A DNA stretch of 64,000 bases, taken from Albula goreensis. Lineage: Eukaryota > Chordata > Actinopteri > Albuliformes > Albulidae. Positions 1-64,000 of the stretch are shown in pieces (position 1 is the stretch's first letter; each line of letters begins with the position of its first letter). The notes beneath the pieces were generated by a model that was given only the letters and a program-made list of their open reading frames with translations, was not told the DNA's origin and ran no database searches. The position numbers and the translations under genes were made by a program. The stretch is from contig CM040746.1 in NCBI GenBank assembly GCA_022829145.1, forward strand, positions 21,983,332 through 22,047,331, written 5' to 3'.

Positions 1-152
1 TGACTAAGACCCTTTGTGATGATTTTTATCATCATCACATGAACCTGACAAATCCTCATAGATGTGTATGTTGAGCATGCTATTAATTAATTGTTCGATA
101 CAGATAGCATTTTAAGATAGTTTAATAGTGTTGTGCTGCATATTTCTTCCAG

Positions 153-3100
153 GCATGCTTCCTCCACCTCGAGAGGTATCTCTAACATTTAGAAATGATT
201 TCTGCGTGACCTTGGCATGGAGACCACCACAGAATTTAAATCGCAGCACATGTGACCTTCAGTACTACATAACTGAAGCATTTGGTCAGGTGAGTACATG
301 TACGCTAAGTAATGCCTAGCGATGTTTATTTACTGGAAGGTGTAACAGAGTATTTCAGATCTGTCAATAATTTTGTAAAGCTATGCCTCCCAGAAACTAA
401 ACTAAGAGGAAAAAAAGTTATATTTTGCTTCAGCCGAAACAGTGAAGCTGAAGGTTTTAATGCAAATATGGCAAAGGAAAATCTGAAAGAGTGCAAGCAA
501 ACAAACATAATCCCCTTCGAGTAAAATGCCATTAAGGTTGTTTGCTGTTAACCAGTGTCCCAATTCATGGGACAGACAGTTTGAAACATAATACAGTGAG
601 ATACACTCAATGCACTGGCTTGGTTACATGCACATGTCACAGCTAATAGTTGTATTTTTTTTTAGCTAACATAACTTTGTTAATGTTAGGTTAGCTTTGT
701 TAAGATAGCCAGCTTGGGAGCTAGTGGTGCAGATAGTAGCCAACTTTAGCAAGCCCCAGTCACTCACATTATGTTAGCTACTAGAGGAAGTAGAATAGTT
801 TATTGGATATCTGCTGTTTTATGGCCAAAAAATCCTAACATTAGCTAATAATGTGAATGATAGATTCAGAGTGTAAACATAGTTGGCTAAACATTAACGA
901 TCAGCCTAAACTGTGCACTGATCTTTCCCAGTTGATCTTGAGTAATGCAAACATAGTCTTTCATGCCAAATAAAGTGGTTTCTGGACATGAAGAATTATA
1001 TACAATATATGGCAGATGGTTGCTCAAGAAGACTCTTTGTGGATTAATAAGGCTATGGACTGTATTAAGCATCACTAGCCTGGTGCCCTGATTCTTAGTC
1101 ATTCTGCCACCAGGGTTTCAAAAAAGAGTATTACCAGATGCAGGTTTTTAGCTTTTCTTTTATGCCTAGGGCAACAAATGGCTTCTCGTTTGGTGCCCTG
1201 GTCATAAAAGACGACCACAAAATCAGTAACTGACGATCATTTCTGAATATGTGACTGGTAAAACACATTTCTAAAATCTCATTCCATGGACGAAACATGT
1301 TATTCAAACTGAGCATAGGTTCAGTGTAATAATTCCTAGTTTTGCCAGTTTGCTTGACCAGAAATTATTCCCTTTACAGGAGGTTGGACAATACACAAGG
1401 ACAGATACACACTTTGAATCTTGTCTGGACATGGAGAGAGGAGTGAATTACACAATAAGGACCCAGCCCAAAAACTGTGGTGACATGACTGACAGCAAAG
1501 ACATAGTCCGGGGTGCTAGTCCCCCCAAAGGTAATCCACATATAGTAGTCCAGATATGGCCCTCTGCTAAGAAATGTTAGTCTTTACCTCTAAATAATCA
1601 AGTTTGACTGGGATAAAATATGCTTGTGTCAACAATGGGCGTAATTTTATCTTAATCAGACCTAAAAAGGACTGTATTTGCTGGGATGTTTCATATTGAT
1701 TTTCAATTTTCTGAGAACATTTTAAAACCACATTTTTTAAAATCTAATATATAATTCCAAAAAATACTTTACCAGGTATTACATTGAGCATGTCTTATGA
1801 TGATTTCAAATTAGGTTTTAGTGAATATTTCAAACTACAGTCAAAAATCTGCATTTTCATCCCAATTAAGTAGCTGTGCTGTGCTACTGACCATGGTCAG
1901 GGCAGCTCAGCCAAATGTACAACTTTGTTGTCACATGCCTGCTGTTCAATAGTACTATTGTGAAAGCCAGCAAAGCTATATATAAATCCCAAAGCAGTTG
2001 CTGATTACCACAGTTGCATACCGTTGAGGATTTGGCTCACAGGTCTGTGTCTTCTCTGATATACTTTGACAGAAAAGCTGGTAAAAGATTTTGAGTGCAT
2101 TTACTACACATCCGGATCAATGAACTGCACCTGGAGTCCAGCAGACCAGACCACAGACCTCCAGCTCTACTACTGGTGAGTGTGTCTCTGTGCAGTTTCC
2201 GTCCTATGATGACCTGTGGGGGTGTAATGTGCGAGTGGGGATCAGCGGACAGCTGTTGTATTATGTTAATTTAAACAATAGAGGGGAAGAGCCCAGTGAC
2301 AAAAGATAAATCACCAGTATTCTGCATTATTTATATCAGTAGACTAGAAAGCACATTGTTGATTGACCTTTTTGTTATCTTATTTAAATTCATAAACTTT
2401 CCTATTATATATTTCAGCACTGCCATACTTTTGCAACTGTAAGCTTGTGGCCAGGTGTTTTGTGCAATGACGACCACTCAGTATTGTAGAAAGTGCTGTG
2501 GGGATATAAAAGTGTGCGTGTGTTTAGGGAGGCATGTGTGGTTGTTTTTGTGGATGGCATGTGCATGCGTGTGCATGAATGTTGTGTGATTGTATAGGTG
2601 TGCACGTGTACACCTGTTGGTGTGTGTTTATACATATGCCTGAAACTGTGTATGTACAGTGCTGTGAAAAAGTATTTGCCCCCTTACAGATTTCTTCTGT
2701 TTTTGCTTTTTTGTCACACTTAAATGTTTCAGATCATCAAATAATAAGATAATATCAGACAAAGATATCCTGAGTAAATACAAAATGCAGTTTTTAAATG
2801 ATTTCATTTATTAAGGGAAAAAATCTATCCAAACCAACCTGGCCCAATGTGAAAAATAATTGCCCCCCTTGTTAAATCATGAATTAACTGTAATTAACCA
2901 CATTTTGTGGAAAGCTGAGTTCAATTTCACTGATTACTGCCAAGAATCAAGAACTCATTTAAATAGAACCTGTATGACAACATGAAGTAAGCTAAAAGAT
3001 CTCAAAAAGCAACACATCATGCCTCAATCTAAAGAAATTCAAGAACGGATGAGAAACAAAGTCATTGACATCTATGAGTCTGGAAAGGGTTAAAAAGGCA

Positions 3101-6100
3101 TTTCTAAGGCTTTGGGACTCCAGCGAACCACAGTGAGACCCACAAATGGAGAAAACATGGAACAGTGGTGAACCTTCCTAGGAGTGGCCGGCCTACCAAA
3201 ATTACTCCAAGAGCGCATCTACGACTCATCCAGGAGGTCACAAAAGAACCCAGAACAACATCTAAAGCACTGCAGGCCTCACTTGCCTCAGTTAAGGTCA
3301 GTGTTCATGATTCAACAATAAGAAAGAGACTGGGCAAAAATGGAATCCATGGGGAAGTTCCAAGGCGAAAACCACTGCTGACCAAAAAGAACACAAAGGC
3401 CCGTCTCACATTTGCCAGAAAATATCTTCATGATTCCTAAGACTTTTGGGAAAATATTCTGTGGACTGATGAAAAAAAACTTTTTTGAAGGTGTGCGTCT
3501 CCTTACATCTGGTGGGAAACTAACACAGCATTTCAGAAAAAGAACATCATACCAACAGTCAAACATGGTGGTGGTAGTGTGATGGTCTGGGGCTGCTTTA
3601 CTGCTTCAGGACCTCAACAACTTGCCGTAGTTGATGGAACCATGAATTCTGCTCTCTACCAGGAAATCCTGAAGGAGAATGTCCGGCCATCAGTTTGTGA
3701 CCTTAAGCTCAAGCGCACTTGGGTTATGCAGCAGGATAATGAACCAAAACACGCCAGCAAGTCCATCTCTGAATGGCTAAAAAAAACCAAAATGAAGGCT
3801 TTTGAGTGGCCTAGTCAAAGTCCGGACGTAAATCCGATTGAGATGATGTGGCATGACCTTAAACGGGCCGTTCATGCTCGAAAACCCTCCAATGTGGCTG
3901 AATTAAAACAATTCTGCAAAGAAGAGTGGGCCAAAATTACTCCACAGCAATGTGAAAGACTCATTGCCAGTTATCGCAAACGCTTGATTGTAGTTGTTGC
4001 TGCCAAGGGTGGCACAACCAGTTATTAGGTTTAGGGGGCAATTACTTTTTTACATGGGGCTTGGTTGGTTTGGATAGCTTTTTTCCCTTAATAAATGAAA
4101 TCATCATTTAAAAACTGCGTTTTGTATTTACTCAGGATTTGTCTGACATTAAAATTTGTAAATATTTACAAATATTGTAATATATTTAAGTGTGACAAAA
4201 AAGCAAAAACAGGAGAATTCTGTAAGGGGGCAAATACTTTTTCACAGCACTGTATGTATGTGTATGTGGTTCTGTGTGTCTGCAATTAGGTGTTCATGTG
4301 CAGAGTTAGTGTACAGACAGCTTGACTGTATCCTCTGGAACCTCTCTGTATCTCAGCTCAGTTTTGATGTCTCAGGTATAAGAATATGGCCCAGCCCCTG
4401 AAACCCTGTGGTTTGTACCTGTACACTGGGGGCCTGAAGACCGGCTGTCACCTGCATGGCGACTTCCTCAATGTCACCAACCTCACCACTGAAGTATTCT
4501 TCCTCATCAATAGAACGCATGGTCCCTCCACTCTGCAGAACAAATTCAAGAGGACTACACGTGACAACAGTAATCAAAGACCCATGTCCCTTGGCAGGCC
4601 TAAGAGAACAGTTATCAAACAGCAATACAGCATACATGCATTCCCCAGAACAAGAACTATAAAAGCTGTTGCTGTGTAACAATGTGATCACACAATTTTT
4701 GCAATGTGTGAGGTGTTGCAAAGAGACACTTGACCAAGGGCAGTTTTTCATGCTTTCCAGAATAATTGTTAGAAAATTATTTGATTGAATAGTATTTTAA
4801 TTGCTAATTTGTAAAGTTTCACATTTTTTTCTGATTGTGGTTGCTGTTGTATAACTTGTGTAACTACTTATATAACAATTGTTTACCTTTCCTGGTTTCT
4901 GCTAATGCCTGTTTGGAGTCACTTGGTGCAGTTCACACAAAAACAGTTAAGCTAATATGCTGCCTTGATACAAAGCATACTGTCTAGAATATGGGTAAAT
5001 GATAGGCAAATCTTCATGGGCCATGCGGTCTTGTCACTACATATTCTTATCTTTCTCTTCTGTTTAAATGTGTCTGTAGAAACTGAATTTAAATAATTAA
5101 GGAAGTTAATATGAGAACACATTAATTCATTATACAGAGTGTTGAAGGAGGGAATTGGTGCTGTGCTTTAACATTCTATGTCCTGCTTTCCCATTCTACC
5201 TCCACCCATTCACACAGTGAAGCCTTTTCCCCCCAAACTTAACATGAAGAAAAAGGAGGGGGGCATGCTGGAGCTCAGTTGTGACCCACCCAGTGGGTTT
5301 GACCCCAGCTTGGACTACTGGGACTACACACTTCGCTATAGAACCAGCAAGGACTCTAACTGGAAGGTACTGTTGGTGTTAAAGCAGTGTTAAAGCTAAA
5401 GTAGACTGTCGTTTTTCCACCCCAGGACCCTCTGCTCTAAAGTAATTGTCTGTTATTGCAGGAGATATCTCCTGTCCGGTGTACAGCACTCGTTCCATAC
5501 GACCATCACTTCCAGTACAGAGTTCAGGTGAAAGCCATCTGCAAGGATATCTGTGGAACAGGAGCTAGTGACTGGAGTCAGGAGGAATGCTATGGTATGC
5601 TCTCTCTTTTTGGTAGTTCTCTGTGATGTGATGTGCAGTGCCTTCATGGGCAGAGTGTACACCCTGATCCTGAAAAGCTGGGGGCTAAATCAGCAGCTGT
5701 GAAAATACAGAAAATGGTCCCCAAAATGCAAAAATGATCCGAATTAAAAGATATTGTTTTTGTGTGATGCTTTGGTTAATGGCTCTTCAATAGACTAGGG
5801 TCCTACCCAGCGTGGAATGTCTTTGTACATCAGCTAAAAACAGCTAAAATCACTGAAAACAAAGGAAATGAAAACAAAACAAATGCTTTTGCCAAACAGA
5901 TTAGGATAGGGCTGCAGCCACTGGCTGCAGCTCTTCTAGAAGATGTCTAAGTTTCTTGCTGCTTGTCTGAGTCAGTTGATCTTTTTGGTCTAAATGAGAA
6001 TTTTTGTAAGCACCATACATACATCCTCCAACTGCAGAATCCCATTCTGATAATCAGATATGGTGGTGAGAATGCTGGTTCAGGGCTGCATTGTTGGTGG

Positions 6101-7260
6101 ACTCAGGTGGTTGGTCAGGGAAGCATAAATTCATTATTTTTAATTAAAATTATGAAGTGCGATGAGCAGAAGCTGTGCCAAAATAAGTCCTGTATACATA
6201 CACCTACCCTAAACATCCAAGCAGATCACCAAATTCCTTAATTTTCTGGCAAGAATTTGGTAAAATTTCTTTGCTAATGGCAGATGAAGATTGATAAACA
6301 ACTGTAGGAAATGTATAATTACTTCTCACAATTAAATTCAGGTGTTCATTTTTACCTTCCTGACATAGCTGAGCGAGTTCAGCACCACCCACCAAGCTGT
6401 TCCTCTTGTCAACCTTGTGAAGAGGAAAGAATCGTTGACGATACTAAATGCCAGCTTTCAGTTTAAACATTGCTCTAATGACACTTGCCCTGTTGTTAGC
6501 GCTGAATCACCACAGCTTTTTGTCATTGGATGTTTTAGGTCAAGATCAAGCCTCTGACTGGTCCTTTCACTTGACTCTCATCGCTATTCCTGTAGTGATA
6601 ACAATCTGCGTCATCTTGTTCCTGTTCTTCTTAAAGAAGTAAGGCATCTGGTGCTGTGTGTTGGGGGAGGGTGGTGGGGGTAGGGAGTATTCCTAAACCC
6701 GTGGGTCCATTGTGAAAAGACTACATAAAAATTGACTAGAGATAAAAAAAAATTGATTGCAGTCTTAAATATATAAAACCAGTCGCAAAAAAGACAAAGA
6801 AGTCCACATTAGCTCATGCTTTCCCAGTCAGGCAGCAGTTCTCCCTCTTGACAGTGGTCCTGTTTCCTGTCCTTGTAATTTGCCATTAATATCAAATCAA
6901 GACAGTAGCCAGTTTTGATGTCTGGGCCAGTATGGCGTGCCTTTTCTTAGTCTTTATTCAGTCTCTCTTCCTCCCTCCTCAGACTCCGAGTCTTGATCCT
7001 GCCCCAAATTCCTGACCCATTGAAGTTATTCAAAGAGCTGATCAACAGCAAGGAGGTCTCAACAGATGCGGGCTCAAATCTCATGGAGAGCAAGGTAGTT
7101 AATATGATCATTAAACCAAATTCCAACAATAATGCAACACATTTAAACGCTAAAGTTGATCCTCCTGATTGTGTTGCAGATCTGGGAAAAGCAGAAGGTG
7201 TACGTGCCAGAAAGGCCAGAGCTGTGTGTGGATGTCTGGTTGGTGGACCAAGATCCGTGA
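153..7260 (+). CDS. IL-13 receptor alpha-family cytokine receptor, copy 1 (il13ra2-like), 5' end missing
   Basis: Nine exons join in frame: 153-289, 1380-1530, 2073-2175, 4376-4569, 5218-5366, 5462-5594, 6539-6638, 6983-7094 and 7180-7260 (TGA). All have AG/GT borders, and their phases match copy 2 exon by exon. The signal-peptide exon must lie left of the window. Seen in the protein: an N-terminal domain starting MLPPPREVSL; a haemopoietin-receptor module with FECIYY, MNCTW and LYYWYKN and paired cysteines; a third domain ending ASDWS where WSxWS is expected; a transmembrane stretch in exon 6539-6638; and a tail with ILPQIPDPLK, a Box1-like motif. NxS/T sites include NRST, NYTI, NCTW and NVTN. 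The layout fits an IL-4/IL-13-binding type I membrane receptor subunit. The spacing and FECIYY resemble IL13RA2, whereas the Box1 motif resembles IL13RA1. The exact ortholog is unresolved. Confidence 0.8.
2657..4252 (+). mobile_element. Tc1/mariner transposon with long terminal inverted repeats, inactive
   Basis: A 1.6-kb element lies in an intron of receptor copy 1, between TA dinucleotides (2655-2656 and 4253-4254), the usual Tc1 target duplication. The outer inverted repeats begin CAGTGCTGTGAAAAAGTATT and match over about 65 bp. A second inner match near 2790-2870 and 4035-4130 makes each end about 210 bp, of the IR/DR type. The inside holds a broken transposase. The well-matched ends suggest a fairly young insertion. 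No equivalent is present at the same place in copy 2, so it came after the tandem duplication. Confidence 0.9.
3019..4028 (+). pseudogene. Tc1-like transposase, disrupted
   Basis: The reading starts at ATG 3019 (MPQSKEIQERMRNK), meets an in-frame stop within about 25 codons, and continues in a different frame from 3165. Further stops follow at about 3438-3440 and 3487. The last open part, 3579-4028, carries MVWGCF, QQDNEPKHAS and SQSPDVNPIEMMW, which are the second Asp and third acidic-residue regions of the Tc1 DDE catalytic core. The first Asp region reads LWTDEKK near 3460. The stops and frame change mean no working transposase can be made here. Active relatives cut and paste their element at TA sites. 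Confidence 0.85.
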
Positions 7261-8325
7261 CCAACCTGTCCTAACCCACCAGTGTTCCAGCAACATGAAT
7301 GGACCACAAAAAAGAATCAACTTTGAACAATTGTGGTACCCTGTTCCTCTCTGTTGGTATGAAAGAAGAGGAGCATCTGTTTGTGCAGTTTTTGCACAAG
7401 CTCAACATTGCATGATCGGCACAGCGATTTTCTGATATATTTAAAATAGATATTAAATCTGATATTTTCAAATATATCATCAAGATATTTCTATGTGCTC
7501 CTCTGCACCACGTCTCAGCCAGCTGTCTCTTAGCTTCACGCTGACCTGAGTGTCTTTAGTTGGTGATCGTCCTCTTTAGTACTTACTCAGGGAGCTGTCA
7601 TTAACCACTGTGATGTTCATAACAACCAACAGTGTAAAGAAAGAAAATGAGGAGGACTGGAAGATTCCAGTCCTCCAACACCAAGATACTTCCCACCCAT
7701 TACTTCTGCTGCAACTAAAAAAGAGCTAGACCAGCACTGGAGAATGACATAGAATTGAAATTTTACATCAGCATGGTCCATCTCCATATTTGTCATCCAA
7801 GTTAGCTGTAGCTGTGGTACCCGTATGTGTCATTTTCCTGGCCAACTAACAAATGGTATTGTTGATGAAAATCCCTCCCAACATTTTTCCATCTAGTAAT
7901 TTTCCCAGATCCTCTTATTTTGCGATCCTCGTGCTTCATAGCAATGGGGGTTACCTGCACTTTGCAATAGTCTGGAGTATTGGAATGGATTCACTCTTGG
8001 CTTTCTTTTGCTAACTGCTACCTAAGCAGTCACTATTGTGGCACTGATATTACATGCTGTTAACATATTTTTTTTGTGAATAGTAAATGACTTTGTATGT
8101 GAAGACATTTCTAAGATTTTCTCTCTTTTGTAATATTCTTGTTTCATGAACCAAAATATGTTACTTTTCTAAATTTAAGGACAGAGAGAATAACTGTTTG
8201 TATTGCAAGCTAATTTGAGTTAACTAGCTGGCTAGTTCTGTGAGTACTATAACAGCTGCAAAGCAGCTAGCTAGCCAACTCTTTTAATGTGAATGTAAAT
8301 TTGTTCATAGATATTAAGTCTTGAA

Positions 8326-8331
8326 AATAAA
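8326..8331 (+). terminator. Candidate polyadenylation signal of receptor copy 1
   Basis: AATAAA sits about 1.07 kb after the copy 1 stop codon, inside TTGAAAATAAAAAG. It is the first well-placed signal I noticed and would give a 3' UTR from 7261 to about 8350. AATAAA is common in AT-rich DNA, so other sites remain possible. Confidence 0.35.
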
Positions 8332-8349
8332 AAGTGTCATGTTTTTACT

Positions 8350-10440
8350 AATTCAATGACTTATTAAAAACTACATACTTAAGCTTGAAAGGAAGCAAGT
8401 TTTCACAGGGTCATATGTTACCGTTGTGGATGGAAAAATCACTGACCATTGATATGAACTTTCCTCTTATCGTATACATTCCCTTATCTTTTCAGAAGTG
8501 AGAAATTGATGGGAGGTCCCCATACTCCCTCAAGTCAGAATTCCTTACAGTTCCCAGTTTGACCCCAATTATCACTATCACTAAAAACAGTAAAATCCTT
8601 ATTACTGAAAGTGAAATTACTATGTGAAAAGATGAAAACACACTTTCCATTTGTAAAAAGAATAATAAAGATTCATCAGAGTGAATTAAAACAGATGGGA
8701 GTTAAAATCAAAGAAAGTCCATTTTGCTATTTACTTAATAATAAAAAAACAATGTTTTTCTTTCCCATGCTATGATGAAGTAAGAACATTTGAATAAGCT
8801 TTGGGCCTGTACATACAGTTTATATTACCATCAGTATCTAGATACGTATTCATATTTAAAAGTGCTGTATTGATTGCTCAGTCTCAGAGATCTAGAATAA
8901 GATAGATCTCTTGTATTTATAGATAGGCATGATGAGTCCATCATTTGTATAAATATTCCAAGCTATAGTGTTTTCTGGAGCAGGCAGGGGTGTTTTGCTG
9001 AAACTTGAATTTCCAAAACTGAATGTCAAGAAATACTACCTTTCATAAATGTTACATATAAATCAACTCATGATTGTTTGATAGATTTACAGCTGTAATC
9101 TGTCCTAATGGTAATAGTGTAGTCACCAGGTATATGAACCAAACTACAGATGGAAAACCTGAGATCTCAAATGAAATGGCAATGAGCCAAAGCTGTATTG
9201 TGCTAAATTTAGTTGTTCCTGAATTTGCAAACGCCTTCCAGAAAATTTTATAGCACTGTTACACAGGAAATAAAGGTTAAAAAATTAACTGCAATTATAA
9301 AAGCGTCCAGAAGATGGCTTGAAAAAGGACTAAGTGCTTCCAAGAGTGAGGTAGTCTCATTATCTGTTCATCTTGTTTTCCAAATGAACCGAACCTTGTG
9401 CCAGTTCATTTAGGCCCCAGTCTGATTTACAGTTCATTTAAATGAATTTCACCAAACAACCAGGAAAACATACAGTACCTCTATCACATGGATGAACCAT
9501 ATTTCTGATAACACAAAAACCACTTCCACGTATGTTTCCCAGACCGCCTATCAGAGATTGAGCATCTGAAGTCGAGACCACTGGTAATTATTTTCCAGGT
9601 AAGAATTTGTTACCTGAATTTGTAGAAACTACGTGAATGCAAAAAAAAAACCGCAACACCCCAAGTTAGAAAGCTAACACGGAACTAAATTGCCTAATTT
9701 TAGATACTCAAGAACAATTTTAACTAACGACGTATGCTATTTCTGTAAAATGGGCAGAAATTGAAGTGGAAGAGGCTGCGACTGGTTCATAAAATGATAA
9801 CCCCACCATCCAACTCGTATTTAATTGACGGGAAATTAAAAAGGAGCCTTCTCTGTTTATTTTACATTTCCCTTTTTGTCTTTCCCATTTGATGGAGGCG
9901 TGGGGTTATTGCGGGGAAGGTGTGGAGTAAATGCATATGTATATAATAAGACATACAACGATACAAATTATGTATTATATATTTTATTATTTATTATATT
10001 TCTAATTACGTAAAATCGCGCAAACAAAGCAATGCATTCAATTTATTGGCCAAGTGATGGTGCAACTCGTTGGTGAAGAGAATTGATACTTTTGTTTTCT
10101 CTTTGCTGTATTTAACTTACCTGCTTGTACAAAAATACTTCTGACCATTGCTAAAGACGTAGTATTGACTCCGAACGATCTCCAGTTTTCAATATTTCAT
10201 TTTTAAACTGTTTTAGATAACGCATCATTTAACAATATAAAACAATGTTAAAACATTTCTAAAGTTTAAATGAATAGATTCCACATGCCTGTATGAATTA
10301 TTCCATTTAATATAAAATTAAACATATAGGCCTAACATAAAAAATTATGCGTTGAGGGAAAAGTGAAAGCAGTAATAAAGAGTGAGCTTCGTAGACCTTA
10401 AGCGATGATAGCAATGCACAACTTTTATACGCTTCCTACT
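8350..10440. other. Spacer between the two receptor copies
   Basis: AT-rich DNA with only short unconvincing open frames. I found no splice-bordered exon resembling a receptor domain, no RNA gene and no long repeat. The last few hundred bases upstream of 10674 probably hold the copy 2 promoter. Confidence 0.5.
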
Positions 10441-10478
10441 ATGCGTAATCCGTTTTCATTGGAGTTACTCTTGTTACA

Positions 10479-10490
10479 GTTCCTTGGAAC
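10479..10490. promoter_or_regulatory. STAT6-type element (TTC-N4-GAA) upstream of receptor copy 2
   Basis: The sequence GTTCCTTGGAAC contains TTC, four bases, then GAA, the spacing preferred by STAT6. It also has 5-bp inverted arms. It lies about 185 bp upstream of the copy 2 ATG and about 120 bp upstream of a TATA-like box. STAT6 is the main transcription factor of IL-4/IL-13 signalling, so feedback control is plausible. A single 10-bp match is weak evidence by itself. Confidence 0.35.
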
Positions 10491-10606
10491 AATACGGAAA
10501 TGGCCAGTGCTTGGAAAGTTCTTGAAATCAACGGCTTCTAACGTCTCCTACAGAGTACTCCTCGCTTTTATGTTTTCTTCGCTGGTATGACAGAAAGAAG
10601 TTTCAC

Positions 10607-10613
10607 TATATAG
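10607..10613 (+). promoter_or_regulatory. TATA-like box of receptor copy 2
   Basis: CACTATATAGGTA lies about 65 bp before the ATG at 10674. That leaves room for a start site near 10635-10640 and a 5' UTR of a few tens of bases. The position fits a TATA box. No transcript evidence is available. Confidence 0.4.
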
Positions 10614-10673
10614 GTAGCTGAGGAACGAGACCTTTACATTATTGGGAATACACAGTTTGAACACGGCTTCAAC

Positions 10674-13600
10674 ATGGACCTTCGGTTCACTGTATTTTTC
10701 CTGATTGTATATTGTTGGATGGCTTTCGCTTTGGTGCCACACGAAACGGGTAGGCTAATTTGTGTTCTTTTTGTTTTTAAACATATTATTCCCACAGTCT
10801 GGGATGTATGGTGTATTTCATACAAAAGTAAAATGATCTGGGGAAGTGTGAAAGACGTATTGACGGAAAAATGCGCATGTACTCAAGTTGACGAATAAAG
10901 GTACGATTCCTGAAAATGACGTCAGGGCGCAGAAACGTTTTTACAGTAAGTCCGGTTGTGTCTTAGTTTGGAATACCAATCTTTCTGCAAAAAATAAATA
11001 AAATAATTGAATAATACAAATCATTATATTTCGCAGTAATATTGAATTATGGTTTTAACCTGTATGAAGATAAAATAGCTACCCAGGTTCTCCGACTCGT
11101 GGTAAAATTGGCTTGATAGTCGATATTCGACTGACATTCACCTTCAAAAGATTCCTCCTATGTTGAAAGCATGTGTGAAATATTTAATTTCTGATGTAGA
11201 TTGTTATGCAGCTTTTGGGTTTATGTCCAACCTCTCAGTTTTTGGGCTCACTGTTAATCATACAAGCTATAAAATTACACTGCTCAAAAAAATTAAGGGA
11301 ATACTTAATCGTCACAGTGTAACATCAAGTCAGTTAAACTTCAGGGATATCAGTCTGTCCAGTTAGGAAGCATAAGCGATTGTGAATCAATTTCACCTGC
11401 TTTGGTGCAAATGAGAGTGACAACAGGTGCACTGGAGAGGCAACAGCAAGACAAACCCCAAAAAAGGAATGGTTATGCAGGTAGTGGCCACAGACCATTG
11501 CTCTCAACTTATCTACCTGACTGATTATTCCCTAGTTTTGCTTTTTGCTAGTGTCCTTGTCACTGCTTGTAGCATGAGGCAGTACCAGAAGCTCATTCAG
11601 GTTGCACAGGTAGTACAGCTCCTCTAGGATGGCACATCCATACGAGCCATCGCAAGAAGGTTTGCTGTGACTCCCAGCACAGTCTCAAGAGGAGATACCA
11701 GGAGACAGGCCATTACACAAGGAAAGCTAGACAGGGCCATAGAAGGGCATCAACCCAGCAGCGGTAACCCAGACCAGTATCTGCTCCTTTGTGCAAGGAG
11801 GAACAGGAGGAGCACTGCCAGAGTCCCACAAAATGACCTCCAGTGGGCTACTTGTATGCATGTTTCTGACCAAACTGTCAGAAACAGACTCCATGAGGGT
11901 GGCTTGAGGGCCCGATGTCCTCTAGTGGGACCTGTGCTCACAGCCCAGCACCCTGCAGCTCAATTGGCATTCGCCAGAGAACACCAGAATCGGCAGGTCC
12001 TCTATTGGCGCCCCGTTCTCTTCACAGATGAGAGCAGGTTCACACTCAGCACATGTGACAGACGTGAAAGAGTCTGGAGACACTGTGGAAAATGTTATAT
12101 TGCCTGCAACATCATCCAGCATGACCGGTTTGGCAGTGGGCTGGTGATGGTCTGGGGAGGCATATCCTTGGAGGATTGCCCAGTCCCCCAATGGTACCCT
12201 GACTGCTTTTAGGTACCGGGATGAAATCCTCAGACCCATTGTCAGACCTTACGCTGGTGCAGTGGGCCCTGGGTTACTCCGGGTGCAGAACAATGCCAGC
12301 CTCCTGTGGCCAGAGCGCGTAGGCAGTCCCTGGATGACGAAGGCATTAATGCCATTGACTGGCCGTCACGTTCCCCAGACCTGAATGCAATTGAGAACCT
12401 CTGGGACGTTATGTATCGGTGCATCCAACGCTGTCAAGTAGTGCCACAGACTGTCCAGGAGCTCACTGATGCCCTGATCCTGGTCTGGGAGGAGATCCCC
12501 AGGACACCATCCGCTGTCTCATCAGGAGCTTGCCCAGACGTTGTCGGGAATGCATACAGGCACGTGGGGACCATACACACTACTGTGCCACATTATAAGT
12601 TGCCATGATGAAATTCATGCAAGTTGCATAGCCTGTGATTTCATTTTTTTAAATTTGATTTTCAGTGTGATTATGAATCCAGCCCTCAGTGGGTTGATGA
12701 TTTTGGTTTCCATTGACCATTGTTACGTCATTTTGTCCTCAACAAATTACACAACCAGATCAGTAAAGATTTCCAACTTGAATATTTTGTTCATCAAGAT
12801 CTGTGTTGTGATTGAAGTGTTCCCTTCATTTTTTGAGCAGTGTAGTTCTGTCAGGTCTAACTAGAAATTAATTGGTGCTTACGAAGCCCTTAAGGATATC
12901 AAATACCAGAAAAAAACATTGACATTTGGATATTTATAAAGAACCATTGTCTTACAGGCAGTATTTATTTTAAAATGTCATTCTGAATTATATGTTTTTG
13001 TAGTACAATGTAGCAAGGGCCCTGTCTATGTGCTTAGGTACATAGAAACATGATCCATGAAAATGAAACAGACACTGCATAATTTCTCATAATGAAATGC
13101 ATGCTACAAAGATTTATTCATCCCCAGAGATTGCACTGAACATGTAATAAATCAGTATAATATGATAAAACAAATTACAGTTGCTAAAATAAATGTGCTG
13201 TTAACAAAATGTATTAAATGGCAGAAGTGCACAAGAAACACATTCCAATAGCGTACAGGTCAACAGATGCATGACAGTGTAACCTGTGCAATTGATACAA
13301 ATTTTTAATGGGGCTTTTATTTCAAAAGTAGAATTCAGCATCTGATTTAGAATTCACTTTTGTGAAAAAATACTTCTATGCAACTATTTATTCATCATAA
13401 ACTGAATAAATAATTATAACTGTATGATACACAGGGTCCAGGAGATCTAGTCTGAGTACCCACATGAATTGAACAAGCTCACTATTTCTTATCTGAGAAG
13501 AGGTCTGGTAACCAGGCTACAGGAAACCAGCAAATATGAGGAAATTCACATGTTGTTTTAAAAAAAAATGATGATTCAATTTTTATGGTTTCATGCCAAT

Positions 13601-16329
13601 GATTTCTTCAAGGCTGCAGATGGTTTCAAAATATATTTCTTGTCAATCAGCAATATTAATTAGCCATTAATAAAGCCTATGTTGTTAGTGTATGCAAATA
13701 CTGTGGTAAGTTTCACATTAGATCACAAAAAGGCACAGATGATTTTGTATGTCTGTATGCTTTTTTTTACAGAGTTATTGACCTTTGAAGTTTGAATTTT
13801 AGGCACTTATCACATATAAAGCTAACTTTGCCAAAATATAATAAGCAAAATTTAACACGCTCTTTTAAAAAGCTTATATTATTTAGCTTTATATTTATTA
13901 TCATTGTTATCACAGAGGTGTACAGAGCCACATGGAATAAGGCAATAACAATTCTCAGCTAGGCTGTGATAAAGCTGAGAGTGAATCTTTTTTCCTCCAG
14001 GTGCACTTCCTCCACCAAGTCAGTTGTCCCTCAGTTACATCAACAATTTCTGTGTGAACCTGTCATGGAGCCCACCGGAGAATTTGAGTAGCAGCATATG
14101 TGAAGTTGAATATTTAATGGTAGTAACAGTTGATCAGGTGAGCCCATGTAATTGCTTTGTGGTATATATTTTGTTCTAAAGAAGCACTTATGGTGACAAA
14201 CAATTTAACAGTGAACTCAAAAATACAAATTGGAGCACACCAAGTCAGTTTATGATCTGAATACCTCAGGGTGCAGTTGCAAAAAAATCTATTTGGATTT
14301 TTCCACTTCTTTCTTCAACAGTGAAACAATGAGATGAAGTAGAGGTAAATAATTTTACATAATTTAAAATATTACTGATATAATGTATAAGAACATGCTA
14401 CTAATGGCCAAGAGATGATTTACATCAACAAAGTCACTCAAACCATTAATGGTGAGGTCCCCCACCCCTCTGTTTTGCCCTCAGACCAGCCTGAATTTGT
14501 CAGGGCATGGACTCAGCAAGCTCAAACTTTGACTCAGACTGTGTGTGGGGACCCACTGTTTGCTACAGAAACACACCCAACACTCAACAATATGCTGCCA
14601 CCACCAGCTTGAATGAGTCTATGAGTCTGTGTAGGATGGATCCATAGAATCATGTAGTTTTTACCATATCCTGGTCCTCCCATCAGTGTTAAACAGATGG
14701 GAGGACCAGGATATGGTAAAATCAGAATTGATCAAACCAGGCAATGCATTTACAATCCTCTGTTGCCCAGTGATTGTGTTCCTTTGTTCACTGCAATCAT
14801 TGTTTTTTTTTTTTTTTTTGCTGAGAGGAGTGGAAACTGATTAGGGGCTGCCATGTCCTATCTGTAAAAATGTTGGGCAAGTATTATGTTGCGATATGCC
14901 TCTTTCGGCAACACTGTTTTACTGAACGTCCTCCCACAAAACCACCACTTGCAGGATGTTTTTTCAGTGGTGGGCTGTTCTTGATACATTCTCGACACTA
15001 TTGTGTGTTAAAACCCCAGCAGGATTTTTTTTTCTGAAATACTGATGCATCTAATGCCAAGTACCATACCACTTTCAAAGACACTTCATCAATGGTATCA
15101 ATGGTACTGCCCACTCTCCCTCTGAATTGCTCTCACACAGTCTCTAGGTACCTGTCTACCTGCTTTAATTAGAATAGTCTCAACATATGATGCTGTCACT
15201 GATTGAGCAGTCTATTCCATGGAAGATCATATTATACAGTGGCCACATATGTACAATACAATCTCAGTAGTCTTTTATTCTCTTGACAAAGCACTTTGCA
15301 TTTAGATAGGCGGTAATGTAATAATTCCTTGAGGTCACAAAATTGGTTTGCATGACCAGAAATGTTTCCCCTTTCAGGAAAATGAAACGCACAGAATACG
15401 TAAAGACACACACTTTGAGTCTTGTCTGGACATTGACAGGGGAGTGAATTACATACTAAGAGCCCAGCCTCAAAACTGTACCCACAGGACTCTCAGCCAA
15501 GATGTAGTTTGGAGTATCCCTCCCTCTGAAGGTAATTCTCACCCCATATCATCACACAACTGAATGACTACTCTGATATGGTCATCTGTTGATACATTTT
15601 TGTATTTTTTTACTATTACATTGTTTCAATTAGTAGTATCACACTGAGCTGCATACTTTTACCTCTGTGGAATTTGACAGAAGGATGCAAATGTGTCAAT
15701 TAGGCTATTTGATTGAAGGATTTTGATTGATGGCTTAAGGATTGTCTGAAGGAGATAATTAGCCTTCAGCTATATAATGTTGTGAGTGTTTTAGCTATCA
15801 AACTGCTATTCATGAACACTAATAACACTGGATCTATGGAATGTCACTATGTTTGCATACTGTCACATACTATGTCCACTCTGATATTCTTTGACAGAAA
15901 AGCTGGTGAAAGATTTTGAGTGCATTTACTACTCATCTGGATCAATGAACTGCACCTGGAGTCCAGCAGACCAGACCACAGACCTCCAGCTCTACTACTG
16001 GTGAGTGTGTCTCTGTGCGGTTTCCATCCTATGATGACCTGTGGGGGTGTAATGTGCGAGTGGGGATCAGCATTTTGTTTTCCTATAAACTAGAGAGGGC
16101 AGAGCCCAGGGTCCAGTCCCAATATATTGTGATGCAGTATCTTATTTCAGCCATAAACATCATCCATCGAAATGCTTAAAAAATAGATACTTGAAATTTA
16201 AGATAGCTAAAATACCTTTACAAACCATTTTAGTACTTATCAATCATAAGTGACTAGGTGTTTTGTGCACTGACTGACACTGCTAAATGTGATGCATGGA
16301 TGTAAACAAGGTAGACATGTGTATTCATT

Positions 16330-16403
<74 letters not shown>

Positions 16404-19106
16404 TATGAGTGAGAATGTTCATGTAATTTGGTAGTGTGTATTAATGTGTACAGGGGATGTGTTTGTCTCTGCATCTCTCAGTGTACATGATCGCTATCTC
16501 AGCTCAGTTTTGATGTCTCAGGTATAAGAATATGGCCCAGCCCCTGAAACCCTGTGGTTTGTACCTGTACACTGGGGGCCTGAAGACCGGCTGTCACCTG
16601 CATGGCGACTTCCTCAATGTCACCAACCTCACCACTGAAGTATTCTTCCTCATCAATAGAACGCATGGTCCCTCCACTCTGCAGAACAAATTCAAGAGGA
16701 CTACACGTGACAACAGTAATCAAAGTCACATTCTCTGTCCAGTTATCAGTTGTTCAGTTATCAAAAAGTACCATCAGTGAACTTCTAAAGGAAAGTGTGA
16801 GCCTTGTGTACAGGGGTTTGCATCCAGGTTGCACTATTGGTCATGATACGGCCAGAGGCCCATATTGGTGAAGCAACAGTTGGGGAACGGTAGGGGACAA
16901 GATGGCTGGTCCTGCTGGATTTGTTGTTTTCTAGATACACCTGGTCAGACTGGGCGCCTGCAGATGCATGCACAAAAAATATGCTGTTTTCGTAATCCAT
17001 GGACAGCAACGTGTAATTTGTGGTGTTGGCAGTGTATAAAGAAAAGATGGCTGGTTGTCATTTGACAACAAGAAAAGTGACATTCTCACAGCTTCTGCCT
17101 CCTGAAGTCGGTAGGCATGGTTGCAGGAGATCAACTAGTGTGGTTGCAGTTTGAGTCAGAGGAAAAATGATGTAAAAATAGATTAAAAGGTTCCAGTGGG
17201 TTGCTCCAATTCTGTTTTTAATTAATGACAAACTCCTGAAGTGAAGATGAATGTACCCAATGGTATCATCCAGTGTTGAGAGAGGGTTAGCTTGGTGCTT
17301 TGCTTTAACAGTTTTTCTTCGTTACTCTGCCCCACCACTCTAGTGAAGCCTTGGCCCCCCAAACTGACAATCAAAAGGGCTGATGACATGCTGGAGCTGC
17401 ATTGTGACCCACCCAGTGGGTTTGACCCCAGGCTGAACTACTGGGACTACACATATCGCTACAGGACCAGCAAGGACTCTAACTGGAAGGTACTGTTGGT
17501 TGCAGCTACAGAGTGTAATCTTTTAGCCCCATGATGCTCCTCTCTAAAACATGTGTCACTGTCATTCCAGGAGATACCAAATAAATCCAGAGCATTAAGC
17601 ATCTCATACAACCATCACTTTCAGTACCGAGTTCAGGTGAAGGCCATCTGCAAGAGTATCTGTGGAACAGGAGCTAGTGACTGGAGTCTGGAGGAATCCT
17701 ATGGTATGCTCTCTCTTTTTGACAGTTCCCTAAGATGTTCACTCGCTTTGTGAATAGAGTAACCATCCTGACCATGGAAAGTTGCAGGTTAAAGTCATCC
17801 ATCAATCATCTATACCCACTTCATCCGATGTAGGGGCACAGTGGGGTATTCCAACATACACTGAGCACAAAGCAGGGACACACCTCAGACAGGTTGCTGG
17901 TTCATCACAGCGCCAGACAGAAAAATGCTTACTCACACATACAGTCAAATCCACCTAACCTGCATGTCTTTGGTCTGTTACCTACTAGTTCTGTGTTTTG
18001 ATCAGAAGTAAAGGTAGTTCATTGTGTGTAATAGGTGTTCAACAGACAAAGGCCCTGTGCAGCTTGGGAGTGTATTTATGTAAGCTGCTTACACTGCAGA
18101 AATCAGGGAATCGAGATCCTATTTGCCTGCCAGGCTGGTTCTTTACTGTCGTGAACAAAATGAGTCTTGCTGCTCAGGCTCTGCTGAAATGAAGATCTCT
18201 CTTATTTCTACAGATACTCTGTTAAATTGTTAAATGACTTATTATGAATGCCACCTCCTTTTTTCTCCTGATAGTTGGTAGTTTTTTTTGAGTGTTTTTG
18301 AGTAAAAATGTTTGATAGGTTTTAAAACAGTTCATGTGCATTTAGACAGAATCTCCAATAACCAATTTAATCTTCAATTTCTGCAGGTTGGGTTTTGGTA
18401 AATATGTCCATTTTATTTATAAACATTGAAGCCATGCTGTATTTCAGTTTCACTAAATTGTATGTTTTTACAAATATAGCAGAACCTGAAATACACGCAC
18501 ACATATTATTCATTTAAACAAATTAAACTGTCTAATTATGCAGCAGCAGGATCTCCTGTCAACGCATAACACACAATTGTCAATACATATTAACACCCAT
18601 GCACATTCCAAACTGTACAAAGAATCAGGTTTGTTGTTTCTCTTTATTGTCATAATAGGCCTAGGTAAAAAGAAATCATAGCTGCACATAAAGAGCAGTC
18701 TTTCGTGCAATATTTCCAGATTTCTGAAATGTGAGGATTTCTGAGACATATTTATATAGGCTCATTAAGGCAGAAAAGGACAAGTAAATGATGAGTTAGA
18801 TATTAAAAGGCAAATGAAAGTCTTTTCATTTTTAGTAGGTATTACTTTTGACTTATAAATATAAAAAGGCCATAACTAAAAGATATGTCCTTTTTATCTT
18901 TTCTGTGCTTCTGTGACCTGCTAGCTTTCATCTTTACTGTTGTCCTGTTATCTGTGCCCTGTTTTTAAGAGCTGAGTTGCTACTGTTGTTTGTGATTGGT
19001 TGTCTCAGGTCAAGATAAAACTTCAGAGAGGTCCTTTCCCTTGGCTCTCATCACTGTTCCAGTTGTGGTCACAATTTGTGCCATCTTGCTCCTGTTCTTC
19101 TTAAAG

Positions 19107-19192
<86 letters not shown>

Positions 19193-19816
19193 CAGATCAT
19201 GTATGTTCCACATGGAATTGGGGTTGTTTCTGGTTTTGGGAAGGTCCATGCCTGGAATGTGTTGTTTTTGTCTGTGTCCACAATAGTGGTCAATCATGTT
19301 GTACTGGTCACTTATAGCTTCCCTGCCTTCATGGTATCTCTCTTCCTCTCTCCCCAGACTCCAAGTCTTGATCCTGCCCCAGATTCCTGACCCACTGAAG
19401 TCACTTAAAGACCTGACTTACAGCAAGAATGACCCAACACTTCCTGGGTCCTCCACGACCAAGGTTGGGATCCAATGAGCTCATTAACACACCTTGTTGG
19501 CTAGTTTCATATGTATGGTAGTACTGTGTGTTATATCAATAACACGTTAAGATAAAGCACCTGCTACACGTTCTATCAATATTGGCTTCCAAGCTATAAG
19601 CCCCATTTGACCCGCTAATGTCAAGGGTCTGTTTATCCTGTCCAACACCTGTGAAAGTTGACCCACTTTGTTCTTTTACAGAGTTTGGTGAACCAGAGGG
19701 TTTATGTGCCAGAAAATCCAGAACTGTGTTTGGATGTCAAACTGGTGGAGACTGAGCCCATTCTTGAGCCAAGACCCTTTAGTACCTCAGCTGTGGGTAC
19801 TCACAGACCATTGTAA
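10674..19816 (+). CDS. IL-13 receptor alpha-family cytokine receptor, copy 2 (il13ra2-like), complete
   Basis: Ten coding exons: 10674-10749, 14001-14137, 15378-15531, 15898-16000, 16522-16715, 17344-17489, 17571-17703, 19009-19108, 19358-19463 and 19682-19816 (TAA). They sum to 1284 bases, 427 residues, with every junction phase consistent. Exon 1 encodes a signal peptide (MDLRFTVFFLIVYCWMAFAL), which fixes the start. Next come an N-terminal domain with LPPPSQLSLS and LSWSPPENL, a cysteine-paired haemopoietin module (FECIYY, MNCTW, LYYWYKN), a third domain ending ASDWS, one transmembrane helix (about residues 325-347) and a tail of about 80 residues with ILPQIPDPLK (Box1-like) and RVYVPENPELCLDV. 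Many NxS/T sites point to a heavily glycosylated surface receptor. By family it should bind IL-4/IL-13-type cytokines. IL13RA1 and other alpha subunits remain alternatives. Confidence 0.85.
11278..12842 (+). mobile_element. Second Tc1/mariner-type transposon, inactive
   Basis: A 1.57-kb element lies in intron 1 of receptor copy 2, between TA dinucleotides (11276-11277 and 12843-12844). Its ends read CACTGCTCAAAAAAATTAAG on the left and, inverted, CACTGCTCAAAAAATGAAGG on the right. The matching end is only a few tens of bases. It belongs to a different Tc1 subfamily from the element at 2657-4252, as the terminal repeats and transposase are unrelated in detail. The orientation is that of the host gene. 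Confidence 0.88.
11630..12608 (+). pseudogene. Tc1-like transposase, disrupted
   Basis: The open stretch 11667-12212 contains a helix-turn-helix-like N-terminal part, a VSDQTVRNRLHEGGLRAR segment, FTDESRF (first catalytic Asp) and MVWGGIS. It ends in a stop after a frame slip near 12185. A second stretch, 12306-12608, holds WPSRSPDLNAIENLW, the third acidic site. Between them the usual QDN motif reads QNN (about 12288), so the second catalytic Asp is lost as well. The ORF-breaking changes and missing residue show a dead copy. Confidence 0.82.
14620..15246 (-). mobile_element. Degenerate Tc1-type transposon fragment in receptor copy 2 intron 2
   Basis: On the minus strand this stretch resembles a very common fish Tc1-type transposase region. 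In plus orientation I see tracts such as GATCAAACCAGGCAATGCAT, GCTGAGAGGAGTGG, TTTCTGAAATACTGATGC and a terminal ACAGTGGCCAC near 15236. It is broken by a poly-T run (14803-14819) and by a 26-bp inverted duplication (14659-14721). No open frame survives. The assignment relies on recall of the dispersed family, not on an alignment. Confidence 0.5.
14659..14721. repeat. Perfect 26-bp inverted repeat with 11-nt loop
   Basis: The left arm 14659-14684 (TTTTACCATATCCTGGTCCT...) is an exact reverse complement of the right arm 14696-14721, with AGTGTTAAACA between them. It lies inside the Tc1 fossil. The right arm looks like a newly inserted inverted copy of the left. Confidence 0.9.
16337..16400. 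repeat. (GT)n microsatellite
   Basis: An uninterrupted run of about 32 GT units lies in the intron between exons 4 and 5 of receptor copy 2. Open frames across it are artefacts of the repeat. Confidence 0.95.
17795..17990 (+). repeat. Degenerate dispersed fish repeat
   Basis: The block starts CATCCATCAATCATCTATAC and ends CACCTAACCTGCATGTCTTT. Between them are TATTCCAACATACACTGAGC and a CAGGTTGCTGGTTCATCACAG-like tract. This order resembles a widespread fish repeat that I know only from memory. It lies in the intron before the transmembrane exon of copy 2 and is non-coding. Confidence 0.5.
19109..19190. repeat. (GT)41 microsatellite that includes a splice donor
   Basis: Forty-one GT units follow exon 8 of receptor copy 2 without a gap: the exon ends TTAAAGAG and the donor GT is the first unit of the repeat. 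Copy 1 has an ordinary GTAAGG donor at the same place (6639). Confidence 0.95.
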
Positions 19817-19862
19817 AAGGAGCAGATTTAAATGACTGTCCAGTGCTATTTGACTTATATAA

Positions 19863-19871
19863 AAATAAACT
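19863..19871 (+). terminator. Candidate polyadenylation signal of receptor copy 2
   Basis: AAAAATAAA lies about 50 bp after the copy 2 stop codon. It would give a very short 3' UTR. Further downstream signals, for example near 20869, could also be used. Confidence 0.4.
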
Positions 19872-22153
19872 CCCATATTTTTGCACAAGTTTCATATTGT
19901 TAGGAATAAGGTATTAAATTCATATTCCTACATACAAAGGTAGATTATTCAAGAAAGAAAAATACTGAATATGGTTACAGATAGATTAAACATTAGCTCC
20001 ATTTATTGTGCTACATTTTACCTGTGTTCTGGCCTGAGTCCTTTCAGCCTTTGTGTTCGGTCAAGAGGCGTGGATGAAATGCAGTGTTCTGGACTCTGAA
20101 TAGCATTACAAAACTTTACATCACTCAGTTTCTCCCAGAGATATTGAAACATCAATGCTGAGGAACATCAGTGCTTGGAATTGGGGTTTTAGGTCCTTCA
20201 GGTAACTTGCCAGTGCTAGCAATGGATCATGCTAATCTGGTTTGTGAGTCTTATTCCAGTATAGGTGATAATGCTATAAACTGTTATCTTTGGACTGTAT
20301 GTGATGGGAAAGCTGTAATAGTATTTACCAATTTCAAGTTCTGCTTCCTGATTCATCATGCAAGTAGACTGCAGCCCTACCCTCAGTCCCAGGCTCACTT
20401 CATGATGGGCATGTGTATTATCTTACTGACCCATGTAGAAATTATGATCATCATCCATGAGAAAGAAACAGTTGTTTTTTTATCGTGGAAGGACCCATAA
20501 TGTTTTTCTGTATACCTCAGGGACATATGAGCAAGAAACAGAATGGGATGACTCTGTGAGTCCAAAGGCAGACTCTTATAGCCCAGTGCTACCATCTTCA
20601 AAGAAATGGGTTGCTATACTGAAAGGACATAATGCATTCAGAAACCTCTTATTTGGTTTGGTCTTTATCTGTTCTTATGAATGTGTTTACTGTCTCTGTC
20701 TTCTCAACATCATTTCCCACTTAGCCTGGCTGGCCAAAAACAGAGGGAATGTTTTTGTATATGTATGCTTTGTTACAAAGAAATGAATATGGATTATCAT
20801 CACATATTAATGTATGATCAAAATGTAAAGTAAAGAAATTGGAATTGTGTTTCACTTTACAGTGTACAATAAACAATTACTACTGACATGCACTTTGTTT
20901 ATACTGGGTCTAGTTTCTGGATTCACGCATCAGTTCTCATGATCATTTCTGTTCTAGTCGATCACCTTAACAACAGTATATGATTAACAGACCAATTAAA
21001 TGGCAGAGGGGCTGAACCAAAAATGGTCATTTGGCCTGTGGCTTGCCATTTTCTAATCATTATGTCCTTATTTGGTTAGGTGTAAAAATACAGCCTGTGA
21101 CACATGTCCTCATCTTATGTTTTAAATGCTGTACTGTACTCTGCATTCAATAATGCACAGGCCCTACATATATAGTTACAGATCTGACTATAGGTTTGGT
21201 TCTGTAAATTCTCATATACATAACTCCATTGGTCATGTTATGTACACCTTCAGTTTTGCTTCATAAGGACGATGAGTGGCTTTGCTACACATCGATTCAT
21301 AAGTCACTGTTTCAATACAGAATGGTTATAATTATAAAAAATTGTAAGAGTACAATATCCTGGCTTAATGATCATTGGGGAGCAATGAGCAATGAGTTTG
21401 ATTTTCAGCAAAAAGTATGTGTGTACACATTTTCCTTGTTACTGACATGATTTTTATATTAATTGCTTACCTCAGTGTCAATAAGTCTGATCTTCTGGAT
21501 CAAAACCTTCTCAGGACATGTAACAAAAGGGTGACATGAGGGGATTTCACTGGTTCTGTAAAGCCCTTACACACTTGGTAACATATTCTTAATTTCCAAA
21601 ATTCTGGAATTCTGGTCTTTTCTCTGTCTCTAAAATAACACTATACATATAAAATACAGTCTGTTTGTGTGAATGCATTGTTGAGAAAAAAATGTCTATT
21701 AGAAAACACATGTGATGGTCAAGTCAGTAAAGAACAGAGACTGAATGAAACCTCAAATATCAGGGATGGCCATTTTGTAATTTATACTCATATGCCACTG
21801 GTTGTTTTGATACTCCAGATGTATTATAAGTCTTTTTATTCACCACAGTCAGTGCTATCATTACTCATGGCCATTTTACAATAGGACTGTCAGCTCATAA
21901 AAGCTCTTCAAGGTGGGGTGATTGTTGAGGCACATTTGAGTTACTTAGAAGAAGACTGATGTTTTACAAGGAGCATTGTATAAAGGAAAGATGATGTCAA
22001 CACGTAAACATGTGGGAAACACATAATCAAGTGATAACTGATTATTCCCGGGATTTAAACATTTTTTCCTACATCAATAATGTTTTCCTACATCAAAAAA
22101 TGCTGAAATGCAGCATTAAGACAATATAGCCAAAGCTAAGATTGCATCTGATC

Positions 22154-22241
22154 TTCTGAAATGCGTGAAATTCATTTCAACGCATTTCAGAATTTCAAGT
22201 GTATAACTGTAGACAATTTCAAATTGTCTACAAGTATACAC
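22154..22241. repeat. Two adjacent imperfect hairpins
   Basis: The first hairpin has perfect 12-bp arms, TTCTGAAATGCG (22154-22165) and CGCATTTCAGAA (22181-22192), with extra inner pairing. The second spans 22199-22241: GTGTATAACTGTAGACAATT pairs with the right arm apart from about two bases. Each has a very short loop. They may be a small MITE or simply local inverted duplications. Confidence 0.7.
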
Positions 22242-22759
22242 TGCAAAGCAATGTTAATTTTTGGAATTTAAATAAGATGTTTTCTTAATTTGCATTCTTG
22301 TATTTCTAATCCAATTTTCATCTGTTTTCAGGCTATTATACTTTCAGTCAAATGTTACATTATAATAATGTATTTATAAAAATAAACACAAACAAATGAA
22401 TTGATTTTTAAAGGTAAAACCCTAAAATAATGAGCCTTGAATACAAGGTATATTGCATTACTCACTACTCCCTCTAAGTGGTGCTCCTGTCTTTTATATA
22501 GAATTAGTGAGTCAAATTATTAGAATTTACCTGCCTTTTTGGCATTTCAATGTTGTTGCAAATATATTTATTCCATGTTTGTTTTTAATTAAACAACAAA
22601 TCCACTTGCTAAAATATTATGAAACTGCCTTTAGACTTGATAAATGGAAAGTTTTAACAAACCCCTGCTTTGCTATGGATCAGTACAATGTTAATGTACA
22701 ACCAGGGTCCAGTCAGTCTCAATGTGACATTAATGACTCCCTATCCTTCTGCCTCTCTC

Positions 22760-22912
<153 letters not shown>

Positions 22913-24284
22913 TATACAAAAACTCACACAGCTGGTGCTGGTTTGGTTGTGCTCAATTGCATTCCAGACATTCTCAGGAATTTTCTTCTTTCAGCAGTCA
23001 CTCATTCACTCTCTCCTTCTATCCTAAATTCTCTTTCCTTTGTATCTGTCTCTGTCACTCCGTTTCCCATCTGTATTGCACCCCCTGTCTCCTTTCCTTA
23101 TTTTCCTCAGGGCCAAAGACCGGTGTTCTTGAGGTCAAAGACACTCCATCTCATAGTATTGCCCTTCTTTCCTTCACACCACTTCCTCCTGCTTCTCTCT
23201 TTCTTTAATGGGACAATGCATTTGCAGTTCATTTACTCAGGGTGTTTACATCTATTTCAGATAAATAAATCATTCCTTTAGCCTAAAAGTAATCAAGTGA
23301 TTCCCTGCTGATTTCTGGGCAGGTGTGTTTTATTTCATCATCACACACACATACATACATACCCGGTGTGTGCAGATGGTGTAAGGGGTGGAGCAGGGGT
23401 ATATCTGAGCACAGTGAAAGTGAGTCAAGTTGTATTACCATAGCTGTGAACCCAGCTGTGTGACTGGGACATTGACAGATGGGCAGATGGGCACATGGGG
23501 GTAGAAGCAGTGTTAATGGGATTGTGTGTAAGCATCTGGGTGGAGTCTTCTGGCATACGAAGAAAGAAAGAGGTAAAAAGAAAAAATATAAAGAACAAAG
23601 TCCACAGAAGGCAAGAAGACAATAGAAGCTTATATTTGCACATATAGGAAACCTGATGGGCCAAGGTGTACACATACACACACACACCACTATATAAACA
23701 ACACAGCAGTAGCACAAATGTACAGTTAGCATCTATCACAAATTTGCAAATGCACAAACCTAACTGCAATCTCACAAGCTTGACAATTATTTATATAATG
23801 GTAAAATATGTACACAAGAAAAAAATGTATATTTGTTCTTTTTTTACGTATTTCATCAATTGCATGTATTTATTTGTTTATGTATTTATTAGGATTACAC
23901 CCAAAGTTAACAATTCAAATTTAAACAATTCAATACAATTTTGAACTACTATAATGTTGTTTTTCATCCAAGAGCCATTGGGTACTTGCGTTTTACTAAA
24001 ATCGCCTGGCTATATTATGATAGGTTTATTTTAAAGTCACTTTACCATGTGTCACACCCCTTCCCCGTATCTTGAGCCAACCTCCTCTTTCTAACTGGTG
24101 TCACTGTAAATTCATCCCCTAAGAAGGTTTCAAAATGGTCCCAGTTCCTTTCATTTTAATACAGCTTTTTAAATTATCATTTCACCGAACGTTGATCATC
24201 TCTCCATCCGATCTGTGTAAACATGAATCTGATCGTGATTTAGAAGGCTACTTAACTATGAACTCCAGCATTTCGCCCTAACAT

Positions 24285-24609
24285 CAGTTAAAAGCCCCGC
24301 CCTAATTTTTGGTCAGCCTATTGTACCTCCCATTTGATAACACTTTCAAGAATATTATCCATGTCAATCAAAGCTCCCTGCATCCTAACCACTCCCTCTA
24401 GAGTATCGCGCTCCCCTTGTCACAGATTGACAGTCACTGTTCATTTGCTCGGAGTCGTACTTGAAAACCATAAAGCGTCCTTCATGCCACTCGGTTATAT
24501 TTGTAGCTGGATAGTTTGTGTCTTTTTTGGAAGCTAAAGGGAATAAACTGGACAGTAAAAGTGTCTAATTTGGTATAAAAAATAAACTATACACGAGGAA
24601 TATTTATAT
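24285..24609 (+). promoter_or_regulatory. Probable lrch4 promoter and 5' UTR
   Basis: AAAAGCCCCGCCCTAATTTT near 24290 contains a GC-box. The sequence upstream of the ATG at 24610 has no competing long open frame. The start site cannot be fixed from sequence alone. Confidence 0.4.
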
Positions 24610-27600
24610 ATGGCTGCTGGGGATGGTTCCCAGCTGCCGGCGACGATAGCGGCCAGCCGGAGCGTGGAGAAGGCGCTCGAGGAGGCAGCCTCGAGTGGGG
24701 CTCTAAACTTGTCAAACCGTAAATTAAAGGAATTTCCTCGAACTGCCAAAAACTATGATCTGTCCGACATCACACATGCAGGTGAGCTGTTATGTCTTAA
24801 GAAAATAATTGTTCGCTAAGTTTGCTAGCCAACTTGCTAGGTAATTGTAGCCAGCTGAATTACCAAGTTAACGTTATCTCTTGATGCAGATAGGTATCTA
24901 GCATATAAACTGGCAGATGTTGTTTCTCGTAATTTAGCTTAGCTGTCAAGGTGTGATGTTGTCTTAATTTACAGGGTAACCTGCTTGGTACATTATTTCT
25001 ACATATCGTTAACTAGTGCTATTTGATTATAGCTACACCTGTGTTTTCAGTAACGTTATCCACCGCCCAAGTTGTGAGCTAACTTTAGGTGGGTTCATAA
25101 CTAGCCAAGTCAAGTTTTTTTTTAATCTATATAGCTAGATTGGCTAGTATGGCTATTTTGGGTGCACTTGTATCCCACATTCATATGTACGTTGCTTTTT
25201 ATGGTAGGCAATTGTTTTTAATTAAACTTAGTTCATTTTATCCCGAGAAAAAGGTTTCACAGTCGCTTCCTGTTCACTGATGCTAGAAGCTAACATTAGC
25301 TTTAATGGTTATGTGTGAGTTCTGGATCACTAGCCAGCTAGCGTTAGTGGCTAACTATGTTACGCAGCTCCAATTTGAAGTGGTGTTGCGAGGATTTTGG
25401 TTGAAATTTCTTTTGTTTTTCCTAAAAGTATGGTCTTTCCTTTGTTTTGAAGTAAGCGGTTGTTAGTTCATATCTGTATCTATATAAATATAAATATTAA
25501 CTTTATAACTTGGCGAATTTGTTTTAAAATATGTACTAACCTTTGTTATTTTTGTGGATAGTAACAGTGCTACGTTAGCTGGGAAGGAACAAAGTGGTTG
25601 CATTGTTGTAAAGGATTAATAGGTTGCTAGCTAGCTATAGCCTTGTGAAATGAGTCCGCAAGCAAGCGATTTGGAAAAACGCCCCCTCTTTACGAGCTCA
25701 GCTAGTTGTGTTTTGTGTAATTATGACCATCTGCTCCGCCTGGTAAATACTCATGACGTCGGGCCCCATTTTAAAGCGGTTTGAAGAATATGTAACCCTC
25801 ATTGTCAATATATGTTTTAAACGTTGATTGCCTAATTTGATTAATACATTTTTAATACTCGCGTTATACGTTGAACTCAATTTAGGCAAGTCAAGAATAC
25901 ACATTATGTAAAAATGTGCATTATTGTAATGGCGTGGACCATATTATCTACAAAATTCTTTCCTTAATAAATCTTGCTTTCTTTTACTTTATAAACTTTG
26001 TAATTGTATTGTATTTATACAATTTCAATATCAATATGCCGTTTGAAATAATGTATCTATTCTTGACTTTTGAGACGTAATCTAGCCTCCATTTATGGTG
26101 CACAATGACAAATTAAGTATTTAAAATTCTGGATTGCTGAGGTAAGACTTCAGAGGGCGCTTTCTCTTTTTTGGTTTACTTGGTTGATATTTTGCACCCA
26201 AAGTGGAATGCTGTTTTTGAATGCAACAAGAAGAAAAACCACAAGGACATGGTTGTTAAGATAGGCACAAGTCCCCTGATGTAGAACATTACACTCAAGA
26301 TGATGCGGCATCTCTTACTGATATTTTGATCGTTACCATTAGCAACGTGGTAAATATCAGTTTACGAACCATTCGTTTTCTTAGTCTGGATTAAGGTCGT
26401 TCAGAGTAGACCATGTAGTAGTATTTGAGCATTGTTCATTTTTGTACCGTGGTGACGAAGGGAGCATTAGATATGCGTGATATTTATCACGCAAATTTTT
26501 TTGCTGTAGCGTTTGCCTGTATTGGTACAGGGAAAAATGTTGCCATATTCTTTTTTCAAGATAAGACAGGTATACAGACTAAAATGAAGTGCAAGCTTTT
26601 ATACTTTATATTCATTAATATTATACATGTAATACTGAACAGCCTTCAAATGATACGTACGCAGTTTGAAAGTGGTTCTGTATTTTGATGTGTTTGAATG
26701 AACGGCAACCCTCTAAACCTAAGAGGTGCAATAATCTGTGTGCAATAGCAGGCCCTCAGTGGACTGTAATGCGGAGCAGCTTCCCAACAGGAAGGTCACA
26801 GGTTCAAATCTCCCTGCAGGAACATACGCTACTGGCATTGCTCTGTCCAACAAACAAAGAACAGCTGTGTGTTTGCCACGACACGGTTCTGCATAAAAAC
26901 ATACAGCCTTTCCAATTGCAAAAAGCAAAATCTAAATTAATAATTTTGATGTTATCATTGGAGGACCCCAGAAAACTTCCTGTCAGACATCTTGGAGAGG
27001 AAATGCTCTGCTTTGTTTGTAGACTTCTGGAAGTGTATGTGGTGACTAAGGGGGGAGTAGGTGGGTAAATGAGTGAGTGCAAAGTTAAATAATTTTTCTT
27101 TCAACCGCTCACTCATGTGACCCTAAAGGACTGTTGAGACAAAATGCTTCTTGTTCTCACAAGAGAGAGGGAGATAAATAGTGGCTTTTTATTCAGTAAG
27201 CTCGCCTCAGTTGTTCAGTTGTGTCAATTCAGTTGTTCGTCTCACTTTCATTGCCAAAGACATCTCTTGCTCTCCCTCTCTCCCTCTCTCCCTCTCTCAC
27301 TGTCTCACTGTCTCCGCTTCTCTCTCATTCTAATCTTTGCTGAAGGTTTGTCCTGTATGAAGTCATGTGCAACTTACACAGTTCTTGTAAGGGCAACACT
27401 CTGCATTGACCAAACTTCCATGTTCTGCCTGCATTAAGAGCTGTAAATGGGGCTGATTCTGAAACAAGCGATGCTAACCAGGTGAAACCAACTTAAGAAT
27501 GAGCCATCAGAGACTGGGTGACAGAGCTATGCCACTCCATGCCATGGTATGCACTTTTTATGAGGTGGTGTTTAGGGCTGGAAATGCTGTTGTGTTTTGT

Positions 27601-30600
27601 TTTATTTCAGTTTTGTTTAATACTACTAAAATCAGTATTACACAAAATATAGAAAGATAGGGTGTCTGTTACCCACACATTTAAAAAAGTAACAATCTGT
27701 AGGACATTTACTTATCAGGGGATTCCTGTGATGCTGTGTTTGTGGAAAGTTAGAATAATTTTTTTATCAGTTGGTGTTTGCAGCTACTTTAAATATTTTG
27801 TGAAAGGTGAAATACTTGGAAAGTCCTTCAGTTTGGTAGGAAGATTTTGAATGTTAAATCCATTGTTGGCTAATGAGGTTAATTTTGTGCTAAAAACCTA
27901 ATGCCTGTAGACATATTCATGAAAAAGGTTTACTGTAAATTAAGACACTGCTCAAGATGCTCTGATTTTGTGGCCTGTGCATTACTTTCACTTCAGTGTT
28001 ATGCACAGCAAAAACGTTGTATTATACAAGACTTTCTGTACTTGGCCATTGTATACAGAGAGGAAATACAATATTGAAAGTGTGGGTTGCTGAAATGGAA
28101 TGATTTGGTATTTGCTTGTTTTTAATCCAGCTCTGTGTGTTTCTGTTCTTGTAAGCTTGATATAATAAAAGGCCATAGCTGGGTGGCACCCTACCTGTTG
28201 GATGCTTTAAAAAAAGTGTGGGGGGGGAGTTCCCCCTAAACAGCTAAATCATTTTTAAATATTGAGGTGTGTCTGTTATGATTTTAGAGTTGTCTTACAT
28301 TTTTGGCTTGACTGTCAGGTAGGCTTATATCCTCAGTAATATAAAAAGCAGACATATCCTCTGCATGTAGAAAGGTAGTATAGTACAACCACAATAAGTG
28401 AACCCCTTAGGACTCGGTCTGGATACCCATTATCTCCTGAAATGAATTCCAAGAGTGTTCTGAAAACATAAACAACTTTGAGTTGAAAAGAACATTTAAA
28501 CTACAAAAAAAAAAATCAGTCAGTTTTCTGCTATTAGATACTGACCATATTGCATTAAAACATAATATTTATGGAATTTTTATTATTAAGACCCACACTG
28601 AGAAATGCTACTGAAGTTAGTGAATCAAATATGAAGTTGTAAAGTTTGAGGCTCAAAAGTATTTAATCTACAGGAGAGAAGACTGCGTTTTATTGACACA
28701 AACAATGTAGCCATCTCAGCTGCAATCCAGACTAAGTAGGCTATTGGAAGTGAATAGTTTGGTTTCTAACTGATGACATCAGAGCAGGCAAGGGAAGAGT
28801 CTGATAGGACTGGTACCAAGCTGAGAGACAGACAAATCCAGTGAGCTCAGTCAATTGAGTATACTGCAAAGTACTTGCATGATTTCATATCAAGTTATCA
28901 ATTTTTCAAGGGTGATGGGTTCATTCAGAATCGTGCAATTTTGTGGAGTGTGCATGCAGTGAGTGCGCATATGTGAATACTGTGCCTGTAAATGTGTCTA
29001 GGAGTACATATTGTCACTGATGTGCATTTGTACGTGTGCTTGCAGGGTTTATATGTGTGCGTTACAGCCAATGTGTTGCGCAGTGCTGCCCAACTTCCTC
29101 TCACAGTTGCCTTTCCGCCCCAATGGCGGATGTGGCTTGTTGCTAAGCTCTCTTTAACTTCTGCTTTTTTTCTCCCTCTTTCTCTTGATTAATTCTGCCT
29201 CTTTTCTTTCCCCTTGTCATCTGACTGGCGTCTCACAGAGCACAGCAGATGGTGAGGAGAATTCCATCCTCCCAAGGGATTCTGACATAAAAGCACGTTC
29301 ATTGTCAGACCCATAGAAATAGGATTTCTAGTCTAGGTCTGTTTGGTTAAAGTAAAATTTGAATGTGGGGTTTGGGATGGCAGCCATATTAAATGTGAGT
29401 GAATGTATTTTTAATTCATTTTCACCATTCAGATTGAACTGTCTTTCTGTGATAAAACCACTGTTTTTGCTGTGATTTCATAATACAGACTAAGAATTCA
29501 GTTTAGAATATTCTATTGTCTTGCAGACTCTTGGAAAAGACCCACCAATGTGTCAGCAGTTCTTAATGTGCATGTTATGAACAGACATCCAGATATTAAG
29601 GCATTTCAGTGCTGCATTTTCACAGTATATGATCAGGAAAGGCCAGTATGTAGACTTTTTGCTACTTACTTTTTTCTGTATGTTTATTTTTCCTCTCCAA
29701 CTTGGTATCGTGACACAGTTCTGATATTTGTCCACAAAAACAGAGAGAATCATTATTGCACATTTGTTATCATTTATTGCTAAAATGTTTTCATTAAGGA
29801 ATATTTTTTAAAAGTATTGGTTCTATAAATACACATGTACTAAAATATGGCTTAGCAACTGATTTTTCTTTTTTTATCTGTGTTTTAGCTTTAGGTAGGG
29901 AAAATAGAGACCATAACTTGTTATGTATTTTCAGGGCAGCTGGTGAGTTGGGGTTGAAGTGGGAGGAGGGGTGACACATCTGTTTTCCATTTTCCCACAG
30001 AAAGTGCCTGCCCCCTACACATCCCTATGTGTAAGGATGAGCTTGATTCTGACATAGCAGCTGTTATGCATCTTTCACATACTGTAACACTTTTTCCTGT
30101 TGCCATCCTGTTTGGTTACTGTAGGGATTGAGTCAGTAGAGCATAATCTGTGATATGTGTGTATGTAGATATACACACTTTGCTAATGGAGATAGTGTAT
30201 TTCTTCAGATTACATCTCCAGGTATAGAAGACATGATGTCCCTTAATGTAGAGAAAGCTCTGGAAGCTGTGCCCTTAATTGTGTTTGTTTTGTTTTTCAG
30301 CTGTATTGAAAATGATAAATTCACATGTAGGGTGGTCTGTAATAAACAGGCTATACACTGACCATCAGATACAGTTAATCTAACATGGTGTCTTCTCAAA
30401 ACAGGTCAGTCCGTTACTGACAGTTGTGAAACATCTCTAATACTCCATTCAATTTTTCAGTAATGGAGTTAGTGTGATCAATGGAACAAATTTTATCCTG
30501 GTTCTATAGATTTGAATAAAAGATTTTTTTTTTATTTATTCTAGCACTGACCGCATAGAGGAGCCAAGGACAGTTCCAGTATTGTATATTCCATTAAATG

Positions 30601-33600
30601 AAAACACATAGATCTTGTTACTGACCTCAAAACAAGTTTTTTTGTTATTCCAGTTTCATTTTTGTGCATGCACAAGAGTTTCTATGCATTGGAATTACTT
30701 GATTGATGCCACACATACACAATTTGCTAATCTTGAGTTTAGGTGAAGGTTTAGCTGTGGATGACATAAAATTTAGGAGTTCATGAGTGTTTCTTGTTGA
30801 CCCCAAGAATGGGCTGTAGTCCTTTGGTAATTTCATATACCCTCAAGGTATTTTTTTCATATATCAATACTCATTATTAATAAATCAGTCTTATCTGTTT
30901 ATTTTTTGCAAGCAAAGGTGTCAGATTGCCTTTTAAACATCCACACACTACACTGTGTCACACCATGTTTAAATCCAACACAAAAGTAGCTTCATTGCCT
31001 CTGCAAAACACACACTCATCACGGTTTTTATTTGGGGTGTAGGGGGATGGCTCACAGTTTAGGTTGGCAGGTATGTAGATGTAATTCATATTGCCCAGCT
31101 CTTGTTAATACTTACCTTAACTGGTCCTCTGTACATATGCTCTTAAATTAGATCACCACTAGGAATGCTGCTCTTACTTTGGATACAAATGGACTGTTGA
31201 ATATGTTTCAGATAGTGAGCAGGCAGTATTTTGTGGGTAAATGGTGAATTTCATTTGAATCTGGAGCCATGGATTTGTCTCTCTGTGCTGTGCCTGTTGT
31301 GTGATTAAATGTGGTTTGGATGCCAGACCGTCGGAAGGTATGACAGAGTCATAGCAGGCATGAAAACGCCCTTCCCCGTAGTCATCTGAATCACGCAAAT
31401 GTTCACACACTCATTCATTCACCTGTGCAGTTGCTAGCTCACATGCACATATCTGTACTTGGACGCATTGACCTAAACTGGCATATACTTACACAGCCTT
31501 ACATTTGACCTGTGAATTTCACTTTTTGTTCTGACATTTGCACAGTCATGAAAAGTATTTTGCATACTGTTCATGTTCTCCCTTTAAAAAAAACAACTAA
31601 ACTGTTGTATTTTTCTTGAATTTGCATTGTCTTTTCTGAAATGCATTGAAGTGGCAAGACTGTATCATGGTGGTCTTTAAAAATGAATTATGTTAAAAAT
31701 TCCACATTATCCTGTAGTTTATGTAAGCAAGGTCTCATAACCCATCTCTGTCATCCTCTTGGTGTTAGTCAGTGCTTCAACCTTGGATTTGAAGTTATGT
31801 AGAGCTTTTCAGCAACTGCCGTAGGAAGTCACAGTCTGACATCCTGTTGTGTGATAACATCTGGAGGCGGAATAATATTGTTGTTGGCAACATTTTTCAT
31901 AAACAAGGTAAACACAAACTTAGCCCTTGCACCCGCACTAAGACAGTGTGCTTGATTCAGCTGTTTGATCCATTAAGGAAACAGGGTGGGACTGATTGTG
32001 GAGGGGGGGGCTTATTTGAGAGAGGGAAGGAAGTGAATGGGGATCGTCCATTTTGGACATGATAGTCTAGATAGCTATTCTTAGGCCTATGGAAAAATCT
32101 GCAACTTTTAAAAAGACCAGATACTGGCTGTTTTGCATATACACTACCCAATAGCTTGTTTGTAATCCAGAGAGCAGGGTATCTTGTCTTATGAGTCATT
32201 TTGTGAAACTAGCTCTGTTGATCCTTCACCCCATTTTTTTCTTAAACTTTTTGCTTTTCTTTTTAGTTCCTTGTTCATGCCTTCACTTGCTATCTCAACA
32301 CAGTTATTCATTGTCCTTCTCCTCCTCTAAACCCCCTCTCTCACTGTATGACTCAGTCTTTAATGATCTGTGTTTAAGGTGCTCATTCACTCACACATTC
32401 ATTAATCACTCCTAGTTTTGTTTTGTGTGATCTCACAAATGAGGCAGTCCAATATTTTCAGGGATTTAAGAGCAAGCGAGCAAGCATGACTTGTTTTTTT
32501 TGTTTTGTTTTCAGATCCTTTTATTGCTGTCCCAGCAGCAACCTTTAACAATGATAATTTGGTCTCACTTCCTGGTTGTGTATAGAATCTGATTCAAGTG
32601 CATAGTTTTTCCTCTTTCATTTGTAAACTGCATTTTATCTTTCCATATCGCTCGGTCTCAGTCATACATGGTCACACACACATACACACATACACACAAT
32701 AAGAGCTCATAAGCTGACCCGAAGGCCAGGTGACTTTAGAAGTACAATAGATCTTAGTGATTGGATGAGTGAGTATGAATGAGGGAGTGAGTCCTCCTGT
32801 TAATCAGCTCTTTGTAATCGCCCTGCAGGGCAGTGAGAGGATGAGTGGGAGGGCACAGACTTTCATGGGGGTTGGGTGCGGGTAGGCTATCTTAGACTGG
32901 CAGGTGGCCCCAGGAATCTCGGCTCTTTTGTTTCACCCTCTTTAGACATAAAGATGAACCCAAGCTTGGTGTGGCTGATGAACCTCAGTGTTTACTTTTT
33001 GTATCTGTGTGTCTGGATATATTTCCTTCTTTCTCTATGTTGTATTGAAACAGAGCTAAAAATAGATGGTATTAATTAATGTTTAAAATAGTGAGTCAAG
33101 CAATAAAAAAAAAATATGATTTTGTAAGGTGTAGCAGAATGGTATGTGGACTGTTTTGAGCCTCAGCTGCTTGTTTCTTTGAGGTGGTAGAAGGAGTTAA
33201 TATGAGAAGAAGGTTACATTAATTTCTCGTGCATTCTTGTAGCATTCTTCCCAAAGGTTTAGAAGTTCCACTGACAAAAATTTTTTCCCACTTACAGAAC
33301 ATTCTTATTGGAAAATATATATATATATATATTTAGTTGCAACTATTAAACAGAAAAACCATCACCCAGTAGCTCTTTTGATTCTCATTATATTTAGCTT
33401 TTTTACTTTAGGCAATGGAAAATGTGATGGAGGTTAAATTCTCAATTGTTACTATTATTGTGTTACTATAATCCTTATTTCCATAACTGAGGTTCTACTG
33501 CACTTAAATTGCTATTTAAAAGTGGATAACATGTTTTGAATTAATTTAGGGGTCTTCAGATTTGTTACTGCATTGCTTACATTTAGTTTCTGTGAACCAC

Positions 33601-36600
33601 TAGCCTTCTTACCAGGATTACTGTATTAACACCACTTAGGCCTCCACTACTTACAGTAGTGGTCTTCGCAAGGGGACCTTCATTTACATTTCAGAAAACT
33701 GGATTTAAGTATTTTAATTAGTGTCTACCCAATGCTACCTGCTTCGTTCATTCTTTAAAGTAAACAGTCTCAAAGAAACATGTGGGTGGCACTCAATTTC
33801 CCGGCTCATTTTTTACCCTTTAAATTAAAAGTCTTGCAATATCAAAAATAAGATAAAATAAACTGAAAGTTTACCCATAGTAAATATGCTGTAGGTACAC
33901 ATTAGTTGACCAGAGCTCCAGCTGCTGCATGGCTTGATTGTTGGTTGACCATAACAGACCAAACCTTGTTAACTGGTTGAATGTCTTCACTGCTCCACTG
34001 CAGTGGTTCCTGTGTATTTAAGGTCAGCAGAGTGACTCCTTTGGGTCTTTAATGTTTGTTTCCTCCATGGAAATGCTTTTTTTCTTTTGTGGATGTTGGA
34101 TGTGCCTTTTAACAGTTCAGTTTGCATTGTCTTGTATGCTATTCCTCAAGCCAAACCCAGGCAATGTCTTGATGATATAGTCTAGATGAGGCTGCATTGT
34201 GAGTACTAGTGTTCTCGTGTAAAGCGGATAAAGTTTGTTCCCGAAAGCAGTTCCTTGCCAAATCAAACAGAAAACAGTGTGAGAGCAAGGCTAGAAATGG
34301 CAAGGGAAATTCAGTGGGTTGATAGCTGTGCGCCAAGAGAGCCCGAACACAGCAGGATGCACAATAGCTCCCAGCATTTACAGGGTCACCTCCATTGTTC
34401 ACTCAGGACCCTGCTTTCAGGACAATGGAGGCTGGAAAAGAGACTGGCTTTGTACTACTGTATACACACAAAAACACACTCACTCACTCACTCACTCACT
34501 CACTCACTCACTGTCTCTCACACACAGGCACACTGCTTCTATGCACACCCATATGTATGCACACAGCCTCAAAACACAGTGGTATAGTATGCTCACACGC
34601 ACTTGTGCTCTAGCACTAGTGATCAACAAATAATAATCTATTGTTTTGCCAGACAAGAAAATGAATTGTTGATATGACAAGATCCTTTGCTGCTCCCACT
34701 AACAAAAATGATGACAATGCTGCAGCTTGCAAGAGATCTCATGAGCAAACTTGTATGATTTTATTATGTATAAGGAATAAAATGGAGGATTACGTTTTCC
34801 CCAGTGGAAGTGTAATATTGTCAATGGTAACATGAGTATACTAGTTGTGGTAGTAGTTCTGTAATGGATTGTTAATTGACACTGCCCTGTCCAACAACTT
34901 ACCATATTGAATCTTTGGAACCCTACTAAAGTTTTCTTCAGTCTTCAGTTAAACTTGGGCAAACAGTCATTCACAAAAGTTTTTTTTTTTGTATTTTCAT
35001 GATTTTTGTCATTTTCCTCATAATGCTATTACAATCTGTATGATTTTGCAAATCCTCCAAATACAACTCAATTGGATCAGTGCTATAACTAGAGAACCAA
35101 CACAAAGTACACACCATCAATTTTGCACTGTCTCTGCCCTAGCTTTTCTCCTCCCTCTCTCCCTCTCTTCTCTTTCTCAGTTTTTTCAATCTTTTCCTAC
35201 TCTGCTCAATTTTACTGTTGGAGTGTCCAACAGTAAACAACAGTCCAACTTCCAATTCAGTCATAAGGTCAGGGTGTATTTATGGAGAGAAAAGTGGATT
35301 TTAATTACAGGCCTGAAAAGGAGCACCATCGGACTGGTGGAGAGATTCACCACTGTCATTATAGGGTGTGGGGTGAGATTCTTACCACAGAAGTAGGGAT
35401 CTGGAAAGCGACTGAAAGAGGAAAAAACTGAAAGGCAAGCACTGTATAAGAATGCCAAAGGGCCTTTAATGAAGATGGAGGGCAAGATATTGATGATTAT
35501 ATGGAAAAATGAAGGACATGAAGTGTTTGGAAAAAAGTGTTTTTAATCTGCCCAGGTTTTTCCACCCTGGTGTGTGTATGCCTGCATGTTGTCTTATATT
35601 GCCTTTTTCCCAAGCACTTCTCCCCCATCCTTTCTTCCATTGGGAATTCTAAGTTGTCGTGTGCACTGCAGTCATCGTTGTCCCACCCACACCCTTTAAT
35701 GAAACAACATCAATGCATGTGGACTCCCTCACAGGTCTTAGACAAAAAACCCTCTACAACCCATGCATTGTGCTACAGAAGATTACACCTATGTGTAGAA
35801 GAGACATAACCCTGTGGAGCCTGAGTTGCTAGCGGTACAGTTGTTTATCTGTAGCCCAGTGGGACGGATACAATAATGTGTCCTGCTATGGTAGACTCTC
35901 AATCATAGTAGTCTGGTTTACATATCCCAGACTAAAACTAGCAATGGTAAGACTGTTAGGCACTAAAACAGGTAATGTTATGGCTCAGTCTGTGCTCAGA
36001 GCATGTGTTTTTAGTGAGTGATGATCTCAAATGTATGTACACTCTTGTTTCATCTCACTCTTTCTTATATTTAACTGGAGAAGCTAAATATTAGATTGTG
36101 TTCAGAACAGAAGTTGTGCACTCGTATACAGTTTAGAAGTTCATTTGTATGACAACTAACAATGCCACTGCTTGCATGCGAGCTGGTGTTTAGGCCTATC
36201 TGCATGAGTTCCCATGTGTGTCGTTGCACCTGTGCATATCAGTCAGCGGCTTTAGTATGCGCATGTGTGGGACAGCCTGGGCATTGTGTGCATATGCAGG
36301 CATGTATTCAAGCTCTGATCTAAATTCACAGCTGTGGCCTGTCAGTCTGAAACTTGGGCATTCATGGGATTGGCAGACCTGTGTGTGCGCATGTTCATGA
36401 TTGTGTATGCTCCCTCAGAGGATTTACGATAAATAGCTGTGATAGAAAGTTGTGTCTCATTGATTTGTGTTACAGATTATTTTTTCTTCTCTGTCTACAG
36501 ACCTATCAAAGAATCGTCTGTGTGAGTTGCCAGAGGAGCTCTGTCAGTTCATCTCACTGGAAACACTCAGCCTCTACCACAACTGTGTTCGGTCCATCAC

Positions 36601-39600
36601 CCCCAGCATCTGCCACCTGCAGGCTCTTACCTACCTCAACATCAGGTACCCTTTGTCCCACAGGAAAACATTGGCATACATACACGCATGCGCACACATT
36701 CACCTCAACTTCAGGTGTCTTGTTCCACACATAAATACACACTCTTCACCTACCTTTCAAGATCAGGTAACCTGTACTCTACATACGCACACATGCCCAT
36801 GCACACTTATACACATACCTCACCTTCAGCAGGTTTGGCGATCTCCTTACACCTTACTCAACATCAACTGCCCAATACTGCACTCACCTGTAAAAGATTC
36901 TCATACTCTCTGCTGTACAGGGCAGCTCAGTAATTGCTGGATGTGTGCATCTGTTGAAGAGACACAATTGTGTAGATTTGAATAATGAACAATGTGCTAC
37001 TGTCTGTGTCTCCAGTCGTAACCAGCTGTCTAGCCTGCCCATCTCCGTGTGTCAGCTCCCACTGCTGCGAGTCCTCATCATCAGCAACAACAAGCTGTCC
37101 GTCTTGCCGGCCTCCATACACATGCTCACTCACCTCCGCCAGCTGGTACATCCCTCCCCACCCCCCCCACGCCGCAACTCTGCACCTGCATGCAGGCTCA
37201 GATTTCACATTACAGCCTCTTTGTATTTCTCCCTGTCCATCTCTCCCTCAGGCCCTCACTCTCATTTAGAGCAATAATAAAGAGAGTACAGAAATGTAGT
37301 GTAAACTCAGTGATCCAAACCCCTCAGGACTCAAAATTGTGAAGAGTTATAATCCTTTTGTAAGATGTAAATTACATAGTTTTCCCTTCATTTTTAAACA
37401 GGCTATACTTGTTCTATAGCTATCAACGATCAAACCAACAGAGATACCTATCAGCCAACATGTACATACATCATAAGCACATAGTATTTACAGTGTGCCT
37501 GTAACTCACCGCTGGGAAAATTGTTTTGGTCTGTCCCTCTCAAAAATGAAAACATTGCAAATTGGAGCTTGAAATGGAAAGAGGAAATAAGACGTTAATA
37601 TGATTCAGGGGAATTGAACGTTTTTAACAAAGAAATGTGTTAGACAAAAGAATGAGCATGCAAAGAACGCACAGATCCTTTAAACAGGGAGCAGAATTAA
37701 ACAAGCAGACAGCTTCTGCATTTAAAAAAAATATGTTTTATTGTGTCTTACAGGATAAATAGGTAAGGATTTTTTTGATCATGCCATGTAAACCTCTGGT
37801 TTTCTCCTTCATGGATGAATTAAGCAGGAGATTATTATCAGTTGAAAGTATGGCTCATTGCTGTTTTATTTGTACCATTTGCATTGGTCATAATTAAGAT
37901 AAAAAAGTATACATGTTTGGTCTATTTTTGCTTGTTTTAGTCACAGTACAGGTTTTTTAGATGGAAATTTTTTGGCAGTATTACCAAGACATGCTCTTGG
38001 TCCGATTATGATTGCACATTCTTTATCTGTGTAAAGAGTGGTAGCTTTTTTCAATGTAGTAATTGCCCTTTTGCATCGGTGTTTCAAATTAATCAGGCAT
38101 AATGAAAAGCATATGTCTGGGTTTATACTCTGGTTAAATTGAAAGTGTCGTGGTTTATTGATGTCCAGGTTACTGATACCCTACTGTACATTTATTTGTA
38201 TATGTTTCTGCAGTGCTCAGAAAATGTATACAATAGTGGCAGAAGACAGTTTGTCCTTTTTGGTCTCTTTCTCTCATACTTAGTTTGATCCCACCCTCAT
38301 TTTCAGTTTTTTACCCTCTATGTTTCTTACTCCCCGTACTTCTCTGCACCTTTTGCACTCATTCTCTACCGTTCTGTGTATCTCATGTATTCCTTCACCC
38401 ATCTCACTGCCACTGTTTTCAGATGTGCCAAAAAATCTCTTCACCTCCTATTTCCCTTGTTTGGCTTTCTCTTTTCTCTGTCTCATTGGTTGTGGCAGGA
38501 TGTGAGCTGTAATGAGCTTCAGTGTCTGCCAGTGGAGATTGGGCAGCTGGAGTCTCTACGAGACCTGAACCTGCGGAGGAACCAGCTTACCACACTGCCT
38601 GAGGGTGAGGCACTGTCCACAATAGCAGCCAGAGTAGCAGTTGAGCAGTAGTATGGACAAGTGTTCAGATCAGCTTTGGCTTGAAGAGTTGTGTGGAGCT
38701 ATGATCAGTACAGTGGTCAGAGCAGCAGTGCAGAGCTGTGGTCCAAGTAATTTGGTAGAGCATTAAGAAGAGTGCACTTTACCATAATTTCCTTTTTCAT
38801 CTTTTTCCTTTTTCACCCCAACATTTTCAGAGCTCTCGGAGTTGCCCCTGGTGCGTCTAGATGTGTCATGTAACCGCATCGCCCGGGTACCTGTCTGTTA
38901 TCGTCATCTCCGTCATCTCCAGACCATTGCCCTTGACAACAACCCTCTGCAGTCCCCCCCAGCACAGGTCAGTGCAAATTCAATGGGGAAAACCCACTTA
39001 AGAAATACATTTACATTTCCACCAGTCTCTTTTGTGTTCTTCATGTTGTTATCTGTGTGAAAGAAAAGGTGTGTTAAGTAAATTCAGTCTCACAGTAAGC
39101 CGAATGACTTGAAAAATCTCTCCAGTGTGCTTTTTCCCACAACAAACAAGACCAATGACACCTGAAAGACTTGCACACCTTGAATTAGTTGTGCCATCTC
39201 ATTATCTCTGCCCTCCAGATCTGCTCAAAAGGAAAGTTCCATATTTTCAAGTTCCTGAACATTGAAGCTTGCAAGACCACACAGGAGGAGCTAGAGAGAG
39301 CACTAAGGCCCACAGAGTTCAACAGCTGGTGAGAGAGAGGGAATAGTGTTCTCCAGAGCACTGAACCTGGTTTTTCTGAAGAATGGGGGAAGGGAGGGAG
39401 GGAAAGAGAATGACAGACCCATCCCTCAAATGAGAAAAGTGAAGAAGAGGCAAATAATAAAATGGAAAATATAAAGCAGGGACTGAATCCAGAGTGCATG
39501 GTGTGAATGTCACATTTTTGTGATGTTTTTCTGTTGTTTTGACTAGACAGTATGAGGTATATGCACAACTCTGTCTCTTTTTTCTGGGCCAGAATGCACC

Positions 39601-42600
39601 AGGAAGTGGAACCACGAGATACGAGTTTAATTTGTTCCATGACCGAGCTCGTAGGTTGAGTTACTCGTATGTTGAAGCTATTTTCCTCATTTAAAATAAT
39701 TAAAGTACCATTAATCCATTCCAATCCCCCAAATAAAACACCCTACTTTTTTTACACATACTTTCAAACATGAAAAATGTATTTTACTATCGTATAAAAA
39801 AAAAAAAAAAAACACGGCCAGTTGACACTTTGTCTCATTCTTGGCGCGAGATGCTGATAGATGGCTGGGCTGTGCGCAATTCTCAAAAACAAAGCTAGCG
39901 CGCTCGACTCGTACCTCATATCGTATTGTCATTTTTTTCTGCTCGTAATTTGGAACAGACGCAAGTTGGGTCACTCGTATGTCAAGGTTCCACTGTATAT
40001 ATATAATCTCCTATGGGACAGTGTTTATGGTGGTAATTCAGGTTTGGTCCCCACCTAAATAAACAGCCCACATGGGAATCAAACCAGTCAGTGTTATGTT
40101 AAAAGTGCTGTTCTTTAACCACCATACTGCAGCTCTGCTGCCTCTTATTAGAGAAGTGAGCATATTATCCATGGTATGGGGTTGAGTGTTTTTGTCTGTC
40201 TCTGTCCATATGCCTTTGTGTTTATCCACCTGTGCATGACAAGTATGTCTGACTGGTCTCCCTTAGCCTATCGGATCAGGAACTGTACTCAGGCCGTCAG
40301 TATGGAGGGCTTGATTCTGGATTCAACAGCGTGGACAGTGGCAGCAAGAGGTGGTCAGGGAATGAGGTGAGAATTGGACAGAGGAGATGCACAAACAGTT
40401 CTGTTGGTGTGTTCAAATTCAAAGTGTACTAGTGCCATCCATGGCCTTCAGCCTTGCAGAACAGCAAATAACTGCCCAAAATTATACCAAAAGTATGGGA
40501 CAAAAATTGGTGTAAGAACATTCCTTACACAGCAGTCCTTCATTCTGTTTGAGTGACAGATACAGTAATGGACTCAGTGGGCCTGACCTTGTGGTACTAA
40601 CCCAGGCTCCCTGACACAGCAAAAATGGGCCTGATGCGAGTTGGCCACTGTGCGTGCCAGAAAACGGAATGAAGTCACAGCTCATGAAGGCTTCAGCAGC
40701 ACAGAGACTATCGGTGAAGCAGAGAAAAGCTTAGGCACTTGATTTGAGATTTATCCTTGGAGTGGTGGTTTTAAAACCACACCCTAACTGTGACACCCTC
40801 AACACACTCTATGTAATGGAACAAGAACTGTTTGATCACTCCTCCTGTGCATGGCTGGCTGCATGTCTATCCATGTCTGATTTTTAATGTCTCCCTATGG
40901 GTGTGGCTCTCTGAATGTGCGCTCATCTGTTAAAATGTGTGTATTTGCTTCTGTGTGCATGATGTTGCATTATTAGCTTGTGTGTATCTGCATTGTCAGA
41001 TGGATCTGAAATCTTATTTTTTCAACATTTAATGTCCCAAAAAACATTTATTTTTTTCATGTTTTATTTTTATCAGTTCTGGAACACTTCCATGTCAGCT
41101 CATGGAACTTCCATGACACTGCCATTTTCTCAAACACACATTTATGCTCTCTATGGACAGGTAGCTTCAATTGAAGAGAACTGCCCCCATAATAGGCTTT
41201 TTTTTTCCAATGTTGAAAAGCTCAAAGCTCTTATTTCACATAACTCACAGTTCCCTTTTCGAAGGTTCAAGTTCAATTGCATCTACTTGTCTTAACATGC
41301 AGTCAGTGTAATGAGAATATGGCCATAGGCTGAACTAATGACCCTCCAGTGTTCTAGTTTGTGGAAAGTGCTAGATCCCTTTATCATTAAAACAAAAAAT
41401 GTTGTAGTGGTAATTATTTATTTATTGCAAGGTAATTTTTATATTCACTTGAATGAAAATGTTCTTTTCTAGGGTTTTCTGGATAGTGAACTACATTGAG
41501 GGTGCAGTGGTGCACCAGGCTGTGCATAAAATCAGACTCAGTCTGTTATAGTGTCCATAGTATTGTTCCAAAAGTGAGGGGTTTTTAGTAACCTGGATTT
41601 GACTTTATGGAAGGCTTTAAGTAATTATTGTGTATGTGTTGAAACAGGTTATCATCACCAGTAAAGATGGTTGGCTAAAATTGTATTTCTTGACATTTCT
41701 AGTCTGCAGATGATTTCTCTGAGCTTTCCTTGAGGATGGCTGAATTGTCACGTGACCAGAGGAACCTACGGGAGGAGGGGGAGAAAGACTCCCCTTCAGC
41801 CAGAGGTGAGGAAGGAGAAGTTACAGATTAGGAGTGGGGTGGTGTTTGAAAAGGCTTACTCACAAATTTAACTTGACTTGCAGACAAGATATTTAATCTA
41901 TAAAATCTCCTCAATCTGATGAAGGTAACACACATAAGCTTCTTCAGCCAGCACCATGCAGATTTTTTAGGAAAAGAAAGAGGTTGCAGAGGTATCAATA
42001 TTTCTATCTACCCTTCTCATTCACCTCTCCTTCCTCCCTCTGTCTGTCTTGTTTTGTCTTTTAGTAGTGAATGGAGAAGCAGAACAGGTGGATTTCATCG
42101 ACAGCAGTGTTACAGAGGAAGAGGAGGAAGAGTGCCGGAATGAGCCTTCACTCACAGCACCTTCACAGGTCAGGAGGACACACTGTGGCTTCTAATAAGA
42201 TTGTGGTTCTGTGATAGTTGGTGCTGACAGATCTGAGTTTCTGTGTGTGTTTCTCAGGATAAGAAAGAAAATATCACCCCATCCCACAGTCCAGACTCAT
42301 CTCCTAATACCAGGTATGTGACACACATCACACCATTATTATTCTTCTCTTTAGACTGTGATCTGTGTGAGTGTCAACCAAAGTCTCTCTGAAAGTTTTC
42401 TTTTGATTCAGTGAATGGTTGCTAGACGCTTGAACGTTATTTACACATCCTGATAATAAAGAGGTTTTTGGTTCTCCCTTTCTTCTCCCAAGGTCTCACT
42501 ATTTTATTGGGTTGTGTGTGCTTAAGTGGCTGGGAAAAGTAAATAAGCTAGAATTTTTTTTCTGTCCTTTCCCATCACTTTCCCATGCTGCCCCTGCTGA

Positions 42601-45600
42601 GTATGACAAAATTGTTGCACTTTATATCAGGCAACGCAGATTAGCCAGTTTCGTGTTTTATTTTTGGAGAGTGCTCATCAACCATTTTTATAGCTTATAT
42701 TATGGTTATACACACTTAGGTGGTAAGAAAATATTGATGCAATTGAGTATTGTGATAAATTATTTCCAGAATATGGTATAGATTTTCTAAAACACTGTAA
42801 ATGTATATTGATATGCAAAAAGTGGCAGCGTATGTAATAATTGTGGGTGCTGTTAGTATTGGAATCACTGAACCATGAGCAGTCCATAATGAAGTCATTA
42901 CCTTCTATTCTCTTCCCTCTCTCTTTTCTTTTTTTGTTATGTTCTCTCTCTTACCTTTCTTCTTCTCCCTCTCTCTCTTCCCCATCTCCCTCCTCCCCTC
43001 TTCTAGATCCAGTATTGGTGGAGAGGTGGGGGACTCAGTGGCATCTCCTCCCCCATCCAGCCCTACCTTGGAGGAGCGTCGCAGGCCTGGGAACCTGCAG
43101 ATCTGGCAGGAAAGGGAGAGGGCTCAACAGCAGAGAGAAAGAGGAAGGGATCCCGCGTAAGTCAATGAGACACAGACGGACAAAGGAGAGAGAGAGAGAG
43201 ACTGAGACACGGGGTATATTGAAAGAGACAGGGTCCACTTAAGTTCCTTAGTTTTTAATCAGCTAGTGTTGTGTGTGCCAGCTTTGTGTGTTGCAATGGG
43301 ATAGTTTATAATGCGTTTCACTGGTTTTTTATTTTACTGTGTAGACAAATGGCTGAGCTTCATGTGGATTATAGTCCTGCAAACTGGAATTGTTCACATT
43401 TTATTTCATGGTTTTATGCTATGTTTTTATAGAAATAGAAATTGCAGTGTTAAAAGTTTCCTCAATTCCTGTATGTGGGTGGGTCTTAGTTTAATATTTT
43501 AGGCTATTTTCCATGGATATAAGCACTAGGTGTCCTAGAAACCTGTACTGAAAAAAGCACACTACCAATTTAGTTTTAAATGACAGGACCTACTGTGTGG
43601 TTTTATTTGATCAATTTGATTTTAAGTATTGTATGACTGGTGTTCTACACAGTTAATCTCTGCTAAACTCAAACAGCATTTTTTCAACAAGCCCTTCAAC
43701 AGAATGTTTGTTCCCCAATCTTAATGCCAACTCCAGTATTGGTCCTCTAGGAGAGTGGACCTCATTTAAATAATTTTTTCTTGGCCTGTATCTATAGATG
43801 ATCCCAGGATTTTGTAAACCCATTGGCGTATGGGCTAAAGAGGTCTAGTGCTTCCCCAGACATTACATTCCCTGTAAATGTAGCTACCTCTATCGCTCAT
43901 TCATCCACGAGAGCAGTGATTTTCAATAGAGCATTTTCATCCAGTCCGTGAGTGTTTCACATGCCCCCGTAGTTGGGCAGCCTCTTTTCCTACTTTTATT
44001 GTGAAACTACCGCATGTAAATTCGGTGATTCCGAGTGCTACCACAACAGAGCGATAACGAGCACCGCATGCTACACGCATACTGAATAAACTTTTATTTT
44101 GCAAGTGAAAATAAAATTAATGTAATTGCTAGTCGTGGCAAGCATACAGCGGCCCTTCAGGACCATACACACAGGTTTCAATGCCAACTTCCCACCCAAG
44201 ACTGCTGTACGTAAAGGTAAAATGGACTCTGCTACAACCAATCAGTGCTTACATCCTCAAACCCTCATCTGCTCAAGAGAACGCGATTGCTGCGCCTCTC
44301 CAGGGGGCCTGGATCCGCCCCAAAAGCAAAAAGCCTTAAAGCTGAAGAGGTGTGCAATCCCAAATGTTAATTGAAGTGCTTAGTCATGAACCCAAAACAA
44401 AAAAACACTGTCACAGAACTCATCAGACAAATACCATAGTCAGATTAATTCAACATTAAATTTCCTGTTTTCTCAATCATAATGCACACACTTCATTTTA
44501 TGAACCTGATGGCAAGTCATAAGCTACAAGACCACATTTACTGCAGTTTATGGCCTGCTAATTAAAATGAAAATATATATTATATTGTATTATATTATTT
44601 TATATTATATTATATTACATTATAGGCATGTCAAATAATGTAATATTATTATATGCTTTGTGCCCAACTGGCCCACCACTCTATTCACAAATGTAGAGGT
44701 GGCCCACCGATATTAATTGAAACGCCCTTCACTCTGTTTGTTTACTGTACTGTAAAGTGTACTCAGTCAGTTAATGTTCATCTTGAATAGTTTTGAATCA
44801 AAAAATCATTTTTTGAGGAACTGTCATTAGAAGTATGAATGTTCTGAATTCTCAGATTGTTAAGTTTTTATGTATTAATCGTCTACTGTCCTCTGTGATT
44901 TAACAAAAAAATGTCCTGGAGGGCTAAGGGCTCTGTAGGGGTTCATAGCTAAATTAGCAATGAAGTTTCATTTCATTAAACCTGACGGAAGTGAAATGAG
45001 TCGGTAATATGTGGGAGCAGAGTCTGAAAATCCCAAAGGGATCCTGCTGTGAACTAACCATCCTTGTGCTTTTTTGTGACAAGTCAGCCATTTTGCTCAT
45101 GTGTTTTGACTTTGTGTGTGTGTGTTTTCTTTATTCCACCAGTTTAACGAAACCAGCAGTGAAAACAGGAAGTTATGTGGCAACAGTATCACAGCCAGGA
45201 AGTAGCACAGGGTAACAGTTTTACATTTTGACTGTGTGTGTACATGTGTTTGTGTGCAAGAAAGTAGATCTTATGGTTGTTGTGATGATGCAGTGTGTAC
45301 ATTGGGTACAAGTGAGCATGTCTATCTGAGTAGTCTGTAAAGTTTATCAGCAATGATGAGCACCATGCAGGTCTGCCAATGTTTTAGTGCTTTTGTTCTT
45401 CTTCCGGTTTGCTGAAAGTGCGTTCTCTGTCTCCCCCCAGTGGTGGATCCTCAGATAGCATTCCCTCTGTCAATGGATTGCGGCAAAGATGCGCGGTCAG
45501 CCTCAACATTGTTTCTCTTTTCATAAGCTGTCATCATACAGTCTAATCTTCCCCATGATTTGTACTGATTTTTTTGCTCAGCATGTGTCCCTACCAAGAG

Positions 45601-48600
45601 ATATTTGCTGTATAATGCACAATTTTGGTTCTTACCCAAACAACACCTGTTTAAACAGAGCAGGCAGATTTTTGCAATGAGTACATGAAATTCTGATTCA
45701 GGGGTTTAACTTGAAATTTGAGCACAGAACCTTCTAGCTTGGAATTTCTGTAACCACTGTGACTGTTATGCATATACAAAAGGATGGTAAGTTAGGTTGG
45801 CTTATTTGAGGCCTTCTCTCCTAATTACTGTCTGTATTGTTTTAGAGTGCAGACCAGATGTCAACATCCTCCCACCCTCCCCCTCCACAGCGCTCCATCA
45901 GCAGAACAGGTACTCATTTCAGGTGCACTGACTATGTACTCTTCCTATTTCAGACTTGCCACCCATCTATATTAATCCATGTCTCTTAGTATTTGTGTCA
46001 TTGAAGCACACATCCCTATTCATATCTTATTTTAAATGAGCTGTTTGTATGCTCCCAGATACAAATTGTGCTGTGTCATAACTGAACTCTCTGGATTTAA
46101 TGTGTCTTACTGTGGTCTTCAGCCTATTGTAATTTCTATACTCCTCTTTATTATAAAATATACAGGCTTCAAACCTCTAATTTGAAAAAGGTGTATGTTC
46201 TCCCTATTTTGTGAAATAGTGCTTTTTATTGTACTTCGCGGCTCCTGTGAGACTGTTGCTTTTCAGTTACATTTTGTATATTCCTGCATGTGACAATTGT
46301 AAAAATTGAGTATGTTGCTCTCTATCTTGTAACTGATCTTACAGGTTGATTACTGAGTCAGTGCATGTATAATCAGTCTAAAATAAGTCCACATTGTAAT
46401 CTGCTGCCACTTTGCATTCAGATCACATAGGCTAGGATGACATGGCTTCAATACTTGAAGGTGCAGTGCAGTCATTTTTAGCTGTCGCTTTTATCCAAAG
46501 CGACCTAGTTGATTGGGCTAACCAAGGGCAATGTGGGGTTAAGGGCCTTGCTCAAGGGCCCAACAGCTGTGGCTGGACTGGGGCTTGAACCGCCAACCTG
46601 AGGGGTCCCAGTCATGTACCTTAGGCACTAGACTATAGGCTGCAATCCATATTTAGTCAACTTGCAACATTTGTTTATGCATGCTGAAGTCAAATGGGAA
46701 GTGGAATGTTTTTATTTTTTGACAGATACACCCCTGTCCCCAAAGGCCTCTTCCCCCCCTGGACTTGCCCAAAAACCAAGCAGCTTCCTATTCCGAGCCT
46801 CCTCACGCTGCAATGTCAAGACCTCTGGTATGTGTCGGAAAGGAATGTCTCGTAGCATGTGTAAGAGGAGTGGATTCATTTGTTTACTGGTTGTACTTGA
46901 AAACAGTTTAGATATCTTTTCTTGTTTGTAAATGGCATGCTTTACTTCATTTTTATATCCGTCCATATTATTATGCAGTATGTTGTTGTCAGAATATCAA
47001 AATTTTAACATCGTTACCAGATTAAGAATTGTGAATTTGATTCAGAAATAATACCATGGGGAAAATGTCTTATTCCAGCTCATTCATAATTCATAGTAAT
47101 CTCTATATCAAAGTGTTAATGAACTGCCATTATGTTCTGATATTTTTAGTCAAGCCAATGGTTCCCCTTGCTAGGTAGCTGGAAAAATTGATAAAATTAC
47201 CAAAGCTTTTCCTCAGCACCATATACTTCGTGAAATACACCAGTAACTATTTAATTGTTGTTACCTTTATGTATTAACATATAGAGAGTGAAACACATTT
47301 ATGTATTATGATGTGTATTATTACTTTGCTAGCATGCTAAACAGATACACTGTACAGTGCACTTTTCTGTTTCCGGTCTGTCTCTCTCTGCCCATTCCCT
47401 CTAATTCTGCCCCGTCTGTTTCAGTCTGTATATACTGTACCTGTGAATGTACCTATGTGTCGTACTGTCTGTCCACATTTCTCTCTTGTCTGTATTGTGA
47501 TGCCATCTCTATTGTGAAATGTCAGGGTCTGTGCACTGTCTAGCAGAAATGGGCCGCAGTGATTCTCGACCCTCGCTGCGCTCCCCCCGGGAAGAGAGGC
47601 AGGACGTCCTACAGCTGCGCAAGGTATTCACATATTATTCTCTCTCCTATTTTTTATGTACAAGATGAGATGCATTTCTTTCTTCGTTCTACTGGGACTT
47701 TTTGCGATATTAGATTAAATTACATTTAATATTTTTTTCCTTTTCTTCCCATCTCTCAGACATTAGAGTCCCGTTTGAAGTTGTCTTTGCCAGATGACCT
47801 TGGTGAGGCCTTGTCCAATGGCACAATCCTCTGCCAACTGGCCAATCATGTGCGGCCTCGCGCTGTGTCAATCATTCACATCCCATCTCCGGCAGTGGTG
47901 AGCTAATCACCTATATTTTTTAATTCACCATTGATGAGAGTAACCACTTTGAAATTTTAGAATCTGTCTGAACATTTAATTTTTACATGAAATGTAAAAT
48001 AAGTGACTTCTGATGCTATTCAAGACCTTTTATACAGCCAGCAACCATATATCCATATTCAGTCACACAAGTCAAGCATTTCATAGCTTGGTCTGCTCCT
48101 GCAAAACTTTTAAAAAATCATTATGCACAATTATAAAAGTGTTGATTGGAGGTAAAGTCCAGATCTGTTCAAGGTGATAAACCAGTGTTGGGGGACTTTA
48201 CTTCAGGTAGACAGCAGGAACCTGCTTGACTAGAGGAGCTGCTCTTCAGCAGTAAGGGAAGGGAAACATTGCCTCCTGAAATGCAACCTGCCTGTGGCCA
48301 ACTGGCTTGCCTCTGGCTCTAGACATCTTGAAACTGTCTGGACCATGAGGCCTTTGATTTCAGACTTCTATTGGATGTCTGCCTTTTTCATACTGGATTT
48401 GTAGTGAGCTGGTGCCAAAATAAACTTTGCAGTGCCCTGCAGGTAGTTAATGGGAATGAGTTGTCACATGTCAACTTTCAGACATTCTTTGAGTTTGCAA
48501 AACCAATAGTGCCTGGGCCTCATTTCAGCCTGCACCGAAAGAAACAAGTGAAAGGGGTGGGCAGGTGAGCCTGTGATTATAGCTCGCAGTATCATATTCC

Positions 48601-51600
48601 CTGTTTTTTGACCCATTCAGCCAAAGCTGAGTGCTGCCAAATGCCGCCTCAATGTGGAAAACTTCATCGCTGCCTCCCGCAAGCTTGGAGTGCCTGAGGT
48701 AACTACCTTTTTTGTGTCTCTGTCATAGAGGGTTCAGTATGGGTTTTTGTGTGTTTCTTATAACCTTGTGTTTTCTCTACCATTATACCCTCTTATTTTT
48801 CTATTTAGAGGGTCTATTTATAACTATAACTCTATCCCATTGTTACAGTGTCATCGGTCAGTTTTGAAGCATACATGTTCGCTTATTATTCCTTAGAAAC
48901 TCCATCAATATACTGCTACTCATATTTGCATTACATGAGCTGAGGTGCACAGCATCTGTACCACAGGAGTACCCTGCTTATGCAGCTGGCACAGACAGAT
49001 GCTAAGTGCCAGGTCATTGAGAAGAGTCACTGTTAACTATTTCATAGAGGAGCAGGAAATACCCTGCCAACTGAAAACCCTGAAAATACATGTAAATATG
49101 ATATTTAATGTTCAGTTTTATTGCCTTATTACAGTGCACAGTGGTCTAAATACCAGGGGCTTGCAACCACTTTGAAATATAGTAGAATTGAGAGGTGTGG
49201 ACTTCCATAGTTTGTTATGTCAGCCTACAAAAAGTAGCCTCACCAAGCCTTATGTACATGTGACAAGCGTAAGCCTGTTTTTGGCATGCGATTCATCCCC
49301 CTCTATTACAAAGCTGGTGCGCAGTTATCGGAGGTAATTTAAACCTGGATTGACAAATGTTGTGATCCACGTTTATGAAAATGGGTATGCCTTAGCTTAA
49401 TCAATAAGATAACTTGAACCTGCATGTCCCAAATTATAGTGGATTGTTTAAGCAAAGTTCATGAAACAGGGCCCAGGTCTTCATTGTGAAGGTAAGGATA
49501 CATGTGCTCCTTCTAAGCACTAACCTAGTTGCAGCAGGTGTAATGTGCTGGAATATTCCGAATGCTGTTCAAGCATGTTCACTTTACTTTGTTTGTGCAG
49601 ACATACTGCAGATGCAACAGTGCTGTGGTAACAAGCAGCATTTGTCGGCACATCGAATGACCTGTGCCAAATCTTATGAATAAATGAGAGACGTACTTCA
49701 TTGGTATTTTGTTGGTTTATCAAATACTCAGCTGTTTCTGATTAAACCAAAATTCATGACTGCAAGCAAAGTTGGAATTTTTTAAACCAGCTGAATAGCG
49801 TTTGTCCATATCATGGTAAAAGTCATGTCTGAGTGGCAGCATTCATAACCATGTCATAAGAACTGTAACGTTCATAAAAATATAACATAAGTTGAGTTTA
49901 CTGTCAGTAATGAGAATTCAGAAAACTATGAAAACCGGTATAGTGGAATGAGGATGTGGTTTTTATATCTTGGCTGTAGATACGAAGTGGCATTTGGAAA
50001 TGGACAAAACAACACAGAAAAAGTTCGTTGGAATACCAGTATCATGGCTTTGCTTTCAGTCTGCAGTTGTGAACAGAGATGTGCTGGTAGAGACTGGATA
50101 TAAATAGATTTTTTTATTGTCTGTAAAAGGAAACCATAGTACAGTGTTTTTTTTTTTTTTTTTTTTTTTTTATTGCTTCTGGGACCAATATGAGTACATA
50201 AAGTGCACTTTTTATTAAAATGTGTGGCCTCTTTTGAGATGGGAAACATGTGTTTTTTTTTTGTTTCCTTAAAATGGAGCATTGTTTTCCTGAATTGGAC
50301 AGAGTACTTGACAAAATAAATATTGAGCTCAGCTCTGTTCACAAATCTCTTTGAAATGCATTAACTTTTATTTATGTGCTTTAAGCTCACGTGTGTGTCC
50401 CCCTTGTTTTTTTTCCTCTGCCTCTCCTGTCTCACTCTGCCCACTCATCCTTTCTTTCCTGTTCATCCCTGTCTTGGCTTTCATGTACAACTTAACTCAA
50501 AAAATTCATCACTCTTTTCTGTTGTTTGTCTCTGCCATCTCACCCTTCAATCCTCTATCACCCTCTCTGACTGCTATGTTTCTTATTTTCATCATCATGT
50601 TCCCCTGCTTTCCCATTCTTCTCTTGCCTCCCTTGTCCTCCTTCCTTTCACCTGCACTCTCTCATTTTACCTCATTCTGGCTCTCAGGCGGATGTGTGTT
50701 TGTCCTCCGATGTGCTGAGCTGTAACCTGCCTGCTGTGATGCGCACCGTGGAGGCGCTGGCAGGCCAGGGGCAGGAGGGGGAACAGACCAGCCCTCCCCA
50801 CTGCTCCCAGCTGCCTCATGGCTTCCTGCTCTTCTACTGCCTGGCCATGGCTCTGCTCTACATGTTATACTGTCACCTCACTACCTAGTTATACACACTG
50901 CTATACACACACACGCACTCTTTCTCTCATCAACTGACTCATGTACATGCACATTCATTCGTGAACCGAACCGACAGTCTGAGAACTGTCCCATGCACAG
51001 TCCCACTAGCCTGAAACCACCAAGTAAAACTGGGAAAAACCCAGTCAATACTGTACATTGCAGAATAAAGTGCACACAAATACACAGGCACATGTACAAT
51101 GTAGTACAGTTATGTTTTGTCTGATATTAACTTTAAAGGACTCATCCTATTGTAGTGCTCTACAGAGTTCCAATCAACATTATGATGTCATAACCAATGA
51201 ATGGTTAAACACAGGAGTCAGGATGCTGTTTGCAATTTTCATGCAGATGTTAGTGTGTTCCTAAGATTTCTGATGTGGAACAACTGAAAATATTGCCTGG
51301 CCATGTACAGTAGGAATATACAAACCTTTGAATGGCTTGATGGTTTGCATTGCAAAATGGAATGCCTTAAATTCACAATGTAAAATGTGATATTCTGCCA
51401 ACGGAGAGACATAACACAGCAGAATGTCACAGTGCAGTACAGGTCAGTGCAGAACTGACTGACATTACACTACATTAACCAGACTGTTAAGCTGTCATAG
51501 AATAAAACTGTTATGTACAATTTGATGCACTAAAATGTCCAGCTCTGATTCAGTGGTTTTTGAGATTGATACTTGAGAGAAACTACCTGTAGGTTTATCC

Positions 51601-54600
51601 CTTTAAACCACCAGAAGGCAGCACTGAGCCAAGGGAGTCGCACATGAAAACATTGGCCATGTACATGGGCTTCTCAGTCTTAAGCTGTCAAGTGAATAGA
51701 GTTTGAATAGTCTATGAGCAAGGGACAATTTGTTATAATGGCAGTACTTAAGAGTCTTGATTGAGTCATTTTTACTTGACCCCTACTGAACAATTAAGGT
51801 GTACATAAAAGTACAAGAGCCGTTCTGTTTAACCTGGTATGCTTAAATGTTTGAGACCATATACTGCTGCATAATTCTAATTGAAAGCAAAAATATTTGG
51901 TGTGCCTATGCAGTCCCAGTTCACTGACTGTTACATGTGACACTGTTTAAACATCTAATCTCCTCAATATTGACTGTGACTAGCAGGAGGTAATGTTTCA
52001 ACGTCTTAATATATCCTGCAGTTATTATAAGGTACAGATATGATTTTAAATTTTATTAATTTGATCAGATGTTTTCTTTTTGTCATCATTCAGTTGAACA
52101 TTTTTCATTTGTGAAATGTAAACGCCTAATTGTGTAAGTTATTTTTTATTTATTTAAGATATCTGAAAAAGTTAGACATGAGCTGTAATTTTGAAATTTG
52201 TTATATATAGATTTATCTTGATGTGAAATCCTGAGCTGAAAGCAAGATAACTGAAGCCAAGTAGTTAGTTTGAGTTGAAGCTGCATTCATGATGGACTGA
52301 TGTAAACCAAACAGTACACTGCGATGTGGAGACCAAAGCTGCCCTTTTGGTTTGGATTAATTTCACTTATTTAATGAGCACAAATTACGAGTGTCAGATC
52401 CAGTTAAATGTAGCTCTTTGTGATACTCTGATTTGCCCATATTTTGTCTGTGTATATTGTAAAGAAATCCAGTTTGAGGTTCATCTCAAGTGAAGTTGGG
52501 TAGGGGAAGGAGTGCATGAAGGATACTATTTTTAACACTCCCCTTTTCAAAAATTTCAAACGAAAACATGAATCAGTTTCTGGTACACATAGTTCACCTC
52601 ATTGATCTCGCATCCATTAGAAAATGACTAATATTTTTGTAAAAATGTATAGTTTGACAGACATTTGTTAAGCTAAGGAATCTTCATTCATAATAAATGG
52701 ATTGCACAGCAATAATGACTTGTCAAAATATAAATATTGCATAACACAAAAATATACAAAGGCATATAAAAACAAATCCATACATAAAAGTTTGTGTCTT
52801 AACCATTGATAATTTCTACATCTAGGTTGACTTTTAATAAGTGTCTCATCAAAAGAAACCGTTGAATGTACTTATATGCTGGATGGCCTTATTGGTATCA
52901 AATTAGAATTGACTTCTGTATGACAGAAGTTTTCTGATTCTAAAATACAAGGATGCTATTCCCTGTGCATATGTTGGTATTGTAAACTCCCATTTTAAGT
53001 AGCCTAGTTTTACGCTAAAATCATTTGGTTATTACAGTAATTATGTTTACATGGTTCAGACCTTTGAGAATCATGGTTTCCCAAAGACACTTATTGCTGC
53101 CATCTATCTGGAAAACATCCAGAAGAACAAATCAGCTGTTTTAAATTGGGAAAGGCAATATCTGCTTTTCTTTGGCTGGAGATGTCTCATTACTGTCTGA
53201 TACACACAGAAAATATTTTTATAAGGGATTGTTTAAATTGGTCTTGTTTGTTGCATAGTTTTAAAATGTGAATAAATTCATATTCAATCCTTCTAACAGT
53301 AAAGAAAGTGTTTCAGTAATGGCACAAATAAAACACATTCACAGCAGATTTAAATGAAAAAGAAAATACAAAACATGTATTTTGTAATATTTATACCTAT
53401 GTATTTAAAGATCTGAGTTTATATGTATACGATTCTTCTAATGTAAAGAAATTATTAAAAACTCTTCCTTCTCTCACTGCGGTCCAAATTTGTGTCTTAC
53501 GACTGTTTTGACATTGTTTATCTCCACCTCAAAGCTAATGATATGTGTATCCAATTACAGCAGTGCTGTCAGTGTAAACATTGCTTTGAGGGTATTAAAT
53601 TATTGTCCTGTGCATGTTTGAAATTACAGGATTTTTGAGTGTTCTCCATCTGTGTCTAAGATTGAAGATCTTGTCAGAGTATACACCATTTGAATGTATG
53701 ATTTGTTTGTTTTCTTTTTTATATACCAATAATGTTAATTTTATAGCTTATGTTCTGCAGTGTGCCCTTGAAAAGGTAAGTTGTTGTTCCCCTCTGCCTG
53801 TACAATTTCAAATGCATGCTTGGCTGGGGTGTAGTGGTGTCTCACGAAACTAATCCATAGGTCACTTCCTCGCCATCTTGTCCTGCTTGCCCCCTTTACC
53901 CATAGGCACTGTTACATGTCCTGCTCAGTGGGGATTATTAGTTTTAGTTGAATCTTGTGATTGCAGTAGGGTAACTCCAGTTTTCTGGTGCTAGTAGGTA
54001 TGTGCAGCATTTCACACTTCCTTATCAAAGTAGGAAAGCTCCAGCTTTAATTTGCAGATGGCTGGAGACTCCTTATCAAAGACCCAAAGAAAAGTTCCAC
54101 CATAGAAAGGACAGCTAATGCATGTGGCAGCAGACAGCTGGAGTAGCCTCAGTTGTAGCTTGATAGTTCTCTATGGGTCCTGAAGGTGTCCAGTTGCTGT
54201 GGAAGAAGCCAGCTTTTGGTAGATGCTTTTGGAGTTGGGTATGCAGAGTTTAAATGATTTGAATTGTACTAAACCAAAATGTTTATTGAATTAGGTTGCT
54301 TAATGTGGTGTAAAAAAATGTGTAATCTCAAATTATAATCTAGCACATACTGACACATTTGGGCAGGGGATCCTGTTGCAGAGTAACAGCTTTGATATTG
54401 TCACTGCTTTGGATTTCAGAATGACATGAGTTTAAGTGACTTGACCAAAGCAATGTTTTGAGGTGCCTCATTGTAATACTTGTTATCTTATCCCCCTAGG
54501 AGTGTTTGTGTTCTCCGCAGCAGATCTTGGAGGACGAGGGTTTGACGCGCATTGCCTTAACTGTCCAGACCCTAGTGGAACTTCCCTTGTCAGGGGCCCG

Positions 54601-54664
54601 GCGCTCTTCTCGTCAGGAATCCTCTGGGCAGTCATCTGATCCAAACCCCAGCAGCTCTCCTTAA
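24610..54664 (+). CDS. lrch4: LRCH-family protein: leucine-rich repeats plus calponin-homology domain (lrch4), two possible C-termini
   Basis: Exons: 24610-24781, 36501-36645, 37016-37145, 38499-38604, 38831-38967, 39219-39328, 40267-40366, 41703-41805, 42065-42168, 42258-42313, 43007-43156, 45143-45211, 45441-45495, 45846-45909, 46726-46827, 47526-47623, 47760-47897, 48621-48698, then 50688-50888 or 54500-54664. All phases join. The products are 705 or 693 residues. About nine leucine-rich repeats (residues 32-238, e.g. LSLYHNCVRSI, LIISNNKLSVLP) are followed by a disordered middle with GGLDSGFNSVDSGSKRWSGN, QVDFIDS and ERRRPGNLQIWQERER, then a CH domain from about residue 561 (LESRLKLSLPDDLGEAL, ILCQLANHVRPR, IHIPSPAVPKLS). 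The middle motifs and the C-terminal membrane anchor fit LRCH4 better than LRCH1-3. LRCH proteins are membrane- or cytoskeleton-linked scaffolds. Confidence 0.9.
26738..26840 (+). repeat. tRNA-like SINE fossil
   Basis: The core GTCACAGGTTCAAATCTCCC resembles a tRNA-type B box (GGTTCGANTCC), and the upstream GACTGTAATGCGGAGCAGC sits where an A-box-like part would be. It looks like a decayed tRNA-derived SINE in lrch4 intron 1. The family and exact ends are uncertain. Confidence 0.45.
34477..34512. repeat. (ACTC)n tetranucleotide repeat
   Basis: About nine ACTC units run in a row in lrch4 intron 1. The apparent open frames over it read THSL repeats and are not genes. Confidence 0.9.
39605..39994. 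mobile_element. Short non-autonomous DNA element (MITE-like) in lrch4 intron 6
   Basis: The left end reads AGTGGAACCACGAGATACGAG and the right end CTCGTATGTCAAGGTTCCACT. The outer AGTGGAACC is inverted at the two ends, and ACTCGTATGT appears near both. The inside has no transposase, only A-rich and ACTCGTA-like tracts. Similar short elements are dispersed in fish genomes. Length is about 390 bp. The superfamily is unclear. Confidence 0.6.
40025..40140 (-). repeat. tRNA-like SINE fossil, minus strand
   Basis: Read on the minus strand, GGTGGTTAAAGAACAGCACT is followed by ACTGGTTTGATTCCCATGTG, matching the A-box to B-box spacing of tRNA-derived SINEs. It lies directly after the MITE-like element in lrch4 intron 6. 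No intact tRNA gene is present. Confidence 0.5.
43915..44740. mobile_element. Possible old hAT-like DNA transposon remnant
   Basis: The left part has GAGCAGTGATTTTCAATAGA and the right part has AATTGAAACGCCCTTCACTC, which could be decayed hAT-type ends (CAGTG...TTTTCAA). Inside are CCAGGGGGCCTGGAT and CAACTGGCCCACC tracts and an AT-rich TATAT minisatellite (44570-44626). There is no open transposase. The assignment is weak; it may just be unique intron sequence. Confidence 0.22.
46475..46640 (+). repeat. SINE-like dispersed fish repeat
   Basis: The block contains GCTTTTATCCAAAGCGACC, GGTTAAGGGCCTTGCTCAAG and GGGCTTGAACCGCCAACCTG, ending near TTAGGCACTAGACTATAGG. This order matches a repeat common in many fish that has a B-box-like GCTTGAACC. 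It lies just upstream of lrch4 exon 15 and is non-coding. Confidence 0.6.
50147..50170. repeat. Poly-T run
   Basis: About 24 consecutive T residues lie in the intron before the first alternative lrch4 last exon. This may be the tail of an antisense retroposed element, but no element body is clear. Confidence 0.8.
50688..50888 (+). CDS. lrch4: lrch4 alternative last exon A: end of CH domain plus membrane anchor
   Basis: The acceptor CTCTCAG precedes an in-frame exon of 66 codons plus TAG. It completes the CH domain (ADVCLSSDVLSCNLPAVMRT) and, after a short linker, ends with a hydrophobic segment LPHGFLLFYCLAMALLYMLY close to the C-terminus. Human LRCH4 ends in a comparable anchor. An AATAAA at 51064 would serve this isoform. 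It competes with exon 54500-54664. Confidence 0.85.
   Translation, partial: ADVCLSSDVLSCNLPAVMRTVEALAGQGQEGEQTSPPHCSQLPHGFLLFYCLAMALLYMLYCHLTT
51064..51069 (+). terminator. Candidate polyadenylation signal for the membrane-anchored lrch4 isoform
   Basis: AATAAA in GCAGAATAAAGTGCAC lies 175 bp after the exon A stop. Its position after an alternative terminal exon supports use of that exon as a true 3' end. Confidence 0.5.
54500..54664 (+). CDS. lrch4: lrch4 alternative last exon B: soluble LRCH1/2/3-like C-terminus
   Basis: The acceptor TATCCCCCTAG precedes 54 codons plus TAA in the same phase as exon A. The start, ECLCSPQQILEDEGLTRIAL, followed by a VQTLVEL segment, resembles the last CH-domain helices of LRCH1-3. 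The exon then ends in a Ser-rich hydrophilic tail without a membrane segment. An AATAAA at 55145 lies 480 bp downstream. Exon 18 can join to either A or B without breaking the frame. Confidence 0.82.
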   Translation, partial: ECLCSPQQILEDEGLTRIALTVQTLVELPLSGARRSSRQESSGQSSDPNPSSSP

Positions 54665-55144
54665 TGTCCAGTGACCACTGTGTCTGTGTCTGCTTTTGAT
54701 TGTAATTTCAATATACCAAAGAGATCTCATGAAACTCCAAATGGTTTCCAAAAAAGCAAGCCACCAGGCACCTTTATATCTATGTATACATTATCTTAAA
54801 TTCTCATATTCTATAAAGATGGAACTATGATAAAAGGGAAGAAATGTGTAAATACATTAAATGTTTAACAGTAATTTTAGAGATGCATTGTTTACATTCT
54901 TTTGTAAGGTTAGAGTGCTTTGACTTGGGAGACTGCTCTGACTGGGACTGTAATTTTGAAATTGATCATGATAAAAGAATAGTACTTAATGACAATGCAG
55001 TGATTTTATTAATTTTACCTTCCCATTGGGTTCAGTAGTATGTGCATGCAATTTTTGAGAGTTATAACACCTCTATATTCTGTTTCTATTTTAAGTTTTC
55101 TCAGATACGTTAAATATTTTGAATGAAATAGTCTTTGAGATCAA

Positions 55145-55150
55145 AATAAA
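55145..55150 (+). terminator. Candidate polyadenylation signal for the soluble lrch4 isoform
   Basis: AATAAA in ATCAAAATAAAGATG is the first well-formed signal I noticed after exon B and would end the gene near 55170. A minus-strand signal for the converging gene may lie within 200 bp, at 55345-55350 (TTTATT). Confidence 0.5.
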
Positions 55151-56389
55151 GATGTTTAGTGTTGAAAAAAGAAAGCCTGGACAGGAAGGGGTTTAGGAAA
55201 TAAGAGATCAAGATAGTCAAATTCCCAGTGCATACATCATCAGTCATCTGGGGTGTATTGCATGACTGTATTTAAACCAATCAAAGGTAAGTGTGTGTTG
55301 TATGCAAGAAAAATAAGTTTATGATGAAGGACTGGCTGTATTTTTTTATTAATAGTTGGTTAGTACATTATATAACATTTTTATAACAAAAATAAAGTAT
55401 TTGCAATGAGACAAGTAACAGTTCAGAATTTTTCAGAATGACAAAACACTTGAGCATGTGCTTTTAGAAAATATATTTTCTCAATACTTACTGTAAGAGT
55501 ACACAGTTACATTGTTAGAAGTTACCTTTCTTTAGTCTTGACTTTGAGGTACAGTCAAAGGGTCAAATTTATTCAGTTTTCTGTGTGGCATATGGAGCTG
55601 GTTTTACCAAAGCTATGATGGTAAGATCGATACATACACTTGTAGTTTTTTCTTAATTGTCCTATATTTTTTTATTAAACTGAAGTTCTCTAGGACCATA
55701 ATGGCAGACACTTCATTAACATTTCTTTGCAAAATGTGATTTCAGTATACATGCTTCTATGTATAACCATATAGAAACTGGTTAGCCCTTTAGAATATTC
55801 CCTACCCATGTAGCTACACAAAGGAATATAAAACCATACTTACAGCAGGACCAGGATGATTCATGGTTGGATCAAGGATTAAGGGTAGCTATACTTTTAA
55901 AAACCCCTTTAGTGAAGTGATAGAAAATATGGTCAAGGCCCAAAACAAACTTTTTAAATGAAGTATCCAGAACACATTCTTTTAAGTTTTGCTTCAGTTA
56001 TTTGGTGCCTGCATAGGGATGTTATGTAACAAGCTTTAGTTAGGAAAATGTCCTTTAACAGAAATTCATCATGCACATAGATCTGTGTACATTTTTCCAT
56101 TCAGGTAGGTGAAATTTTCTTTCAGGAGCTGAAACTTTACAAAAACCATATATAGTATTCATGAAGAACAGCACAAATTCCCAGACATATAGATGTATCT
56201 ATGTAAAATACATCACATGCTCACACAAAGGAAATGGAAAAGACAAATGAAAAGGAAAAAAAAGAAAAATGCACTTGCTGGTAAAGTTGTAAACACTAAT
56301 CCTTTTACTTTGCTTGCCGCCTCTTCTTTTCCACCCGTTATGGCCTGACATAAAGACGATTTCTTTTGGGCTTCATGGAACGGGAAGAG

Positions 56390-56947
56390 TCAGTAAGTGG
56401 CATCGACAGCATTGATATTGCTGTCCATCTGATGTCGGAATGAGACGCGGGCTTTTTGGGAGAAGTATACCTGTGATCCCCCGACACCACCACCAACTTC
56501 GCCTTCACTGCCCCATGAGGCTGTGGAGGAGAGACGTGGCTTCACCTCCCCAGGAGGCACTTGGGTTGAATAGGGTAGAGGGGGAGAGGATATATATGTG
56601 GAAGAAAGCAAAACAAAGAAAAGGATCAGAACCACAGTATTCATTGGCATGCTACTGCATGAAGTCTGTATGTTTGAAGGTTTTCATTTGCATAGCATTT
56701 AAGGTAGCCTAGCCTGCTTTTCAAGTATTATTTGGCTTCTTATCTAGTATTGTCTCTTGTAAGCAACTGTCAACGTTAAACTGTACCTCAGTTTTTCCTT
56801 TTCAACCTTCCACCCCCCTTTATACACTACTGACTGAAGATCTCACACCTGTTTCCTGGAGGCTCTGGCGGCCCTTTCCCCTCTCTTTGCAGCGCCTGTA
56901 CCAGGGAAAACACTGTAGCACCTTCACACCCATGTGAACAGGGTAGG
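56390..56947 (-). CDS. Unrecognised protein, last two coding exons on the minus strand
   Basis: Exon 56947-56849 (acceptor TTCTTTGCAG, donor CAG/GTGTGA) and exon 56559-56390 (acceptor CCTATTCAACCCAAG, stop TGA) join in phase, with one base plus two bases at the junction. Together they give about 88 residues of a C-terminus: a Cys/Arg/Trp segment (VKVLQCFPWYRRCKERGKGR), a Ser/Gly-rich part (SSTASWGSEGEVGGG) and a conserved-looking end (QVYFSQKARVSFRHQMDSN...DATY). The basic Cys-containing segment could follow a membrane helix encoded upstream, and the C-terminal DATY could be a PDZ ligand; both are guesses. Upstream exons were not found with confidence. I do not recognise the family. Confidence 0.5.
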
Positions 56948-58554
56948 CTGCAAAGAAAAATGAAAAGACTAAAGAAATGGTATTGAATGGCGATCGGAGA
57001 GAGGGACATGGGAAGTACGATATTATTAGTATACTAATTGTACAATACCTGATTTTCTTTGAACCAAATGAGTTCAGATGTTCCTGTCTGCAGTTTGTGA
57101 ATATGATAACACATCAGTATTTGCCTCCCCCCCCCCACACACTGGAGATTTAAGGTGATCTACCATTTCATGAAAACACTCCAAAAACAAAATGTTGCTG
57201 TATTAACATGGGTGTGTTAGATTTATACTCTCTAAGAAATGTGCATATTCTCTTCTGACAACCGTAAATATCAAACCTGAGGAGAGAACATCAACTTGTC
57301 GTTCTTACTAAAGACCTTGACCCAGAAGTTGCAACATCAAGTCAGGTAATTTCATTCAAGTTTAGGGTGTGGCATAAGATTCTTTGTCCCTGACTGAAAG
57401 TTTTGAATCATGATTATCTGTATCCTTGTCTGGCCAAGGGGTTAAGGTTTTAATCAAATTAGCTCCAGTCTCCAGCACAGATAGCTCAATGTCGACATCA
57501 TGTTAAGCTTCATCCGAATAAGACGCAGAACAGAGTAATGCATACCATGTCCCATTAATCCTATAAGAGACGTCAGTGGTGTCAGTGTTCATAGACTTCT
57601 AGAGCCTTAAGTGGAGTTATGACAGTCAAACATAGGTCAGGAGCGTGCTGAGCTTGTCCTCTGTGTGTTATTGAGTCATAGCAAGAATTAATCTTAACGT
57701 CAGATGACCATTGGCTCTTTTAATGGCATACCTGGTTTTTAATGAGAACAATAATCTGTTTGTGTCTTTTTTAAAAATGGAGCAACTCAACTCATTTCTG
57801 AATTCTCACTGGAAAGTTGGGTTTGCTTTTAGCTCCTTGACAAAACACCCTTTTCCTCATTTTGATATTTTTCAATTGGATTAATTTGTGCTTATGGGCT
57901 GAAATTTGTTTTTAGATGGGCTTCCTTTTTGTAAGGCAATAAGTTCCCAAGCACAAAAATCTCTCAATTTTTAACAGCTATAGAACTTTTTTAACACAAG
58001 GGGTGGGGTGTTTCACATACCTCCTATTCTTACAATTCCTGGTTTGTAGTGCCTTCTTCATTTAGAACACAGTGAATTCTAACTATTGAACTAGTATAGA
58101 ATAGAATGCATTTAAATTTAATTAATTTCAACTTTTTATTTTTTTAGACTGCAGACTTCTGTGTCTCATTTCTGTTCACAAAGCCAGAGGTTCTTCTTTC
58201 ATGCTGAAAAAGTGTCATGTCATTATTGAATGGGAAAGTGAGATTTGTCCTCTTAACATGGATAACTCATATAACTTAATATGGCATGAACTGCAACTGC
58301 TTCAAATCAACACAACAGTTTCCGCTACACCTGCTTTGTGAAAGCTAAACATTGCTGGATTTACTGCGGTGTGTAAGCATCAAGATGAGCATTTCAAAGT
58401 CCCAAGTGGGAAGAGGAGAGAGAAGGGTAAACTTGCTTATGCACAGCAGTCATTGTGCTTTTCTGAAGTTTCTGGATGCCAGAGCTGCACAGCAATAAAC
58501 AGTTTGACTTAATGTCTCTGTGACCCTCTTCACTCTCACAAGCGCACACATGCA

Positions 58555-58558
<4 letters not shown>

Positions 58559-58612
<54 letters not shown>
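58559..58612. repeat. (CA)n microsatellite
   Basis: About 27 CA units with no interruption. Reverse-strand open frames over it consist of Cys-Val repeats and are artefacts. Confidence 0.95.
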
Positions 58613-58613
<1 letters not shown>

Positions 58614-59936
58614 CTAATAGGTGGCCAGGACAGCAGTGAGGAATTTCAGGCCTTGGTCTGTAATGCCAACCTCTAGTGCTGAGATTGTCTGGCAGCATTC
58701 AGTGCCACATAGTGAGCACCCTGGCCAAAAACAAAAATAAAATGCTCTGCGCAAACTCAAAAGAAAGAAACAAAAGCCTAAAACTTGACTGCAGAGCAAA
58801 ATCTGGGGCATAATTATTTGATTCTTTTTTATATTTGTTAACTGTAGGAGGCAAACATTTTAATCCCTAACTCTGAATCTTAATTCATACTGGAATCTTT
58901 ACCATGTACAAATGGCGCAACAATCGGTTAACTAAGTCATTCTTAACATTCTTTTAATATGCTTGCACACATTCTCAACACTTACTAGCCAACCATATCT
59001 TTGTTTTAAAATGTATTATTCAATGATATACCAATTTCAAAGCGTTAATTTACCATTTCTGATGAAAAAAATAAGTAAATAATTAATCAAAACACACATT
59101 TACATACATTCTATATGTATTTGTGTATTTATTTGTGCACATGTGTTGTATACACACAAACAGATCCACCAGATGTGTGTGTTACTATAAAAATGGATGT
59201 GAAGCGGTTAAAGGGGCTATTAAGATAAAAGATAGAAACAGAACTATAAAGGCTGTAACACATGAACTTTTACTACTAAATGGCCAGAATGATATGACCA
59301 CTCCACCCAAACGCCCCACCTCCCCCATACCCACCATGAATAGGGGCTGGAATAGTGTGATCATGAGGTACTGTGCCCACTTAGACCACATTGTCCTCAT
59401 ACCTAGGCACCAGGCCAAGACAAACATGGCCAAGCCTGTTGGCACTCTCTCATGACCCTGTGACCACTACCAATCCTTCTGCCTGAGAAAAAACAGCTTG
59501 AAGCCATACTTGCACAGTGCAGCACAGTCCTTTAAATATATACCCATTCTCTTCCTTTACACTTTTCTTTGGGATGTTAAACATCTGTAATGAATGTTTC
59601 CTCGACATCTCTTCATACAGGTATGGACTTTGCTGCAACTGGTCCCATTGAGAATATGAGCATTCATAATGCTGGGGTGTTAGGTATGAGACAGCTCATA
59701 TTTTATTGCTGGGGTTTTTTTGTAGCTGTTTTTCTCCACTCACAGTCAAGATTCAGTCTCTTTTTTCGCCACATTAGCCACACCTACAATGTGAGCCGCC
59801 AAAGAAGCATTGCACAGTCAGAGGCACAGAGAAAGTACTTTATTCCCGATCACTGTCCCTTCCTCTGACTGGAAAACATCCATCACGATAAAAGCTGTTA
59901 GATGTGCATCCTGTCTGTATATACCTCCAATTCAGG

Positions 59937-60060
59937 GCAGCAGTGTATAATAATGGTTAAAGACATGGTCTTCTAAGTCTGAGGTGGTGGCTATGATTCC
60001 CAGATAGGACACTGCTTGTGCCCTCAAAGAAGAGTACTTTATTCAATGCTTCTGTTACAA
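59937..60060 (+). repeat. tRNA-like SINE fossil
   Basis: GCAGTGTATAATAATGGTTA is followed by GGTGGCTATGATTCCCAGAT and ATAGGACACTGCTTGTGCCC. This is the layout of a dispersed tRNA-derived fish SINE with degraded A and B boxes. It does not form an intact tRNA gene. Confidence 0.55.
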
Positions 60061-61629
60061 CCCTGCTCTATAGATGGATATAATGTATGAATTGAAACTG
60101 TAAAGTTCCCCTGAAGTCTGGGCAACCTTACAATGGCCTAACATTCAATAAAGTCGTTAAAAGCTCCATCCTAATTAGGTCACAATTTAATTCCATGGCG
60201 GGGTTCTGTGTAAAGGAGTAGAAGCAGACTGCAAAACGTTCAAAAACTGATTTTTTCACAGTGCCGTCTTACCCTGTCTGGAATAGAGGAGGTGTTACAC
60301 TGGCAAACGTCATGTAATTCTACTGCTAAACAGACTTAACCCCCTTTGGTTGAATTAGTTGAGGACTTTCTATTTCTTTTGAATCTATCACAAAATATCT
60401 AAGAAGTCTTCCTTCAGTAAAGCTAATTTGCTTCGGTGGGTCCTCTCTTTAAATCTTTTATCTTACTGATGATAATGCAACCTAGAATTTGCATGTTTCT
60501 GATCTGTAATAACTGCGCCACATAAAAAGCCCCCACCCCCCACCACCACCTCCAAACACACATAGAGGTTTCACCCCTTCAAGACACGCGCTATGTGTCA
60601 ATTGTCTCACTCCGTGCTTATCAGGATGAGTCTGGACGAGTCAGACGAAGTAATCCAGCGTCTCAATCGCGTATGTCCTGGCTGGCGCGACCATACAATT
60701 GTGCCAAAGTACAACGAATCACGTTAAATATGCTATAATAGAAAATTAGGTAGGCCTACTGCATCAGGGTATATGCAGCCGTGCAGCCACAGCATATTCA
60801 TTTTCACTTTTAATGTTTTATATAAAATGGACGGCGCTGGAGTTAATCTGGTGTTAGGGGAGTCGAAAGTGGATCAATCTTGCCTGGGAAGGGAGCAGGA
60901 AAATCCGCGACACTTAAGGCAATTTAACTGAAATACTTTTAATCTTCATTTGCTGCATACTGTTTATTCAGAGCTTGTTATCACTCGTATTCTTCCATCT
61001 GCTGTGCGGCCTCACGCCCACCTCATAAATCATACAACAAACTTTTCATTGTTAGTCCACAATCGTGTGAGCCCATTCAATTAATTTAAACGTAAAACAG
61101 TTCAATGTGCCTCTTCCTCCCCTCACTGTTTGCCATATGGCACTGTCCTATCAGGTCTAAATCATTTGTTTTTTAATTCATTGGCGTTTACTTTTCACTT
61201 TGTACAGCTCATGAACAGTGAAACAATTTCAGGAGTTGAATCCTCGTAAAAAGCTATTTTCGATGGTGTTGATGTTACACGTTTATATTGTAATAAATTG
61301 TATTGTTGCACATGACAGTTTATGAGTTTAAAAGCATCTGATTAGTTAAGGGTTAAAGAAAGCCTACCTGTTGCAGAATCACTTTAGAGCTCCTTTCAGT
61401 TGGTATTTTCCTCCAGTTGAACTGCTGCCTAATCTACGTCTGCTTCTTTGTTGCTGCAGTGTAGCCAGTTTGAACAGTGTTTTTTTTTTTTTTTTTTCTT
61501 AATGACCAACGTATCAATCTCCTGCCTGGTTATCGCAGTGGCAACCTGGATACAGGCGTCTGTGAGCGCACTGACGGTCGAAGCAATGACAACATGGAAA
61601 GATCTCCCTGGCGCATGGAGCTCGTGAGC

Positions 61630-61673
61630 TTTAAATAGCTAATCTCTGGGGCGCTGCCGCTCGCCACGCCCCC
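61630..61673 (-). promoter_or_regulatory. Candidate minus-strand promoter (TATA-like box plus GC/CACCC box)
   Basis: On the minus strand a GC/CACCC-type box (GGGGGCGTGG, plus coordinates 61664-61673) lies about 30 bp upstream of TATTTAAA (61630-61637). That would place a start near 61600. The surrounding sequence is more GC- and CpG-rich than its neighbours. A short minus-strand open frame follows (ATG at 61616, stop at 61530), which may be leader sequence. It could belong to the gene ending at 56390, but the link is inferred. Confidence 0.35.
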
Positions 61674-61739
61674 TTCTGTCTCCATCTCCCTCCTTCTGCC
61701 TATGTTTGTCCTCAACGCTTGGCAAATGACCAAAAGAGG

Positions 61740-64000
61740 AGAAAATGAACGACTTCTGGAAGTTTGCTCTTTTAATCAAGCAGCGCATATTGTTGCGCAA
61801 TTTTATGACCTAGCAGTCATTGTAACCAAGCCAAGATTTTGATAAACTGTGCCTTTGGTCGAGAGAAGGGATATAATACTTACTGTATTTTGTTTCACTG
61901 AATGAGAAATAGCATTTACCTTGTACTTAGATCTAATTTATATTGGCTTGCTCGGCTTATTATGAAAACAGCATTGATTTGTGAAAAAGCTATACTTTTC
62001 CACCAGACTGCAACGCACCATTGAATAAATTCTTGGGAATATAGCAAAAAGCCTTCAGCGTTGTCGTAAAACTGTGTTATTGCATTGAAATAATGTTACT
62101 ATGGTCAACAGCACCTCTTAATGCAATAAATAATAAGTCTTGGTCACCTATCCCTGTTTTACTTTCCAAGTTTTAAAGCAATCCACTCTGTGGAGTGGAG
62201 TTAGACTAAAGTTTGATTTAGTTCCGTAATAATTATGAAGACAAAAAGTGGCTGCCTTCAGAGCAAGTGAATGAATGAGAGAACAAATTGCCTACAGACT
62301 CATGAACGAATGAGGGGATGAATGAGAGAGCAAGAAAAGCAAGGAAATCTATCCTGCAGGATTATCTCTGGATATCTCTGTGGCTTGGATGCCACATGCT
62401 GTGATCCCTGTGACAGGCACTTGTGAGCCTTTGCAACTACTATAGCCACTTTACAGACCACAGTTGATCATGATAATTTTGCATCATATCCACGGACAGG
62501 GGCACAGCCAGGAAAATATGACACTAGTCCCCCAAGCCTCTGGTCAACATTCCTGGGCATCCTGTCCAACCCTGGGTCCCCTGAATCATTTAAGCCTTTG
62601 ACCCTCTTGCAGCACCCCTGCCCAAGGATCTACCTGCAGATCTGAGGGAGGCTGTATGTTTTTTGAGCATAATTGGCATATAGCATCACCAAAGGGGATG
62701 GGGGCACAGCCTGCCTGTACAAGCTGCACATCATACATCATGTGACCACCTCTGAGTCAGTGTGAGCTAAGCTGCTGACCTACACACTGAAAATCAACAG
62801 TTAATTGTCTAGTTAAACATGTCTTAGAGAAGGGCAAGTACTTTTATGCACTCATCCAAAGTGACGAAATGGATTTTCAGCAATCCTGCCACTTACAACT
62901 ATAACTGGGCATTTAAAATTTATAGGAAAAGGGGGTGATGGTAACACTTAAACTGAGCCATTTTGCTGTAACTGGAAACAAGTTATATAACTATTTTCTG
63001 GGGCACAACCCTTCCTTGGCCTGAGTATAGGTCTGAGTAACCATTTCTGAGAAATATCACAACTTCTGATTTGATTCATGCAGTATGTGTGATATTTATG
63101 TTGGACATCTCACTCTTTGTGTATAATATTCGGATTGTCGTGATGTATTAAATTATTGGTCAGAGATACCTGTGACAGTAATTAAAAAAACATTAATTCC
63201 TGTGACCCATCTGATAAAATCCCAACAAAACATTAACAGATGCAGTGCATAGTCCAGCCTCTAAAACAGCCAAATGAAATATAGGGTTAGCTTTGAGTTC
63301 CATGGTGGTGAAACACCCCTCATTTGTTGAGGCAGCATGTTTGGGTGTGTTCCTTGGGATTTGTCTAAGGCAATGGGTTACTGGAACTGGATTCTCATGG
63401 ATTTCACCTGCTCTTCCACCCCTGTTGTGCTTTTGTGTTATATCTGTTTCTTTATACCCCTGCATTTTAGGTCAGGGGGAGTAGAGTATGCACTTTGGGG
63501 ACAGCCATCTGACCTGTATGTGACTTGAGTCTCCTCCCAAGGACCAGGAGACTCATCTTCCCTGACACAAACCCCCTCCCCTTTTCCAGCAAGAAGTAAG
63601 CTATGTTATCTCTAACTTATGTGGAAGCCACCCTTTGGTATTTTTCTTTTTTTTTTTTTTGGTGACACAGATGTGTCACCAATAAAATATTGCCTATGCC
63701 ATCAAAGTCAATATATGTTCAGTTCACAAACCTACAATCCAACCAGGAGAGGTTGCTAGAGAGTGATAACACATATGATTTTAATTACTTTACTCCTTAT
63801 TTTTCCTTTGCTGAGCTACTTGTTGCAAAAGTTGTCAATTGTAGTAAATGGCAGGGGCTTGAAATTTTTAGTGTAATGTTAAATACACTGTTGTCTCATT
63901 TGATCTAACTGGGGTCTCAAGGTGACCATTGACATGATGTAAGTGGTTACCTAAATCTGTTAAATACAGCGTTACATTTCAAAAAAGAATTTAATTTCAC
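61740..64000. other. Region without a recognisable gene
   Basis: AT-rich DNA with short open frames only. A small perfect hairpin, TGGTGACACA-GA-TGTGTCACCA, lies at 63660-63681 next to a poly-T run. I see no splice-bordered exon, RNA gene or intact transposon. Confidence 0.4.

Follow-up and report, generated by a model that had tools for sequence, protein, structure and literature searches.

Probable gene conversion in both D2 exons of two tandem, putatively il13ra1-like receptor genes of Albula goreensis

Two tandem receptor genes

The window analysed here is a stretch of 64,000 nucleotides from Albula goreensis (assembly GCA_022829145.1, contig CM040746.1, positions 21,983,332 to 22,047,331 of the forward strand), and coordinates are counted from its first letter. 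Two predicted genes, referred to as copy A and copy B, lie here in tandem; each has ten exons and a complete open frame, of 411 and 427 amino acids, respectively (Table 1). The exon 9/10 junctions are predictions made without transcripts. With exons 2-9 as the query, both copies match the Pfam models PF22012, PF21604 and PF09240 above the cut-offs, and PF18001, the N-terminal Ig-like domain of IL-13Ra, was matched below its curated cut-off in both (E 0.035 in copy A, 2.9e-5 in copy B). In the PDB, copy A matches IL-13Ra2 (3.4e-11) and the common gamma chain (3.5e-11) best, the two being practically tied, followed by GM-CSFRa (2.4e-10) and IL-13Ra1 (4.7e-7); the IL-13Ra2 match spans query residues 18-316, the gamma-chain matches only about 100-299. 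Both copies have C130, C140, W142, C167 and C180. When these are compared with the class I motif, quoted as CX(9-10)CXWX(26-32)CX(10-15)C in an excerpt of PMC1963337, three parts fit and the W-to-C spacing of 24 falls below the quoted 26-32. Both copies also carry the sequence LPQIPDPLK in the cytoplasmic tail. We take LPQIPDP to be a Box1-like motif, presumably a trait that sets IL-13Ra1 apart from IL-13Ra2. From the Pfam and PDB matches, together with the general anatomy of these receptors, exons 2-3 are predicted to encode an Ig-like D1, exons 4-5 the whole of D2 and exons 6-7 D3; the transmembrane segment would fall in exon 8 and the tail in exons 9-10.

Neither the D1 model, which stays below its cut-off, nor the PDB ranking, which places Ra2 above Ra1, settles the choice between the two receptor types. 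A DOCK gene, whose closest PDB chains are DOCK10 and DOCK9, is located upstream on the same strand. DOCK9, DOCK10 and DOCK11 are grouped together, and human IL13RA1 adjoins DOCK11; a search of the open-access literature found no paper on the IL13RA1-DOCK11 synteny. It is this gene order, together with the DOCK gene seen here, on which we base the il13ra1-like label, and the two predicted class I cytokine-receptor genes are probably of this type. An IL13RA2 locus beside LRCH2 was also considered and was dropped once the DOCK gene appeared upstream. Of four leucine-rich reading frames that were scanned, three gave hits to general LRR models, none of which reached the curated cut-off, and an open-access literature search on an il13ra2-lrch2 neighbourhood gave only papers unrelated by title.

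Table 1. Features of the two predicted receptor genes and of the regions shared between them. The dS value of each exon pair is entered with copy A.
Feature	Position	Strand	dS	Remarks
Copy A exon 1	-2395 to -2320		0.57	upstream of the window
Copy A exon 2	153-289	+	1.03	D1 first half; control
Copy A exon 3	1380-1530	+	0.60	D1 second half; control
Copy A exon 4	2073-2175	+	0.107	D2 first half
Copy A exon 5	4376-4569	+	0	D2 second half
Copy A exon 6	5218-5366	+	0.37	D3 first half
Copy A exon 7	5462-5594	+	0.51	D3 second half; WSXWS-like DWSQE; 3' part in weaker high-identity patch
Copy A exon 8	6539-6638	+	0.37	transmembrane
Copy A exon 9	6983-7094	+	0.41	putative Box1-like LPQIPDP; donor predicted
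Copy A exon 10	7180-7260	+		stop codon; exon 9/10 junction predicted
Copy B, whole model	10674-19816			
Copy B exon 1	10674-10749	+		start codon, signal peptide
Copy B exon 2	14001-14137	+		
Copy B exon 3	15378-15531	+		
Copy B exon 4	15898-16000	+		
Copy B exon 5	16522-16715	+		
Copy B exon 6	17344-17489	+		
Copy B exon 7	17571-17703	+		
Copy B exon 8	19009-19108	+		
Copy B exon 9	19358-19463	+		donor predicted
Copy B exon 10	19682-19816	+		stop codon; junction predicted
Island 1, copy A	2056-2246	+		exon 4 and 71 bp of intron 4; 6/191 mismatches vs copy B
Island 1, copy B	15881-16071	+		counterpart of 2056-2246
Copy A intron 4 between islands	2247-4348	+		homologous to 16072-16494, diverged
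Tc1-like transposon	2657-4252			TA-flanked; inside copy A intron 4
Copy B intron 4 between islands	16072-16494	+		(TG)n run at 16330-16404
Island 2, copy A	4349-4579	+		exon 5, 27 bp of intron upstream, 10 bp of intron downstream
Island 2, copy B	16495-16725	+		same 231-bp sequence as 4349-4579

Two islands of similarity in diverged genes

Divergence was estimated by the Nei-Gojobori method over exons 1-9, with exon 10 left out. Pooled, the seven exons other than exons 4 and 5 differ between the copies at 68.7 of 180.7 synonymous sites and share 62% of their amino acids, as against 2.0 of 64.7 synonymous sites and 99% amino-acid identity in exons 4-5. Exon 2, which the first-pass annotation had given as an example of a diverged exon pair, is indeed strongly diverged (pS 0.56, pN 0.27, 46% amino-acid identity). 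Homology can still be recognised between the introns, although they are close to saturation. Each intron pair outscored all 20 shuffled versions of itself, made in blocks of two bases, yet outside the islands the identity of the aligned bases exceeds the shuffled value by no more than 0.02 and is often lower. Equally low intronic divergence across the whole duplicated unit, one of the findings that the same annotation had named as speaking against conversion, is not what is seen. The comparison of synonymous and intronic divergence that it had proposed gave a drop to zero in exon 5, with sharp edges and diverged surroundings.

The annotation had rested on a single block matching base for base, and here it was accurate. 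This block, island 2, consists of the whole 194-bp exon 5 and short pieces of both adjoining introns; all of its 231 positions agree, and the match cannot be extended by a single base, the next one being mismatched at both ends. The longest identical run outside the islands measures 35 bp. Class-wise shuffling of the alignment, repeated 2000 times, gave a longest run of 55, and 2000 draws from the rates seen outside the islands gave one of 42; these maxima were unchanged between two alignments. Exon 5 shows no differences at 44.7 synonymous sites, an outcome with P of about 5e-10 at the pooled pS of the other exons (0.38) and of 2e-7 when the lowest pS among them (0.29) is taken, if sites are assumed to be independent. 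A DNA search of the genome (932 Mb in 208 contigs) found two copies of the block, both within the window; for repeats and large families such counts are minimum values. A third copy acting as donor was rejected on this count and on that of a protein search, in which 14 candidates were scored and the 8 matches listed, at E up to 1, each fell in one of the two genes.

A second island, missed in the first reading, covers exon 4 (2045-2246 and 15870-16071, 95.5% identity), and in its core, 2064-2246, 5 of 183 positions differ. It reaches 71 bp into intron 4 with only two differences, and beyond this point similarity is lost abruptly. In the two-state model that we used, background rates were specific to each class and the match rate of the conversion state was 0.98. 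This returned two strong segments, namely island 1 with the limits given in Table 1 (natural-log likelihood ratio 77) and 4350-4578 of copy A with 16496-16724 of copy B for island 2 (0/229 mismatches, natural-log likelihood ratio 67). As nine weaker segments of 10-65 bp were also called, with a best ratio of 18, some local similarity is ordinary. The best of these, 5548-5612, covers the end of exon 7, and at a rate of 0.95 it becomes 5510-5612, with 7 of 103 positions differing; this patch may be an older tract, and we do not claim it as conversion.

Between them, the two islands code for D2, which forms the first half of the cytokine-binding module. They are unequally diverged (5/183 vs 0/231, Fisher p = 0.016). 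Homologous but diverged sequence flanks each of them on both sides, the exon order is the same in both genes, and the inner edges of both islands, which lie in intron 4, adjoin 13-bp indels in the pairwise alignment. No signal of GC-biased conversion was seen, with a GC content of 0.485-0.497 in the islands and of 0.42-0.53 in the exons.

Probable gene conversion and its alternatives

We propose that interlocus (ectopic) gene conversion between old tandem il13ra1-like copies has affected both D2 exons, most likely in at least two events, and we consider this very likely to be correct. The conversion reading of the first-pass annotation is borne out by the contrast in silent sites between exon 5 and the rest of the coding sequence, and by sharply bounded islands set in diverged but homologous flanks. 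The order of the flanking sequence of each paralogue is kept around both islands, as expected without a crossover. Unequal crossover was rejected, as similarity should then persist on one side of the breakpoint, which it does not.

Purifying selection on D2 without any exchange of DNA could account for some of these features, as the predicted frames are intact in both copies, D2 retains the class I cysteines and tryptophan, and splice flanks are alike at several exons outside the islands too. Selection on the protein would, however, not explain why the silent sites of exon 5 are unchanged as well, nor why the copies agree at 69 of the 71 intron bases that follow exon 4. In addition, 23 of 95 aligned residues of D2 are identical to human IL-13Ra2, compared with 20 of 78 in D1 (only 14 D3 residues were compared), so that D2 is without unusual conservation in the aligned part. 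We regard selection as the sole cause as highly improbable. Constraint from an antisense gene was also discarded: the antisense strand has an open frame of 147 codons in copy A and of 84 in copy B, with no sign of a gene.

It had been argued that identity running past the exon edges into introns speaks for conversion, and this argument is strong at one exon and weak at the other. Around exon 5, 37 of 37 intron bases match. Of the 30 bases upstream of the acceptor, 28 match at exon 5, 25 at exon 3, 24 at exon 4 and 23 at exon 9, and at exons 6 and 7 the first 10 bases after the donor match at 10 of 10 positions, although no conversion is claimed there. Because splice flanks are this similar at unconverted exons, notably exons 3, 6 and 7, the intron identity beside exon 5 is weak evidence. 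After exon 4, in contrast, 28 of the 30 bases from +11 to +40 of the donor match, as opposed to 5-12 of 30 at seven other donors and 21 of 30 at exon 7. The best intronic evidence is therefore the run after exon 4, while the silent coding sites carry the case for exon 5. Intron sequence in both islands also bears on a template of spliced RNA or cDNA from one copy, which would explain why the islands are centred on exons: introns are absent from spliced RNA, a fully spliced template is excluded, and we believe that this route was almost certainly not taken.

Perfect identity with edges at heterology could also arise in the assembly, if reads of one copy had corrected or filled exon 5 of the other during over-polishing of similar paralogues. 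Against such an artefact, island 1 is imperfect, with five differences in its core, and, with flanks diverged at both islands, a collapsed locus or a false haplotype copy does not fit. The contig of 41.9 Mb in a 208-contig assembly moreover suggests that long reads were used. We therefore consider an assembly error very unlikely.

What does not suffice in the first-pass annotation is a single, simple conversion of one block, since two islands flank a diverged intron; one simple tract over both exons was rejected, as intron 4 is diverged. One patchy event instead of two is possible. A single event covering both exons and intron 4, with the intron re-diverging afterwards or mismatch repair restoring the recipient intron in patches, would fit the adjacency of the islands, and their divergence differs only at p = 0.016. 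Yet in its middle part intron 4 has diverged to about the same degree as the other introns, whereas the intron parts of the islands match at 69 of 71 and 37 of 37 bases. Re-divergence of the middle alone is implausible, and patchy repair would require pairing over a very diverged intron, which leads us to view this version as unlikely. At least two conversion events are most likely in view of the diverged intron between the islands and their unequal divergence.

Under conversion in at least two events, a break in one copy would have been repaired from the other, presumably by one-way transfer. Strand exchange would have been confined to the stretch still able to pair, and the tracts would end shortly inside the introns, where homology collapses; the position of the inner edges at 13-bp indels fits strand exchange halting at heterology. 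From their divergence, an event around exon 4 may have been followed by a later one over exon 5. Recombination between copies as diverged as these is expected to need longer homology. As the longest identical run in the rest of the genes is 35 bp, the exons were probably already alike before the recent event, and we speculate that earlier conversions or selection had kept their similarity high enough to permit it. Published conversion tracts mostly measure 50 to several hundred bp, according to an excerpt of PMC3924818, and both islands fit this range.

Parallels and significance

A close parallel is provided by TLR1 and TLR6, for which conversion over about 300 amino acids was described in nine mammals and proposed to preserve common binding partners (Kruithof et al., 2007, PMC2077338). 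In both cases, one protein part of tandem immune-receptor paralogues is homogenised and the rest diverges. Unlike the TLR case as described there, ours concerns one genome, 99 compared codons, two exons split by a diverged intron and an extracellular cytokine-receptor domain. Conversion has also been proposed for mammalian CXCR1 and CXCR2 and attributed to ligand-receptor co-evolution (PMC4052464). These are likewise linked immune receptors that stay alike, but they are chemokine receptors, and the excerpt of that paper describes overall identity and no two-exon mosaic. The teleost IL-13Ra1 and IL-13Ra2 (excerpts of PMC1963337, PMC7274943) are class I receptors like the present pair, and copy A has IL-13 receptor chains among its PDB matches. 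In contrast to the trout receptor pairs, attributed in the excerpt of PMC7274943 to whole-genome duplication, the two genes described here are a tandem duplication, and their similarity is mosaic. It is thus a new example, in an IL-13-type receptor pair, of a known process, gene conversion. Our search of the open-access literature, which covered mostly titles and abstract openings, found no report of gene conversion in fish class I cytokine receptors; the gene-conversion passages in the excerpt of PMC3296744 concern STAT genes. A scan of viral contigs for relatives pattern-matched 20 stretches, none of which was confirmed.

One might further speculate that D2 is held identical by recurrent, selected conversion and that the Ig-like D1 and the tail are left to diverge, a form of modular concerted evolution that we find rather doubtful. 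If it were true, the pair would have one module for ligand contact in common, attached to two ends, for specificity and for signalling, that are free to evolve. With what is probably recent conversion between old duplicates, confined to the exons of one structural domain, the pair is a clean natural example, and it could help to test whether such islands persist by selection for a shared domain or as the last stretches that can still recombine. Receptor trees built from the cytokine-binding domain would make the two copies seem younger than they really are.

Mobile elements and dinucleotide repeats in the receptor introns

Intron 4 of copy A, the upstream of the two tandem, probably il13ra1-like genes, holds a Tc1-like DNA transposon, which is flanked by TA and whose inverted terminal repeats are 84% alike. 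Its transposase is split into two separate open pieces, and a counterpart of the element was not seen in copy B. Another Tc1-like transposase remnant is located in intron 1 of copy B.

Copy B also carries a (TG)n run between the two high-identity islands of exons 4 and 5; in copy A the corresponding segment is likewise rich in TG and contains the Tc1-like transposon. In copy B, exon 8 is followed immediately by a perfect (GT)41 repeat that starts at its predicted splice donor, and the GT of this donor would therefore belong to the microsatellite.

Positions of the features described (window coordinates unless labelled)
Feature	Copy A	Copy B	Elsewhere
Tc1-like transposon	2657-4252
Transposase pieces	3108-3440, 3489-4028
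Transposase remnant		11628-12608
(TG)n run		16330-16404
(GT)41 repeat		19109-19190
Exon 7 patch	5510-5612	17619-17721
Leucine-rich-repeat frames			36464-38990
V-set frame			L013:5947-6456 (minus)
JmjC frame			L021:8443-8835 (minus)

Neighbouring reading frames

Downstream of both receptor genes lie the reading frames of a leucine-rich-repeat gene, which general LRR models of Pfam match below the cut-off and which look LRCH-like by eye. Outside the window, a reading frame with an immunoglobulin V-set domain is found approximately 74 kb upstream, with another frame that looks Ig-like about 1 kb beyond it. Approximately 28 kb downstream, a frame encodes a JmjC domain, which is found in histone demethylases.

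The exon 7 patch

A weaker patch of high identity between the two copies covers the end of exon 7, with differences at 7 of 103 positions, and reaches 18 bp into the intron. This patch is possibly an older conversion tract.
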